Part shown: in pieces, positions 1-59,583 of the stretch
Layout of the letters: each line of letters opens with the position of its first letter
Position numbering within the stretch: position 1 is the stretch's first letter
Virus record (IMG/VR): IMGVR_UViG_3300028025_004323
Coordinates: 1 to 59,583 of that record
Direction: 5' to 3' (one strand)
Source of the DNA: a virus
Length of the DNA stretch: 59,583 nt
Translations under genes and position numbers: made by a program
Notes under the pieces: generated by a model
Told to the model about the DNA's origin: nothing
Database searches by the model: none
Seen by the model: only the letters and a program-made list of their open reading frames with translations

Positions 1-150
1 TTTGTGGAACAACCAACCGTTTATTCTGATGTTTTTGTTGAAAGAGGTAAACAAGGTGTGATGGAAGTGAACCTAAGATTAGGTGAAGTTGACAATATGG
101 GAGAACTAAGTGTGTATAGTGGAGGGTATTTTAAAGTGAAAAAACAATAA
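1..150 (+). CDS. C-terminal end of a virion-type protein (5' truncated)
   Basis: An open frame enters from the left edge in frame 1 and stops with TAA at 148-150, giving the last 49 residues of a protein. The tail is rich in Gly, Val and charged residues and ends in a short basic stretch (KVKKQ). No domain can be recognised from this fragment. It sits directly upstream of a late-type TATTTATA signal and the virion genes that follow, so it is probably also a tail or baseplate component, by context only. Confidence 0.75.
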   Translation, partial: FVEQPTVYSDVFVERGKQGVMEVNLRLGEVDNMGELSVYSGGYFKVKKQ

Positions 151-156
151 AAATTA

Positions 157-164
157 TATTTATA
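157..164 (+). promoter_or_regulatory. TATTTATA late-type signal
   Basis: Exact TATTTATA in the gap between two virion genes, 11 nt before the ATG at 176. This spacing allows a short leader if it is a -10 type element. No conserved -35 box is visible. Confidence 0.45.
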
Positions 165-175
165 AATAAAAAGAT

Positions 176-1099
176 ATGGCAGTAGGAAGTTATGGTATAG
201 TAAGACCCGCAGATGTATCACCAGAAGATGTTGAGATTTTATATCATTATACTTCTGGTAGAACAACCACGGCACCAATTACCTTGACAAGATTGAATGC
301 TGAGGACGTTTTAACACCAGTATACCACAATGCAAATACTGTTGATGATTCTAATGTCCAAGGAAATGAAATCTTGGGAGGTTTGTACAATTTAAAGTTA
401 ACAGCTGAGAAATTCTCAGAACTTGGTGTTTACACATTACATCTTAGACCAAAACAAATTAGAACCTCAATCACAGATTGTGGAGTCTTAGCATCATTAC
501 CATCTGTTAGGGGTTTAGTTATCGATTTAAATAACGTACCTGCGGCATATAGAAATAGATTTACACCACAAGGTTTAGTTGGTTATAGAATTGAATATAT
601 TAACACAAATAGTTTCCAAAAAATACCAAACTTTTACAGAGTTGTTACATCCTCATTTTATTGTCAACCAATAGTATCAAATTTATCCAATTCAACAGAT
701 AAAGCAATACGTTACCAATATACTGACCAAACATCAAATTTGGTGTTTTTAACAATAACACCTTCATCATCACCATCGAGTAGACCGAATGTGGTTCCAT
801 TTATTGGACAACCTGGACAAAATATTATTCTAACAAATACATTTTTTAATCCAACCACACTTGAAATAGAAATGGTAGAACATGATGCAAGTACATTGGC
901 TCACGCTCTATACGGTAATCAAACTAAGGCGATTACTCCAGGCATCTACACTATCTATGACAACAATAACAATAACGCAATATACAAACAATTTAACTTG
1001 TATGAAGTTAAAGACCAATTCAATGAAACGATGTATGAGGTTAGAGAAGAGAGAGAAATCATTGATGAAAGTTTAGACTTTGACAACATTACCGAATAA
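176..1099 (+). CDS. Putative tail/baseplate structural protein
   Basis: A 307-residue protein with no recognised domain, signal peptide or membrane segment. It is rich in Thr, Asn and beta-branched residues, as expected for a beta-structured virion component, and ends in an acidic tail of about 25 residues. There is no Shine-Dalgarno sequence; a TATTTATA signal lies just upstream. Its TAA shares one base with the ATG of the giant baseplate-type gene that follows, so the two are probably translationally coupled and their products may sit in the same substructure. The structural role is inferred from neighbours only. Confidence 0.6.
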
Positions 1100-4000
1100 T
1101 GGCAAAATTTACAAAGGTACCAAGCCAAGCGGCGAATGGATTACAAACGTTTAGTGATAGTTTAGTCGGTGTACAAATTACCGACGGTAGCAGTCAATTA
1201 ACCAATACCAACTTTGCGTTAGATAAAATTATCCCACAAAGAGATAGTAAAAATTTTAAAACGTCACCATTTTCGGATTTCTTAACGTTAGATTCATTAA
1301 AAGAAGAGACAACTGCTGTAACTACACAAGACGGTGTTGCGGAGAAAAAAGAAAGTATTAAATTCAAAGGTAGTACTGACGATGCGGGTAAATCTTTATT
1401 CGGTTCATTAAAACAAAGATTAAACGTATCAATTTCAAGAATTGTAAAAAAGTTTCCGGCAGCTCTTTATGTTGATGGTACAATACCTGTTAGAATTTCA
1501 GATTATACTGCACAGAACATCACATACGATACAATATCAAAAACAACACAGTTTGAGATAGAAAAATCAAGTTTATATAATCCATTTGATATTGTTATTA
1601 ACGAACCACAAAGTTTAACAATTAGTGAGACAAGTAACAATTTTAGAAATTTTTATTCCACATATAAAAAATACGTTGTAGATTATAGTGGAACAACTTA
1701 TGATATATTATCATATTCCGAACCAACAAGTACCACAAATATTACTTTAAAGGTTTCAGGTAATCCATTTAGTGGAGTTACAGGAACTACAAATAGTTTT
1801 TTAATTAGACCCAATAATGGGGTAACTGAAGAGTTCTTTAATAATTTAGATGACTTAGAAGAACTTTTACTTAATAGAGAAACCAATCCAAAATACGAGG
1901 CAAGTTTTAAAGTACCAAGAGATAGTTCTGATGGAGGAACAACAGATATTATTACTGTTGAAGTTAATTGGCCGTTAGCGTTAGATGGATGGAACTTACA
2001 AACTGTAGGTTTAGATTTTGATGATTACATTTCAAAATTAAGTGATTTAGCTGACGAGATAGATGATTATAAATCTAACTTAGTTGTTAGATTTTTAGCT
2101 GCACCACAGTTATTTGAATTCGACACAAATGACAAAAAGGGAGAAACAATATTTCAATTATATGGACAAAGTTTTGATAGGGTAAAAAAATATATTGATA
2201 ACATTGCTAACATGAGAAATGTTACATATGATGGTATTAATAATGTTCCCGATTTATTATTAAAGAATTTATCAGATAATTTAGGGTTAGATTCACATAA
2301 TTTATTTAACGAACAAAATATAGAAGATACTTTATACACAAGACAAAATAGTGTATATGGAGGACAATCAATTGGTAAAAACTTAATTGAATCTGAACAT
2401 GAATTTTATAGAAGATTATTAGTTAATCTTTCACACATTTATAAATCAAAAGGTACAAGGAACTCAATAGAATTCTTTTTAAGATTTTTAGGAGCACCTG
2501 AACCAATGATTAAAATAAACGAGTACGTTTATAAAGTAAAATCTAAATTAAATGATAACGTACAAAGTGACGTTTATAATTTAATACAAGGTACAAAAAC
2601 CGAATATGTTATTACTGGTTATACAGGTAGTGAGTTTAATGGAGGTACAATAACAGGTACAACTAATTTAACTAGAGATGAATATCCGGTTGATACCGAT
2701 GGACTACCTAGAAAAATAACAAATGTAAAAGATGATATTTTTTTCCAAAAGGGTTCAGGTTGGTATGATTTAACATTAAGTCATAGGTCTTCAGATGTTT
2801 TAGACGAAAGTACATCTAGCGGTACAACTATCAATGGAGTTTTCCAATTAACAGGAAGAACTAAAACTATAAAAACTAAATCTAAAGATTATACATACGG
2901 TGAGGATTATTTTAATTATTTTAGAATATTACCTGGATTAGAATATGGTTTTGAATTAGAACCTAAAATAGACAATTTAAAAATAAGTGTTAGTGATGAC
3001 GAATACGATTCTAAATTAATTCTTAATAGAAAGAACATTGGTGTTTATTTATCTTCCGCGCAATGCATCGAATATGACATTTATAGACAATCAAGAAATT
3101 TAGAAATTTCAATCGGGGGAATTACACCACAATATACGTCAGGTGTAACATTCGAAGAATTTACTAAAGAAGTTTTAAATGGTTTTATTTCTACAAGTGA
3201 ATCAAAATATAATAAATCATACTTTACATTAGAACAGGTTTATAATGAATATGTAAAGAATACAAATTTTGTTCCTTTTAATGACGTTGATTTAAATGAG
3301 TTCATAACTAAGATGAGTCCTAATTGGATGAAAATTATTGAACAGTTTATTCCTGCAACAACTTTATGGACAGGTGGTAATTTAACTGAAAATAATTTAT
3401 TTAATAGGTCAAAACACACATATCTTAGACCAAGATATGCAATACCTAATGACAATTCAAGAGACGGTTTAGATTATCAGTGTGATGATATAATGCCGTT
3501 AACACCTACACCAACCCCAACACAAACCAAAACTCAAACACCAACACCAACACCAACTAAAACACAAACACCAACACCAACACAAACTGTCACACCAACA
3601 CAAACAGCAACACCTACACCTACACCAACCCTAACGATTACACCAACGGAAACACCAGCAGCCACACAGACTCAAACTCCGGCAGCCACACAGACCCAAA
3701 CACCTACATCGACACCTGCAGCCACACAGACCCAAACGCCAACTTCCACACCACCGGTTAGTGGTTATAGTTTACAAATATATGTTAGAGATATAGATGC
3801 AACACCATCTACATTAACATTATTCTATAGTAAAAATGGTGGAGGTTCTATAAATGTGCCAGGTGCCACGGCAACAACATTATCAGGAACTTGTACATTT
3901 GTTCATACTATAACAGGTTTAAGTTTAAATGATAGTATTGTGTTTGGAACAAGTGTTACATGTGTTATGAATGGAAATGGATCATCATCAACTTGTCCTT

Positions 4001-5946
4001 TTTCATCAGGAAGTGATACAACATTTACATATGTAATTGATGCACCAACAATACAACAAGTTGCATTGACAATAGATAGTGGTACAATACCATCACCATC
4101 ATCACCGCCACCTGAAAATAGAACCGCATATGTTACTGCGTGGACAAGAGATACAGTTGATTTAACAACAATTAAGTCGGAAGTATGTGGTGTAAACGAA
4201 CAACAATTATCTATAAATCTTGGATATACCCAATTAAATAGTGGTAACCTTTATGTAAATGAAACAAGTATCACATCAGGAACAACATATCAATTATACA
4301 CTAGTAATGTAACAACCAATGGTACAACACCTGATGGTGTCGGTAAATGGTATGCAATTAAAATACAAGGAGCTTCGGGTAACTTTACAACAATAGCATC
4401 AATTAATAGTAGTGGAGTTATACAAGACTGGACATCATGCACTACCTCACCACCACCATCACCATCATACGGTATAAGTGTAAGTCCAGATAGTCGAGAT
4501 GACTTAGGAGGTGCGTTTACCGCAACAGTAACTGCTGCGAATATTTCATTCCCTCAAACGCTTTATATCACCATATTAAGTACATCTGGAACGGTTAATT
4601 TAAATGACTTTCAAAATAATTTCCCATCAACAATTACATTGAATCAATCAGGACAAGAATATTCATTCTCATTAGCTGAAGACCAATTAACCGAAGGTAC
4701 TGAGAAATTTAAATTAGAACTTAGAAGTGGAAGTGCTTCTGGAACCGTATTGTACACATCAAATGAAGTGACAATTACCGACGGTTCATTAAGTCCTGTT
4801 TATTATCAATTATCACCTTGTGCAGGTGGGTCTAATGTTTACTCAATACTTAAACCACCGGGAACATTTACTAGCGGACAGAGAGTAATGGGAAGTTCAG
4901 ATACCTATTATGTTGCGGGAAATACATTTACCGTAGACCCTGACCCTAATGGAACTAAGTATGATGTTACTGCCGTTTCACCAAGTATCAATGGTTGTCC
5001 TGAAGTGACACAACCACCTGCACCACCAGTAGCATTGGATTTTAATATTACAGGTGGATGTTTAGGTGGATCTGGAACGGGTACAATAAGTATTGGGTCT
5101 TTTACCGGTGGAACAAATTCTTATAGTAGTGTCAAAATTGGAAATACTGAATCAAATGCTGCAACGTCATCACCAATTGATTTAAATAGTGATACTTCTT
5201 ATTATTGGTCAAATTTAGCAAATGGAACTTGGTATGTTTTATTGTACGATAGTAATGGTACTTCTAAAATGAAATCTGTAACAATTAGTTGTAACACACC
5301 TGTACCATCACCATCACCAACACCAACACAAACACCAGTATCAACAGCACCTACTTATTTAACATCTCTTGGGGCAAGATGGGAATGTAATAGTGGTACT
5401 GTTTACCAATACGATATATATCAAAATACTAATCCGAACTTCACAGGAGATCAATATAGAAACGGAACAAGCGGAACTCAAACATTTGCATCAATTGATG
5501 CAATGTTAAGTTCAGCACCAAGTACCTCAGCTAATTGGGTTAATTCGGGTTCACCATATTGCTCAATAGGGGTTCAATATCAACTAAAAATTAATAATAA
5601 TCCATGTTCATCAACATATAATACGACGGATGCAGTTGCAACAGGTAATAATTCAACATGTTGGCAAATGTCCGATCTTTATTATTTAACATGTGCCAAT
5701 GCCAAATCATTAACTAGCCCGTACCAATCGTTTGTACTAAATGGTACTTATAAATATTTTTTAAATGGAACCACCCCAACAGAATGGGAAGATTCGGGAT
5801 TAGTTATGCAAGGCGAATGGTTTTTTAACGACCAATTCGGATCACATCAAAGAATATTTAATGATGATGGAACAATTCGTAACACAGACACTGCCGAATG
5901 TGTGGTTGGTGGCGGTGATGGAGGTGACCCACTTCCAGGAGGTTGA
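1099..5946 (+). CDS. Giant baseplate/tail protein with Thr/Pro linker and beta-domains
   Basis: A 1615-residue protein. The N-terminal half (about 1-790) looks like a baseplate protein. Around residues 435-470 there is a segment with [19 protein letters not shown] that resembles the conserved core of P2 gpI-type tail proteins (Tail_P2_I). Residues 802-887 form a low-complexity Thr/Pro/Gln linker with three near-identical sub-repeats. The C-terminal half is a string of Gly/Ser/Thr-rich beta-domains; residues about 1125-1230 resemble a Calx-beta domain ([11 protein letters not shown] near its end), and a second short Pro/Thr spacer lies near residue 1405. It ends in [12 protein letters not shown]. 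Such an architecture, an anchored base plus a mucin-like stalk plus adhesive domains, suggests a baseplate component that displays binding domains. The baseplate part is moderately certain, the binding role inferred. Confidence 0.7.
3502..3756 (+). repeat. Thr/Pro-rich coding repeat (mucin-like linker)
   Basis: Low-complexity run built from ACA/CCA-type codons inside the giant baseplate gene. It encodes alternating TP, TQT and AATQTQTP units. Three copies of a 20-nt unit, identical apart from one C/T position, lie at 3658-3677, 3682-3701 and 3718-3737, showing local duplication at the DNA level. Confidence 0.85.
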
Positions 5947-5970
5947 TAAAAATAAAACAATTACAAATAA

Positions 5971-5978
5971 TATTTATA
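5971..5978 (+). promoter_or_regulatory. TATTTATA late-type signal
   Basis: Exact TATTTATA only 4 nt before the ATG at 5983. If it is a -10 element, transcription would start at or inside the start codon, giving a leaderless message. It may instead help translation initiation. Confidence 0.4.
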
Positions 5979-5982
5979 AAAT

Positions 5983-7602
5983 ATGAGTTTCTTAAATACA
6001 GGGTTTACACCCACAGTTTCAGCAAGATTAACTAAGGCAGGTAGAAATGCCATTGCTAAAGGTGATTTCTTAATTAGTTATTTTTCTATAGGTGATTCTG
6101 AATATAATTATAATTTAAGCGGTCTTACAAGTCAACGAGTATTCGCACCACTTGATAAAAATACACATGTTAAGTACCCATTTTTATATTCAGCAACCGG
6201 TTCCACAATTTATGGTATCCCCGTTGAAAGTCCAGATGATGAAAATCAACAATGTAGAAATATAATCACAGCGAATAGTGGATGGACATTAAACACAGTT
6301 TGGGAAAATAAACCATTAGGTGTTAGTGATACAATAGCATTAAAAGACTATCAAAGCAATGTTTATAGTGGTGTTAAAAGTTATTTAGGATACACATCTT
6401 CAACAGGTCAAACTTTTGTTAACTATTCGGGAGGAACAATAACAGGTACAACAATAAGAAACACAATGTTAGAAGAGGTTGAAATATTACCTGAAGAACA
6501 AAATTCAATTGCAATTTTACATTATTCAGAAAGTGGTACTACAGTTGACCCGTATAAGTTTTTTAAATATGATGACTATATTAGTAATTATAGCGGTACT
6601 CCAATATATGATACAACTAAAAATCCTAGTAATAAAAAAGATGTTGATTTTTTTGAAGTTACAATACCAAATTTAATGTATCATAGATTAAGTGATAATT
6701 CCACAGGTACAGTATTTCATATGAGTACGGGAAAAACAAAATCAGTAACAAGTGAATATAATTCAGACTTCCAACTTGATTATGTTGATTTATTAGACGT
6801 TAATGAATATAGTGTCGGTAAAATTTTCTTTAATCAAAAAATTATAGTATTTGATGACCAAGAAATTGTTGCCGCTTTAGATACAGGTTCTACCAGAAAT
6901 TATACACTTACAGCACCAAAAGTTAGTAGTTATATTACAAATGATGACCCAATTACAGGTTTAACGACAGGTCAAACGTTATGGGTAACATATGTTTTAA
7001 ATGGAGGTACAGTGTCAGGAGATTTACCTTGTAGTTATTTTATGAAAGTAACGGGTACAACTAATGATGAAAATGTTAGCGTTAAATTTAATAGCGGAGG
7101 ATTTAAACATTTAAATAGTGGTTATAATGCAACACAAATTCATATACTACACCAATTTACAGATAACGGAAAACAACCAGACCCAAATCTATGGTACAGT
7201 AAAAATTATACAAATGAGTTATCAAGTATAAACGATTTAAAAACAGGATTCTCATTTATATTAAATGAGACTAAAATAGACGAGGCAGAAAATAATGGAT
7301 ATTACGTTTCTTCTTTAACAAATTTTGGAAAAGAAAGGACGTATAGTGAAGGGACTATAAGTGTGGTTACCGGAACTGACGTTCAAGTAATGAATTTTGT
7401 TATTAACTTACCTGACGGTAAATTCACAACATCTCAAAACCCAACAAAATATAATCCAAATGGTACTGAAAAACCTGGATATAAATATATTACTGAAGTT
7501 GCTTTATTAAATTCAAATAAAGAAACAATGGTTACGGGTAAGTTTAGTGCACCCACAAAAAGAGAGGCCATTCAAGTTTTTAATGTAAAACTTGATTTCT
7601 AA
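5983..7602 (+). CDS. Baseplate or tail-fibre protein, collar-fibre-like N-terminus
   Basis: A 539-residue virion protein. Residues 12-40 (ARLTKAGRNAIAKGDFLI, then FSIGDSEYNY) match the general pattern LTxAGRxxxAxG...xxxGDxE seen at the N-terminus of P2 gpH/DUF3751-type tail-collar fibre proteins. The rest is Gly/Thr/Asn-rich with predicted beta structure and no membrane segment. It follows the giant baseplate gene after a 36-nt gap containing a TATTTATA signal, and is the last gene of this virion block before replication genes begin. Start chosen at the only well-placed ATG. The precise substructure is not determined. Confidence 0.65.
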   Translation: MSFLNTGFTPTVSARLTKAGRNAIAKGDFLISYFSIGDSEYNYNLSGLTSQRVFAPLDKNTHVKYPFLYSATGSTIYGIPVESPDDENQQCRNIITANSGWTLNTVWENKPLGVSDTIALKDYQSNVYSGVKSYLGYTSSTGQTFVNYSGGTITGTTIRNTMLEEVEILPEEQNSIAILHYSESGTTVDPYKFFKYDDYISNYSGTPIYDTTKNPSNKKDVDFFEVTIPNLMYHRLSDNSTGTVFHMSTGKTKSVTSEYNSDFQLDYVDLLDVNEYSVGKIFFNQKIIVFDDQEIVAALDTGSTRNYTLTAPKVSSYITNDDPITGLTTGQTLWVTYVLNGGTVSGDLPCSYFMKVTGTTNDENVSVKFNSGGFKHLNSGYNATQIHILHQFTDNGKQPDPNLWYSKNYTNELSSINDLKTGFSFILNETKIDEAENNGYYVSSLTNFGKERTYSEGTISVVTGTDVQVMNFVINLPDGKFTTSQNPTKYNPNGTEKPGYKYITEVALLNSNKETMVTGKFSAPTKREAIQVFNVKLDF

Positions 7603-7641
7603 GGCTTTACATTTCTAAAAATATTCATTATATATTGTTAT

Positions 7642-8259
7642 ATGAGTATAGATGTAAAATTAAAAAACAAGCCAAAAATCTTAGGACTCGATATTTCGAC
7701 CAAGACAATTGGGTGGGCACTGTTCGATATGACAGGGTCTAAATTATTAGAATTAACACATTTTTCCCCAAAAATCAAACCTCAACCTGAGGACAAGATT
7801 GAAGAATTAATCTTAAAGGCGGAAGCATTTAAAAAACACTTATTAGGTTATAAAGATGTTGGTATTACCCGAGTTATAATTGAGGAACCATTATTACAAT
7901 CAAATAATGTTTACACAATTGGAACCCTATTAAGATATAACACGTTGATTCTTAAGTCATGTTACGACGTGTTAGGAATTTTACCAACATTTATTTCAAC
8001 ATATAATTCAAGAAAATTTGCGTTTCCTGATTTAGTTGGAGCGAACGACAAAGGTCGTAATGTTTTATTTGGTGGTTATCCAAGAGACATTGATAAGAAA
8101 CACGTAATTTGGGAACATGTAAATGCAGTTTGTCCTGATGTTAATTGGTTATACGGTAAAACGGGTAATCTTAAAAAAGAAAATTACGATATGGCCGATG
8201 CTGCAACTTGTGTGATTGGTTATGTTAACATGAACAAATTAGAAAAATCCGGCAACTAG
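7642..8259 (+). CDS. RuvC-like nuclease (Holliday-junction resolvase fold)
   Basis: A 205-residue protein with the RNase H-like fold signature of RuvC-type resolvases. Visible acidic catalytic positions are D17 in LGLDIST, E81/E82 in VIIEEP, and D183/D186 in NYDMADAA near the C-terminus, in the usual order and spacing. In phages such enzymes cut branched DNA before packaging or during recombination; here it would act on products of the downstream recombination genes. It stands alone between virion genes and a structured RNA. No Shine-Dalgarno is seen; an AT-rich stretch (TATATTG near 7630) lies upstream. Fold assignment is fairly secure, substrate specificity unknown. Confidence 0.75.
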   Translation: MSIDVKLKNKPKILGLDISTKTIGWALFDMTGSKLLELTHFSPKIKPQPEDKIEELILKAEAFKKHLLGYKDVGITRVIIEEPLLQSNNVYTIGTLLRYNTLILKSCYDVLGILPTFISTYNSRKFAFPDLVGANDKGRNVLFGGYPRDIDKKHVIWEHVNAVCPDVNWLYGKTGNLKKENYDMADAATCVIGYVNMNKLEKSGN

Positions 8260-8287
8260 TATTTTACTTTACCGATTGTTTATCATA

Positions 8288-8295
8288 TATTTATA
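8288..8295 (+). promoter_or_regulatory. TATTTATA signal ahead of a structured RNA
   Basis: Exact TATTTATA with no start codon nearby. It is followed within about 15 nt by a hairpin and then by an intrinsic terminator. It is therefore the one copy of the motif that cannot be explained as a translation signal. Confidence 0.5.
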
Positions 8296-8300
8296 AAAGA

Positions 8301-8370
8301 AGACGGGAAGTGTAGAAATACACTTTTGGTTGGTTTCCCTCGGAGGTGGTGTTCCGGGGGATTTTTTTTT
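8301..8370 (+). ncRNA. Candidate small phage RNA with GNRA hairpin and terminator
   Basis: About 70 nt of non-coding, G-richer sequence between the RuvC-like gene and the primase gene. The 5' part forms a 7-bp hairpin (8308-8314 with 8319-8325) capped by a GAAA tetraloop. After an 11-nt U/G-rich linker comes a second, 8-bp hairpin (8336-8343 with 8354-8361) followed by nine T residues. A TATTTATA signal ends 5 nt upstream of the proposed 5' end. The second hairpin carries GGAGGTGGT, which could pair with the 3' end of 16S rRNA (anti-Shine-Dalgarno) allowing one G-U pair. No tRNA features (T-loop GTTC-A-NNC, acceptor stem) are present. It could instead simply be the terminator region of the upstream gene. 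Confidence 0.5.
8336..8370 (+). terminator. Intrinsic terminator
   Basis: Eight-pair stem TCCCTCGG / CCGGGGGA (one T-G wobble) with a 10-nt loop, followed by nine T residues. It isolates the replication operon starting at 8400 from upstream transcription. Confidence 0.8.
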
Positions 8371-8385
8371 ATCAATTTTTTTACA

Positions 8386-8393
8386 TATATTTC
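8386..8393 (+). promoter_or_regulatory. TATATTTC, Bacteroidota-type -7 element
   Basis: TATATTTC lies directly after the terminator T-run and 6 nt before the primase ATG. It matches the TAnnTTTG consensus of Bacteroidota promoters except for the last base. The -33 region is only T-rich. It probably starts the replication operon. Confidence 0.45.
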
Positions 8394-8399
8394 TATAGT

Positions 8400-9344
8400 A
8401 TGGTAAATCAAGAAGTTGACTATTCTCCTGTTATTGAAATTCTCGAAGATATTTTGGGTGACTCTAATATGCATAATGATTATAAAGGACAGATGTCTTT
8501 TGATTGTCCAGTGTGTTCATATGACATAAAAGGATTGGACCACGGTGACGGAAAAGGAAATTTAGAGGTCAACTACAAATACAATGTTTTTAAATGTTGG
8601 GTGTGTGCCGAATCACACGAAACTCACGGATCAATTTTTAAATTGGTTAAAAAATTCGGCAATCCAAAACAATTAAAAAATTATCTATTATTGAAACCTG
8701 ACGAAGGTGAAGATTTTAGTAAACGTGTTTATAAAACAGTAAAACTACCCCAAGACTTCATACCATTTAAAGAAGCGAGTGAGGGTCTTAAAATGACACC
8801 ATATTATAAACAAGCATACAACTATATAAAAAGTAGAAACATAACAGACTTAATGGTACAGATGTACAACATTGGTTTTTGTTATAGAGGTATCTACGAA
8901 AATAGAATTATCATCCCATCGTATGATTGTGAAAGGAGAATTAATTATTTTATTGCACGTTCTTATTTGAATAGAACAAAGATGAAATATAAGAATCCTG
9001 AGGCACAAAAAGAACTTATCATATTCAACGAGTACTTGGTTGATTGGAATGAAACAATATACATTGTGGAGGGAGCATTTGATAGTATATTCATACCTAA
9101 CGCAATTCCATTGTTAGGAAAATTTATGAGTGACCATTTATTTCACACTCTATATGAAAAGGTTAAAGGTAAAATAATCATTGTTCTTGACCCAGATGCT
9201 TGGAGTGATGCCGAAAGATTATATCATAAATTAAATTGTGGTAAATTAATGGGTAGGGTCTTTGCCATTAAATTAGAGGGTGATAAAGATATTGCCGACT
9301 TACAAGGAAAATTAGAAAATTATAAAATAAAACAACTAGATTAA
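8400..9344 (+). CDS. DnaG-like DNA primase
   Basis: A 314-residue primase. A zinc-binding domain is formed by C36-x2-C39 and C66-x2-C69, and the C-terminal half holds a Toprim catalytic core with the acidic motif IVEGAFDS near residue 223 and the metal-binding VLDPDAWSD near residue 263. It would lay RNA primers for lagging-strand synthesis, like T4 gp61. I chose the ATG at 8400 instead of a GTG at 8346, because the longer form would start inside the terminator hairpin and add a poorly coding Phe/Tyr-rich stretch. Its stop overlaps the ATG of the next gene, making it the first gene of a replication and recombination operon. Confidence 0.85.
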   Translation: MVNQEVDYSPVIEILEDILGDSNMHNDYKGQMSFDCPVCSYDIKGLDHGDGKGNLEVNYKYNVFKCWVCAESHETHGSIFKLVKKFGNPKQLKNYLLLKPDEGEDFSKRVYKTVKLPQDFIPFKEASEGLKMTPYYKQAYNYIKSRNITDLMVQMYNIGFCYRGIYENRIIIPSYDCERRINYFIARSYLNRTKMKYKNPEAQKELIIFNEYLVDWNETIYIVEGAFDSIFIPNAIPLLGKFMSDHLFHTLYEKVKGKIIIVLDPDAWSDAERLYHKLNCGKLMGRVFAIKLEGDKDIADLQGKLENYKIKQLD

Positions 9345-10204
9345 TGAATTTAAAAGACATCTCATTAGAGATTAACGACTTATTAGAAAAGAAAAGACAA
9401 GAATTAGAATTAACATTCATAGAAGAACAACATATCTATCACATGAAAGATGTTGACGGTGTTGTTAAAAAGAATTTTCCTTCAGTTTCTAAAATCATAA
9501 AGAAATTTCATAAACCATTTGATGCTGAAGGTATGGCACTTCGTATGTCAAAAGGAGACCCTGAAGGTCAAGCACAATTACTCGCGGAATGGAAACAAGC
9601 GGGTGACCTATCAACCAACATGGGTAGTAGAGTTCACTTTGAATTGGAATCCGATTTGATTGGTAGGTTTGATAATTACAAAGAAGTTAGACAACCGATA
9701 TTTGAAATCAACGAAGAACAACAACGTAAGAGTGATAATATGATTATTGCGGGAAAACAATTCCTTGATTTAATGTTAGAAAGAGGTGGAGTATTATTAG
9801 ATACTGAAATCGTATTAGGTGATCCTGAAGAACAATACACAGGACAACCTGATAAGGTGTGGTTAATGGAAACTAAAGAGAAAGATAATTTTGGGTTTGT
9901 CATTACCGATTGGAAAACAAATCAACCAAAAAACTTTGAAGTACATCATTATACTGGTAAATTGTACCCACCATTTAACAATTATCATGATAATGCATTA
10001 GGACATTATTATTTACAACTTCCATTATATGGTAGGTTGTTACGTAAAATGTTAAAAGAAACAAAATACAACGATACTAAATTGTTGGGAAATGTTGTGG
10101 TTCTATTAAAAGATGACGGTACATTTGTAGAGTACAAAGTTCCACCCCAAATTAATAATGCAATCCTTACAATGGATTTATCAAACTATATTAAAAGATG
10201 GTAA
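9344..10204 (+). CDS. PD-(D/E)XK nuclease (RecB/Cas4-like)
   Basis: A 286-residue nuclease with RecB-family motifs in order: an early GSRVHFELE helix (motif I His) near residue 95, GQPD with D170, the D189-W-K191 core of the PD-(D/E)XK site in ITDWKTNQ, and a trailing HYYLQLPLYGRLL helix with the conserved Q-x3-Y pattern. Such enzymes resect DNA ends or process recombination intermediates. It lies between primase and the SbcD-like subunit with overlaps on both sides (1 and 7 nt), so it is expected to be made with them. The nuclease family is clear; whether it degrades host DNA or processes phage ends is not. Confidence 0.8.
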   Translation: MNLKDISLEINDLLEKKRQELELTFIEEQHIYHMKDVDGVVKKNFPSVSKIIKKFHKPFDAEGMALRMSKGDPEGQAQLLAEWKQAGDLSTNMGSRVHFELESDLIGRFDNYKEVRQPIFEINEEQQRKSDNMIIAGKQFLDLMLERGGVLLDTEIVLGDPEEQYTGQPDKVWLMETKEKDNFGFVITDWKTNQPKNFEVHHYTGKLYPPFNNYHDNALGHYYLQLPLYGRLLRKMLKETKYNDTKLLGNVVVLLKDDGTFVEYKVPPQINNAILTMDLSNYIKRW

Positions 10205-11022
10205 AAAAAATTATACATATTGCGGATTTACATATCCGCACAATTCAAATGCACGATTTATATAAAGAACAGTTTCAAAAACTGTTGGACGAATTAAGTG
10301 TAAAATTCTTAGAATGGGCAGATGAAAATATATCTCATAACGAAATTAGAATTGTTGTTGCGGGTGATATCGCACATCAAAAAATTAATATCTCAAATGA
10401 ACAATTATTATTAACGAGTTGGTTTTTAAAAGAGTTAACTCGTTTTGGTAAGGTTGTAATCATACCGGGTAATCACGATTTCTTGGAGAATAATACACAA
10501 CGTATGGATAGTATAACACCAGTCGTTCAATTATTAGACAATCAACACATCACATACCTAAAAGATAGTGGTGATTATGTTGATACCGATGGTAGCGTTC
10601 AATGGGTTGTTTATTCATTATATCAACACAACGTAAGACCTGAATTTACAAAACAAGAAGGTTTATTAACGGTTGGACTGTTCCATGGACCTATCATGGG
10701 ATTGTCAACTGATTTGGGATTTGAATTTGAAGATGCGTATGACCGTTTAAACTTTGTTGATTTGGATTTATTGTTATGTGGTGACATTCATAAGAGACAA
10801 CAGTTTACATTACCTAATGGCGGTAAAGCAATTATGGTCGGTAGTCTTATTCAACAAAACTTTGGTGAAACAGTTAAACATCATGGTTACGGAGTTTATG
10901 ACGTAGAGACAGACGGATATACATTTCACGATTTACCAAACGAACAACCATTCCTACATTTCACCATATCAGACATAAAAGACATTGAAAATGGAGAAGA
11001 AGCACACGTTAACCTTGGATAA
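10198..11022 (+). CDS. sbcD: SbcD/Mre11-like recombination nuclease (T4 gp47-like)
   Basis: A 274-residue calcineurin-type phosphoesterase. All five metal-binding motifs are visible: ADLHI (D10, H12), VAGDIAH, PGNHDF near residue 95, FHGP near 162 and CGDIHKR near 197. With the Rad50-like protein encoded downstream it would form the gp46/gp47 complex that resects double-strand ends for recombination-dependent replication. It is shorter than bacterial SbcD, as usual for phage versions. Its start overlaps the preceding nuclease by 7 nt and its end overlaps the following small gene by 32 nt. Confidence 0.85.
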   Translation: MVKKIIHIADLHIRTIQMHDLYKEQFQKLLDELSVKFLEWADENISHNEIRIVVAGDIAHQKINISNEQLLLTSWFLKELTRFGKVVIIPGNHDFLENNTQRMDSITPVVQLLDNQHITYLKDSGDYVDTDGSVQWVVYSLYQHNVRPEFTKQEGLLTVGLFHGPIMGLSTDLGFEFEDAYDRLNFVDLDLLLCGDIHKRQQFTLPNGGKAIMVGSLIQQNFGETVKHHGYGVYDVETDGYTFHDLPNEQPFLHFTISDIKDIENGEEAHVNLG

Positions 11023-11503
11023 AGAGTTTATTCTTTATTGTGAGTTAAATAACATAAAAGATATAAGTAAAATTGCAAACGAAACCTTCAATAGAGGGTT
11101 TTCTTTGTTAAAATATGGTGAAACACCATCAGGAAATATAACTGAAAAAGAAAAAATTGTTGAAGTCATTAAAGAGGTGACAGTTGAAAAAATTATCTAT
11201 CAAGACGTTATTAAAGAGGTGGAAGTTATCAAAGAAATCCCTGTTGATAAAATAGTAGAAGTTATTAAAGAGGTACCTGTTGAAGTAAAAGGGGAAACTC
11301 AAATAATAACTCAAGAAGTAATCAAAGAGGTAATCGTTGAGAAACTAATTGAGGATAATGAATGTAAAAATATGTTAATAACTTTAACAGAAGCAAATAG
11401 TAAATTAAAAGAAGAATTAGATACTTTAACAAACGCATTAAATAAATTCAACAAAGGTTCTTTTATGAAGAATAGTGATTTGAATAGTTTATATGATGAA
11501 TAA
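10991..11503 (+). CDS. Val/Glu/Lys-repeat protein in the sbcDC operon
   Basis: A 170-residue protein of unknown function. The first 45 residues resemble a small helical, ribbon-helix-helix-like module (short beta strand, then two helices). Residues about 50-115 consist of imperfect repeats of the type EVIKEVPVEK, followed by a C-terminal coiled-coil-like helix. I chose the ATG at 10991; a TTG two codons upstream is possible. It overlaps the end of the SbcD-like gene by 32 nt, so coupling is likely. A similar Val/Glu repeat recurs in the envelope protein at 17132. A DNA-binding or scaffold role is a guess. Confidence 0.65.
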   Translation: MEKKHTLTLDKEFILYCELNNIKDISKIANETFNRGFSLLKYGETPSGNITEKEKIVEVIKEVTVEKIIYQDVIKEVEVIKEIPVDKIVEVIKEVPVEVKGETQIITQEVIKEVIVEKLIEDNECKNMLITLTEANSKLKEELDTLTNALNKFNKGSFMKNSDLNSLYDE

Positions 11504-11551
11504 TTTGTTTTTAACAATAAAATTTATTATATTATTATAAAATATATAAAC

Positions 11552-11860
11552 ATGGAAATATTATTATGGGCATTTATGGCCTACGGAATGACAAACATTT
11601 TAATTTGGGGTTCTATTTTTGAAAACCAACGTATATGGATAAAGGCACACTCAAAATTTTTTGGTGACTTAATAGGTTGCACATTGTGCACTTCAACTTG
11701 GGTTGGATTTTTTATGTCACTTGTTTTGGGTAGCATAACAACAAAGTATTTTGATACCCTTTGGATTATTAATCTATTCTTTGATGGTATGTTTACCGCA
11801 GGAATAGTTTGGGCAATAAACGGAATCGTCGAATTTTTTGAAGAAAGTAGAATTAAGTAA
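11552..11860 (+). CDS. Small membrane protein with a C-x2-C motif
   Basis: A 102-residue, strongly hydrophobic protein with three likely membrane segments (about 1-20, 48-66 and 70-92). The core motif GCTLCTSTWVGFF resembles the CxxC-x-x-W-V-G pattern of DUF1360-type membrane proteins found in phages and bacteria. An AT-rich stretch (TATTATTATAAAATA) lies upstream. It ends just before the next gene. Function unknown; the family similarity is recalled, not verified. Confidence 0.65.
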   Translation: MEILLWAFMAYGMTNILIWGSIFENQRIWIKAHSKFFGDLIGCTLCTSTWVGFFMSLVLGSITTKYFDTLWIINLFFDGMFTAGIVWAINGIVEFFEESRIK

Positions 11861-11861
11861 T

Positions 11862-12521
11862 ATGTCACAACAAAAAAGAAAATTTAGATACATAAGGATT
11901 AATGGTAAGGTAATCCAAGACCCATTTGATGATGAGGATATGAGAAAACTTTTCATATCATTTGCGGAAAAAGTATTGGGATTAAAATTCATTAGCGGTA
12001 CCAAATATGGTATTGATTTAGTATGTGTAGACAACCCATCATGGGGTGCTGAAGGTGAAAATGGTTCATTTCAGGGAGATAGATGGGCAGGTAATCAACA
12101 AGATATTTTTAATCTCGGATTTGCGGGTCTTAATATGCAAAATTGGAAATGGTTTTATTTTGGGTTGGGTGAATTGTCTGAAAGAAATACTGGCAAATGG
12201 TTGACATCACATCCAGGTCATGATAAAAATATATATTTTAGAGTTAATGCACAATTTGACCAAATTTGTATGGTAGAAGCTCAAACAATAAAAGACTTTA
12301 ATAAAATCAAATTTGTCTTTAATAGGAAAGTTAGTAATAGTGATGATCCGGAAGATTGGATAGTAATACCAAAAGAGTTTGTACGTACATTTAATAAACA
12401 ACCCAACGGAGAATGGTTAGAAAATGGACCATATTGCGGACCAACACAAAAAGAATTAGAGGATATGGAAAAAGAATTTACTCAACAAAGAGTAAGAGAA
12501 GTTATGTTTGCAAATAAATAA
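11862..12521 (+). CDS. Conserved hypothetical protein between SbcD and SbcC
   Basis: A 219-residue soluble protein without a domain I can name with confidence. Residues about 40-75 (GTKYGIDLVCVD, then WGAEGEN) have the beta-strand/acidic pattern of restriction-type endonuclease folds, which would suit its place in a recombination operon, but the catalytic Lys cannot be placed. The start is the ATG at 11862; a TTG at 11838 would overlap the upstream gene. The region about 125-165 contains alternating Phe/Ile strands and the C-terminus is a charged helix. Treat the nuclease idea as weak. Confidence 0.6.
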   Translation: MSQQKRKFRYIRINGKVIQDPFDDEDMRKLFISFAEKVLGLKFISGTKYGIDLVCVDNPSWGAEGENGSFQGDRWAGNQQDIFNLGFAGLNMQNWKWFYFGLGELSERNTGKWLTSHPGHDKNIYFRVNAQFDQICMVEAQTIKDFNKIKFVFNRKVSNSDDPEDWIVIPKEFVRTFNKQPNGEWLENGPYCGPTQKELEDMEKEFTQQRVREVMFANK

Positions 12522-12528
12522 TTAATTA

Positions 12529-14862
12529 ATGAACCCATTTATAAAAGTAACTTGGCAAGACGTACCTGAGAATTTTACACCTGAAAAAATCAGGAGAGTA
12601 AAGTCATACTTTCAGGAGAAATACAATTCCAAGAACGTACAAGTAATTACAAAGACATTAGCGAATGTTAATGAAACTCGTTTGGAGTCTTTAGAGGCAT
12701 CTGATAATATTTTGGACCATCAGTACCAAAAGAAATTAATGAAAGATTTCATTAAGGATAATTCTATCGATATTAAATGGGAATTGGTTGATAGGTTAGA
12801 TAATAAAGTTAATACACAGATAGATAAATTAAATGAAAACAAAGTCAGATACAACAAATGGTTCATTAAAAGAGTCGAGTTTTCTAATTTTTTATCTTTT
12901 GGTGATTCTAATGTTATTGACTTCACTGGCCTCGATGGTATTACAGTAATAGAATCAACACCCAAAAATTTTGGAGGCAAGTCCACATCATCCGTAGATT
13001 TATTAATGTTTCTTTTCTTCAACTCAACAACTAAAACCAAAACCAATGGTGAAATCTTTAATAGATTCACCGATAAGGATGAAGTTAGTGTACGAGGTGA
13101 AATAACAATCGATGGAGATGATTATGTTATTGAAAGAAAAACATTAAGAAAGAAATCAAAATCAGGAGATTATACAGTTACCAATAAACTTGAATTCTAT
13201 AAAAGAAAAGAAGACGGGGAAATTGAAAATCTTTCGGGTGAACAAAGAAGAGAAACCGAATCGTTTATTGCATCTGCAATTGGTACTGAGGAAGATTTCC
13301 TCTCAACTATTTTAACCACTGGTTATAATTTAGAAGAACTTATTGAATCTAAACCAACGGCTAGAGGTCAAATCCTCACCAAATTTTTGGGTTTAGAAAG
13401 TTTGAAAGCAAAGGAAGAAATTGCAAAAGAAATTTATAACGATTGGAGTAAGAAGTTAGTATCTAACACATATAACAAAGTAACTTTAGAATTGGACATA
13501 ACCAATTATAAGGAAAGTCTTAGTAATTCCGAGAATGAAATTGAGCGACTCACAAAAGAGTTAGGTAAGTTTCAAAAGGAATTAGAAAAGTTAGAAGGTA
13601 AAAGAGATGAGGTTTTCTTAAAAAGAAATAATGACGTTGATAGGGAACTAATCAACACAAACCCAACGTTACTACAAAGAGAAATCAACGATTTAACAAC
13701 ACAAAGAAACACAAGTCAAACCAATGTTGATGGTGTCACCGTAATTGAACCTTCACAATTCTACCACGAGGATCAACATAAAGAGTTGAGAGGTCAGATG
13801 GCAAATCTTCAGGGAATTGATATTGCATACAAATACGAAAAAGGTGATAAGGAAAAATTAATAAAACAATTTGAAGAAGGAACCGTTTGCCCAACTTGTA
13901 ATCGTGCATTAGATGAGGTAGACCATACAGATGAAATCGAAAAGATTAAAAAAGAAATCGAAGACATCATCAAGGAGATGGAATTAAATCAAATACAGTT
14001 TGATTTATTAAAAGAACAGGAGAAAGGATTTGAAACATTAAAAACTGAGTTTGAAACTTACGAAAGAAATAAACTTCGTAAAGCTCGTTATGAATTGGAA
14101 GTTGAACAAAAACAATTAGAGATTGATAGTAAACAAAAAAGATTAGACAATTACGAAAGTAATAAAAAGAAACTTGAAGACAACCAAAAGATTGACGCTG
14201 AAGTCATTGCACTTAAAACTAAAATAGAAACTGCGAACGGAGACATCAGACAAACAAATACCAGTATTGAAAAACATACCAATAACATTACAAACATGAA
14301 TGAGAAGATTGGTATCAATGAAGAGTTAATTAAAAAGATTATCGCAGAGGAAGAATTGTCTGCGGTGTTTAAAATCTATTTAACTGTTTATGGTAAGAAC
14401 GGTATCTCTAAGATTATTCTTAAGAATATGATCCCATTAATCAATCAGGAGTTGTATCGATTATTGGTAGACAGTTGTCACTTCATTTTAGAGATGAATA
14501 TAAACGATAAGAACGAGGTTGAATTTATTATGATAGATACTGAGACCCGAATCGTTAAACCTCTTAATGCGGGGTCTGGTTACGAAAGAACCATATCATC
14601 ATTAGCACTTCGTAGTGTGTTAACCAAGATATCGTCGTTACCTAAACCAAACATTGTGGTTATGGATGAAGTGTTCGGAAAGATTGCTGATGAGAACTTG
14701 GAAATGGTGGGAGAATTCTTTAAAAAGATTAAAAATTACTTTGACCACATACTTGTTATATCACACAATTCTTTAATACGTAACTGGTCGGATAACATCA
14801 TTATGATTAAAAAAGAGGAGAACGTATCGTCCATAGATTTTATTACAACAAAAATTTCTTAA
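12529..14862 (+). CDS. sbcC: SbcC/Rad50-like recombination ATPase (T4 gp46-like)
   Basis: A 777-residue SMC-type ATPase, partner of the SbcD-like nuclease. The nucleotide-binding loop is at 145-153 (PKNFGGKST, K151), a long coiled coil spans about 300-640 and is broken by a zinc-hook C454-P-T-C457, and the Walker B site IVVMDE (D713, E714) lies near the C-terminus, preceded by a signature-like stretch with NAGSGYERT near 680. The P-loop lacks the usual first Gly of GxxxxGKST, which is unusual but compatible with ATP binding through GGKST. The N-terminal 110 residues form an extra domain before the ATPase head. It closes the replication and recombination operon. Confidence 0.9.
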   Translation: MNPFIKVTWQDVPENFTPEKIRRVKSYFQEKYNSKNVQVITKTLANVNETRLESLEASDNILDHQYQKKLMKDFIKDNSIDIKWELVDRLDNKVNTQIDKLNENKVRYNKWFIKRVEFSNFLSFGDSNVIDFTGLDGITVIESTPKNFGGKSTSSVDLLMFLFFNSTTKTKTNGEIFNRFTDKDEVSVRGEITIDGDDYVIERKTLRKKSKSGDYTVTNKLEFYKRKEDGEIENLSGEQRRETESFIASAIGTEEDFLSTILTTGYNLEELIESKPTARGQILTKFLGLESLKAKEEIAKEIYNDWSKKLVSNTYNKVTLELDITNYKESLSNSENEIERLTKELGKFQKELEKLEGKRDEVFLKRNNDVDRELINTNPTLLQREINDLTTQRNTSQTNVDGVTVIEPSQFYHEDQHKELRGQMANLQGIDIAYKYEKGDKEKLIKQFEEGTVCPTCNRALDEVDHTDEIEKIKKEIEDIIKEMELNQIQFDLLKEQEKGFETLKTEFETYERNKLRKARYELEVEQKQLEIDSKQKRLDNYESNKKKLEDNQKIDAEVIALKTKIETANGDIRQTNTSIEKHTNNITNMNEKIGINEELIKKIIAEEELSAVFKIYLTVYGKNGISKIILKNMIPLINQELYRLLVDSCHFILEMNINDKNEVEFIMIDTETRIVKPLNAGSGYERTISSLALRSVLTKISSLPKPNIVVMDEVFGKIADENLEMVGEFFKKIKNYFDHILVISHNSLIRNWSDNIIMIKKEENVSSIDFITTKIS

Positions 14863-14878
14863 TGTCATTAATTTGACA

Positions 14879-14886
14879 TATATTTG
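14879..14886 (+). promoter_or_regulatory. TATATTTG, Bacteroidota-type -7 element
   Basis: Exact TAnnTTTG match, 21 nt before the ATG of the ClpP-like gene. The -33 position is T-rich but lacks a clear TTTG. Confidence 0.5.
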
Positions 14887-14907
14887 TAAAACATAAACAA
14901 AACATAT

Positions 14908-15588
14908 ATGAGTCAGAAAGAAAAATTTTATAACGATTTTCAATCGTTTGCCAAAAGTGTTGGTGTTAGTTCATTAAAACAACATTATGTTGGAGAACAA
15001 ATTAAAAGTAGTTTAACTCCTTACGTTTTAGAAGAGAGATCTATGAACGCAACCGCTTTAGATATCTTTAGCCGTATGATGTATGATCGTATTATTTTTT
15101 TGGCGGGAGAAGTAAACGATACTATGGCTATGTATACCATTGCACAATTACAATATTTGGATAGTGTTGATGCGAACGACATCACATTCCAAATCAATAG
15201 TCCAGGTGGAAGTGTTTCTAGTGGTTTAGGTATTATTGATACAATGAAATATATTAAATGTGATGTTAGAACAATTAATTTAATACTTGCAGCATCAATG
15301 GGGTCTCTTATATTAGGTGCAGGTACGAAGGGTAAAAGATGTTCTTTACCAAATGCTAAAACAATGATTCACCAATCTTCTGGTGGTTTTGGTGGTGAAT
15401 TTGCAGCTGCAGAAATTCAATTTAAAGAATGGACAAAAACAAATGATAAAATATTTACAATGTTGGGTGAGTATACAGATAAAACATCCGAACAAGTAAA
15501 AAAAGATGCGATTCGTGATTTGTGGTTAGATGCGGAAGAGGCGGTGGAGTATAAAATAATTGATGAGATAATAAAGGATAGAAAATGA
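14908..15588 (+). CDS. clpP: ClpP-like serine protease
   Basis: A 226-residue protease with the ClpP/crotonase fold. The catalytic triad is visible: S130 in AASMGS, H155 in MIHQSSGG, D204 in IRDLWLDAEEA. The substrate-binding INSPGGSVSSGLGI segment near residue 95 is also typical. Length is close to cellular ClpP with about 30 extra residues at the N-terminus. It has its own upstream TATATTTG element and a strong terminator after it, so it is a single-gene unit. No ClpX or ClpA-type unfoldase is next to it. It could use a host unfoldase or act as a maturation protease; capsid genes are not adjacent, which favours the first idea. Confidence 0.88.
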   Translation: MSQKEKFYNDFQSFAKSVGVSSLKQHYVGEQIKSSLTPYVLEERSMNATALDIFSRMMYDRIIFLAGEVNDTMAMYTIAQLQYLDSVDANDITFQINSPGGSVSSGLGIIDTMKYIKCDVRTINLILAASMGSLILGAGTKGKRCSLPNAKTMIHQSSGGFGGEFAAAEIQFKEWTKTNDKIFTMLGEYTDKTSEQVKKDAIRDLWLDAEEAVEYKIIDEIIKDRK

Positions 15589-15597
15589 TAAAATTAT

Positions 15598-15620
15598 AAC
15601 CCCCTTAATTGGGGGTTTTT
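15598..15620. terminator. Bidirectional intrinsic terminator
   Basis: AACCCCC / GGGGGTT stem around a TTAATT loop, with T-runs on the + strand and A-rich sequence on the other side. It separates the convergent ClpP-like and GIY-YIG genes. The minus-strand gene's stop codon lies in the loop. Confidence 0.85.
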
Positions 15621-16330
15621 AATTGATTAGCAATTCTTCCGGTACCTAAAAAATCACCCCAAGAAACCCAACCTCTTTTTTTATAATAACGTTCAGGTCT
15701 ATTTGGTATATTATCAGGTATTAAATTATTTTTACTAAATTCTTTATATTTTAACCCCGTTTTAATATTTAGATTTTTGATTATTTTTTTAGCATCATTA
15801 TAATTTAAATAATTAACATTATTATCCCATAATCTTCCGGTACCTAAAAAATCACCCCAAGAAACCCATCCTTTATTCAAGAAAACTTCTCTAGGATTAT
15901 TAGGTATAAAAATAGGTAAATCATTAGTTTTAATATATTCATACCATTTTGATTTAGAATTAATTTTTGTATTAGATTTAACCCAAAGTTTAACCTCATT
16001 AAATGGTAATTTATATATTAAACCAGCACCACCCATTCCGCCGGTTGATGTATTTGTTAAATTATTAAATTTTTTAATATATTTGATTTCAATTTCTTGC
16101 CATTTATTTTTATTACATTCTTCTAAGATAACATAACCAATATTGAAATTAATACTTTTTAACCATCTATCTTTATGAGTTAATATTTTATTATGTTTAA
16201 ATGAATATTTTGTATTTTGTATATGTCTTTTTAACCTTTTTAAGGGATTATCGGCTTTACCAATATACCTAATTTCATTAGGGTGGTTAATGTCAAATAA
16301 TCCGTAAATGTATGTTTTATTGTTTTCCAT
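15605..16330 (-). CDS. GIY-YIG homing endonuclease with two C-terminal repeats
   Basis: A 241-residue protein. Residues 7-45 carry the GIY-YIG signature (YIYGLFD, then IRYIGKA with a downstream R-L-K-R-H). The nuclease domain extends to about residue 100. The C-terminal part contains two copies of GWVSWGDFLGTGR near 155 and 225, each preceded by a Pro-rich PNxPxxx segment; they look like paired DNA-binding repeats. It is transcribed against its neighbours between a ClpP-like gene and the lysis module, the typical position of a free-standing mobile endonuclease. A TATTTATA signal sits 4 nt before its start codon. Confidence 0.82.
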   Translation of the reverse strand: MENNKTYIYGLFDINHPNEIRYIGKADNPLKRLKRHIQNTKYSFKHNKILTHKDRWLKSINFNIGYVILEECNKNKWQEIEIKYIKKFNNLTNTSTGGMGGAGLIYKLPFNEVKLWVKSNTKINSKSKWYEYIKTNDLPIFIPNNPREVFLNKGWVSWGDFLGTGRLWDNNVNYLNYNDAKKIIKNLNIKTGLKYKEFSKNNLIPDNIPNRPERYYKKRGWVSWGDFLGTGRIANQLKTPN

Positions 16331-16334
16331 ATAT

Positions 16335-16342
16335 TATAAATA
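16335..16342 (-). promoter_or_regulatory. TATTTATA late-type signal (minus strand)
   Basis: Reads TATTTATA on the minus strand, 4 nt before the start codon of the GIY-YIG gene. Its presence on the opposite strand in front of the only gene oriented that way here supports function. Confidence 0.45.
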
Positions 16343-16421
16343 TAATTAAAAAAAGAAAAAATCATAGTTATTATTCGGGGGGTTAAGTAATTTACCGATA
16401 TTCTAAAAGATAAAATCTTCA

Positions 16422-16429
16422 TATTTATA
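16422..16429 (+). promoter_or_regulatory. TATTTATA late-type signal
   Basis: Exact motif 14 nt before the first gene of the envelope/lysis-like module at 16444, diverging from the minus-strand copy at 16335-16342. Confidence 0.5.
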
Positions 16430-16443
16430 ATAAAACATATAAT

Positions 16444-16779
16444 ATGAAGATTGATAAAACAAACATCCTATTAGTTTTGATTGCTTGTTTAGCCGCTTAT
16501 ACCATATTCCAAAATCAAGGTATAAAAACTGACGTTGCAGCATATAACGCTAAAATTGAATCCTTACAAAAAGAGATAGATTCTGTTTATACTGCAAATA
16601 AAGAAATAGACAATCAAATCGAAAAGGTCGATAATCACATTGTTAATGTTGATAAACAAATCGACAACGTAACAAAAAACATAACTATTATTAAAAACAA
16701 CACAGATGAAAAAGTTAATTCTATTATCACTATTGGTAATGTTGAGCTTGAGCAGTTATTCACAAACAGATACAACTAA
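16444..16779 (+). CDS. Membrane-anchored coiled-coil protein (spanin-like candidate)
   Basis: A 111-residue protein. Residues 6-24 form one hydrophobic N-terminal anchor (NILLVLIACLAAYTIF), and the remainder is a polar coiled coil with regular D/N-x-Q-I-D-N heptads, which would lie in the periplasm. This is the topology of an inner-membrane spanin such as lambda Rz. The next gene begins inside it in another reading frame, 74 nt before its stop, as with Rz/Rz1. No holin or clear endolysin is adjacent, so the lysis role is inferred from topology and gene overlap. Confidence 0.65.
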   Translation: MKIDKTNILLVLIACLAAYTIFQNQGIKTDVAAYNAKIESLQKEIDSVYTANKEIDNQIEKVDNHIVNVDKQIDNVTKNITIIKNNTDEKVNSIITIGNVELEQLFTNRYN

Positions 16780-17131
16780 AGTTACTGTATTAGATACAAC
16801 TAAAGTCACCCTACCAACAAGAGTTGCTAGATTGGCCTTTCAAGATTTACTTCGTTATGACGGAGCAAAATTAGAGATTGTTGAATTAAACAATGTTATT
16901 GGTTTAAAAGACCAACAAATTAATTTATTCAAACAAAAAGACACACTTAAGGATCAAAAGATTTCTAATCTTGAATTGATAATCAACAAAAAAGATGAAC
17001 AATTTGGTTTAGAAAGACAAAAGTCGGAAAGTCTATTAAAAGAATTAAAAGGACAGAGAAGAAAGACTTTTTTATATAAGGTAGGGTCTTTCGCGGGAAT
17101 AATTATGACATCCTTATACCTACTTAAGTAA
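16706..17131 (+). CDS. Secreted coiled-coil protein with C-terminal membrane segment
   Basis: A 141-residue protein with a signal peptide (MKKLILLSLLVMLSLSSYSQ) of Bacteroidota style. The cleavage region has no Cys, so it is not an obvious lipoprotein. A Thr-rich spacer, a long coiled coil (about 50-115) and a C-terminal hydrophobic segment (VGSFAGIIMTSLYLL) follow. The gene overlaps the upstream coiled-coil gene by 74 nt in a different frame. Together they resemble a two-component spanin pair, although here the second protein seems anchored at its C-terminus. An alternative is a periplasmic protein affecting envelope integrity during infection. Confidence 0.65.
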   Translation: MKKLILLSLLVMLSLSSYSQTDTTKVTVLDTTKVTLPTRVARLAFQDLLRYDGAKLEIVELNNVIGLKDQQINLFKQKDTLKDQKISNLELIINKKDEQFGLERQKSESLLKELKGQRRKTFLYKVGSFAGIIMTSLYLLK

Positions 17132-17788
17132 ATGAAAAAACATTTCAACGCCAAGAATATTACGATTGTTATTTTAATAATTTTATTATTCTTGGTATTT
17201 TTAAATCCTGGTGGACATCTACCCACAAGAACAAAATATGTACCTCAAACAGATTCAATTCCCTATGCCGTTCATGATACGGTAACTGTGGATTCATTAG
17301 TTGAAGTGGAAGTGGAGGTTGAAGTACCCGTTGAAGTAGAGGTTGAGAAAAGAGTAGAGGTTCCAGTTTATCAGGTGATAGACACTATGGAAATATTAAA
17401 AGTACATTTTGCGAAGGTACAACACAAAGAAGTATTAACGTTACCAAATAATCAAGGAACGGTTACACTTATAGATACTATATCTAAAAATAGTATTGTT
17501 AATAGAAAGTTCATTGCAGATGTTAAACGTATGATTGTTACAGACACCGTTTACACACAAATACCAAGAAAAACTGAGGCTTATTTAGGTATTGATGCTA
17601 AATTTGATAAACCTAACGTTGTGAATATCATAGGTGTGAGCATGTTATTTAAAAATAAAGATGACAACCACATGTATAGAGTGGGAGTCGGGGTTACAAA
17701 TAGAGTGGATGACCAAGGTACTAATGGTAGTTTAACTCCATTTATTGGTGGAGGGGTTTATTGGAAGTTAAAGTTTAAAAGAAACTAA
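17132..17788 (+). CDS. Envelope protein with Val/Glu repeat and barrel-like C-terminus
   Basis: A 218-residue protein starting immediately after the previous stop. Residues 9-27 form a hydrophobic anchor (NITIVILIILLFLVFLN). Residues about 55-78 are a dense VEVEVEVPVE-type repeat likely to form an extended periplasmic rod. The C-terminal 70 residues have alternating hydrophobic strands and end in IGGGVYWKLKFKRN, which recalls the closing strand of outer-membrane beta proteins. The layout suggests a protein reaching from the inner membrane across the periplasm. Function unknown; it probably belongs to the same envelope or lysis unit. Confidence 0.6.
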   Translation: MKKHFNAKNITIVILIILLFLVFLNPGGHLPTRTKYVPQTDSIPYAVHDTVTVDSLVEVEVEVEVPVEVEVEKRVEVPVYQVIDTMEILKVHFAKVQHKEVLTLPNNQGTVTLIDTISKNSIVNRKFIADVKRMIVTDTVYTQIPRKTEAYLGIDAKFDKPNVVNIIGVSMLFKNKDDNHMYRVGVGVTNRVDDQGTNGSLTPFIGGGVYWKLKFKRN

Positions 17789-17795
17789 ATTTGAT

Positions 17796-18239
17796 ATGAA
17801 AACATTCATATTATTTATTTTTGGTATGTTTGAAGACCACGAAGATATAGAGTATTTTTGTAATGAGATATTAAGTGAGTCGCCGACAATTAATTCCGTA
17901 AGGTATGTTATAGAGAATTCTCAGAACATTATTGTTATATTTGATTCTGAAACGGATTACAAGACTCTTTCACAAGATTTATATACATTGTTAATGAATG
18001 ACAATGTTAAATTTTATTTTATATTTGATAGGGATAGTTTAGTTACAGCCCACTTACCACAACAAGTAAAGGATTTCATCTTTAAACCAAGTGGTACATC
18101 TACGATGATTAGGGTAGATTATGATAAGAACTCAAGTCCAAGTATGGATTTAGACGAATTATTAGATAAAATAGAACAAATGGGGATTGATAGTCTTACC
18201 CCCGAGGAAAAAAATTTCCTAGACAATTTTGCAAAGTAA
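17796..18239 (+). CDS. Hypothetical protein with DUF6576-like C-terminal tail
   Basis: A 147-residue soluble protein. The first about 100 residues show alternating strands and helices without a recognised motif. The last 30 residues (LDELLDKIEQMG, then SLTPEEKNFLDNFAK) match the short helical tail found at the end of many Bacteroidota proteins (DUF6576 type), often after rhomboid proteases. This supports a Bacteroidota host or gene origin. It lies 8 nt after the envelope module and before the sigma factor. Confidence 0.6.
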   Translation: MKTFILFIFGMFEDHEDIEYFCNEILSESPTINSVRYVIENSQNIIVIFDSETDYKTLSQDLYTLLMNDNVKFYFIFDRDSLVTAHLPQQVKDFIFKPSGTSTMIRVDYDKNSSPSMDLDELLDKIEQMGIDSLTPEEKNFLDNFAK

Positions 18240-18250
18240 AAAAAATTACT

Positions 18251-18258
18251 TATCTTTA
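18251..18258 (+). promoter_or_regulatory. TATCTTTA, possible -7 element
   Basis: TAnnTTT-type sequence 35 nt before the sigma-factor ATG, with a final A instead of G. Weak on its own. Confidence 0.3.
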
Positions 18259-18293
18259 TCCTACTATCACGTCACTATTAAATTATTCATTTT

Positions 18294-19106
18294 ATGAAGA
18301 AATCTATCATCACCAATACTGAGGAAATCCAACAGTACATCAAAGACATTCGTAAAATTTCTGTTATTTCTCACGAAAGACAAGAAGAAATTTTTACATT
18401 ACTGAATGATAAAAAAATTAGTAAGGAGTTAAAGTCAAAATTACACGAAGAATTAGTTGTGGGTAATTTAAGATTTGTTATTTCTGTTGCAAAAATGTAC
18501 CAAAACCAAGGAATGGATATTATGGATTTAATATCAGAAGGTAATATTGGTCTTATAAAGGCAGCAGAAAGATTTGATCCAACAAGTGGATTAAAATTCA
18601 TCTCATATGCGGTTTGGTGGGTTAGACAATCCATTATGGCATCTCTAAATGAAAATGCAAGAACTATCCGACTACCATCAAACTTAATTCAAGAAGCTCA
18701 AAAGGCAAAGAAAGAAGAGGTGAGTGATGAAGATAGATTTTACACTGGTGCTAACGAAGAACAACCAATTGCCACTAACTTACCATATTGTGTAGGTTTA
18801 TATAAAACCATCAATGAAGAGGGAGACCAATTGATTGATATGATTCCAAATAAAGAGGCTGAAAGTCCTGATGCAATTCTTAATTCACCAGAAGAAATAA
18901 AGAAAAAGGTTGCGTTAATGTTAAATGTTTTAGATGAAAGAGAAAAGATAATCATCGAAAGATATTATGGATTAACAGGAATTGAATCCAATTTAGATGA
19001 TTTAGGTGAAGAGTTTGGTTGTACCAAAGAACGTATCAGACAATTACGTGATAAAGCCATTAAGAAGTTAAGAAACGAGAGTTTTGGTCTTCTAAACTAT
19101 TTATAA
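18294..19106 (+). CDS. RpoD-family sigma factor
   Basis: A 270-residue sigma-70 protein. Region 1.2/2.1 starts near residue 10. The core-binding and -10 recognition regions 2.2-2.4 are visible as DLISEGNIGLIKAAERFDP and FISYAVWWVRQSI (about 82-120). A shortened region 3 follows, and region 4 ends in the helix-turn-helix TKERIRQLRDKAIKKLR (about 243-259). It most resembles the compact primary sigma factors of Bacteroidota rather than T4 gp55. It would redirect host RNA polymerase, and is the best candidate in the window for reading the TATTTATA signals, though that link is inference. The last codons and stop contain a TATTTATA sequence serving the next gene. Confidence 0.88.
   Translation: MKKSIITNTEEIQQYIKDIRKISVISHERQEEIFTLLNDKKISKELKSKLHEELVVGNLRFVISVAKMYQNQGMDIMDLISEGNIGLIKAAERFDPTSGLKFISYAVWWVRQSIMASLNENARTIRLPSNLIQEAQKAKKEEVSDEDRFYTGANEEQPIATNLPYCVGLYKTINEEGDQLIDMIPNKEAESPDAILNSPEEIKKKVALMLNVLDEREKIIIERYYGLTGIESNLDDLGEEFGCTKERIRQLRDKAIKKLRNESFGLLNYL
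19098..19105 (+). promoter_or_regulatory. TATTTATA overlapping the end of the sigma gene
   Basis: The motif spans the last sense codons and most of the stop of the sigma factor gene, 6 nt before the next ATG. Because it is part of a coding sequence, chance is harder to exclude here. Confidence 0.3.
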
Positions 19107-19111
19107 TTTAT

Positions 19112-20749
19112 ATGAATAATAATTGGTTAAAGATTTTAGTTGGTTTATCTGCGGTATTAATTGCTGGGACTGCAGCTTATTTTTCAGTAACAGGGTTAGG
19201 TGTTTTATTTAGTGGAGCGGCAATTGCTGTTATGGTTATGGCGGGTTCACTCGAATTTGCGAAACTTGTTACCGCCACTTATTTAAAACAAAAATGGACT
19301 GAAATAAAAGGTTTTAATAAATGGTATTTATCATTTGCCGTTGCGGTTTTAATGTTAATAACGTCGGCCGGCATCTTTGGTTACTTATCAAATGCATTCC
19401 AACAACAAAACTTAAAACTTGACCAAGTAGAAAGAGAAATATCGGTTTACCAAAATCAAATTACAAAAAATGACGGTGAAATTGCTCGTTATACAACACA
19501 ATTAACCAACCAACAAAATATTCGTAACTCACAAGAATCAAATTTATCTAAACAAATTGATAAAGACAAATCAACAGCTAGAGTTACACAGATGATTCGT
19601 ACCGCGGATAAAGAAATAAGTTCCATATCTAATCGAATTGATGAATTAACAAAACAAAATAATGTTGCGTTAGATTCAATAAATGCAATTAAAAATAATA
19701 ACATTAGTATTGAAAGAGAAGTTGGTGGATTTAGATTTGTTGCAGAGTCGTTTGGTGTTGAATTAAATTCGGTAGTTAAATTTTTTATAATCTTAATTGT
19801 TATTGTATTTGACCCATTAGCTATTGCGTTGGTAATTGCATTTAACCAGTTAATGATGAATAAAAGAAAAGAAGAAGATGAAGATGTCATTTCCAAACCC
19901 GAAGATTTAAAAGATTTTGTTGATGAAACAACAAGAGTACGATTATCCGAAAGAGATTTGGAAATATTGGAGAAACATTTATTAAATCCCGAAGGTCCAA
20001 ATGAAAAATTAAAAGAGGCTGCTCAAAAATATAGTGATAAAGTAAGGGAAAAACATGTACCGATTAAGGATTTTAATGTTGATGAAAAATGGGATGGAAT
20101 ATCTCAAGAGGTTTGGGATAGAATGGAATCGATTGAAAAGCAAAGAGAATCCATTCATGGACCAATAACCGAAGAAGACTCACCACCAACAGGTGCATTT
20201 GCTAATAGTGAACATAGAGAAAAGTTAGAACAAAGAAATACTTTGGTGGAAATAATGAAGAATGACCAAGAGTTAGGGTTATATGATGAACCGTTTGATA
20301 ACCCGATGATTAAAGAATCTGAAAGACTTACAAAAATGGACGAAGAATTGAAATTACAAGAAGAAGAATACGACGACGATGATATTTCGGATTGGGATGC
20401 AACTTTAATGGATGGGTTAGAAGACGAACCACCATTCTTTACCGATGAAGAAATTGAGAAAATTTTACAAGAACAACCAACCGAAGAAGAAATTGAGGAA
20501 AATTTTTCCACTATAGAACCAAATATGGAGAATATTTTCCAAGATGAGGATTACTTAACAGATGCAATCTTGGAATTTAATCAACAATCAATGGAGGAAG
20601 AATTCGACGAATCAATACCCGAAGAGGAACAAACGTTTGGTTTAGACATTAAACAACTAAACGAAACATTAGAAGAAGTTAACAAAGAGATAGACGCTGA
20701 AATTGAAGAGACACCACCAACGGAGAGTGTTGAAAAAAAAAAATATTGA
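19112..20749 (+). CDS. Multi-pass membrane protein with coiled coil and acidic tail
   Basis: A 545-residue protein. Hydrophobic segments lie at about 7-27, 29-48, 70-92 and 222-248. Between the third and fourth lies a long coiled coil (about 95-200), presumably periplasmic. The C-terminal 290 residues are cytoplasmic and strongly acidic (many E/D clusters). The overall plan (FAKLVTATYLKQKW after the second segment) resembles membrane proteins found in other large marine and freshwater phages, related to DUF4407-type proteins. The gene ends right after a run of 11 A residues; a -1 shift there would join it to the acidic frame downstream. Function unknown. Confidence 0.7.
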   Translation: MNNNWLKILVGLSAVLIAGTAAYFSVTGLGVLFSGAAIAVMVMAGSLEFAKLVTATYLKQKWTEIKGFNKWYLSFAVAVLMLITSAGIFGYLSNAFQQQNLKLDQVEREISVYQNQITKNDGEIARYTTQLTNQQNIRNSQESNLSKQIDKDKSTARVTQMIRTADKEISSISNRIDELTKQNNVALDSINAIKNNNISIEREVGGFRFVAESFGVELNSVVKFFIILIVIVFDPLAIALVIAFNQLMMNKRKEEDEDVISKPEDLKDFVDETTRVRLSERDLEILEKHLLNPEGPNEKLKEAAQKYSDKVREKHVPIKDFNVDEKWDGISQEVWDRMESIEKQRESIHGPITEEDSPPTGAFANSEHREKLEQRNTLVEIMKNDQELGLYDEPFDNPMIKESERLTKMDEELKLQEEEYDDDDISDWDATLMDGLEDEPPFFTDEEIEKILQEQPTEEEIEENFSTIEPNMENIFQDEDYLTDAILEFNQQSMEEEFDESIPEEEQTFGLDIKQLNETLEEVNKEIDAEIEETPPTESVEKKKY

Positions 20750-20946
20750 TACCCGAAAATTCGAAATCAATAGAAGTAATAGAAGAAGAGGAACGTCAGG
20801 ACTCAAAGTTACAAGAATCACCTAAAGATTCAAGTGAACCCCTTTATTGGGAAAAAGACGACACTAACCCAAATCAAGTAATTTACGATTTGGAAAAAGA
20901 TGTGGTTATAATACCACAATCTGAGGATGAAATAACTAATGATTAA
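20743..20946 (+). CDS. Acidic frame without its own ATG; likely frameshift extension
   Basis: An open frame of about 66 codons that contains no ATG and could start only at a TTG at 20746 overlapping the upstream stop. Its composition, Glu/Asp/Ser-rich and charged, continues that of the preceding membrane protein's tail. It lies in the -1 frame relative to that gene and is entered just after an A11 run (20733-20743). Ribosomal or polymerase slippage would add about 67 residues to the membrane protein. A one-base homopolymer error in the assembly is an equally good explanation. Confidence 0.5.
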   Translation: MLIPENSKSIEVIEEEERQDSKLQESPKDSSEPLYWEKDDTNPNQVIYDLEKDVVIIPQSEDEITND

Positions 20947-20955
20947 TTAATTTAA

Positions 20956-21579
20956 ATGTTGACGATTTATAATATAGAAACGATTGATGAATCAAAATTA
21001 AACATCCATAGAAAAAAATCTAAGAAAACACAGATATTACTATACGATACCCAAAGAAGGGTTGACGATTTTATCAATAAAATAAAATATAGAAAGAATG
21101 GTAAGTTCGAAGATATCCCACATTTCATTATAACTAAATTAGGTACAGTATACCAACTATTTGATACTGATTATAGTTCCAATACGTTTAATGACAATAG
21201 GAACGATAAGAAGATGATAAAAATCGCCATTGAGAACTTGGGTTGGTTAAATAAAAATACCATCACTGGTATCCTTAATAATTGGATTGGCGACCCATAT
21301 AGGTCCGAACCACACATCCGTAATTGGAGAAATTACTTTTTTTGGGACAAATACAACGAAAATCAACTGTCAGTACTCTCAGAGCTTTGTGAAATGTTAT
21401 GTGAAAGACATGATATTTTTAAACAAACCGTCCCATCTAACGGATATCTTGAAAATATATCTAATTTCAAGGGGATTGTATGTAAATCCAACTTTTCAAG
21501 TATTTATACAGATATAAACCCTTCATTTAATTTTAGAATATTTTTCAACAATGCAAAAGAAACCAATAACAGAATATGA
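20956..21579 (+). CDS. Degenerate amidase_2/PGRP-fold protein
   Basis: A 207-residue protein resembling type 2 N-acetylmuramoyl-L-alanine amidases. The strand PHFIITKLGTVYQLFD near residue 55, a long helix with ENQLSVLSELCEMLCERHDI, and the terminal TDINPSFNF motif correspond to conserved parts of the fold. Two usual zinc-ligand histidines seem missing: the first strand reads ILLYDTQ where IVxHH is expected, and the segment before TDINPSF lacks His. It may therefore bind peptidoglycan without cleaving it, for example as a virion component. It overlaps the following gene by 29 nt. An endolysin role is possible but not favoured. Confidence 0.55.
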   Translation: MLTIYNIETIDESKLNIHRKKSKKTQILLYDTQRRVDDFINKIKYRKNGKFEDIPHFIITKLGTVYQLFDTDYSSNTFNDNRNDKKMIKIAIENLGWLNKNTITGILNNWIGDPYRSEPHIRNWRNYFFWDKYNENQLSVLSELCEMLCERHDIFKQTVPSNGYLENISNFKGIVCKSNFSSIYTDINPSFNFRIFFNNAKETNNRI

Positions 21580-22102
21580 TAGTACCAAAACTATGTTGAA
21601 CACATTAAGAAAACTTAATGAGTCTAAACAAGCAGGTACCCTTAGAGAGCAATCACAAGAACAAAGAATCAGTAACGACACATCCACATTCCCAAAAGGG
21701 GAAGAACAACTATCAACTCAGTCAATGAAAAACGATTTAATGGTTATTAATGACGTTGAGGTAAAGTTAATGTCTGGAGATAATTTAGATATGAAATTAA
21801 TGGATGACCAAAAGAATTCCATTTCAGGTATTATTGATAATTTTAAACAACAAGTTTCACAAATTGTGGAGTTTGAGCCAGGTTTTACAATTGCACCTAA
21901 TCAAATTAGATTAGATGGTACCCTTACAGATGATGATGTAAGTTTTGTGTTTATTGCTGGAGAAGAGGGAGGTTTATATATAAATGCTGATATGTTGAAA
22001 TTGGATTCGGAAGTTATGATTATAATGGATAAATTGGTAAAATTTGAACCGACATTTAAAACGGCAATGGAACCATTAATAAGTCAAAGAAGTAATAACT
22101 AA
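21551..22102 (+). CDS. Hypothetical acidic protein
   Basis: A 183-residue soluble protein that begins inside the amidase-fold gene in another frame. The first about 65 residues are Lys/Gln/Ser-rich and probably disordered. The rest alternates helices and strands (ISGIIDNFKQQVSQIVEFEPGFTIAP, then VSFVFIAGEEGGLYINADM) and looks globular. No family is recognised. It runs into a chain of tightly spaced genes ending with the ParB-like mosaic protein, so it may be part of a virion-assembly cluster, inferred from spacing only. Confidence 0.6.
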   Translation: MQKKPITEYDSTKTMLNTLRKLNESKQAGTLREQSQEQRISNDTSTFPKGEEQLSTQSMKNDLMVINDVEVKLMSGDNLDMKLMDDQKNSISGIIDNFKQQVSQIVEFEPGFTIAPNQIRLDGTLTDDDVSFVFIAGEEGGLYINADMLKLDSEVMIIMDKLVKFEPTFKTAMEPLISQRSNN

Positions 22103-22104
22103 TA

Positions 22105-22344
22105 ATGTCATTTAGTAACGACGATAAGAAGGAAATAGAGAGAATCACAAGGAAAGAAATTAAAGATTTCATGGATTCAACCCAAGCGCATAGAATTGTT
22201 GTTAAAATGATTCAGGATGAGTTAGGTTCTAAAAAGGTAGATGATAAAATAGTAGATTTATCTACTAAAGTTGTTGTTGAATTATTTAAAACATTATGGC
22301 AAAGAAAGTCATTTTGGGAAACAGCATTAAAAAGTGTTAGATAA
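22105..22344 (+). CDS. Small helical hypothetical protein
   Basis: A 79-residue, almost entirely helical, charged protein (KKEIERITRKEIKDFMDS, then IVDLSTKVVVELFKTLWQRKSFWETAL). No membrane segment and no recognised domain. It starts 2 nt after the upstream stop and its own TAA shares a base with the next ATG, so it is translationally coupled at both ends. Small helical proteins of this kind occur in structural clusters of cyanophage-like genomes, but the role is unknown. Confidence 0.6.
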   Translation: MSFSNDDKKEIERITRKEIKDFMDSTQAHRIVVKMIQDELGSKKVDDKIVDLSTKVVVELFKTLWQRKSFWETALKSVR

Positions 22345-23633
22345 TGGAAAAAGTAATTAAACCTGATATTAAAGGTGAAATGGACGAGTTCCAAAGATTA
22401 TCGCAAGATTTGAGACGAGATGAAAAAATTGACATCTCCGTTGAGGAACTTGTACGCTCTTTTGAAGGATTGAAGGAACAAACACTTACAGATGATGTTT
22501 GGCCTAAATTAGAGAATACAGAATCAAACGAAATAGAGAAGGGGGATATTGAGGCGGTTAATGACATTGCAAAAATGTATAATAAAACCAACCCCAAGAA
22601 ATTAATAAAAGCAATTAAATCGGGAGAATACGAAAGACCTCTAATATTAAAAATGGGTCGTAGATATATCCTTATTGCTGGTAACACAAGATTATGCACC
22701 GCAGCGGCAATGGGAGTTAACCCTAAGGTGTTTATTGGTGAGATTGGAGAAGAAATTAACGAGTCCGAATCATTGAAAGGTGGAGAATCCGACCACAAGA
22801 CATTAACCCAACTTGCAAAGAAACACGACGCTAAAGGTTATTATCACATTGTTAATATGGTTCAATCCCTTAAAAAAGAATTGGAAATGGGAATTAAAAT
22901 CGAAATGGAACATACCGACGATAAGGATGAGGCAACAGAAATTGCGATGGACCATTTGTGGGAAAATCCATCATATTATACAAAACTGAAAAAATCAGAC
23001 ATAGAAGAGGATTGTTGGAAAGGATATAAACAAGTTGGAAGTAAAATAAAGAACGGTAAAAACGTACCCAATTGTGTCCCAACCAACGAAGCATCTAGTC
23101 TAGCACAACAAGCCGCAATTGCAATCAATATGAAAAAGAAAAAGATTGAACCTAAAGAATCTATGGGTGCTGGAGGTTCAGGATCATTTGAAGGTCCTGT
23201 TTTTAGTGATGTAGTGTTAAAAAAAGACATTCATAAATTCCATAATTCAAACCTTAAAGAACAACAAGAGGAAGTGGGTGAAGCAACCGACGCATCATCT
23301 TCAGGTGGTTACGACGTACCTTTGTTTGGTAAAACACCTAAAGGACGTAGAAATCCATTAAAGATAGACGGTCCCGATAGTATCTATAAAGGTAGAGCGG
23401 TAACAGATAAGAAATTTCCCAAATGGGGAGGTCCAGGAGGTGTTTTTGTTAAGGTTAAGGAGAAGTGTAAAAAGTTCCCTTACTGTAACCAAGGAGACAC
23501 TGGAGCATTAGAATTCATCAAAGAAGACAAAGAAATAGTACAAGCAATAACCGAAACATCAAAAAAATACGGTATTCCATATAAAGAAATGGAAAAAATT
23601 GTATTAAATGAGATAAATAAGATATTTATTTAG
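22344..23633 (+). CDS. Mosaic protein with ParB-like domain and conserved C-rich module
   Basis: A 429-residue multidomain protein. Residues about 70-130 resemble a ParB/sulfiredoxin-type nuclease domain (ERPLILKMGRRYILIAGNTRLCTAAAMG). Residues about 155-215 resemble a DUF5661-type module (GIKIEMEHTDDKDEATEIAMDHL). Next comes DCWKGYKQVGSKIKNG followed by VPNCVP, a short Cys-containing signature I recall from many phage structural clusters, and the C-terminal part has another Cys pair (CKKFPYC). The C-terminal 30 residues form a helix. Combination in one chain suggests a DNA- or nucleotide-acting head associated with virion genes. The ParB call is fairly good; the other two names come from memory. 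Confidence 0.65.
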   Translation: MEKVIKPDIKGEMDEFQRLSQDLRRDEKIDISVEELVRSFEGLKEQTLTDDVWPKLENTESNEIEKGDIEAVNDIAKMYNKTNPKKLIKAIKSGEYERPLILKMGRRYILIAGNTRLCTAAAMGVNPKVFIGEIGEEINESESLKGGESDHKTLTQLAKKHDAKGYYHIVNMVQSLKKELEMGIKIEMEHTDDKDEATEIAMDHLWENPSYYTKLKKSDIEEDCWKGYKQVGSKIKNGKNVPNCVPTNEASSLAQQAAIAINMKKKKIEPKESMGAGGSGSFEGPVFSDVVLKKDIHKFHNSNLKEQQEEVGEATDASSSGGYDVPLFGKTPKGRRNPLKIDGPDSIYKGRAVTDKKFPKWGGPGGVFVKVKEKCKKFPYCNQGDTGALEFIKEDKEIVQAITETSKKYGIPYKEMEKIVLNEINKIFI

Positions 23634-23634
23634 T

Positions 23635-24912
23635 ATGAAAATAACAGAACTTAATACAATCATTGAAAATGTGATATCTGATGAAATCAGAAGAACTATT
23701 ATTTCAGAGTCAGAAGAGAGTAAAAAGGAAGTATTTCACATAACCTGTGAAGGTGAACCTGTTAGTACTCATGACTCTAAAGACGAAGCTGAAAGTCATT
23801 TAGATATATATAAAAAAGACCACCCAGGTAAACAATTTATAATCGAAAAAGGGGTTTACGAATCTCATTCAGATATGATTGATAAATTAGATGAAATGGG
23901 TCAACAATTAGAAGAAAAAGAAAATACAAATATGGAAAATCAAGAACCAAAAGAGGGTAATTTATTCTCAGGTGCATTATTAAAGGCTAAAGAAAGTGGT
24001 GAAGATAAATTTACCGTTGACGGTAAAGAATATGATGTTAAGGAATCTTGGCAACAAATGGAAGAAGAAGAAATTCGTGAAGACGAAACTTGCGAACAAT
24101 GCGGCGATGGTGATATGAAAGAAGAAGAACCAAAAGAAGGTAAGAAATTTACCCAAATGATAATGAAATCTATCACTGAGAAAACAGAGAACTGTGAACA
24201 ATGTGGTGGTATGTTAAATGAAGAAGGGTCTTGTGATGAATGTGGTGGTGGAATGTACGAATCTAAAACGAAAAAATTACGTTTGAAGGAATCTGAATTA
24301 GTTAGTCTTATCACTAAAATGGTTAATGAATCTATTCCGGGTTTAGAAGCCGCAAAAAATTCACATAGAGAAAGTGGTAAAGAAAACAACGCATACTTAG
24401 CTGACGTTGATAAAAAAATGAAAGATTACCTATCATTCGACGGTAACGATAATCCTGAATTCCCTAAGGCAATTGGTAAAGGAGATAAAGTTGCAAGAGA
24501 AAATACATCAGAACAAGAGGACGAAATTAAAAAGAATTTCGCTGGTTTAGAAAATTTAGATTATGATATTGAACCATCTGAACAATTTAAGAAAAGATTG
24601 AAGATGGCAATCGAAGGAGATAAATTAATGGGTAATGCACCAACAACTGAAAAAACAAAGGTAACTCCAAGTAATGGTGCTAAATTAGGTGAAGAACCAA
24701 AAGATAAAGACGGTAACAGTATTCCAACACCGGAAACTGCGAAGAAAATAGAAAAACAAGTTAAGAATAGAGCTGAAGATAAAAAGAAAAGAGTTCTCTA
24801 CTCAAAAGAGTCTGTTCCAGTTAACGAATCTCAAATAAAGTTTTCTAATGTTCTTGAAGAAGAAATTAAGAAAATGAAAGATATGGTTAACTACAATAAA
24901 AAAACTCAATAA
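23635..24912 (+). CDS. Acidic low-complexity protein with zinc-ribbon-like Cys pairs
   Basis: A 425-residue, very charged protein starting 1 nt after the previous stop. It contains three C-x2-C pairs between about residues 155 and 205 (CEQCGDGDM, CEQCGGML, CDECGGGM), which could form one or two zinc ribbons. Long Glu/Lys-rich helical regions flank them, and several stretches begin with ESELVSLI or LEEEIKKM-type amphipathic helices. The composition recalls scaffold or assembly proteins, but nothing proves this. It ends the run of coupled genes begun at 20956. Confidence 0.6.
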   Translation: MKITELNTIIENVISDEIRRTIISESEESKKEVFHITCEGEPVSTHDSKDEAESHLDIYKKDHPGKQFIIEKGVYESHSDMIDKLDEMGQQLEEKENTNMENQEPKEGNLFSGALLKAKESGEDKFTVDGKEYDVKESWQQMEEEEIREDETCEQCGDGDMKEEEPKEGKKFTQMIMKSITEKTENCEQCGGMLNEEGSCDECGGGMYESKTKKLRLKESELVSLITKMVNESIPGLEAAKNSHRESGKENNAYLADVDKKMKDYLSFDGNDNPEFPKAIGKGDKVARENTSEQEDEIKKNFAGLENLDYDIEPSEQFKKRLKMAIEGDKLMGNAPTTEKTKVTPSNGAKLGEEPKDKDGNSIPTPETAKKIEKQVKNRAEDKKKRVLYSKESVPVNESQIKFSNVLEEEIKKMKDMVNYNKKTQ

Positions 24913-24938
24913 TTCTTCTTTTTATTTTCTTTTATCCT

Positions 24939-24946
24939 TATATTTG
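24939..24946 (+). promoter_or_regulatory. TATATTTG, Bacteroidota-type -7 element
   Basis: Exact TAnnTTTG match 13 nt before the ATG at 24960, preceded by a T/C-rich tract where a -33 element would lie. Confidence 0.5.
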
Positions 24947-24959
24947 ACATAATAGGAAC

Positions 24960-25415
24960 ATGGAAAATAGAGAAGGTTATTTAGAGTTTATTACATCGGA
25001 AAATTACAAAAATCAAATCGATATTTGGTACAAGGCTTATAATATAAGTCGAGAAAAGACTGAATTATTTTACGATTTTCTAACTTCATTATACACATTG
25101 GTGGATGAAACCTATTTAGGTTCAGATGTTGTTTATTTAGAGGAAACACAAAAAAGTCACTTCACATGGTGTTGGGATAAAATTGTGGATAACTTCAGTA
25201 AAGAAAAAATATCATTCAAAGAAAGGGGTAATTACTATGAATATTTTTGGAATTTCTTTTTGGAAGCGTTCTATTTCAATAAGTTAGACGATAAACCAGT
25301 AAGAATTAAAGAATATTTCGAAACCTTATTTGATTTCAGACACAAAAAAACCAGGTCAGAGCTGGATATGTTATCAGAAATTTACAAATTGTTTGAACAA
25401 AACTTGAAAAAGTAA
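24960..25415 (+). CDS. Hypothetical helical protein
   Basis: A 151-residue soluble protein rich in aromatic residues (many Tyr, Phe and Trp) and predicted mostly helical. No motif is recognised. It has its own TATATTTG promoter-like element and a second promoter-like element (TATATTCG) after it, so it is probably expressed separately, in the early or middle class. No signal peptide or membrane segment. Confidence 0.6.
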   Translation: MENREGYLEFITSENYKNQIDIWYKAYNISREKTELFYDFLTSLYTLVDETYLGSDVVYLEETQKSHFTWCWDKIVDNFSKEKISFKERGNYYEYFWNFFLEAFYFNKLDDKPVRIKEYFETLFDFRHKKTRSELDMLSEIYKLFEQNLKK

Positions 25416-25426
25416 ATTTTTTTCCG

Positions 25427-25434
25427 TATATTCG
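25427..25434 (+). promoter_or_regulatory. TATATTCG, possible -7 element
   Basis: One mismatch to TAnnTTTG, 19 nt before the ATG of the Hc1-like gene. Confidence 0.35.
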
Positions 25435-25453
25435 TATTAAAAACTGAAATATT

Positions 25454-25642
25454 ATGGAAACCTTAAAAAAAATCAAGGACCTAGTTGAGAAGATGTCAGT
25501 TGATACCCAAAAGGTATTTGATAAGGGTAATCGTAGTGCATCTATCAGAGCAAGGAAATATGCACAAGAAATAAAAATCCTTATTGCGACATATCGTAAG
25601 GACGTACTTGAAGAAATGAAAAGACATGATGGAACAAATTAA
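25454..25642 (+). CDS. Hc1/histone-H1-like DNA-binding protein
   Basis: A 62-residue basic, helical protein. It shares the pattern of Bacteroidota Hc1-family proteins: an N-terminal KIKDLVEKMSVDTQKVFDKGN helix, then ASIRARKYAQEIKIL and a final RKDVLEEMK helix. In bacteria such proteins bind and compact DNA. In a phage it might coat the phage genome, modify the host nucleoid or influence transcription. It overlaps the next small membrane gene by 17 nt. The family call rests on recalled pattern and length. Confidence 0.7.
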   Translation: METLKKIKDLVEKMSVDTQKVFDKGNRSASIRARKYAQEIKILIATYRKDVLEEMKRHDGTN

Positions 25643-25805
25643 AATATACCTATTCGTATTGAGTATAATCTATTCAATACGATTTCTTATTGAGTTCACA
25701 GTAAGACTAACACAAGAAAATCCAGAACAAATGAAACTATCTAAAGTCGAGGATGCCTTGTTATTGTTTTCATTATCATATATAATAACCTATTTTTTAA
25801 TTTAA
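25626..25805 (+). CDS. Small membrane protein, 59 residues
   Basis: A short gene starting at two consecutive ATG codons inside the 3' end of the Hc1-like gene, in another frame, and ending with TAA. It has two hydrophobic segments (IYLFVLSIIYSIRFLI and ALLLFSLSYIITYFLI) joined by a polar loop, a hairpin topology. This topology is also found in small holins, but there is no lysis neighbour. It fills what would otherwise be a gap and is spaced 4 nt from the following GTG start, supporting that it is real. Confidence 0.6.
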   Translation: MMEQIKIYLFVLSIIYSIRFLIEFTVRLTQENPEQMKLSKVEDALLLFSLSYIITYFLI

Positions 25806-25809
25806 TAAC

Positions 25810-26265
25810 GTGTTTGAAAATATAAAATCATTAAGACCTCATTTCCACTCATTAAGAGAAATTGAGGGTAACGTAAGTTTAGACATCAAATTACCATTAA
25901 CTTGGAGGCACGAAGATATTGTTAAACCTTATAGGTCTATAAAAATAAAAATCCAAGATAAGAATGAAAAGTTTACTTTGTTGTCAATAATATCGTCAGG
26001 GACTCAAGATGGGTACGATGTTGTTTTTGCATGTGCGTTAGAAATTTTACAGATTAATAAAGACGAAGAAGAGAAACAAAAACTATTTCAATTAAAGGTA
26101 AAAGAATTACAAGAGTTATTTAAAAAAGAATCGTTAGATAAATTAAAAGATATAAACCTATTGGAGGATTATGGACAAGAGATTACAACAAGCGACGGAA
26201 TTACTGAGGAAGGAGATGGAGAAGGATCGGAAGGAGATTCAGAGTCACAAGATTCAGATGATTGA
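25810..26265 (+). CDS. Hypothetical protein, GTG start, acidic tail
   Basis: A 151-residue protein starting with GTG 4 nt after the small membrane gene; no in-frame ATG lies near the front. The first 90 residues look like a mixed alpha/beta domain (VSLDIKLPLTW, KFTLLSIISSG, YDVVFACALEI). A charged helix and a disordered acidic end (GDGEGSEGDSES) follow. The last 95 nt are shared, in another frame, with the next small gene. Function unknown. Confidence 0.55.
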   Translation: MFENIKSLRPHFHSLREIEGNVSLDIKLPLTWRHEDIVKPYRSIKIKIQDKNEKFTLLSIISSGTQDGYDVVFACALEILQINKDEEEKQKLFQLKVKELQELFKKESLDKLKDINLLEDYGQEITTSDGITEEGDGEGSEGDSESQDSDD

Positions 26266-26374
26266 AGAGATAAAAAAATTGGACAAGAAAAAAATGTTCG
26301 AAGAAAAACCAAAAAATAAAGTATCTATAATAGATAAAGTATTAAAGATATTAGGTTATGGAAAAAAAAGGTGA
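26171..26374 (+). CDS. Small basic helical protein nested in overlap
   Basis: A 67-residue, Lys-rich, coiled-coil-like protein (QQATELLRKEMEKDRKEI) ending in KILGYGKKR. It begins inside the upstream gene, whose acidic tail is encoded by the same bases, and overlaps the following gene by 17 nt. Overlap with a low-complexity region leaves some doubt, but an ATG start and continuity with the next gene favour it. Confidence 0.45.
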   Translation: MDKRLQQATELLRKEMEKDRKEIQSHKIQMIEEIKKLDKKKMFEEKPKNKVSIIDKVLKILGYGKKR

Positions 26375-26591
26375 TTTATTAAACCAGTTAGCAATTATAT
26401 CGGACCTATTAGAAAAGGTCAATGCCGAAATAGAATCACAAACTATCGTATTAGAATTAAACAAGACAGAATTCAATAAAGTATTTAAAATTATTGAGAA
26501 GAAATACGGTAAGGTAATGGAAACACCAACAGATACATTTACAATCAATATGGGAGTCGTAAATATTATTTTTAATACGAGTAATGTCTAA
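26358..26591 (+). CDS. Small hypothetical protein
   Basis: A 77-residue protein with an N-terminal helix (LLNQLAIISDLLEKVNAEIE), then FNKVFKIIEKKYGKV and a short strand-rich end (FTINMGVVNIIF). It starts inside the previous gene and its stop runs 20 nt into the end of the convergent minus-strand gene. No family recognised. Confidence 0.55.
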   Translation: MEKKGDLLNQLAIISDLLEKVNAEIESQTIVLELNKTEFNKVFKIIEKKYGKVMETPTDTFTINMGVVNIIFNTSNV

Positions 26592-27216
26592 ATAATTCAG
26601 ACTTCTTATACCCCTTAGCAATCAACATTGCATATAACATTTTCCTTTGTTGGGTTGACACATCTTTAACAAACATAAAATTTCCCCTTTTTCTGTTAAG
26701 TAAATCGTTCTTAACAATTTCAAATAATCTCTCAGTGTCAATTAAATTTTTACAACTAAAGTACCTTACATTATCTTCAATTTGAATAAACATCTTATTG
26801 TTTAATGTAAAAATTTGTGCAATATCACTAATAGGTAATATTTGTTCCATCATTTCATGATAACGAATTCTTTTACCATTATCATGGTCATAGACCTTTT
26901 CCTCAACCCAATATGGAATTATTTCTTTTATTCTTAAATTATCATCTTCCAATATTGCTTTTTGATTTCTACCCAAACTATCCTTAACCCAAACTTTTTC
27001 TGACCATCTATTGTTTGGTAATAGTAACCCTAATTCATAAACAAGTTCTTGTCTTCTTTTACCCCCTTGTAATTTAACAAACGGTGGTTTCTTTTCAGTT
27101 TTATATTCCCTCCAATATTCGTATACCGTTTTTCTTTGCATACACTTATAAAGAACTTTAACTTTCTTCTGATTCTCAAATAAAACTATTGCGTACTTAA
27201 ATTTATTGTTTTTCAT
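26572..27216 (-). CDS. Hypothetical protein of a minus-strand island
   Basis: A 214-residue soluble, basic protein. The N-terminus has a strand-helix start (YAIVLFENQKKVKVLYKCM) followed by a conserved-looking KTEKKPPFVKLQGGKRRQEL segment; the C-terminus carries STQQRKMLYAMLIAKGYKKSEL. No known domain is recognised. It is coupled to a tiny upstream gene by an ATGA overlap, and its 3' end overlaps the convergent gene by 20 nt. Confidence 0.65.
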   Translation of the reverse strand: MKNNKFKYAIVLFENQKKVKVLYKCMQRKTVYEYWREYKTEKKPPFVKLQGGKRRQELVYELGLLLPNNRWSEKVWVKDSLGRNQKAILEDDNLRIKEIIPYWVEEKVYDHDNGKRIRYHEMMEQILPISDIAQIFTLNNKMFIQIEDNVRYFSCKNLIDTERLFEIVKNDLLNRKRGNFMFVKDVSTQQRKMLYAMLIAKGYKKSELFRHYSY

Positions 27217-27371
27217 ATGAACTTAGATATTAAAGTGAAAAGACCATAGAAACCTAAAAATGTCCATATTACTACAACCCATATCCCTAATTTTGAAGAC
27301 CCCTCAAAGGTTTTCATTAATTCTTTTCTGGTTTCGTTTGGTACTTTTTGTTTACAATTCGAACATGCCAT
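27213..27371 (-). CDS. Tiny C-x2-C membrane protein, 52 residues
   Basis: A short minus-strand gene. The protein begins MACSNCKQKVP, with a C-x2-C pair, followed by a charged helix and one hydrophobic segment (LGIWVVVIWTFLGFYGLFTLI) near the C-terminus. Its TGA overlaps the ATG of the downstream gene on the same strand (ATGA), a strong sign of a real coupled gene. The 35-nt region upstream is shared with a divergent gene and is very AT-rich (TATATTATA on the minus strand). Confidence 0.65.
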   Translation of the reverse strand: MACSNCKQKVPNETRKELMKTFEGSSKLGIWVVVIWTFLGFYGLFTLISKFI

Positions 27372-27395
27372 GGTATAATATATAAAATTTTAGAC

Positions 27396-27403
27396 TATTT
27401 ATC
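27396..27403 (+). promoter_or_regulatory. TATTTATC, variant of the late-type signal
   Basis: One mismatch at the last base, 3 nt before the ATG at 27407, in a divergent intergenic region. Confidence 0.3.
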
Positions 27404-27406
27404 AAC

Positions 27407-27820
27407 ATGAAGCTAATAAATATTTTGAAAGAGATGAGTTTAGACACCTCTAACCTACCAGACGGTGGGGATTGCTTCGATTCTGCATTTGATTATATGG
27501 TTGAACATGGTACAACAAATAAAACCCTTAAATTGGTTCATAGTATAGTTTCAGGTCAAGGTAAGTTATCAGGTAAAAGATATACACATGCGTGGTGTGA
27601 GGACGACGATAACGTAATTGATACCTCTAATGGAAACAATTTCGAGGTAATTAAAATGTTATACTACGCAATCGGTAATGTAAACCCAAATCAAGGGAAA
27701 TATTACGATTATAACGAAACCCTTCGTATGTCCACCAAGTACGGTACAAAAGGACCGTGGGAGATTGAAAACAAGGTTTATAACGAAAAATTCAATTCTA
27801 AGACAGGTTTTTACGATTAA
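27407..27820 (+). CDS. Conserved phage protein, papain-like Cys/His pattern
   Basis: A 137-residue protein. The motifs GDCFDSAFDYMV near residue 21, LVHSIVSGQG near 46 and YTHAWCEDDDNVIDTSNG near 62 match a pattern I recall from a widespread family in phages and bacteria in which a Cys, a His and an Asp/Asn could form a papain-like (NlpC-like) site. Enzymatic activity has not been shown for that family to my knowledge. It could be a small thiol hydrolase acting on host proteins. Confidence 0.6.
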   Translation: MKLINILKEMSLDTSNLPDGGDCFDSAFDYMVEHGTTNKTLKLVHSIVSGQGKLSGKRYTHAWCEDDDNVIDTSNGNNFEVIKMLYYAIGNVNPNQGKYYDYNETLRMSTKYGTKGPWEIENKVYNEKFNSKTGFYD

Positions 27821-27846
27821 CGTTTTTTTTTCTCATTTTTTTTAGT

Positions 27847-27854
27847 TATATTTT
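27847..27854 (+). promoter_or_regulatory. TATATTTT, possible -7 element
   Basis: TAnnTTTG with last base T, 24 nt before the Dam methylase ATG, after a T-rich stretch that could also contain a weak terminator for the upstream gene. Confidence 0.35.
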
Positions 27855-27878
27855 CTTTATAACATATAAAATAAACAC

Positions 27879-28721
27879 ATGATTAGTTACATCGGAGGTA
27901 AAGCAAGAATTGGTAAGTGGATTACACCTTTTATTCCCACTGACATAGAAACCTATGTAGAGGGATTTTCAGGTATGTTTTGGGTCTTTTTTAATATGGA
28001 CTTAGGAAAGTATCCTAACCTTAAAACGGTGGTCTATAATGACTTTAATAGACTAAACGCCAATCTAATGAAATGGTCTAAACAATATGATGTTTTACAT
28101 GAGGCATTATCACACTACCCATGTCAACAGTTAGGGGTTGTGGATACACCACCAGAATACGCACAGATGTTTAATCAATATCAGAAAGAAGTTTTTAATC
28201 CTGAATTGGTTATCACTGAAGAGAATAGTTTAGAAGTGGCTTGCAAATACGTTTATGTGTTATGTCAAGTATTTTCGGGTTCTAAACCTGAAACCGCGGC
28301 TTATACTGATTACAAGGGTAAGTACCGTTGTAAGGTTCTTATCTTTATGGATAAATTAAAGAATCCAAAGTATCGTGAACATTTTGATAAGATATCATTT
28401 GTTGAGAATATGGATTTTCAATCAGTTGTTGAAAAGTATGATTCACCAAAAACATACTTTTATATGGACCCACCATATTGGAAAACGGAAAACTACTATT
28501 CAAATCACGATTTTGATGTGAATGATCACACAAGACTCGCTGATTGTATTAAAAATATTGAAGGTAAATTTAGTTTATCATATTATGATTTTCCTAAATT
28601 ATCTGAATGGTTCCCTAAAGATGAATATAAATGGGAACAAAAAGATTTCGCTAAAGCGGCAGCTGCGAAAAAAGACGGTAAACAAAATATGGGAACCGAA
28701 CTTTTAATCATGAATTATTAA
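27879..28721 (+). CDS. dam: D12-class DNA adenine methyltransferase
   Basis: A 280-residue methylase of the Dam/D12 class. Motif X-like YIGGKARIGKWI at the N-terminus, the S-adenosylmethionine-binding region with YVEGFSGMFWV near residue 25, and the catalytic D197-P-P-Y200 are visible. The expected product is N6-methyladenine in a short target sequence. No restriction enzyme partner is nearby, so it probably protects phage DNA or marks it. It has its own TATATTT-type element. The target sequence cannot be deduced. Confidence 0.82.
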   Translation: MISYIGGKARIGKWITPFIPTDIETYVEGFSGMFWVFFNMDLGKYPNLKTVVYNDFNRLNANLMKWSKQYDVLHEALSHYPCQQLGVVDTPPEYAQMFNQYQKEVFNPELVITEENSLEVACKYVYVLCQVFSGSKPETAAYTDYKGKYRCKVLIFMDKLKNPKYREHFDKISFVENMDFQSVVEKYDSPKTYFYMDPPYWKTENYYSNHDFDVNDHTRLADCIKNIEGKFSLSYYDFPKLSEWFPKDEYKWEQKDFAKAAAAKKDGKQNMGTELLIMNY

Positions 28722-28730
28722 AATTAGAAC

Positions 28731-29255
28731 ATGGAAACAAATTGGTACTTGGTAAAAGTTCTACCAGGAAAAGAAAGAACATTAGCGGAAGAATTTAATA
28801 AGTATATTTCATTAGGTAAAATGACTAATATCAATAGATTCGTTTGTCCAACCGAAAAAAATATAGTTGTTGTAAAAAATAAAAAAGTAATAAGAGAGAA
28901 AGTACTTTACAGTGGATACCTTTATTTTGAAACGGGTAAGAAATTAAACGAAGACGAACTAAAAACACTATCATTATTACCAAACATTATGGGTATGGGT
29001 GGAAGTAGAGTACCAATCGAATTACGTGATAGTGACATTAAAAGAATTTTAAAAGATGATACGTTAGAACAACACGTAGATTCTAAAAAATTGAAATACA
29101 TTATTGGTGAAGCTGTTACAGTGGTTGAAGGTCCGTTTAATACATTCGAAGGAACAATTGCAGAAATCAATGGAGATAAAGTTTCAATTGAAATAAAAAT
29201 ATTTGGTAGAAATACGGCGGTTGAATTAACGTTAAATCAAATAGCAAAAATCTAA
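28731..29255 (+). CDS. nusG: NusG-like transcription elongation factor
   Basis: A 174-residue NusG. The NGN domain starts with NWYLVKVLPGKERTLAEEF and includes FVCPTEKNIVVV and VLYSGYLYFE (the usual P-T-E and P-G-Y-V-like positions). A C-terminal KOW domain is visible as IGEAVTVVEGPFNTFEGTIAEI. Length equals that of cellular NusG. NusG binds RNA polymerase near the DNA and links it to Rho or ribosomes; a phage copy could act as an antiterminator or processivity factor for phage genes. It lies 9 nt after the methylase and overlaps the next gene by 1 nt. Confidence 0.85.
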   Translation: METNWYLVKVLPGKERTLAEEFNKYISLGKMTNINRFVCPTEKNIVVVKNKKVIREKVLYSGYLYFETGKKLNEDELKTLSLLPNIMGMGGSRVPIELRDSDIKRILKDDTLEQHVDSKKLKYIIGEAVTVVEGPFNTFEGTIAEINGDKVSIEIKIFGRNTAVELTLNQIAKI

Positions 29256-29566
29256 TGGAATACTCACCTGAAGTTTTAATATATCTACAAACAGTAAAGA
29301 AATATTTCCAAACTAATCAAGAGGCAAGAGAATACTTTATTTCAAATTATAATGAAGATGTTTTCTTTAAGCACCTTTGTGAAATTTCCGAAAAAAACTT
29401 TAAACAAAACGGTGAAGTAATGTTAACTAAAGAACAATTTGAACTTCTTAGAAGAACATTACTCGCAATACAAATATCAACTGAAGAATTACCTGAAGAA
29501 ACTAACAACATAGAAGATAATATTTTTATCGATATGAGAGGTTATGGAAAAATATGTCTTAACTAA
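29255..29566 (+). CDS. Hypothetical protein coupled to NusG
   Basis: A 103-residue, mostly helical soluble protein (LIYLQTVKKYFQTNQEAREYFISN, then LTKEQFELLRRTLLAIQIS) ending in a short strand with MRGYGKICLN. The ATG overlaps the TAA of nusG by one base, so both should be made together. No family is recognised; a partner of the transcription factor is conceivable. Confidence 0.6.
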   Translation: MEYSPEVLIYLQTVKKYFQTNQEAREYFISNYNEDVFFKHLCEISEKNFKQNGEVMLTKEQFELLRRTLLAIQISTEELPEETNNIEDNIFIDMRGYGKICLN

Positions 29567-29602
29567 CTTCATTTTCTAAGAATTTTTTTTTATTATTATA
29601 CT

Positions 29603-30673
29603 ATGTCAAGAATACTACCAGAGAATTATCCTCTATATGATACTGTTTATGGAAGTGAGGTCCCAACAGAGCAATACTATGTTATATTGTTTGATAAATT
29701 ACCATCAAAATTTGTAAATAATTTAAGTTACGACCCAACTATAAAAACACATTTTATAGAGAATGAAGGGTTTTTTGAGGAGTGTAATATTTTTTCATCA
29801 AATAGAAGATATGATTTATCATCACAATGTTTATTTGTTAATAAAGAAAAACAAATAATGATTAGAATAACAGGTAATGTTACTAAAGACAAAGACCCGT
29901 TAGTCCAATTAGATATTGTGTATGATATTAAGAACGGTAAGTTAGAGGAACAATTGAAAATGGATGAAATCAAAACTTTCGAAAGAAAGAAAAAGAAAGC
30001 AAACATCCAATTAGTAAAAAGTGAAATGGGTCATTTGGACACAGAAGAATATGACTTGTTTATCCAACCAATGGATTTGGAATTAAATTACGGTACCAAC
30101 TTTAAAAGGGTACATGACGTGATTGTTGATAAATTAAATGAAACAAATGGTAAAGGAATTATTCTTTTACACGGGGACCCTGGCACTGGTAAGACATCAT
30201 ATATTAAACATTTAACCTCATTAATTAAAGAAAAGGATATTTTGTTTATTCCACCATCAATGGCGGAGATGTTATCCGAACCGTCTATCATTCCATTTTT
30301 AATGGACCACAAGAACTCAATTTTAATTATTGAGGACGCTGAGAGGGTAATTTCAGATAGAGAGGGGAATGGTTCACCTGCTGGAGTTTCGAACATCTTG
30401 AACCTTACAGATGGTATTTTAGGGGATTGTTTAAGTATTCAGATTGTGGCCACCTTTAATATGAAACGAGAGAAAATTGACCAAGCATTACTTAGAAAGG
30501 GTCGTCTAATTGCGGAACACAAATTTGGTAAACTGTCCGTGGAAGAATCGAACAATCTTCTAAAACATTTAGAAAAGGAACACGAAGTTTCCGAATCAAT
30601 GAGTTTGGCTGATATATATAATATAGATGTCGAATTAATAAAAACATCAAATAAAAGTAAAATAGGATTTTAA
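29603..30673 (+). CDS. AAA+ ATPase
   Basis: A 356-residue AAA+ ATPase. The N-terminal 150 residues are a specific domain without recognised motifs. Walker A is LLHGDPGTGKTS with K197, Walker B ILIIEDAERV near 245, sensor 1 ATFN near 285, and an arginine-finger/sensor region with ALLRKGRL near 300. The order and spacing resemble BCS1/FtsH-type AAA+ proteins rather than clamp loaders. It might remodel protein complexes such as the ClpP-like protease or virion parts. The gene is preceded by an AT-rich leader and followed by thioredoxin. Confidence 0.78.
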   Translation: MSRILPENYPLYDTVYGSEVPTEQYYVILFDKLPSKFVNNLSYDPTIKTHFIENEGFFEECNIFSSNRRYDLSSQCLFVNKEKQIMIRITGNVTKDKDPLVQLDIVYDIKNGKLEEQLKMDEIKTFERKKKKANIQLVKSEMGHLDTEEYDLFIQPMDLELNYGTNFKRVHDVIVDKLNETNGKGIILLHGDPGTGKTSYIKHLTSLIKEKDILFIPPSMAEMLSEPSIIPFLMDHKNSILIIEDAERVISDREGNGSPAGVSNILNLTDGILGDCLSIQIVATFNMKREKIDQALLRKGRLIAEHKFGKLSVEESNNLLKHLEKEHEVSESMSLADIYNIDVELIKTSNKSKIGF

Positions 30674-30676
30674 AAT

Positions 30677-30982
30677 ATGGAAAACGTAACATCAGATAAA
30701 GTAAAAGAATTACAATCACAAGGAAATAAAGTTTTAGTAGACTATTGGGCTAAATGGTGTGGTCCATGTAAATCACTAATACCAAGATTAGAAGGTTTAG
30801 AATCACAATACCCAAATGTCACATTTGTAAAAGTAGATGTGGATGAAAATATGGATGCTGCTTTAGATATGGGTATTCGTTCAGTACCAACTGTAATTAT
30901 TTACGATGGTGATAAATTGGTAAATCGTTCACAAGGAGCTCAACCAGAAGGATTTTATAAGGATATTTTAAATAATTTATAA
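30677..30982 (+). CDS. trxA: Thioredoxin
   Basis: A 101-residue thioredoxin with the active site W27-C28-G29-P30-C31 and the conserved cis-Pro in SVPTVIIY. It would reduce disulfides for ribonucleotide reductase or act as a polymerase processivity factor as in T7; neither partner is in this window. It sits 3 nt after the AAA ATPase and 3 nt before glutaredoxin, as one unit ended by a strong terminator. Confidence 0.93.
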   Translation: MENVTSDKVKELQSQGNKVLVDYWAKWCGPCKSLIPRLEGLESQYPNVTFVKVDVDENMDAALDMGIRSVPTVIIYDGDKLVNRSQGAQPEGFYKDILNNL

Positions 30983-30985
30983 ATT

Positions 30986-31255
30986 ATGAATAATATTGTT
31001 GTTTTTACTTTAAAAGGTTGCGGACATTGTGTGGAACTTAAAAAAGAATTAATTGTACGTGAAATACCATACAATGAAATCGAAATAAGTGAAAACGAGG
31101 AGATTTGGAATCAAGTGGTAAAACAAACAGGACATAATGCACTCCCAACCGTGTTTATAGGTCTCGAGGGGAATGAAAATGGTCCCGTTTTTGTTGCCGG
31201 TAGAGATTTTAAAGGTAAGGATGAGATTATCGAAATAATAAAAAAATACATATAA
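30986..31255 (+). CDS. Glutaredoxin-like protein
   Basis: An 89-residue thioredoxin-fold protein. The active site is G11-C12-G13-H14-C15 and the cis-Pro motif ALPTVFIG follows near residue 52, with a C-terminal helix. Phage glutaredoxins usually donate electrons to ribonucleotide reductase. The CGHC motif is less common than CPYC but known in this family. It is followed by an intrinsic terminator that closes the accessory-gene region. Confidence 0.85.
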   Translation: MNNIVVFTLKGCGHCVELKKELIVREIPYNEIEISENEEIWNQVVKQTGHNALPTVFIGLEGNENGPVFVAGRDFKGKDEIIEIIKKYI

Positions 31256-31260
31256 AATAA

Positions 31261-31286
31261 AAAAGGGACTAAATGTCCCTTTTTTT
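31261..31286 (+). terminator. Intrinsic terminator
   Basis: AGGGAC / GTCCCT stem, 5-nt loop TAAAT, A-rich 5' flank and seven T residues on the 3' side. It separates redox genes from the fibre region. Confidence 0.88.
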
Positions 31287-31308
31287 ATGCGAAGAAGTAG
31301 AATAAAAG

Positions 31309-31316
31309 TATTTATG
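31309..31316 (+). promoter_or_regulatory. TATTTATG, late-type signal variant with leader hairpin
   Basis: One mismatch at the last base, 19 nt before the first fibre gene. An 8-bp inverted repeat (31314-31321 with 31330-31337, 8-nt loop) follows and covers the first two bases of the start codon. Confidence 0.45.
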
Positions 31317-31335
31317 TAAAAGACTTTACTTTTAC

Positions 31336-34029
31336 ATGGCATTACAACAGATAAATTGGACCCAGATTGATACCGCAACCGTACCCTCAGGGTCGATTAT
31401 TGATTTAGGGGCTGTTTCAGGATCATTACATGCGGTCTATGCTGATAATTTATATGTTTCAGGTTTATCCTTAACCGATTATATTAATCAAGCGGGTACA
31501 ACTGAATTAAATTTATATACAGCATCGTTAAAGACTGCTATTGAAACCACCGGATCAAATTTAACGGTCAAAGGTAATCTTTTAGTTAAAGGAACAACAA
31601 CCGCAGTTAACTCAACGACCGTAGCAATCGGTGATAATATCATCGAATTAAATGGTACTGAGGCGGTAAACGGAGGTTTATTAATTAAAGACCCAACAAA
31701 CCCAAATAGAATTTCTGGTTCCTTATTATGGGACACCACAAACGATTATTGGATTGCGGGAGCATTAGGAAGCGAAGAAAAAATAATATTAATAAGTGAA
31801 CTTAATAGTGCTACGTCATCATTATCTTCATCTATTAATACCCTATCAAGTTCGTTATCATCTTCAATATCAAATATCTCATCTTCGTTTTCAGCATCAA
31901 TTACCTATTTACAAGACACAAATATTTGGCAACCGACGGGTTCGTTTTATGCAACAAATGAAAGTATTCAAATAACTGGTAGTGGTGCGTTATTAAATTC
32001 ACCCGATGGTTCGGTTATTGGAAAATACGCATTAGAGGTTTCAGAATCAATACATGCCGCCAACATAAATGTCGGTAATCCAACATCAAACAATTGGCAA
32101 ACAAGTTTAGAGGGTTCTTATTTTAATAATTTTAATTCAAATACAGATGTATCTGAAATATTAAGATTTATGGCGGGTTTACTATCCGCTTCAGCACCTG
32201 ACGCTTCACCAAATACAAAGGGTTATAGTGGATACACAAAAAATAATGTAAACACAACTACAGGTACAGTTACCGCAGGTAGTATACCACAAAGTTCTAC
32301 CAACACAACAATTACTTATTTACAAGAAAAGGGATTTGCAACAACAGGTTCTACAATTTTTAGTGGAATATCACCAATACAAACACAAACAAATTACGGT
32401 CACACATTTACAAGTGTTGCTTCAGGTAGTACAATAGTATCATCGTCTGTTGATTCACAACTATTTGGTTTAGGTACTTTAAGTAGCGGAACACCAACAT
32501 CATTTAAAGTATCGGGTTCTTTTAATTTTAAATTTAAAAATAATAGTTCTAAGACAGATACCGCAACTTCAAGTTCACAAGCTATTATAACACAATCAGG
32601 TGCTGGTACAACAAGTGGAGTTTCATTAGCAAGAATAAACACAGCAAATAATGCGGTTATTCCACCGGCATATCAAGATGGTAAATACGCATCGATATTT
32701 TCACCTTCATTATATGGTGCAAGTAGTGATGTGAGTTCAAGTGGTTGGTATCACATATCAAGTTCAATTAGTATTGCGAGTGGATCAAGTCCATATACTA
32801 CACCAATTGTTAATAATACGGAAGTATTTTACGCTCCATTATCGACAATATCAACAAATATACCGGCGCAAACACCAACATTTAGTGGTGTAAATGTAAA
32901 TGCAATATCGGCAACTTCTCGTTCGTTAAGTGGAGCACCTTATTTAAGTTCTGCAACCTATACGATTTCGGGATCAATATTGGGAGTGTTTAATCCATTA
33001 TATTATGCGGGTAGTGGTATTGTGACTATAACCGATTCGGATGCTTTAGTTAGTGAATCTGGCGGCATTTTAACAGTATCAACTGCGGGTGGAACAATAC
33101 AAACGGCAAACGCGGTATTTGATTCTACAGGAACCACACCAAGATCAACAAGTACAGTTCCGTATGAAACTGACATTATTAAAGTTTATACAACATCATC
33201 ATTTGCGCCTGGTACGACTGATGAAAACATAAATCAAACAGGTTTAGGAACAACATCTTTCTCCTTATATATAAACGCCTTAAATAAGGCGGGTTCCACA
33301 ACAACAAACACATCAACGGTTTCATACCATACTGCAGGAAATTTTGGACAACCATCGGTAAGTGGTAGTTTAGCATACTACGGTAGAACACAAGGTGCCG
33401 ATACCGCAACTGCTTTAGTTGAATCCTTTACTGGTGAAAATAATCGTTTAGTTTTAAATGACAATATACTTTCATTCACAGGTACTGCATGGACAACATC
33501 ATTTGGTTTATATAATTTAGGTTCAACAGACTTACAAGTTAAACCTGGTTATTTAGTTAAGCCTGGCGGAACATACGGATATTGGTTGACAAACCCATCA
33601 TCTGCAAGTGATTACAAATATTATATTCGTAAGTTCTCAACTACAGGAACCAAATCAACAATGACGTTAAATTTAGGTCAAACAATAGTTGGATGGGATA
33701 CTACAACAAATAATTCGATAGGTGCGGTGATTTTATTTGAATCGTCTAAAAGTGGAGTTTATACACCACCGAGATTTTATGACCCTTCAAAAACAACATC
33801 AAATTTTGTTAATAATATAAGTGCAAATACAGATGGTCAAAATCCATTCGGTTCAACAATCGCACTTTACGGTAACACAGGAGGTTCATTATCAAGCACC
33901 ACCTACACATTACCAATAAGAAATGCGGATGGTATGTTTATAAATGCATCATATGATGAAATTTATGTTTTAGTGAGATATAAAGGAGACCCAACACCAA
34001 TAACAGGAATAACAGTAACTTTTAGTTAA
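31336..34029 (+). CDS. Tail fibre protein 1
   Basis: An 897-residue fibre protein. After a short N-terminal segment there are VSGS/VTGS-type beta repeats, a module with IGDNIIELNG, GGLLIKDP and SGSLLWDTTNDYW (about residues 97-140), and a Ser-rich trimeric coiled-coil-like stretch (SSSINTLSSSLSSSI, about 155-195). The remaining 650 residues are Thr/Ser/Gly/Asn-rich and probably form a beta-rich shaft and tip. Similar modules recur in the other fibre genes. The first fibre gene after the terminator, with a late-type signal and a hairpin leader. Confidence 0.75.
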   Translation: MALQQINWTQIDTATVPSGSIIDLGAVSGSLHAVYADNLYVSGLSLTDYINQAGTTELNLYTASLKTAIETTGSNLTVKGNLLVKGTTTAVNSTTVAIGDNIIELNGTEAVNGGLLIKDPTNPNRISGSLLWDTTNDYWIAGALGSEEKIILISELNSATSSLSSSINTLSSSLSSSISNISSSFSASITYLQDTNIWQPTGSFYATNESIQITGSGALLNSPDGSVIGKYALEVSESIHAANINVGNPTSNNWQTSLEGSYFNNFNSNTDVSEILRFMAGLLSASAPDASPNTKGYSGYTKNNVNTTTGTVTAGSIPQSSTNTTITYLQEKGFATTGSTIFSGISPIQTQTNYGHTFTSVASGSTIVSSSVDSQLFGLGTLSSGTPTSFKVSGSFNFKFKNNSSKTDTATSSSQAIITQSGAGTTSGVSLARINTANNAVIPPAYQDGKYASIFSPSLYGASSDVSSSGWYHISSSISIASGSSPYTTPIVNNTEVFYAPLSTISTNIPAQTPTFSGVNVNAISATSRSLSGAPYLSSATYTISGSILGVFNPLYYAGSGIVTITDSDALVSESGGILTVSTAGGTIQTANAVFDSTGTTPRSTSTVPYETDIIKVYTTSSFAPGTTDENINQTGLGTTSFSLYINALNKAGSTTTNTSTVSYHTAGNFGQPSVSGSLAYYGRTQGADTATALVESFTGENNRLVLNDNILSFTGTAWTTSFGLYNLGSTDLQVKPGYLVKPGGTYGYWLTNPSSASDYKYYIRKFSTTGTKSTMTLNLGQTIVGWDTTTNNSIGAVILFESSKSGVYTPPRFYDPSKTTSNFVNNISANTDGQNPFGSTIALYGNTGGSLSSTTYTLPIRNADGMFINASYDEIYVLVRYKGDPTPITGITVTFS

Positions 34030-34043
34030 TAATTATATAGTAG

Positions 34044-35081
34044 ATGGCAGCAATAGATAGTACAAAAAAATCCGCTAGGTTTCTCCAAGGTAGACGTTAT
34101 ACACACGACACATATACCGATGCTCAAGAAGCATTTACTTCGGTCTTGGATATTAATGCGGATGAAATTTATATTGACCAAGATTTAATACCAAGTAGTG
34201 GTTTACCATATAACAGTTCAGGTGATAATGGATTAGTTTACTCAAGTAACGGACAACAAGTAATGAAATATTACTACCGTTATAGAATGACTAAATCCGA
34301 TTTAAATAACGAGGTTTGGTTTTTTACAAATCCAACAGGATCAACATCGGGTATTGGTGCACAATTAATAGATTCAGGTCAAGAGACCAATTTTATTTCA
34401 CCGAAATATTCAGTTCCATCATTGGCAAATGCTAATACGGAAGATGCAACTCCGGGTTATGGTGTTAAAGTATTAATTGACGGAACACAACAATCTGTAA
34501 ACAATTATGCATTTGACTATAAAACGGGAGTTTTACAATTTGCAACATCTGCGGTGGCGCCAACGGCTGGACAAGTTGTAACAATATCAGTTTATCAATA
34601 TGTTGGTAGAACATTATCTTCACAAGTCGGTGGAGGAGGTTCTACGGTTTATGATATTTTTAAACCTACAGGTTCATTTTTTGCAACAACAAATGATTTA
34701 CAAGTTACAGGTTCTTTAAAGATAACATCAGGTCCTGCTTTATTTGTTAGTTCAAGTATAACCGCAAACAATAGTGATTTATATCTTACAAGTGGTAGTG
34801 GTCTTTACATTAAAGATAACGCACTCGTTGATATTACAGGTTCTCTTAATATGTCAGGTTCCGTTGTTATTAAAGGAGACTTAACAGTTGAGGGAAAAAC
34901 GACATTAATACAAAAATTAGACCCCAATATAGAATCTTTAGTGGTTTCTGGAGCCATGAGTATTGTACAAAATCAAATAAATTCACAAGTGGTTGCGGCT
35001 TCATTAACGATACAAAATCTTGGAACATGGGCTGATAGGTCAAATAATTCCATAATTGATTGTGGAGATGGCTTTTTCTAA
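34044..35081 (+). CDS. Fibre or fibre-connector protein
   Basis: A 345-residue protein. The N-terminal 210 residues have no fibre repeats and look globular (RRYTHDTYTDAQEAF, then MKYYYRYRMTKSDLNNEVWFF), possibly a virion-attachment part. From about 215 onward short VTGS/ITSG-type repeats appear, including YDIFKPTGSFFATTNDLQVTGS, which has a counterpart in the preceding fibre (TGSFYATNESIQITGS). It lies 14 nt after that gene and ends with a Cys-containing tail. A partner of fibre 1 is likely. Confidence 0.65.
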   Translation: MAAIDSTKKSARFLQGRRYTHDTYTDAQEAFTSVLDINADEIYIDQDLIPSSGLPYNSSGDNGLVYSSNGQQVMKYYYRYRMTKSDLNNEVWFFTNPTGSTSGIGAQLIDSGQETNFISPKYSVPSLANANTEDATPGYGVKVLIDGTQQSVNNYAFDYKTGVLQFATSAVAPTAGQVVTISVYQYVGRTLSSQVGGGGSTVYDIFKPTGSFFATTNDLQVTGSLKITSGPALFVSSSITANNSDLYLTSGSGLYIKDNALVDITGSLNMSGSVVIKGDLTVEGKTTLIQKLDPNIESLVVSGAMSIVQNQINSQVVAASLTIQNLGTWADRSNNSIIDCGDGFF

Positions 35082-35093
35082 TTAAAAATAAAG

Positions 35094-35101
35094 TATTTAT
35101 A
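35094..35101 (+). promoter_or_regulatory. TATTTATA late-type signal
   Basis: Exact motif in the AAGTATTTATA form, 22 nt before the ATG at 35124. Leader without obvious hairpin. Confidence 0.5.
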
Positions 35102-35123
35102 TAAAACAAAGTAAAGACAAAAC

Positions 35124-37307
35124 ATGGCACAAATAATTAAACACAGAAGAGGTTCGATATCAGCACTAAAAGATGTTTCTGCAAACATCGGTGAATTGGT
35201 AATGGGAACAGGTTCTATAGGAGATTTAAATGCTCCCGTACTATTCATCGGTGACACAGCAGTTGCGGGTGGGTATAAACCTGTATCTAAAATTTATCAA
35301 GGAACTACCGCACCTACAATTAGTGTTGGGTCTCACGGTTCGACTATGGACGGATTACCCTTCTACTCTACAGGTACAAAAACATTATACATTTTAGATA
35401 AAGGTGGTAATAGTGCCATTAACCTAACAGGTAACATTGAAGGAAATACAATTTCGGGAGTCACAATTAATAATTTAACAGGTACAACTATTAATTTATC
35501 ATCAACTGGTACATCATTAAATATAACTGGTGATATTGTACAAACAGGTTCATTTTATACATCTGGTGATATTGTTTTAAGAGGTAATATTAATATTGGT
35601 GATAATTTAACAGGTGACACTTTGACTTTAAATAGTGAAATCAGTTCATCACTTATACCTGATGTTAATAATGCGTTTAACCTCGGTACTGCCGAAAAGA
35701 GTTGGGGAAATCTACATGTTAGTGGAACTGCATATGTTAATGTTTTACAAGCAAATCAAGTAAATTTCTCAGATTTGGGTATCCTAGAAGATTTATCTGT
35801 AAGTGGTAACACTTATTTAGGTAATGGTGGAGACATCTTAGTAGTTTCAGGTTCGGCATATTATGATAGTTTAACAAACAATAGAGTTGTTATTGCAGGT
35901 ACTAACGGACTATTAGAAGACGATGCAAATTTTACATTTGACGGAACAAAATTAAGTGTTGGCGCTGGTGACTTTGAAGTTGATGTTTTAAGTGGTGACA
36001 CAAGAATGTCAGGTTCGTTATTGGTTAAAAATGGTGCTACGGTAACAGGTTCATTTAAATTAAATGATAGTGCCACTAACTTTAGTATTGTGGGTAATGG
36101 GTTTGGACAAACAAGTTTAATATCCCCAGATGGTGCAATTGTAATGACACCTGGATTGTATGGTGTTCAAATAAATGGTGCAAACCCTGATTTAAGTGTA
36201 AATGGTAGTGAGTACCTTAATGGTAATTTATTTGTTGGTGGAAGTGGTAAAGTAACTGGTTCATTTGAAGCGGTTGGAGCAACAAGTTTAGATTCAACTT
36301 TAACTGTTACGGGTTCTGCAACCTTAAAATCAACACTACAAGTAAATTCAACATCGGAATTAAAAGGTGCGGTTACCGCGAATTCAACCTTAACGGTTAC
36401 AGGTTCTGCAACATTTAAAGATAATGTAAACGTATCTGGAGATACCATAACAATTGGCTCTGAATATGTGAATACAAATTTATTTGTTGGTGGTAATGGT
36501 AAAGTAACGGGGTCGTTTGAGGTAGTAAGTTCCACAAATTTAGATGATACGTTAACAGTATCGGGCTCAGCAACATTTAAAAGTACATTAAATGTAACAG
36601 GAGCAACAACAATTGATGGTTTAACAACAATTAACGATAATGCGGTTGTAAATGGTGTCTTAACCGTAACAGGTAACACACAATTACAATCTAATTTGTA
36701 TGTATCAGGTAATTTAGAAGTATTAGGGTCATCAACAAATGTAACAATACAATCACAAACTGTAGAAATTGACGATAACATCATTAGAATGAACGCATAT
36801 TCTCCTTTCTTGAGATATGCGGGTTTTGAAGTAATGGATTCAGGTTCGTCAGGTGTTTCTTCATCAATGTTATGGGATTCACAAAATGATTATTGGTTAT
36901 TAACAAATCAAAATGGTTCTGGTAGTAAGTTTATTGGTACAACATTCGGAGCACAAGGTTCTGAAGTTAGTTTAACAAGTGGAACAATACCAAAAGCAAC
37001 ATCCACAAACACGGTTGGTGATAGTTTATTAACAGATAACGCAACAACATTAAGTTATAATACCAATAAATTTCAAGTAACTGCGTCAGATGGTGCAACT
37101 TTAATTGCTGGTAACGTAACTGTAAGCGCTGCCGGTGGTGCAGATGCAGGAAGTAAAACATCTGCAATTGTTTTCAGAAACTCATCAAATGTTTTAGGAT
37201 ATGTTTCAACAACTGAATCAACAGATGTTCTTGATGGAATTTTAGGATATAAAAATTCAGATGGAGCTCTTAAGTTCTCAACCGTAATTGACGGAGGAAC
37301 ATATTAA
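35124..37307 (+). CDS. Tail fibre protein 2, Mtd-N-like N-terminus
   Basis: A 727-residue fibre. The N-terminus (MAQIIKHRRGSISALKDV, then NIGELVMG) resembles the short attachment domain of phage fibres of the Mtd_N type. The body is a long series of repeats such as LTVTGSATFKST and LFVGGSGKVTGSFEA, typical of a trimeric beta-helix. Near residues 548-600 the module with DDNIIRMNAYSPFLRYAGFEVMD and SSMLWDSQNDYW is shared with fibres 1, 3 and 7. No S74 chaperone domain is present. A terminator follows. Confidence 0.75.
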   Translation: MAQIIKHRRGSISALKDVSANIGELVMGTGSIGDLNAPVLFIGDTAVAGGYKPVSKIYQGTTAPTISVGSHGSTMDGLPFYSTGTKTLYILDKGGNSAINLTGNIEGNTISGVTINNLTGTTINLSSTGTSLNITGDIVQTGSFYTSGDIVLRGNINIGDNLTGDTLTLNSEISSSLIPDVNNAFNLGTAEKSWGNLHVSGTAYVNVLQANQVNFSDLGILEDLSVSGNTYLGNGGDILVVSGSAYYDSLTNNRVVIAGTNGLLEDDANFTFDGTKLSVGAGDFEVDVLSGDTRMSGSLLVKNGATVTGSFKLNDSATNFSIVGNGFGQTSLISPDGAIVMTPGLYGVQINGANPDLSVNGSEYLNGNLFVGGSGKVTGSFEAVGATSLDSTLTVTGSATLKSTLQVNSTSELKGAVTANSTLTVTGSATFKDNVNVSGDTITIGSEYVNTNLFVGGNGKVTGSFEVVSSTNLDDTLTVSGSATFKSTLNVTGATTIDGLTTINDNAVVNGVLTVTGNTQLQSNLYVSGNLEVLGSSTNVTIQSQTVEIDDNIIRMNAYSPFLRYAGFEVMDSGSSGVSSSMLWDSQNDYWLLTNQNGSGSKFIGTTFGAQGSEVSLTSGTIPKATSTNTVGDSLLTDNATTLSYNTNKFQVTASDGATLIAGNVTVSAAGGADAGSKTSAIVFRNSSNVLGYVSTTESTDVLDGILGYKNSDGALKFSTVIDGGTY

Positions 37308-37330
37308 TATGGTTTAAAAATAATAAAATA

Positions 37331-37359
37331 AAGGGAGGTCTAAAAAACCTCCTTTTTTT
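37331..37359 (+). terminator. Intrinsic terminator
   Basis: GGAGGT / ACCTCC stem with a 7-nt A-rich loop and a run of seven T residues. It ends transcription of fibre 2. Confidence 0.85.
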
Positions 37360-37383
37360 ATTTATTTAATCCTACTTTTTGTG

Positions 37384-37391
37384 TATTTATA
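37384..37391 (+). promoter_or_regulatory. TATTTATA late-type signal
   Basis: Exact motif directly downstream of a terminator and 64 nt upstream of the next ATG. It shares the 13-nt TATTTATAGTTAA with the copy at 53118. Confidence 0.55.
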
Positions 37392-37455
37392 GTTAAGACC
37401 TATATAGGTCAATTAACCGTGGTACATACCACAAATCATAGGAGAGAACATATAT
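37391..37455 (+). promoter_or_regulatory. Structured 5' leader of the largest fibre gene
   Basis: The leader holds two hairpins: GACCTA/TAGGTC (37397-37410), extended by GTTAA/TTAAC with two unpaired bases, and GTGGT/ACCAC (37420-37433). A purine-rich AGGAGAG, one of the few Shine-Dalgarno-like sequences in the window, lies about 10 nt before the ATG. Confidence 0.55.
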
Positions 37456-40400
37456 ATGTCACAAATAGTAAAACTGCGTAGGAGTAGTGTACCCGGTCAA
37501 AAACCCACTAACTCAAATTTACAATTAGGCGAATTAGCGTTAAATACTAGTGACGGTAAGGTTTACATGTCCAAATCTGGTTCTCTCGGACCATCAGTTG
37601 AGGAATTAATCTCAACAAACACGGTTAATACAGGTTCAGTTAATATTAGTGGTAGTTTCAATTTAGAAGGTAATCAAAGCATTACTGGTTCATTATTAAT
37701 TGGTACAGGGTCATTTCATCCAAATAATCCTGAAATATTACACGTACAGAATAGTGGTAGTATTAATATTGCACATTTCCAAGCCAATAATGAATCTTAT
37801 GTACAGATAAACGTTAAAAATACAAATTCAGGAACAGGATCTAGTGGAGATATAGTTGTAACCGCAGACAATGGTAATGAAGGGATTCATTATGTTGATA
37901 TGGGTATAAACTCATCAACATATAATGCTGGTTATGTTGGATATGCAAATGATGCATATCTTATAAATGCGGGTAAAGATTTATATGTCGGTACTTTAGG
38001 TGGAATTAATCATCCATCAAATGTTAAATTATTTGCACAAAACAATTGGGAAAATCCACAAATTGAAATTAGTGGATCAAAACAAATTTCATTTAATACA
38101 GGTTCGGTAAGTAGTGGATACACATATGAATTTAGTGGTAGTATAAAGGCTGACCATAATTTAAATGTTGTTGGTCATGTAACTGCTAATCAATTTACTG
38201 GTAGTGCACTTGGTTTAACAAACGTACCATTTCATATTACAGGTTCAGATGTTGAGGGTAACACATATAACAAACAATTTACAAAATTACAATTTGACGA
38301 TAGTACAGGATTAAATGTTAGTGAATCAGTTCCTGGAACTGCGTTCATATCGATTGGTTCACACTTTAAAGATATTTTTGTTTCGGGTTCACCAATATTA
38401 AGTGCAACTGGTTCAGATGCATTTGAAATTATACCATTAGGTGGTATTCAAGTGACAACGTCAATCACAGATACAAATGCTAATGGTTATGTTAAAGAAC
38501 TAACAATCAGCGCTGCGAGTTTATCCTCCTCATTAAATAATAGAATTGATATTATAACAGGTTCCTTAGATGGTATAATAAATTCATTTGAAATATTTTC
38601 AGGTTCTCTTAATACATTTACATCAAGTGTTGTTTTAACATCACAAACAAGTTCAATGAATGTTTTAAGCGCATCATACGCATTAACTGCGGCGTTCGCA
38701 TTAAATGCTGGTGCGGGTGGTACTGGTGGAGGAGCTGCTATTGGATCGTATAATTCATTGATTGTTACAAGTGCGGCAAGTACTTGGAGTTTTCAACATA
38801 ATACAGGTCAAAAATATCCAATATTTCAAGTATTCGATAATAATGGTTATGTGGTTATACCAAGTCAAATTAGAGCAATTGATGACGACAATGCTGAAAT
38901 TATTTTCCCAAGTGCACAAACAGGTAGAGTTATTGCTTCACTTGGAGGAGGTAATGGAACAACATTACCATTCACGAGTTCATCTTTATGGACGGTTAAT
39001 CACAATTTAAACACAGACTATCCGGATGTTACAATTTGGGACTCAAATAGAAATATAATTTTCCCAAATAGAATTGAATCGGTTAATAGTAACCAAGTAA
39101 AAATATATTTTAGTCAGGCAATATCTGGACACGTAAGTTTATCAAGAGGTGGTCATATTGTAAGTGGAAGTGGTGCAATTGGATTAAGTGATATTACTTG
39201 GGCAAACTTATTAAACAAACCATCAGGTTTAGTTTCGGGTTCATCACAGTTAACAGGTTCATACGATACTCGTTATGTGTTGAGCGGTTCAATTACACAA
39301 ACAACTTGGGATAATATTGCAAACAAACCGAGCGGATTAATATCAGGTTCGGTACAAGTAGAATTAACAGGAACAACAGGTTATTCAACATTTAGTAGTT
39401 CAATAAGTTCATCAATAGGTTCTTTATCTTCATCTGTTGCAACAACAACAAGTGGATTAACAAGTACAATTACAACTTTAAGTTCTTCATTATCTGGTTC
39501 GATTGATAGTTTAAGTTCTAGTGTTGCTTCAATTAACAACACACAAAATGGAAGATTAGATTCACTTGAAACTGCAAGCGGTAGTATTAGAACAGATTTT
39601 AATTCTTTTACCTCATCATATACAACAGTATCAGGTTCATTAGATTCAAGACTTGATGTTCTTGAAGCATATAGTGGTTCACAATTGGTACCATCATCAT
39701 CAATGTCATTTAGAACATTGGAAACCAGTGTATATTGTAAGAATATAACGGGTGTTCAAATTAATAAAGGTACCGTTGTTAGAATTGTTGGTTCGGTGGG
39801 TGATAATCCTTTAATCGCACCGGCTAGTTTACTTACTGAAGGGAGTTCAGCAAATACTTTGGGTATTGCAACACAGAATATACCAAACGATGATTTTGGT
39901 ATGGTAATTACTGAAGGTATATTAATTGGTGTTAACACTAGTGGCATGACCGCCGGTGATTTATTATATCTAGGTGCAAACGGTACTTTTACAACAAGCC
40001 CACCAGCCGCGCCAAATCACGGTGTTCGTCTTGGAGAGGTATTAAGAGTTCAACAAAACCAAGGTTCAATTTATGTTCGTGTTGATAATGGAATTGAATT
40101 AAACGAGGCTCACGATGTAATATATTCAAGTATTAGTCATGGTGACTTATTAATTAGAAGTGGTAGTGTTTGGAAAAATAGTAAATCATTAGAAGGTAAT
40201 TATGTTGTTACAGGTAGTTTAACAATTACACAAAATCTAACAGTATTAGGTTCCTCATCAATAACATATGTAACATCATCACAATTACAAGTTGCCACTT
40301 CAACAATCTCTGTCAATGTTTTCGAACCAGCAGAAAGATTTGGTGGACTAAAAGTTTATGATAGTGGTAGTTCATCTGCAACAGCATCATTATTATGGGA

Positions 40401-42033
40401 TAGTTTACATAACCATTGGGTTTACCAAAATGTTAGTGGTTCAAACTATTCTGGTGGTATGTTGATTGCTGGTCCAAGAAATACAGGTTCATTAGGTGAT
40501 GAGCCTAATTTAATTAACGGTAGAATTGTAAAATCTGTTGGTGGTGACCATATTGATAATTCAATAATATCAGAAACGGGTACCACAATAACAATTGCTG
40601 GTGATTTGGTTGCTAATTCGATTACTGGAGCGTTCGATTACTTTGGTTTAGTTAATAGACCAACATTAGTTTCTGGCTCATCACAAATTACATATTCAGG
40701 TTTAACAGGAATACCATCAGGTATTGTAAGTGGTAGTGAACAATTAACAGGTTCATACGATACGAGATACGTTCTTAGTGGAAGTATAACACAAACCACT
40801 TGGGATAACATCGCATCAAAACCAAGCGATATTGTTTCAAGTAGTAATCAAATAAGTGCATTTGGATTTTTAGAAACGGGTTCATTCAATACGTATACAT
40901 CAAGTAATGATGGTAGAGTTTCTTCATTAGAAAGTAAAACTGGAAGTTATGCAACAACAGGGAGCAATTCATTTATAGGTACTGAAAATGTAACAGGAAG
41001 TTTAATTGTTTCAAGTTCTTTAAATGTAATTGGTACTCAAAATGTTACAGGTAGTTTAATTGTTTCTAATTCTTTAAAAGTAATTGGAAATGAAAATATA
41101 AATGGTAATTTATCAGTTACAGGTAGTGTTGTTATATCAGGTTCATTGGATTTATCTAATGCAAATATTGATAATTCAAGATATCTTTACACACAAACAA
41201 CAGGTTCAACGACTTGGACAATAGTTCATAATTTAAATTATGAATATCCAAACGTAACAGTATATGATTCAGATAATAAAGTTATGTTACCTGCGGATGT
41301 TACATCCATAGATGCAAATACAACACAAGTTACATTTGCAACATCTGAAAGTGGACATGCTTTAATTTCAGTTGGTGGTATATCAACAAGTACTGCTGAT
41401 AGATTTTTATACACTGCGTCATCCGCAACAAGTTCATGGGTTATCGACCACAACATTGGTTACAAATATGTAACCGTTAATGTTTATGATGGTGCGGATG
41501 AACAATTGATACCACAAAAAATAACCGCTGTTTCTATTAACAGAACACAAATTGATTTTGCAGCACCAACAACAGGTAATGCAATTATAACAGTAGGTGG
41601 TCCTCGTTCAACATCATTGTTTGTACAAAGTGGTTCATTCTACAATGCAACAACTAACATTGGTATCACAGGTTCATTGGTTGTAACAGGTGATGTGGAT
41701 GCTAATAATTTCAACACAACATCTGATAAGAAATTAAAAACAAATCTCGTTAGAATTGAAAATGCACTAGATAAAATTGAAAAATTAAATGGTTACACAT
41801 TTGATTGGTTAGAAGAATATAGTGAAGATAGAACAAGACAAATCGGAATGGTTGCCGATGAGGTATATGAAGTACAACCAGAATTGATATCACATAGAAA
41901 TATTGTTTTATCAAACAAAGAAGAAAAAATAAAATTATTAGACTACTCTAAAGTGACTGCAATATTAATTGAAGCATTTAAAGAGTTGAATGATAAGGTT
42001 ACAAAATTAGAAAATAAAAAGAAGAAAAAATGA
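37456..42033 (+). CDS. Long tail fibre with C-terminal S74 chaperone domain
   Basis: A 1525-residue fibre. The N-terminus (MSQIVKLRRSSVPGQKP, LQLGELALNTSDGKVYM) is an Mtd_N-type attachment domain. The body has hundreds of residues of VTGS/VSGS repeats, Ser-rich coiled-coil stretches, and two tandem pairs of domains with WTVNHNLNTDYP and WTIVHNLNYEYP. The C-terminal about 100 residues form an intramolecular chaperone of the endosialidase type (Peptidase_S74). The S1423-D-K-K-L-K1428 motif contains the Ser/Lys dyad expected for self-cleavage. The chaperone should promote trimerisation and then be released. The stop overlaps the next ATG by 4 nt. Confidence 0.85.
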   Translation: MSQIVKLRRSSVPGQKPTNSNLQLGELALNTSDGKVYMSKSGSLGPSVEELISTNTVNTGSVNISGSFNLEGNQSITGSLLIGTGSFHPNNPEILHVQNSGSINIAHFQANNESYVQINVKNTNSGTGSSGDIVVTADNGNEGIHYVDMGINSSTYNAGYVGYANDAYLINAGKDLYVGTLGGINHPSNVKLFAQNNWENPQIEISGSKQISFNTGSVSSGYTYEFSGSIKADHNLNVVGHVTANQFTGSALGLTNVPFHITGSDVEGNTYNKQFTKLQFDDSTGLNVSESVPGTAFISIGSHFKDIFVSGSPILSATGSDAFEIIPLGGIQVTTSITDTNANGYVKELTISAASLSSSLNNRIDIITGSLDGIINSFEIFSGSLNTFTSSVVLTSQTSSMNVLSASYALTAAFALNAGAGGTGGGAAIGSYNSLIVTSAASTWSFQHNTGQKYPIFQVFDNNGYVVIPSQIRAIDDDNAEIIFPSAQTGRVIASLGGGNGTTLPFTSSSLWTVNHNLNTDYPDVTIWDSNRNIIFPNRIESVNSNQVKIYFSQAISGHVSLSRGGHIVSGSGAIGLSDITWANLLNKPSGLVSGSSQLTGSYDTRYVLSGSITQTTWDNIANKPSGLISGSVQVELTGTTGYSTFSSSISSSIGSLSSSVATTTSGLTSTITTLSSSLSGSIDSLSSSVASINNTQNGRLDSLETASGSIRTDFNSFTSSYTTVSGSLDSRLDVLEAYSGSQLVPSSSMSFRTLETSVYCKNITGVQINKGTVVRIVGSVGDNPLIAPASLLTEGSSANTLGIATQNIPNDDFGMVITEGILIGVNTSGMTAGDLLYLGANGTFTTSPPAAPNHGVRLGEVLRVQQNQGSIYVRVDNGIELNEAHDVIYSSISHGDLLIRSGSVWKNSKSLEGNYVVTGSLTITQNLTVLGSSSITYVTSSQLQVATSTISVNVFEPAERFGGLKVYDSGSSSATASLLWDSLHNHWVYQNVSGSNYSGGMLIAGPRNTGSLGDEPNLINGRIVKSVGGDHIDNSIISETGTTITIAGDLVANSITGAFDYFGLVNRPTLVSGSSQITYSGLTGIPSGIVSGSEQLTGSYDTRYVLSGSITQTTWDNIASKPSDIVSSSNQISAFGFLETGSFNTYTSSNDGRVSSLESKTGSYATTGSNSFIGTENVTGSLIVSSSLNVIGTQNVTGSLIVSNSLKVIGNENINGNLSVTGSVVISGSLDLSNANIDNSRYLYTQTTGSTTWTIVHNLNYEYPNVTVYDSDNKVMLPADVTSIDANTTQVTFATSESGHALISVGGISTSTADRFLYTASSATSSWVIDHNIGYKYVTVNVYDGADEQLIPQKITAVSINRTQIDFAAPTTGNAIITVGGPRSTSLFVQSGSFYNATTNIGITGSLVVTGDVDANNFNTTSDKKLKTNLVRIENALDKIEKLNGYTFDWLEEYSEDRTRQIGMVADEVYEVQPELISHRNIVLSNKEEKIKLLDYSKVTAILIEAFKELNDKVTKLENKKKKK

Positions 42034-44699
42034 GAATAGACGGACCTCAAATTACAGGTAGTTTTAATTTAAATGGTGATGCTATTGCTGATTTAGATGC
42101 TTTAGTAACCACGTCGTCATTTAACATGATGACAGCGTCAATGGCAACAACAGGTAGTAACTTATTTAAAGGAACTCAGACAACATCTGGGTCAATAGTA
42201 CCATCAGTTAATAATACATACGACTTAGGTAGCCCAACACATCAATTTCGTCACGTCTATATCTCAACAGGTTCGTTATATATTGATGGAACAAAAGTAT
42301 TAGGTTCAACAAGTTCTGAATTACAAATCACAACAGATGTTGGACAATCATTTAAAGTATTAGAGACAGGTGCCGACACAATCACATTACAAAGTAATGA
42401 TGGAAATGTTACATTAACGTCAACAGGTGGTGGTGACATCGTTATGGACCCAAGTACTGGTGTTATTGGTTTAAAAGGAACTGTAACAATTTATACGGGA
42501 AATAAAATTACATCAAGTGATGGTAACGCAATTCAATTCGGTAATGGTATTGCCATTACTGGTAGTATTGTAGCAACAAGTACAAATTTAATTACAGGTA
42601 GTGGACAAATTAGTAGTTTAGGATTTGCAACAACAGGTTCAAATACATTCAATGGTAACTTAACTGTTACAGGATATATAGATGCTCAAGAATTAAGAAC
42701 AACGTATATTAGTAGTTCAATATTATATCGTTCAGGATCAACAAAGTTTGGTGACGAAAGTTCAGATACACATTCATTCACAGGTAGTTTATCTATAAGT
42801 GGAAGTTTAAGTGCACCGAATTCTAATTTGGTGTCAGGTTCATCACAAATAACATATAGTGGATTAAGTGGGGTACCAAGTGGTATTATTAGCGGTAGTG
42901 CTCAAGTTGATGTGATGTCAACAACAAACATCGCAAGACTTGCCACAACAGGGTCAAATGTATTTACCGGAGCATTAACTGGTACAAGTGCAACATTTAG
43001 CTCAAATTTAAAAGTAGGAGGGGCTAACGGTAATTTTTTAATAGATAGTTACACCACATCAAAAATAGGAATAAGGTCTTGGACTGATATTTCAGGTACA
43101 ACAAATAACTTTTTTGTACAAAATAGCGCAAATTATAATTATGGTATTGTGGGTGTGGTTTCTGCTTCGGGTACAGCAACAGGTGACGTTTATGGTTTAG
43201 GATACAGTCCTTCCGCGGGAACATCAATGACACCGGTGATTAATTGGACAAGTAATGGTAAAGTAGGTATAGGAAATACAGACCCATTAAGTCCTTTACA
43301 CATAGGAGGGGCGTTAGCGTCAAGTGGAGATGCTGCAGCAATAACGTTAAAACAAACGGGAACAAATGAAACAACAGGCATTTATTTAGAAAGAAGTGGT
43401 GAAAGAAAAGGATATGCCATTTATGTTGGAGGTAGTCTTGATAGTTTAGTTTTTCAAAGAAATAATGCAGGAACAAAGTCAGATGTATTGACTTTAACAA
43501 GAGACGGAAATGTTGGAATTAACCAATCAGACCCAACAGGTTTAGGTGGACCATCACTTGTTGTAGCTGGAAGTGGATATCCCGAAGTTATAGTTGAAAA
43601 AACAGGAGCAAATGCACGAAAGTGGGGATTTACTGTGGGGAGTGACGGAAGTTATTTGCTTAGAGATTACACTTCGGGAGCGAATGTTTTTACAGTTAAT
43701 ACCTCGGGCGTGGGTAATTTTAATAGTGCTATAACAGTTGGTGGAAACACTGTATGGACATCGGCGAATGATGGTTCCGGTTCTGGATTAGATGCGGATT
43801 TATTAGACGGAAGAGATAGTAGTGGTTATATGACACAATCTCAAGGGGGTATAGAATTTCAACAAGGTTCTTATACAGGTTGGTATAAATTGGCAAGAAG
43901 TTCACAAGCTGTTAGTGGTGCGGGTTTAAGAGGTAGTTTTAAAATTATTGTGGCGGCAACAGGTAACTATCTTACACCATCACAAGATGAAATTACAGGT
44001 TTTAAAGATTGGACTACTAATGCAACTATTAGTAGTATTGCTAGTAGTGCGGATTCAATATTTCAAAATTATAGAATAACTTATGACGCCGATTATTCAT
44101 ATTTAGAAGGATATGTTAGTTATTATTTTGGTGGTGGTCAAAGTATAGTTATTAATTCTTATGTTAATGGTTTAAATGGTTTGACTTGGAGTCCATACAC
44201 AGGAACAGTACAGGCAAGTTCTACATCAAATGGTGCGGTGAGTATTGGTAAAGTTAATAATGGATTTACGGTTCCATATCTTAGAAGTGCTGGAGGAGTT
44301 AAATTTGGTTCTGGTTCAAGTACATTAAACTATTATGAAGAAGGAACATTTACCCCAAGTAATTTAAACTCAAATATGAGTTCAGTAACCCCGACTTGGG
44401 GTAGATATGTTAGGGTAGGTAATCAAGTAACAATAAATGTTAGATGGACCGTAGAACCAGGAGGTACTGGACAAAAATATATTGTATTCAATTTACCTTT
44501 TGCATTTAATAACACAAGTAATATTTCTTATACGGGTGCAGTTTCTAACTACAATAGTGGATTATCATCAAATTCATCAAACGTGGGTACATCAGTTAGA
44601 AATTCAAGTAGTAGTGATACTCAGCAATATGTTGAGGCGGTATTCACAACAAATGCGTCAACTACAATGCTTTTTTCAATGACATATTTTACATTCTAA
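42030..44699 (+). CDS. Tail fibre protein 4
   Basis: An 889-residue fibre translated right after the S74-containing fibre with an ATGA overlap. Residues about 62-170 contain the module with YDLGSPTHQFRHVY, SLYIDGTKVLGS and GQSFKVLETGADTITLQ, and residues about 222-255 a module with TTYISSSILYRSGSTKFGDE, both shared with other fibres. The second half (NVGINQSDPTGLGGPSL, then GNTVWTSANDGSGSGLDADLLDGRDSSGY) resembles tip domains in other phage fibres; the last about 110 residues may be a jelly-roll binding domain. No S74 domain follows. Confidence 0.75.
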   Translation: MRIDGPQITGSFNLNGDAIADLDALVTTSSFNMMTASMATTGSNLFKGTQTTSGSIVPSVNNTYDLGSPTHQFRHVYISTGSLYIDGTKVLGSTSSELQITTDVGQSFKVLETGADTITLQSNDGNVTLTSTGGGDIVMDPSTGVIGLKGTVTIYTGNKITSSDGNAIQFGNGIAITGSIVATSTNLITGSGQISSLGFATTGSNTFNGNLTVTGYIDAQELRTTYISSSILYRSGSTKFGDESSDTHSFTGSLSISGSLSAPNSNLVSGSSQITYSGLSGVPSGIISGSAQVDVMSTTNIARLATTGSNVFTGALTGTSATFSSNLKVGGANGNFLIDSYTTSKIGIRSWTDISGTTNNFFVQNSANYNYGIVGVVSASGTATGDVYGLGYSPSAGTSMTPVINWTSNGKVGIGNTDPLSPLHIGGALASSGDAAAITLKQTGTNETTGIYLERSGERKGYAIYVGGSLDSLVFQRNNAGTKSDVLTLTRDGNVGINQSDPTGLGGPSLVVAGSGYPEVIVEKTGANARKWGFTVGSDGSYLLRDYTSGANVFTVNTSGVGNFNSAITVGGNTVWTSANDGSGSGLDADLLDGRDSSGYMTQSQGGIEFQQGSYTGWYKLARSSQAVSGAGLRGSFKIIVAATGNYLTPSQDEITGFKDWTTNATISSIASSADSIFQNYRITYDADYSYLEGYVSYYFGGGQSIVINSYVNGLNGLTWSPYTGTVQASSTSNGAVSIGKVNNGFTVPYLRSAGGVKFGSGSSTLNYYEEGTFTPSNLNSNMSSVTPTWGRYVRVGNQVTINVRWTVEPGGTGQKYIVFNLPFAFNNTSNISYTGAVSNYNSGLSSNSSNVGTSVRNSSSSDTQQYVEAVFTTNASTTMLFSMTYFTF

Positions 44700-44727
44700 T
44701 AAATAAAAAAATAAAAATTAATACAAA

Positions 44728-44985
44728 ATGGCTTTAACTGAAACAACAAAAGTAGACCAAATAGAAGTAGTGGGAGATTACACCATCCAAGTTCGTACAG
44801 CAACTATAATTGAAAAAGATGGGGTAGAAATTTCAAAATCTTTTCATAGACACATAGTATCTGCGGGAGATGATGTGACAAATGAAGACCCTAAGGTTCA
44901 AGCAATAGCTAATGCAATTTGGACAGAGGAATTAATTTCACAATATCAACAATCATTAAGTGATAGTGTAAGTAATCAACAATAA
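44728..44985 (+). CDS. Small fibre-associated protein
   Basis: An 85-residue soluble protein (VVGDYTIQVRTATIIEKDG, then SKSFHRHIVSAGDDV) with a strand-rich start and helical, Gln-rich end. Proteins with this pattern recur in tail-fibre regions of other large phages in my memory; their role is unknown. It lies between two fibres, with a TATTTATA signal immediately after its stop. Confidence 0.6.
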   Translation: MALTETTKVDQIEVVGDYTIQVRTATIIEKDGVEISKSFHRHIVSAGDDVTNEDPKVQAIANAIWTEELISQYQQSLSDSVSNQQ

Positions 44986-44988
44986 AAC

Positions 44989-44996
44989 TATTTATA
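44989..44996 (+). promoter_or_regulatory. TATTTATA late-type signal
   Basis: Exact motif in the ACTATTTATA form, 4 nt before the ATG at 45001 and 3 nt after the previous stop. Confidence 0.4.
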
Positions 44997-45000
44997 ATCA

Positions 45001-46215
45001 ATGGCAAACGGAGCATTTAAATTTAAAGATAATTCAGGTAATGTAGTATCATTTATCTCAGGAAGTGGTTCAAATATATCATTTTCAGGAGGTACACTCG
45101 ACCTATCAGGAATGACAGGATTAACATTGGGTAACCTAACTCTAAGTGGTACAACACAGAACGCAATATCAGCTTCACATGCTGCAAGTTATCTATTAAC
45201 ATCTTCGTTTAATACATATACGGGTACAACAAATACACTTATTGGTACTCTACAAACAAGTACGAGTTCGTTAAATAGTTTTACATCATCAACAAACACT
45301 AGATTAAATTCCATTGAGGGTGTGAGTGGTAGTTATGCAACAACTGGTTCAAATCAATTTAAAAATGACCAAGTTATAACTGGTTCATTAACTGTTACAG
45401 GATTTATTGAAACTCAAGAATTAAGAACAACTTATATTTCTTCATCTATATTATATAGAAGCGGAAGCACAAAATTCGGAGATGAGTTAAGTGATACACA
45501 TGCATTTACTGGTAGTTTATTGGTAAGTGGATCAATTAGCGTTCCTGGTTCTAATTTAATATCAGGTAGTGCACAAGTTGATGTTATGTCAACAACAAAC
45601 ATCGCAAGACTTGCCACCACAGGATCGAATACATTTGTAGGTAATCAAATTGTTAGTGGTAGTTTTAGGGTAAGTGGGTCAATAGAATCATCTTTTGATA
45701 ATTTAGGAACAGAAGGTGGACAATTAATTTTAAGAGGACCAGTTAATAGATATAACGTAGATAACTGGAGTGGAAATGCGTTAAGAATTTTCAGAGAAGA
45801 TGATGCCACTGCAGCTAATGGTAATGTTATAATTTTTGCAAGCGGTAGCGGTCAAGTTGGCATCAATAAAAACTCAACAAACGCAACATTAGATGTTAAT
45901 GGTAATGCATTAGTTAGTGGTAGTTTAACAACAACAGGTAATGTTAATGTAAACTCAGACGGTATTGTAATTAATAGAAGCACATCCGGAGAACCTTATT
46001 TATTTTTTAGAAAAGATGGTATCAATAGAGGGTCAATATATGGTGCCGATAACACATCTGGATTTAGATTTTTTGTTGGGGACTCAAATTTAACATTAAC
46101 GTTAACATCTGGTTCCGCAACAATAACCGGTAACTTAACAACAACAGGAACAATAAACGGATTATCATTACCAAATGATTTATTCGCTCAACAATTTTTA
46201 TTAATGGGATCATAA
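45001..46215 (+). CDS. Tail fibre protein 5
   Basis: A 404-residue fibre. The N-terminal region has SGSGSNISFSGGTLDLSG and Ser/Thr-rich coiled-coil-like stretches. Residues about 140-175 repeat the TTYISSSILYRSGSTKFGDE module, and a 32-nt DNA segment within it is identical to fibre 4. The C-terminal part (NVNVNSDGIVINRSTSGE, LFFRKDGINRGSIYG) is a compact tip-like domain. Much shorter than the neighbouring fibres, so it may be a distal or alternative fibre piece. Confidence 0.7.
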   Translation: MANGAFKFKDNSGNVVSFISGSGSNISFSGGTLDLSGMTGLTLGNLTLSGTTQNAISASHAASYLLTSSFNTYTGTTNTLIGTLQTSTSSLNSFTSSTNTRLNSIEGVSGSYATTGSNQFKNDQVITGSLTVTGFIETQELRTTYISSSILYRSGSTKFGDELSDTHAFTGSLLVSGSISVPGSNLISGSAQVDVMSTTNIARLATTGSNTFVGNQIVSGSFRVSGSIESSFDNLGTEGGQLILRGPVNRYNVDNWSGNALRIFREDDATAANGNVIIFASGSGQVGINKNSTNATLDVNGNALVSGSLTTTGNVNVNSDGIVINRSTSGEPYLFFRKDGINRGSIYGADNTSGFRFFVGDSNLTLTLTSGSATITGNLTTTGTINGLSLPNDLFAQQFLLMGS

Positions 46216-46227
46216 AAAATTTAAAAT

Positions 46228-46557
46228 ATGCCAGCAACTTATAAAGTATTAGGTCAATCAGCACCTTCAGCAACAACAGCAACAACACTATATACAGTAC
46301 CATCAAGTACTTCAAGTATAGTGTCAACATTAACGGTATGTAATAGAGATAGTTCATCGGGAACTTTTAGAATTGCAGTTAGACCATCAGGTGCGTCACT
46401 TGCAAATCAACACTATATTGTGTATGATTCAACAATTGCTGCAAATGATACTGTAACATTTACATTAGGAATAACTTTAGCAACAACAGATGTGATTACC
46501 ATATATGCAAGTTCTGCAAATATGAGTTTTAATGCATTTGGTTCAGAATTAACATAA
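46228..46557 (+). CDS. Small virion-type beta protein
   Basis: A 109-residue protein of alternating strands (TATTLYTVPSSTSSIVSTLTVCNRDSS, then FRIAVRPSG and HYIVYDSTIAANDTVTFTLG). I recall many phages with a similar protein in the tail or head decoration region, with this order of motifs, but the function there is generally not assigned. It precedes the glycine-rich adhesin by 3 nt, so the two are probably co-translated. Confidence 0.65.
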   Translation: MPATYKVLGQSAPSATTATTLYTVPSSTSSIVSTLTVCNRDSSSGTFRIAVRPSGASLANQHYIVYDSTIAANDTVTFTLGITLATTDVITIYASSANMSFNAFGSELT

Positions 46558-46560
46558 TAT

Positions 46561-49068
46561 ATGGGAATAAAATCAATAAAACAACAAGGACTAATTGGTT
46601 TTGATGCTACAGTATTAAAATCCCAAGGTCTTAAGGCAATTGGTGGTACCGTAACCGAATTGGGAAACTATAGAATACACACATTTACAAGTAGTGGACA
46701 GTTTACCATTTTAGACCAAAATTTAAATGTTGAGTATCTAATCGTTGGTGGTGGAGGTAGTGGTGGTAACTGTCAAGGTAATAGTGGTACACCTGCCGGC
46801 GGAGGAGGTGCTGGTGGAGTTTTAATTGGTTCAACAATATTAAATAGACAACCTTACACCATATCTATAGGTGCTGGTGGTACGTCACAAACAACAACTG
46901 GATTGGCGGGAATTAATGGTTCAGATACCACTGCACTTGGATTAACAGCATATGGTGGAGGTGGAGGTGGTGGAGATGACGTAAATTCACCATTCGGTAC
47001 CGATGTTCCTGCGAGAAGAAGAGGTAAATCGGGTGGTTCAGGTGGTGGAGGAAGTAATCAGGACCCACCCCCGGCAGAACCTATTTTTGGACAAGGAAAT
47101 TACGGAGGTTCAAGTGAATATTGTGCAGGTGGTGGAGGTGCTGGTGAAAGAGGAAATGGGGCATTTTATAATACGTCAGGTGGAACGGGAGGTAATGGTA
47201 TAACATGTTCAATTAATGGAACAACAACAACATACGGTGGTGGCGGTGGTGCTGGAGGTTCGGTATCACAAGGTTCAACAGGAGGTCCTGGTGGAACAGG
47301 TGGTGGAGGTGCTGGTGCTTCAAGAATTGGTTCTGGTGTGGTGTCAAATGCCACTAACGGAAGTACAAACACCGGAGGAGGTGGTGGTGGAGGTGCTGCG
47401 AATGGTGGTACCACATCTAATTCAGGTGCTGGAGGTTCGGGTATTGTTATTATCAGATATCTTAAAGATAAAGATAAGTCAACAACATTTACAACAACAA
47501 AACCAATAATAAATGATTTGGTTTTAAATCTTGACGCAACAAATCACACAAGTTTTCCAGGAACATTACAAGTTGAATATGTGGTAGTCGCCGGAGGTGG
47601 TGGTGGAGGTGTAGATAGAGGTGGTGGCGGTGGTGCTGGTGGATATCGTTCATCTGTTAAAGGTGAAAATTCAGGGACGGCAACACAGGCAGAACAAACT
47701 CTAATTTTACAACCAGGAACATCATATACAGTTACAATTGGTGCGGGAGGTTCAGGTGCCGTAGGCGGAAATGGGATTCCAACAATCGGTAGTAATAGTG
47801 TTTTCGGATCAATTACTTCACACGGCGGAGGTCGGGGTTCAACATATCCAACAGATTTAAATAATTTTTATAGAATCCCATCTGCAGGTGGTTCAGGGGG
47901 AGGTGGATTTCATAGTAACACATCACCAAGTGATATAGGCGGAAAAGGATTTCCCGGTCAAGGTGGTAATGGTGGAACAAGACCCGATAATAGTAGGTCA
48001 GGAGGTGGTGGAGGCGCATCAGGTGATGCCACCAATCAAGACGGATCTGCTGGTTTAACAACAAATATATCAGGAACTCCAGCAACATATGGTGGTGGAG
48101 GTGGAGGTGCTGCAACTAGCACAAATACACCAGGAACCGGTGGTGCTGGTGGTGGTGGAAATGGTAAAAATGGTGATAATAATAGTGCGGGAGATAATGC
48201 GACCGCAAACACTGGTGGCGGTGGTGGAGGAGGAACCGGCGGTGGTGGAGGCGGTGGTGGTAACGGTGGTTCTGGAATCGTTATTATAAGATATCCAGGA
48301 ATACAAAGAGCGTTGGGCGGTACTGTAACAAGTTCTAATGGTTATACTATTCACACATTCACATCTTCAGGAAGTTTTACAACATACAAAGATTGGGATA
48401 ATAATAGAAACTACGTTTGGAATGATTTAAGTACGTACAAAAATCACGGTGTATTAATTGCAACGGGAACAACATTTGATGCGACAGATGGTGGAGTAAT
48501 AAAATTTGATGGAGTTAAAACACAAATACTTAACATACCAGTCACACATAGTCATCTAAGTAGTAGTGCGATTGAAGTTATATTCAAACCAACAACAAAT
48601 AACACAAGAATGAGTTTGGGTGGTTATAGACACAACGGTGGATACAGTAATGGTACAATTGGTTGGTTATATATTCGTGAGAACAATGAAATATGGGCTT
48701 CTGTAATTACCGCGGCTCAAGTTTATGTTATTGCGTCCACAACCACAACAATTAGTTTAAATCAATATCATCATGTTGTGTTTAACAAAAACACATCAAC
48801 AGGACTTATGGAGATATATTTAAATGGTACATTATCCGCAACTGCAAACTTTGATGTGGCAACATATGCACAATGGACATCTGCCGGTTCTTATATAGGG
48901 TCCAACATAATTGACATTGGAAAAAGTTTCAATACAAACTCAGGACAAAACTGGAATTTAGATTTCTTTAAAGGTGATATGCCTTTATTCAAATTATATA
49001 GTAGAGTTATGAGTGCTACTGAAGTTTTACAAAACTATAATTCATATAAAAATAAGTACGGATTTTAA
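46561..49068 (+). CDS. Glycine-rich adhesin with C-terminal LamG-like domain
   Basis: An 835-residue protein with two glycine-rich regions (about 60-300 and 345-575) containing runs of 5 or more Gly, each entered by a similar segment (EYLIVGGGGSGG / EYVVVAGGGGGG) and closed by GSGIVIIRY. Related IHTFTSSG segments stand before the first region and after the second. This pattern resembles polyglycine-II sandwich adhesins such as those at the tip of S16-type long tail fibres. The C-terminal 190 residues resemble a concanavalin/LamG-type domain (IEVIFKPTTNNTRMSLGGY, then YHHVVFNKNTSTGLMEIYLNG). A receptor-binding role is a reasonable inference. Confidence 0.72.
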   Translation: MGIKSIKQQGLIGFDATVLKSQGLKAIGGTVTELGNYRIHTFTSSGQFTILDQNLNVEYLIVGGGGSGGNCQGNSGTPAGGGGAGGVLIGSTILNRQPYTISIGAGGTSQTTTGLAGINGSDTTALGLTAYGGGGGGGDDVNSPFGTDVPARRRGKSGGSGGGGSNQDPPPAEPIFGQGNYGGSSEYCAGGGGAGERGNGAFYNTSGGTGGNGITCSINGTTTTYGGGGGAGGSVSQGSTGGPGGTGGGGAGASRIGSGVVSNATNGSTNTGGGGGGGAANGGTTSNSGAGGSGIVIIRYLKDKDKSTTFTTTKPIINDLVLNLDATNHTSFPGTLQVEYVVVAGGGGGGVDRGGGGGAGGYRSSVKGENSGTATQAEQTLILQPGTSYTVTIGAGGSGAVGGNGIPTIGSNSVFGSITSHGGGRGSTYPTDLNNFYRIPSAGGSGGGGFHSNTSPSDIGGKGFPGQGGNGGTRPDNSRSGGGGGASGDATNQDGSAGLTTNISGTPATYGGGGGGAATSTNTPGTGGAGGGGNGKNGDNNSAGDNATANTGGGGGGGTGGGGGGGGNGGSGIVIIRYPGIQRALGGTVTSSNGYTIHTFTSSGSFTTYKDWDNNRNYVWNDLSTYKNHGVLIATGTTFDATDGGVIKFDGVKTQILNIPVTHSHLSSSAIEVIFKPTTNNTRMSLGGYRHNGGYSNGTIGWLYIRENNEIWASVITAAQVYVIASTTTTISLNQYHHVVFNKNTSTGLMEIYLNGTLSATANFDVATYAQWTSAGSYIGSNIIDIGKSFNTNSGQNWNLDFFKGDMPLFKLYSRVMSATEVLQNYNSYKNKYGF

Positions 49069-49079
49069 TAATTAAACAT

Positions 49080-49448
49080 ATGGCACATTTTGCAAGAATT
49101 AATGAAAATAATATAGTTGATGAAATCATTGTAATTAGCAATGAGGATTGTCAAAATTTAGATTTTCCTGAAAGTGAATCTATAGGACAATCATTTATTA
49201 CATCAATTGGACTAAATGGTAATTGGAAACAAACATCATATAATGCTAATTTTAGAAAAAAATATGCGGGTATTGGTGACACATTCGATGAAACAAGAAA
49301 TGCGTTTATCACATCAAAACCATTCACTTCTTGGGTATTAAATGATGAAACGTGTATTTGGGAGGCCCCGACACCAAAACCAGAAGATGATAAAATATAC
49401 AGATGGAATGAAGAAACTCTATCTTGGGTTGAATATGTTGAAGAGTAA
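49080..49448 (+). CDS. Small tail-associated protein
   Basis: A 122-residue protein beginning MAHFARINENNIVDEIIVISN and ending in acidic, Trp-containing strands (YRWNEETLSWVEYVEE). The same beginning and end occur in a family of small proteins in large marine phages, encoded next to tail fibres. No enzyme motif. It lies 11 nt after the glycine-rich adhesin and may attach to it. Confidence 0.65.
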   Translation: MAHFARINENNIVDEIIVISNEDCQNLDFPESESIGQSFITSIGLNGNWKQTSYNANFRKKYAGIGDTFDETRNAFITSKPFTSWVLNDETCIWEAPTPKPEDDKIYRWNEETLSWVEYVEE

Positions 49449-49451
49449 AAC

Positions 49452-49459
49452 TATTTATT
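49452..49459 (+). promoter_or_regulatory. TATTTATT, late-type signal variant
   Basis: One mismatch at the final base, 3 nt before the ATG at 49463; preceded by TAAAAC as at 44983. Confidence 0.3.
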
Positions 49460-49462
49460 AAT

Positions 49463-49669
49463 ATGGCATATAGAATACAAAAACAATTCGTACCAGTAGA
49501 TACCAATAATGGTGATCCAGATTGGGCAAAAAGACAAATATGGGTGGCAAAATTAAACGCAGAAGATACTGTGGATGATTTCGACACCTTAGAAGAAGCC
49601 GAAACCAAAAAGGTTGAATTAGAAACTGCTGATCCATCTGGTAGAGTTTACAGAATTGTTGAGATCTAA
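49463..49669 (+). CDS. Very small hypothetical protein
   Basis: A 68-residue, charged, soluble protein (YRIQKQFVPVDTNNGDPDW, then LEEAETKKVELETADPSGRVYRIVEI) with a helix between strands. No recognised family; the position between fibre genes and a late-type signal on both sides suggest a virion accessory. Confidence 0.6.
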   Translation: MAYRIQKQFVPVDTNNGDPDWAKRQIWVAKLNAEDTVDDFDTLEEAETKKVELETADPSGRVYRIVEI

Positions 49670-49683
49670 TCAATCAATTGGAC

Positions 49684-49691
49684 TATTTATT
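49684..49691 (+). promoter_or_regulatory. TATTTATT, late-type signal variant
   Basis: One mismatch at the final base, 5 nt before the ATG of fibre 6. Confidence 0.3.
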
Positions 49692-49696
49692 TACAT

Positions 49697-52003
49697 ATGA
49701 AAGTCCATAATCTCGTAGTAACAGGTTCTCTCCAAAGTGGTGGAGAAAACATCACATCCATATCGTCATCCGTAGCATCTACGGTTACAAACGTATCATC
49801 TTCCGTATCGGCAAGTATTGGTCAATTATCATCATCAATGGCGTCATCTATGACAAGTTTATCTTCGTCATTGACCGCAAGTATGGGTAGTTTGTCATCT
49901 TCGATGGTAACCACAATGAATAGTTTATCATCATATATGGCAACCACTGGTTCAAATATATTTGTTGGTAATCAAACAATATCGGGTTCAATTGTACCGG
50001 CCGTTAATGGTGCTTATGATTTAGGTTCATCAACACACGAATTTAGACACTTATACTTATCATCTGCGTCGTTATATATCGATGGAACAAAGGTATTAGG
50101 AAGCACAACACAAGAACTTCAAATCACAACCGATAGTGGGCAATCATTTAAGATATTAGAAGCAGGTTCGGATACAATTACATTACAATCTGCGGATGGA
50201 AATATTACACTTGCAACATCAGGTGGTGGTGACGTAATATTGGACCCAACAAGTGGTATTATTGCACTTAAGGGAACAACAACATTATATGCTGGTAATC
50301 GATTATTATCATCTGATGGAAACGCAATTCAAATTGGTAATAGTGCAACGATAACAGGTTCATTAATTGTAACTGGATTTATTGAGACACAAGAATTAAG
50401 AACAACATATATTAGTAGTTCAATTTTATATAGAAGTGGTAGCACTAAGTTTGGTGACGAGTTAGGTGACACACATTCATTTACAGGGAGTTTAACCGTT
50501 AGTGGAAGTGTTAGTGTACCTGGTTCGGGATTGGTCTCAGGATCATCTCAAATTACATATAGCGGATTAAGCGGTGTACCAAGTGGTATTATAAGTGGTA
50601 GTGCACAATTACCATCGGGATTGGTATCGGGATCATCACAAATATCTTTTGGTTCTGTAAGTGGTGTTCCATCAGGATTGGTTTCAGGTAGTTCACAAAT
50701 CACATTATCATCTACAAGTGGATATAGTTCTGTTTTAAACCAAGCGGTTTTAACAACTTCATCACCAACATTTTCAGGACTTACAAACAATTCCACATAC
50801 TCACAATCAACAACGTCAACACAACCTGTGGCGATTTATGGTGATAGTGGAGATACAAATGGATTATTTAGAATTCAAATGGATAGTATTAGTGATTCAT
50901 TTGGAACGGGAGCAAGAACATTTTTAGGTGATGGTGGTATTGATATATTCTTAGGCACTAGCAATAGTTCATACACACCAGGAAACACGTACATCGCATT
51001 AAATCATGGTGGTGAAATTTCTATGGGTGCGGGTTCTGCAACTAAACATTTTACATTATCAACTGGAGGTACTGCAACATTTTCTGGAAGCATGGGTGTT
51101 GGATATAGCTCACCGGCTTATCAATTACAGGTTTTAAATACAATCGGTTTAAGAGCAAATAGTCAAAATTTTCAAGCAATAAAAGGTACGGGTTGGGGTT
51201 ATAGTCCCGGTTCTTACAGAGTTGTTATGTTAGGAGACAGTGATATTGCTAATTTTACAACCGTATCAATTGGTTATGATCCATCTGGAAATTCGAATGG
51301 AGCATTTAATGGTAATGGTACTGAAGTTTTATTTAGAAATGGTGCATCTTTTGCAACACCAACATCAGGAAATACCTCATTTCATTTAAATACATTTGTA
51401 ATGAAAGATGGTAAAATTGGTATTAGCACTGATAGCCCATCAAAATTATTAACAGTTAACTTTGGAACTGGCATTAGTGATGGTTTATTAGTAACTGGTT
51501 CACAAAGACAAGAGACAAGATTTAAATCAAGCGGAGAACACTCAAACGTATTTATCGATTCCGCACATTCAAACATTTATTTACCAACATTAGGTTTATA
51601 TAGAAATGGTACATCACTCGGTGAGGTTAAATTACAAAGAGCAAGTAATAGTGATGCGTTAGGTAATTTTACAGAATCTGAAATGATTGTTGGTACAACA
51701 ACAAACACACCACTTTCATTGAAAGTTAATGAAGAAAGACTTGTTATTCTTAGTAGTTCATCTATTAGAATTAAATCAACAGTTCTACCAACAGCTGATG
51801 CAACATACAATTTAGGTTCAACATCATTAAGATGGAATAATCTTTATACAACTGACTTACATTTATCAAACGAAGGAAAACAAAACGTTGTTGATGGAAC
51901 TTGGGGCGATTGGACATTACAAGAAGGAGAAAATGATATCTATATGTTGAATAATAGAAGCGGTGAGAAATTTAAAATAAAATTAGAAAAAATAATAGAA
52001 TAA
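49697..52003 (+). CDS. Tail fibre protein 6
   Basis: A 768-residue fibre. A Ser-rich coiled-coil-like start (SSSVASTVTNVSSSVSASIG) is followed by the YDLGSSTHEFRHLY / YIDGTKVLGS module (about 107-215) and the TTYISSSILYRSGSTKFGDE module (about 236-268), both shared with fibre 4. The C-terminal 60 residues (RWNNLYTTDLHLSNEGKQ, then GDWTLQEGENDIYMLNN) form a terminal module that recurs in fibre 7 and in fibres of other large phages. Confidence 0.75.
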   Translation: MKVHNLVVTGSLQSGGENITSISSSVASTVTNVSSSVSASIGQLSSSMASSMTSLSSSLTASMGSLSSSMVTTMNSLSSYMATTGSNIFVGNQTISGSIVPAVNGAYDLGSSTHEFRHLYLSSASLYIDGTKVLGSTTQELQITTDSGQSFKILEAGSDTITLQSADGNITLATSGGGDVILDPTSGIIALKGTTTLYAGNRLLSSDGNAIQIGNSATITGSLIVTGFIETQELRTTYISSSILYRSGSTKFGDELGDTHSFTGSLTVSGSVSVPGSGLVSGSSQITYSGLSGVPSGIISGSAQLPSGLVSGSSQISFGSVSGVPSGLVSGSSQITLSSTSGYSSVLNQAVLTTSSPTFSGLTNNSTYSQSTTSTQPVAIYGDSGDTNGLFRIQMDSISDSFGTGARTFLGDGGIDIFLGTSNSSYTPGNTYIALNHGGEISMGAGSATKHFTLSTGGTATFSGSMGVGYSSPAYQLQVLNTIGLRANSQNFQAIKGTGWGYSPGSYRVVMLGDSDIANFTTVSIGYDPSGNSNGAFNGNGTEVLFRNGASFATPTSGNTSFHLNTFVMKDGKIGISTDSPSKLLTVNFGTGISDGLLVTGSQRQETRFKSSGEHSNVFIDSAHSNIYLPTLGLYRNGTSLGEVKLQRASNSDALGNFTESEMIVGTTTNTPLSLKVNEERLVILSSSSIRIKSTVLPTADATYNLGSTSLRWNNLYTTDLHLSNEGKQNVVDGTWGDWTLQEGENDIYMLNNRSGEKFKIKLEKIIE

Positions 52004-52004
52004 A

Positions 52005-52706
52005 ATGGGAGTATTATCAAGTTCAGGTTTACCTATCGGTTTTATGCAAATTCAAATACCAATTGTACAACATGCTTCTACAACAGTTGGTACTGTAAGT
52101 TTAAATCCAAGATATAATAATTCAACAGCAGATACTAAATTATTTGATTCGGCTGGAGATTATGCACCATCCGCCGCTGCGGGAGGTAATGCTTATGTTG
52201 ATTTAGCATTACCAATGTTTCCACATCATGGTACTTGGTATAATAACACACACGATAGTAATTCTGGTAGAAGAAATGGTAATGCGGGAACTGCAATAGG
52301 GGATATAAGTAGAGTTTCTTTATGGGCACAATTAGGTGTTGGTGATAGTCCACATCCTGGTTTTAATTATTCATATGCGCACATTGCTATGTTACATAAT
52401 TCCGCAGGTGCTTATCACTCATATCAAACAACAAATTCACCCTCACCAAATTATAGTGAACCAAGAACATTAGATGGCAGTAATAGTTTAAATTCTTTTG
52501 CAAACTTTAGAGTTAGTGGTCAATTTTATGCTGGTGGTGCTTATGGTGGTTGGTATTGTTTGGCTAATCATGTTGGTGGATTATTTGCGAATTCCGACAC
52601 TATTAGAATAATAAACTTGGGTGGAAATACAGATGAGCGTAGTAGATTAAGAATTATTGATTTAGTTTATATAATACATGGTAGATTGGGTTCTACTGGT
52701 GGTTAA
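52005..52706 (+). CDS. Putative fibre-tip or receptor-binding protein
   Basis: A 233-residue protein beginning 1 nt after fibre 6. It is rich in Gly, Ser, Asn, Tyr and His, with beta-strand patterns (VDLALPMFPHHGTWYNNTHDSNSG, then SYAHIAMLHNSAGAYHSYQTTN). No known domain is recognised. The tight coupling to the fibre gene suggests a tip protein or fibre cap that may recognise a receptor. Confidence 0.55.
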   Translation: MGVLSSSGLPIGFMQIQIPIVQHASTTVGTVSLNPRYNNSTADTKLFDSAGDYAPSAAAGGNAYVDLALPMFPHHGTWYNNTHDSNSGRRNGNAGTAIGDISRVSLWAQLGVGDSPHPGFNYSYAHIAMLHNSAGAYHSYQTTNSPSPNYSEPRTLDGSNSLNSFANFRVSGQFYAGGAYGGWYCLANHVGGLFANSDTIRIINLGGNTDERSRLRIIDLVYIIHGRLGSTGG

Positions 52707-52724
52707 TTTTAAAAATATATTAAT

Positions 52725-53087
52725 ATGAAAATTATAGAATTTGGAAATTGTGTTTGGAATGGTCCAAAAGAGAATAAAGGAATACATTGTAAAAATGATT
52801 TTGATAAATTAAAAGAAGTTTATGATTTTACACAAAATCCACCTGTTTTAGTTTATACAAAAACAGATGAAGAACTATACATTGAATGGGAACAATCTGA
52901 AATAAATGAATTTGCTCAAAAACATATTTTCAAATATTATCCATCTTGGAAACAATCTAATATTCTTAGAGAAAATGACACAGAAAAGGTTACAAAAATG
53001 GGTGTTTTTATCGATGCTGTAAGAGATTGGTCAAATCAAGAGAATCCAAACCCTTGGGATGATTCGTTAGAACTCATTATACCTTAA
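52725..53087 (+). CDS. Small fibre-associated protein, possible assembly factor
   Basis: A 120-residue soluble protein. The C-terminal half (KYYPSWKQSNILREND, then FIDAVRDWSNQENPNPWDD) recalls the Trp-containing tail found in fibre-assembly or tail-accessory proteins of other phages. It precedes the largest of the last fibres, separated by a late-type signal and a perfect inverted repeat. Function inferred by context only. Confidence 0.55.
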   Translation: MKIIEFGNCVWNGPKENKGIHCKNDFDKLKEVYDFTQNPPVLVYTKTDEELYIEWEQSEINEFAQKHIFKYYPSWKQSNILRENDTEKVTKMGVFIDAVRDWSNQENPNPWDDSLELIIP

Positions 53088-53117
53088 ATAATATCGACCC
53101 ATAACCGAATCCCTAAG

Positions 53118-53138
53118 TATTTATAGTTAAACTATAAA
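53118..53138 (+). promoter_or_regulatory. TATTTATA signal within a perfect inverted repeat
   Basis: Exact TATTTATA (53118-53125) in AAGTATTTATA form, 16 nt before the ATG at 53142. TTTATAGTT and AACTATAAA (53120-53128, 53130-53138) form a 9-bp inverted repeat, so signal and leader can fold. Confidence 0.5.
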
Positions 53139-53141
53139 TTA

Positions 53142-56100
53142 ATGGAATTTTACGGTTCAATTGACTCGGTTTCAGGCTCGATAACAGCTTCCGTCTTTAC
53201 AGGTTCATTCAAGGGAGACGGTGGTAATTTATATAACATCCAAGCATCGGGTGTTACAGGTCTAAACCTATCACAAATAGCAAGCGGAAACGCCACAGCA
53301 TCAATTTCATCAACGGGTTTTACCGTTAATAAAAATACCCAAATTCAAGGTGATTTATCCGTTACAGGGTCAATTATTGCAACCAACTATATTGTAAGTT
53401 CATCTGTAACTTACATGACCACAAGTTTTGCTAGTGGTTCATCCATGTTTGGTAACGATAATAACGACGTACACCAATTTACGGGTTCAGTTCAAATTAC
53501 AGGTTCAATATCATTAAACGGACAAGCAATTGGTACAGGTAAATTAGATGAAACAACATTCCAATCATATACATCTAGTAATGATAGTAGAGTTTCTGCA
53601 CTTGAAACATCAACAGGAAGTTTAAATAGTTTTACATCATCTATTAATACAACAATTAAAAGTAAATTAGATACTGAAAATATTATTTCAGGTAGTGTTC
53701 AAGTTAACATCACAGGAACAACAGGATATTCAACTTTTAGTTCGTCAATTAGCTCATCAATTAGTTCTTCAGTTGTAAGTTTATCGTCATCAATTGCCTC
53801 CACAACAAATAATTTATCAACAGATATTACGAACTTAAGTTCTTCTGTTGCCACAACGGACTTAAATCAATCAAATAGATTAAATTCAATTGAGGGTGTC
53901 ACTGGTAGTTATGCAACTACAGGTTCTAATACGTTTAAAGGAACTCAAAATATTTCAGGGTCAATCATACCGACAGTAGATAATGCGTATGATTTAGGTA
54001 GTCCCACGTACCAATGGAGAGATGTTTACATTTCTTCAGGTTCATTATATATTGATGGAACTAAAGTTTTAAGTAGTACTACACAAGAATTAACAATCAC
54101 AACAGATACCGGACAATCAATTAAGATATTAGAAGGTACAACAGACTCAATTATTTTACAGGTTGCGGATGGTGACATTGAATTGAAGTCTAGTGGTGAT
54201 GGTGACATCTTATTGGACCCAACGAATGGTAAAATCATGTTGAAGGGTACTGTTGAAATATTAAATGGACAGAAAATACAATCGTCAGTTGGTGGAACAC
54301 CAATTGTATTTGCAAATGATATTGTTGTATCAGGTTCTATCGACATTACAGGTACAATTGAAGGAATTAACCTAACAGATTTAAGTTCATCTGTTAATAC
54401 GAGATTAGGTAATTTAGAAACTAGTGGTGGAAGTTTAAATTCATTTACAGCATCTGCAAATAATAGACTTAATTCATTAGAAAGTGCTTCTGGAAGTTTA
54501 AATTCATACACATCAAGCAACAACACAAGATTATCTACTATTGAGACAACCACTGGTTCTTTAAACAGTTATACATCAAGTAACAACACAAAATTGTCTT
54601 CTATTGAAACAACAACTAGTAGTATATTAAGTGTTAATACAACTCAAAATGGTAGATTAGATTCTTTAGAAACGACTAGTGGAAGTATATTAAGTGTTAA
54701 TACAACTCAAAATGGTAGATTAAGTTCTATTGAAGGAAAATCTGGAAGTTATGCAACAACCGGTAGTAATATATTTCAAGGAGACCAAACGATTACAGGT
54801 TCATTGTACGTTTCACAAAATTTAATAATAGCAGGTTCATCTTCTATTCAAAATATTAGTTCATCAGTTGTTAATATTGCTGATAATATTATAACGGTTA
54901 ACGCTCTTAACCCATCGGTTAGATTCGGAGGACTTGCAGTTATTGATAGTGGGTCATCACCACAAGTTTCTGGTTCTATGTTATTTGACTCAGTTAACAA
55001 CCAATGGTTATTCGTTCATCAAAACCAAGGAACAGTTACCTCATCAGTTTTATTAATGGGTCCCGAGACTTATAATGATTTGGGTAACGAATCTTATATA
55101 ACAGCAAACAGGTTAGTAAAAAGTACAGGTATTGAACATTTAGCTAATAGTAATATTAGTGATAATGGTACAACAGTTACTATACTTTCAAATACAGTTG
55201 TTAATGGAACATTTAGCGCAACAGGAACAACATTAGTATCTGGTTCATCCCAAATCACTCACGATTCAACAACAGGATATGTTGCAAATAGACATATCGA
55301 CCATAGTGCAGTATCAATTTCTGCGGGTAATGGTTTATCAGGAGGTGGAGATATAACCACAACTCGGACACTTACTTTAGATACATCATCGGCAACATTT
55401 ACCACAGGTGTTAAATCTAAATTAAATGCCGATGGAGTTGTGTCTGGGTCATCACAGGTATCATTCAATGGAATTACAGACAAACCAACATTGGTCTCTG
55501 GTTCCTCACAAATAACATTTAGTGGAATAAGTGGTTTACCAACATTAGTTTCAGGTTCATCACAAATTTCATATGTAGGTTTAAGTAACATCCCTGGTGG
55601 TATTGTTTCAGGTTCGGCACAAGTTGATTTAACCGCAACAACAAATTATTCTACAGGAATAAAAACAAGATTAAATGCTGAGGGTGTTGTATCTGGTTCT
55701 GCACAAATTACATTAACAAGTACTCAAGTTACCAATGGATTAGGTTACACACCTTATAACGCAACAAACCCAAGTGGTTATATTACTGGTATTAACTCAA
55801 GTGCGGTAACAACTGCATTAGGTTATACACCATATAATTCAACAAACCCAAGTGGTTATATCACAGGTATATCATTTGCAAACGTTTCATCAAAACCAAC
55901 AACAATTAGTGGTTACGGAATTACAGACGCAATCACAACAAGTAATATTAGTTCACAAACAGTTTCTAATTCAAGTCAATTGCAAGGTTTAAGTAAGGCA
56001 CAACTTTGGAATAATAGTGGTCAAAACCATAGTACGTATCAAACCTTTGCTGCAATACCAAATTTCGGTGTGTGGTTTATGCAAGCTTCTGCGGCGGCAG

Positions 56101-56945
56101 ATACACCACAATCAGCTTCTCAATACTATGTACAAACACAAGGTTTAGGTAATGATTATGCGTATGGTACTTATGGATTAATGACTGCAGTGGCGAGAGA
56201 CCATGCTGTTAAATATACCTATTATAGAACACAAGAAAATGGTACTTGGGGAGCTTGGACAAAGGCAGCCGCTGGATATGCCGATACCGCTGGTTCATTA
56301 TCGTCAATGAATATATCTCAGTTTACAAATAATAGTGGATATATTACAGGTGTAACAAATATTAGTGGTACCGCCGCGAGTGAAACATTAGCAACAGTTA
56401 CAGGTAGAGGAAATTCTACAGCACAAAATATTGTTTTTAGCAATGGAAGAAAGGGTCTTGTGGGTGTTTATGACGCGGCTCAAACCCAAGCAATATTTGC
56501 TATGGGTGCGTCATACGTTTTAACAGATGGTGGTGGGTCAGGTACTATAGGTAATCATTATGGACTTGCTTGGTCATATAATCCAGACTACGGTGGTGCG
56601 GGAAATAACCCACAATCAAAAGCGGGTTTAAACCATCAGTTATTACATATGCAAGCGGGCATCACCACCACAGCAATTGGTTCTGGAATATGGACTAGCG
56701 GTGGAATAACTTGTGGAACTGTTTTACCTCTAAGTAATAATTCGTATAATTTAGGATCAACAGGAACACGTTGGGCTAACATCTATACCAATGACTTACA
56801 CTTAAGTAATGAAGGTAAAGAAGGTGGTAATGAAATAGATGGGACAACAGGTGATTGGACTATACAGGAAGGCGAAGAAAATCTGTATATTATAAATCAT
56901 AAGAATGGTAAGAAGTTCAAAATAGATTTAACAGAAATAGTATAG
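53142..56945 (+). CDS. Tail fibre protein 7
   Basis: A 1267-residue fibre. It has an N-terminal VSGSITASVFTGSFKGDGGNLYNIQ segment, then Ser-rich coiled-coil-like repeats. The YDLGSPTYQWRDVY / YIDGTKVLSS module is at about 280-390, and a series of nearly identical units RLDSLETTSGSILSVNTTQNG lies around 440-535. A module with ADNIITVNALNPSVRFGGL follows. The second half has repeated VSGSSQITFSGISGLP units and a terminal module ending NGKKFKIDLTEIV, as in fibre 6. No S74 domain. The stop lies 1 nt before the first C1q-like gene. Confidence 0.75.
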   Translation: MEFYGSIDSVSGSITASVFTGSFKGDGGNLYNIQASGVTGLNLSQIASGNATASISSTGFTVNKNTQIQGDLSVTGSIIATNYIVSSSVTYMTTSFASGSSMFGNDNNDVHQFTGSVQITGSISLNGQAIGTGKLDETTFQSYTSSNDSRVSALETSTGSLNSFTSSINTTIKSKLDTENIISGSVQVNITGTTGYSTFSSSISSSISSSVVSLSSSIASTTNNLSTDITNLSSSVATTDLNQSNRLNSIEGVTGSYATTGSNTFKGTQNISGSIIPTVDNAYDLGSPTYQWRDVYISSGSLYIDGTKVLSSTTQELTITTDTGQSIKILEGTTDSIILQVADGDIELKSSGDGDILLDPTNGKIMLKGTVEILNGQKIQSSVGGTPIVFANDIVVSGSIDITGTIEGINLTDLSSSVNTRLGNLETSGGSLNSFTASANNRLNSLESASGSLNSYTSSNNTRLSTIETTTGSLNSYTSSNNTKLSSIETTTSSILSVNTTQNGRLDSLETTSGSILSVNTTQNGRLSSIEGKSGSYATTGSNIFQGDQTITGSLYVSQNLIIAGSSSIQNISSSVVNIADNIITVNALNPSVRFGGLAVIDSGSSPQVSGSMLFDSVNNQWLFVHQNQGTVTSSVLLMGPETYNDLGNESYITANRLVKSTGIEHLANSNISDNGTTVTILSNTVVNGTFSATGTTLVSGSSQITHDSTTGYVANRHIDHSAVSISAGNGLSGGGDITTTRTLTLDTSSATFTTGVKSKLNADGVVSGSSQVSFNGITDKPTLVSGSSQITFSGISGLPTLVSGSSQISYVGLSNIPGGIVSGSAQVDLTATTNYSTGIKTRLNAEGVVSGSAQITLTSTQVTNGLGYTPYNATNPSGYITGINSSAVTTALGYTPYNSTNPSGYITGISFANVSSKPTTISGYGITDAITTSNISSQTVSNSSQLQGLSKAQLWNNSGQNHSTYQTFAAIPNFGVWFMQASAAADTPQSASQYYVQTQGLGNDYAYGTYGLMTAVARDHAVKYTYYRTQENGTWGAWTKAAAGYADTAGSLSSMNISQFTNNSGYITGVTNISGTAASETLATVTGRGNSTAQNIVFSNGRKGLVGVYDAAQTQAIFAMGASYVLTDGGGSGTIGNHYGLAWSYNPDYGGAGNNPQSKAGLNHQLLHMQAGITTTAIGSGIWTSGGITCGTVLPLSNNSYNLGSTGTRWANIYTNDLHLSNEGKEGGNEIDGTTGDWTIQEGEENLYIINHKNGKKFKIDLTEIV

Positions 56946-56946
56946 T

Positions 56947-57540
56947 ATGCCATTAAATGTAGAAGGTACAATATTTGGGGATAAAACGATAACACCAGCA
57001 TCTGGTACATTGTCATTACCAAGCACATCATTAGCAATTAGTGGTTGGCATAGAAGAGGTATTAATAATCCCATATTTAGGGCAAACGGTTCATTAAATG
57101 CTTGGCGGTACCCAACCGATTCCGGTTGGAATGGTGCTGCAACATGGAATGTGTTAGACTCAAGAATTGCATGGGTAACCACAGATAGAACAGGTAATTT
57201 TAGTACTAGTACAGGTAGATTTACCGCACCATCTGCGGGTTATTATCATTTTATGATGAATCTTTATATGTTAAACGATATATCAGCACCATACAACACC
57301 GGTGCTGGTTATATTCACCCACAATTTGCAAAAAACGGTGGATTAGGTTGGAATAATGGTAACACACCATATACAATTTACACATATGGTGCCGCTGCGA
57401 ATTATCCCGATGGTATTAGTGTATCAGGGGTTATGTCTTTAGCTGCGGGTGATTATGTTGATATTAGAGTTTATATTAATGCAAGTACAACTAGACTTTA
57501 TGGAGCACATACAGGATTTTGGGGGTGGAAAATTGGTTAA
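56947..57540 (+). CDS. C1q-like jelly-roll protein A
   Basis: A 197-residue protein with the C1q/TNF-like pattern: FSTSTGRFTAPSAGYYHF near residue 84, HPQFAKNGG in the middle, and SLAAGDYVDIRVYINASTTRLYGAHTGFWGWKIG at the end. C1q domains form compact trimers that bind sugars or proteins, so it may be a receptor-binding tip. It is coupled to fibre 7 (1 nt apart) and has two related genes downstream. Confidence 0.7.
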   Translation: MPLNVEGTIFGDKTITPASGTLSLPSTSLAISGWHRRGINNPIFRANGSLNAWRYPTDSGWNGAATWNVLDSRIAWVTTDRTGNFSTSTGRFTAPSAGYYHFMMNLYMLNDISAPYNTGAGYIHPQFAKNGGLGWNNGNTPYTIYTYGAAANYPDGISVSGVMSLAAGDYVDIRVYINASTTRLYGAHTGFWGWKIG

Positions 57541-57550
57541 AAATTAATTA

Positions 57551-57558
57551 TATTTATA
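57551..57558 (+). promoter_or_regulatory. TATTTATA late-type signal
   Basis: Exact motif 13 nt before the ATG at 57572, in a 31-nt gap between C1q-like protein A and the next gene. Confidence 0.45.
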
Positions 57559-57571
57559 AAAAACAAAAAAT

Positions 57572-57862
57572 ATGGCACAGTACACAGTAACATTAACAGA
57601 CGCACAAGAAAAAGCATTAAGATGGGTTGCAGTTGATCCACAAGATTGGGTTGAAAATTTTGTATTTGCAAGATGTGAATCTGCAATTGATGAAATAGTA
57701 AATGATGAGATAAAAAGAAAATTAGCCGCTGGCGAAACAATATCAGGATCAAAAGAAGAAATTGTTATGGCCTCAAACATTGTTTCAGCTGAAGAAAGAA
57801 GCCAAGCTCAACCTGATGTGTTTGGTGACATGATAAACCCAACACCTGATCCATTTATATAA
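57572..57862 (+). CDS. Small helical protein between C1q-like genes
   Basis: A 96-residue protein, helical and charged (YTVTLTDAQEKALRWVAVD, then FARCESAIDEIVNDEIKRKLAAG). It recurs, as far as I recall, in many large phage genomes near fibres. The last base overlaps the next ATG, so the following C1q-like protein is co-translated. No enzyme motif. Confidence 0.6.
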   Translation: MAQYTVTLTDAQEKALRWVAVDPQDWVENFVFARCESAIDEIVNDEIKRKLAAGETISGSKEEIVMASNIVSAEERSQAQPDVFGDMINPTPDPFI

Positions 57863-58449
57863 TGCCAATTTATTTAGGAGGAGCAACATATAGTAACAAT
57901 ACAATAGCCGGTGCAAGTAGTGCATTAGCGTTGACTGGAAATCTAGTTCAACCATCACCCTCGGCTTATTCAACAACTATTGGTGTTCAACCAGCATTTA
58001 ACGCAAACGGTAGTGGTGCGTGGATTTACCCATCTTCATTTGGTGGAGGTGGTGCTTGGAGAGAATTAGGAAGTCCAGTAGGTTGGGGAGTAACACAACA
58101 AGGTGCAGGGTCTTATGGATTCAGTACGTCTACCGGTAGATACACAGCACCTGTTGCGGGAAAGTATTATTTTCACTCATCAGCGTACTATAATATTGAT
58201 AGTAATAGTACATCAGGATACATTCATTACCAATTAGCGGTAAATGGTAACGTAACTTGGAACAATAGTAGAACCCCATATAATATTTATGGTCACGGGG
58301 AATTAGCACAACACTCAGATGGTATAAACGTATCAGCAATAATGAGTTTAGGTGTGGGTGACTATGTTAGTATTATCCCGTATTGGGGTGGAACTATTGG
58401 TAGGATTTATGGTAGTTATACATTATTCTGTGGATATTTAATAGGTTAA
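57862..58449 (+). CDS. C1q-like jelly-roll protein B
   Basis: A 195-residue paralogue of the other two C1q-like proteins. Shared features are PAFNANGSGAWIYP near the front, FSTSTGRYTAPVAGKYYFHSSAYY, IHYQLAVNGNVTWNN and SLGVGDYVSIIPYWGGTIGRIYGSYTLFCGYLIG. It lies 3 nt before protein C, pointing to tandem duplication. Tip or receptor-binding function is inferred. Confidence 0.7.
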   Translation: MPIYLGGATYSNNTIAGASSALALTGNLVQPSPSAYSTTIGVQPAFNANGSGAWIYPSSFGGGGAWRELGSPVGWGVTQQGAGSYGFSTSTGRYTAPVAGKYYFHSSAYYNIDSNSTSGYIHYQLAVNGNVTWNNSRTPYNIYGHGELAQHSDGINVSAIMSLGVGDYVSIIPYWGGTIGRIYGSYTLFCGYLIG

Positions 58450-58452
58450 ATT

Positions 58453-59037
58453 ATGGCAATATACGTAGGAGATACAACATATACTGAATCAACAATAAAT
58501 CAAAACTCTGGAGTCTTTGACACAGCGGTATCCTTGAATGGTAATTTAAGTGTTGGTACAAACTTACGGGCATCAGGACAACCATCTTTTAATGCAGCGG
58601 GAACCGTAGCCACTTGGATGTATTCTACTAATTTTGGCGGAACGGCATGGAGAGAAGTTGGTAGTCAAATGGGATATACATCAACACAAGTTGGTTCTGG
58701 ATTTAGTAATTCAACGGGTAGATTTACCGCACCATTAGCGGGTCATTATTATTTTTATGCACAAGCATATTATTATAACGATAATAATTCAACCTCTGGT
58801 TACATTCATTTTGGGTTTGGTAAAAACGGTGTGGATTCTTGGAACGAAGGATATACCCCATTAAACATATATGGTCATGGTGCCGTTGCAAACCATGTGG
58901 ATGGTATTCACACACATGCTATCATTTATTTAGGTATTGGTGATTATGTTAGTGTTAGACCGTATTTCGGTGGAACTGTTGGTAGATTCTACTCAGATTA
59001 CTTTTTATTTACTGGAATGTTTTTAGGTGCCATGTAA
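58453..59037 (+). CDS. C1q-like jelly-roll protein C
   Basis: A 194-residue paralogue, closest to B (PSFNAAGTVATWMY, FSNSTGRFTAPLAGHYYFYAQAYYYND, IHFGFGKNGVDSW, YLGIGDYVSVRPYFGGTVGRFYSDYFLFTG). It is the last gene of the fibre region before an early-type promoter element and a different function. Three copies with diverged loops could serve different receptors or form one heteromeric tip. Confidence 0.7.
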   Translation: MAIYVGDTTYTESTINQNSGVFDTAVSLNGNLSVGTNLRASGQPSFNAAGTVATWMYSTNFGGTAWREVGSQMGYTSTQVGSGFSNSTGRFTAPLAGHYYFYAQAYYYNDNNSTSGYIHFGFGKNGVDSWNEGYTPLNIYGHGAVANHVDGIHTHAIIYLGIGDYVSVRPYFGGTVGRFYSDYFLFTGMFLGAM

Positions 59038-59060
59038 TTTACATTTTAATAAAAATTACG

Positions 59061-59068
59061 TATATTTC
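59061..59068 (+). promoter_or_regulatory. TATATTTC, Bacteroidota-type -7 element
   Basis: Same TATATTTC as upstream of the primase gene, 4 nt before the ATG at 59073. Confidence 0.4.
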
Positions 59069-59072
59069 ACCT

Positions 59073-59583
59073 ATGAATAACATAGGATTTGGTATATTTT
59101 GTTTTGGTGAAGACTATTATTATAGAGGTGCTAAAGAAAAAATAAAACAATTATTAAATGTGGGATTATCGGTTTATGTACTAACAGATAAACCCGAGGA
59201 ATTTACAGAAGTTACTACAATTCAATATGATAGACATTTAAAATCATATTCAGATAAGATGATATTACCAAAATACATCTTAAAAAATCATGACATCTGT
59301 ATCTTACTTGATGCAGACACACACGTCACAGATTATTCATTTTTAGAATCATTAAAAACATATAAATTTAATAAGGGTATAACATACATTGATACTCTAT
59401 TGAATCATAGTGCAAAAAAAGGAATTGTAAAAGACTTAATAAATGAAACCAATCCAGAATGGAAAACATATGTTGAGTATGCTGCTAAATTGTACCCACC
59501 ATTTTTTAATTTTGAAACAATGTGGGAGTACTTCTTAGTTATTAATAAGGATGGTTTCGATTCAGATTCATTTTACTATTATT
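59073..59583 (+). CDS. Glycosyltransferase-like protein (3' end outside window)
   Basis: The first 170 residues of a gene that runs past the right edge. After MNNIGFGIFCFGEDYYYRG the sequence has a Rossmann-like alternation and the ICILLDADTHVTD motif near residue 77; such a D-x-D after hydrophobic strands is typical for GT-A type glycosyltransferases. A role in modifying host surface glycans or phage DNA/virion is possible. The call rests on one motif and overall strand order, so it is tentative. Confidence 0.5.
   Translation, partial: MNNIGFGIFCFGEDYYYRGAKEKIKQLLNVGLSVYVLTDKPEEFTEVTTIQYDRHLKSYSDKMILPKYILKNHDICILLDADTHVTDYSFLESLKTYKFNKGITYIDTLLNHSAKKGIVKDLINETNPEWKTYVEYAAKLYPPFFNFETMWEYFLVINKDGFDSDSFYYY

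Follow-up and report, generated by a model that had tools for sequence, protein, structure and literature searches.

A putative structured small RNA with a conserved terminator loop between the RuvC-like and primase genes of large phages

Results

The RuvC–primase locus

The window, which is the whole stretch of viral DNA that was analysed (59,583 nucleotides, IMG/VR record IMGVR_UViG_3300028025_004323), contains a gap of 140 nt between a RuvC-like gene and a primase gene. The features of an RNA were located in this gap, all on the + strand:

7642–8259, + strand: RuvC-like Holliday junction resolvase gene, upstream neighbour (phrog_159, E = 4e-8)
8262–8267, + strand: -35/-33-like box TTTTAC, of the TTT(T/C)A(C/T) type; of 36 distinct upstream regions scored, 30 have such a box at a constant distance of 24 nt to the TATA box
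8286–8295, + strand: -10/-7-like box TATATTTATA, containing TATTTATA at 8288–8295, conserved in the variants
8298–8370, + strand: small RNA, matched by covariance model R1 (89.1 bits, E = 4e-23) and backed by covariation
8302–8331, + strand: hairpin P1, with GAC/GTT, a single mismatch, GGA plus a variable stem, and a GAAA (GNRA) loop at 8315–8318; from folding and alignments
8336–8361, + strand: terminator hairpin P2, arms 8336–8345 and 8352–8361, with compensatory changes in all 10 pairs
8346–8352, + strand: conserved P2 loop GTGGTG followed by T; UGGUG is kept in homologues with wholly different stems, the most distant included
8362–8370, + strand: T9 tract of the intrinsic terminator, read from the sequence and ranked first among terminator-like sites in positions 1–20000
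8386–8392, + strand: TATATTT box 3' of the terminator, the probable primase promoter; a similar TAT-rich box precedes the first ATG
8400–9344, + strand: DnaG-type primase gene, downstream neighbour (phrog_47, E = 5e-37); relatives align from residue 1 at ATG 8400

An earlier sequence-only reading had described a promoter-like signal, two hairpins and a run of T in a non-coding gap. Each of these features was found in the sequence, the signal being TATTTATA at 8288–8295. Neither neighbour covers the RNA, since the RuvC-like gene stops at 8259 and the start conserved among the primases is ATG 8400; the start at GTG 8346 merely belongs to the mechanically longest open reading frame. The two hairpins proved real, but the paired region is larger than was described, and the string resembling the complement of the anti-Shine-Dalgarno (anti-SD) sequence is not the conserved part. 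The inner stem of P1 consists of AAGTGTA (8308–8314) and TACACTT (8319–8325) closed by GAAA. In the minimum free energy (MFE) fold two G.U pairs lengthen P1, and GAC/GTT continues it beyond a single-base mismatch; the conserved strands of P1 are GACGGGA and TTTGGTTGG. P2 comprises eight strong pairs, one A-U and one G.U. The string GGAGGTGGT occupies 8342–8350, with its first four bases inside the P2 stem. The 5' end of the RNA may be placed at about 8296–8302; the RNA measures about 70 nt in the window and about 65–80 nt across the group. As the RNA unit lies directly behind the RuvC-like gene, the P2 terminator probably ends upstream transcripts as well. Another terminator palindrome of the window, the symmetric one at 15598–15617, is shared by two convergent genes, at 14908–15588 and 15598–16330 (− strand), the latter GIY-YIG-looking from its raw protein.

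Fold strength and covariation

The window RNA folds with an MFE of −30.4 kcal/mol (z = −4.7), and none of 200 dinucleotide shuffles was as good. Eight divergent homologues, folded singly, gave z-scores from −4.2 to −6.4 each. RNAalifold applied to an unfitted MAFFT alignment of 14 sequences returned two helices, with two-sided changes in 13 of 20 pairs. When 49 distinct sequences were aligned under guidance of the model, 97.7% of the cells were paired, compared with 69.7% after shuffling. Two-sided changes numbered 248 (74 when shuffled) and were carried by 15 of the 20 pairs; the covariation score was 0.730, versus 0.190 for shuffled and at most 0.246 for slid-partner controls. This last alignment was fitted to a covariance model, which biases it towards structure; the MAFFT alignment and the eight single folds agree with it. 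Length differences between homologues are not multiples of three, which together with the covariation (0.730 vs 0.190) points to a non-coding element.

The changes are unevenly distributed. The outer P1 helix (GAC/GUU and GGA/UUU, with a G.A or G.G mismatch between them) is nearly invariant, consisting of G.U, A-U and C-G pairs within a conserved GACGGGA/GUUURGUUGG helix, so that covariation is uninformative there, while the inner P1 stem and the entire terminator stem vary freely with two-sided changes. The P1 loop is GAAA, GUAA or GCAA, or else of a UUAAAA type. The covariance comparison in related phages that the sequence-only reading had proposed thus favours its RNA: covariation is present in both hairpins, and the GNRA loop is either kept or exchanged for the A-rich one. 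Retention of the terminator stem alone, which would have spoken against it, was not seen save in the most divergent homologues (e.g. L029, with terminator and loop). G.U pairs make up about a quarter of the paired cells by our own count in the 49-sequence table. Since these pair only in the + strand, an RNA rather than a DNA palindrome is indicated. From these alignments, the locus almost certainly specifies a structured, conserved + strand RNA.

The same G.U pairs are mismatches on the opposite DNA strand, and in none of three contigs does cumulative GC-skew reach an extreme at this site; a DNA-level or replication element (an origin transcript or primer, or a cruciform) is therefore very improbable, despite the position among recombination and primase genes and the precedent of lambda OOP RNA, once thought to be a replication primer (PMC12197685).

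Distribution and relatives

About 100 IMG/VR contigs carry the RNA unit between a RuvC-like and a primase gene, in more than 44 distinct sequences. An exact pattern retrieved 17 loci, a degenerate pattern 67 viral loci, and the covariance model further ones. Protein searches with RuvC and primase returned many IMG/VR contigs, and where primase identity was about 54% or above the RNA unit was present in almost all. Whole-record scans of 18 phage records of up to 335 kb gave a single strong copy each; a weak second match in G001 was an ordinary terminator. On the primase tree, presence of the RNA changed twice (mean of 19.7 after shuffling), which fits one gain and one loss.

Little of P1 is left in L029, L300, L304 and L037, the most distant homologues; P1 and P2 may therefore not be one functional unit everywhere. 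A different arrangement is seen in L300, L301 and L304 (about 1370–1455): the first hairpin is a different stem of 10–11 bp, a GACGG string has become the 5' arm of the terminator, and the loop UUGGUGU is kept.

Outside this group, a single pattern match was obtained in 84,980 bacterial and archaeal genomes of GTDB (L210, in an Acidimicrobiales MAG); it lies in coding DNA without a terminator and was put down to chance. A DNA search of INPHARED revealed no homologue of the RNA among cultured phages. At the protein level, the cultured phages contain primase relatives that are only about 31% identical, and no RuvC relatives. Flavobacterium phage immuto, the nearest cultured relatives as judged by the primase, have nothing but an ordinary terminator before the primase, and a weak model match at 149704 is a further ordinary terminator. 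With three homologues as queries, no Rfam 15 family scored above cut-off, at gathering or at permissive thresholds. NsiR1 (RF02399), PyrR (RF00515) and rteR (RF04181) have the same layout of a hairpin followed by a terminator hairpin, but they reach only 15–27 bits against gathering cut-offs of 39–72 and share no common conserved sequence with the RNA. Mimicry of CRISPR repeats or of tmRNA, tRNA or rRNA, suggested by resemblances between short strings, was accorded no weight.

Promoter and transcription unit

All 40 distinct variants have TATA(T/C)TTA or TATAATTA, which begins 13–16 nt ahead of the conserved RGACGGG. The sequence between the two promoter boxes is variable and their 24-nt spacing constant. 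This bipartite box with its fixed spacing has the form of an own promoter, and the 3' end is defined by an intrinsic terminator, namely a co-varying GC-rich hairpin followed by a U tract. The comparative evidence strongly supports the proposal that this is a small phage RNA with its own promoter, and judged from sequence conservation the RNA is very probably transcribed independently.

The promoter had been called late-type. The motif TATTTAT, with an A-rich stretch behind it, is enriched upstream of genes, in 79 of 393 upstream regions of G001 (0 of 322 coding controls) and in 14 of 54 of the window (1 of 48 controls). TATTTATA with an A-rich stretch occurs about 15–30 nt before many structural genes, in the window e.g. 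upstream of 5983, 31336, 35124, 45001, 49697, 53142 and 57572, and this combination is probably the late promoter of the phage group. The TATATTTAT box of the RNA resembles that TATTTATA motif, and to this extent the designation holds; it does not account for the additional TTT(T/C)A(C/T) box that lies 24 nt further upstream, and TATTTAT is missing from some variants. TAnnTTTG, a Bacteroidota-type -7 box, is modestly enriched in two of three contigs. The window also has genes for a phage sigma-70-type factor with regions 2 and 4 (18294–19106) and for a NusG-like antiterminator (28731–29255).

The terminator loop

The terminator loop reads GUGGUG and then U in nearly all homologues. UGGUG is kept even in distant ones with a degraded or changed P1 (L036, L037, L124, L300, L304, L029). 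Other terminators of the same phages have GAAA, TTCT or TAAAT loops, so the UGGUG loop is not a general terminator habit. The alternative offered earlier, that the element is simply the intrinsic terminator of the RuvC-like gene and the remainder incidental, would account for a good hairpin with T9 directly behind that gene; it is insufficient, because the terminator stems were rewritten while the loop, the conserved and co-varying 5' hairpin and the promoter stayed, and a gene may even intervene between the RuvC-like gene and the RNA. It is retained as a very faint possibility.

The sequence-only reading had also suggested that the RNA may contact ribosomes, the second hairpin being complementary to the CACCUCC end of 16S rRNA. 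Its premise of an SD-poor genome was borne out: an SD-like motif precedes 3 of 54 genes in the window and 10 of 204 and 12 of 393 elsewhere, and a control interval was no lower. An SD-free genome would suit pairing of the GGAGGTGG segment with the anti-SD, and in the clade of the window a duplex of 9 bp can form (−16.3 kcal/mol). Bacteroidia ribosomes are described in PMC9976891 as having the anti-SD hidden by bS21/bS18/bS6, and bS21 is encoded in several related phages. The complementarity itself is not conserved. GGAGGTG is limited to some lineages and GGAGG is missing in many (CGGCGUGGUGUCC, CAUCGGUGGUGUGG, GUUGGUGUAC); in three of the most distant lineages the duplex gets no further than −5.4 to −7.3 kcal/mol, the median of shuffled sequences being −6.9. 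The pairing moreover requires stem residues, whereas the conserved core is UGGUG(U), in which GGUG is preceded by an invariant U and followed by a near-invariant one, both of them anti-SD mismatches. As GGAGG is not conserved and the flanking U residues mismatch, the idea fails, and the anti-SD reading is barely credible. bS21 genes (PF01165) were counted in 9 of 19 related contigs (e.g. G007:129952–130101 and G001:122185–122331).

No enrichment of the loop complement was found at translation starts of phage genes, and a role of the loop as a seed for these starts was dropped. ACACCA shows a modest excess in coding sequence, with ranks of 57, 203 and 25 of 4096. Neither the translation starts nor the ACACCA counts make a set of phage targets visible.

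Relation to the primase gene

The RNA lies about 100 nt before the primase on the same strand in 170 of 170 scored loci. As nearly all loci have the RNA in front of the primase, a cis role still deserves consideration, i.e. a leader or attenuator that would start at the 8286 promoter and act by regulated read-through of the terminator. Such a leader would share its promoter with the primase, but by a loose sequence pattern 39 of the 40 distinct variants have a TAT-rich promoter-like box after the terminator and before the primase ATG. A class-III aminotransferase-like gene (from 232) sits between RNA and primase in L309. On the other side, a nucleotide-sugar dehydrogenase-like gene, read in L079 (4612–5489), is found between the RuvC-like gene and the RNA, and 15 loci have RuvC at a distance. 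With genes inserted on either side, the RNA unit is separable from both neighbours. By inspection, alternative pairings are all lost as the terminator stem is rewritten, and hence there is no conserved antiterminator; a GGGAA/TTCCC antiterminator pairing considered for the window is lost where the terminator begins with GGGAG or AGGGG. A primase leader is unlikely.

Discussion

The best explanation, held with somewhat better than even confidence, is a stand-alone non-coding phage small RNA acting through its UGGUG loop. The RNA would be made during infection as a separate transcription unit, and the exposed loop would be the site at which it contacts a partner in trans. Rewritten stems around a fixed loop, together with a fixed P1 core, fit an RNA that presents UGGUG in trans, and on this pattern of conservation action in trans appears likely. 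The loop would most likely act as a seed pairing with an ACACCA-type RNA, and the invariant P1 helix with its A-rich apical loop would either bind a protein or make the RNA more stable. No reading is simpler than base pairing with ACACCA-type sites; that the loop does act by pairing is put, from the sequence comparisons, at a little under an even chance.

The main rival to base pairing is protein binding, in which a protein of the phage or the host would bind the P1 helix and the GUGGUG loop, the RNA serving as a sponge, an RNP scaffold or an effector of the RNA polymerase/NusG type. The P1 strands are nearly invariant, with tandem G.U pairs and a mismatch, and the loop of P1 is retained as GAAA/GUAA/GCAA or replaced by an A-rich one. 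An invariant P1 and a G/U-rich loop suit a protein-binding site equally well, and a target signal in phage mRNA is absent from translation starts and ACACCA counts. Genes for a sigma factor and a NusG-like protein are present in these phages, and bS21 occurs in 9 of 19 contigs. Against this, no known binding motif was recognised, and co-occurrence with the RNA was established for no protein gene; protein binding is considered doubtful.

Bacteroidota are the probable hosts, as suggested by SD-free genes, TATATTTG boxes and a remote resemblance to Flavobacterium phages. T4 RNAs C and D are small stable non-coding RNAs of unknown function, encoded in a tRNA cluster; they resemble the present RNA in being small non-coding RNAs of a T4-like phage, and have another size and sequence. 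In one phage with the present RNA (G001, a 335-kb contig), a tmRNA gene with the predicted tag ATSTVAVA and four tRNAs are found at about 86.3 kb (L249:6275–6679). Lambda OOP RNA ends at an intrinsic terminator and adjoins replication genes. It has a similar size (77 nt) and its own promoter (PMC12197685), but is antisense to cII, whereas here the opposite strand carries no gene and the structure itself is conserved. PreS of lambda and VpdS of phage VP882 are described as Hfq-dependent trans-acting small RNAs of temperate phages (PMC12197685). The present RNA is likewise short, within a range of 50–90 nt, and proposed to act in trans; it differs in belonging to large T4-like phages, probably of Bacteroidota, and in being defined by its terminator loop. 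The "moraphages", a large and mainly freshwater phage lineage with predicted Bacteroidota hosts (PMC12619734), are a candidate home of the RNA-bearing phages.

The family would be old enough to occur in phages with primase identities of just about 54%. By the comparative sequence evidence, it appears to be a real and undescribed phage small-RNA family, and its mechanism is proposed from the same comparisons. More tentatively, the terminator hairpin might double as a presentation platform, its stem evolving freely beneath a constant UGGUG loop and the loop contacting a conserved RNA or protein of the host during infection of Bacteroidota. To our knowledge, few small RNAs of large virulent phages have been described, and none of Bacteroidota phages was found in the literature searched. 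The case also shows that reading of raw sequence can detect an RNA gene that is missing from Rfam. The RNA is single-copy, syntenic and strongly covarying, which makes model R1 a ready probe for cultured members, and it offers a clean hypothesis, that the UGGUG loop would be the functional end.
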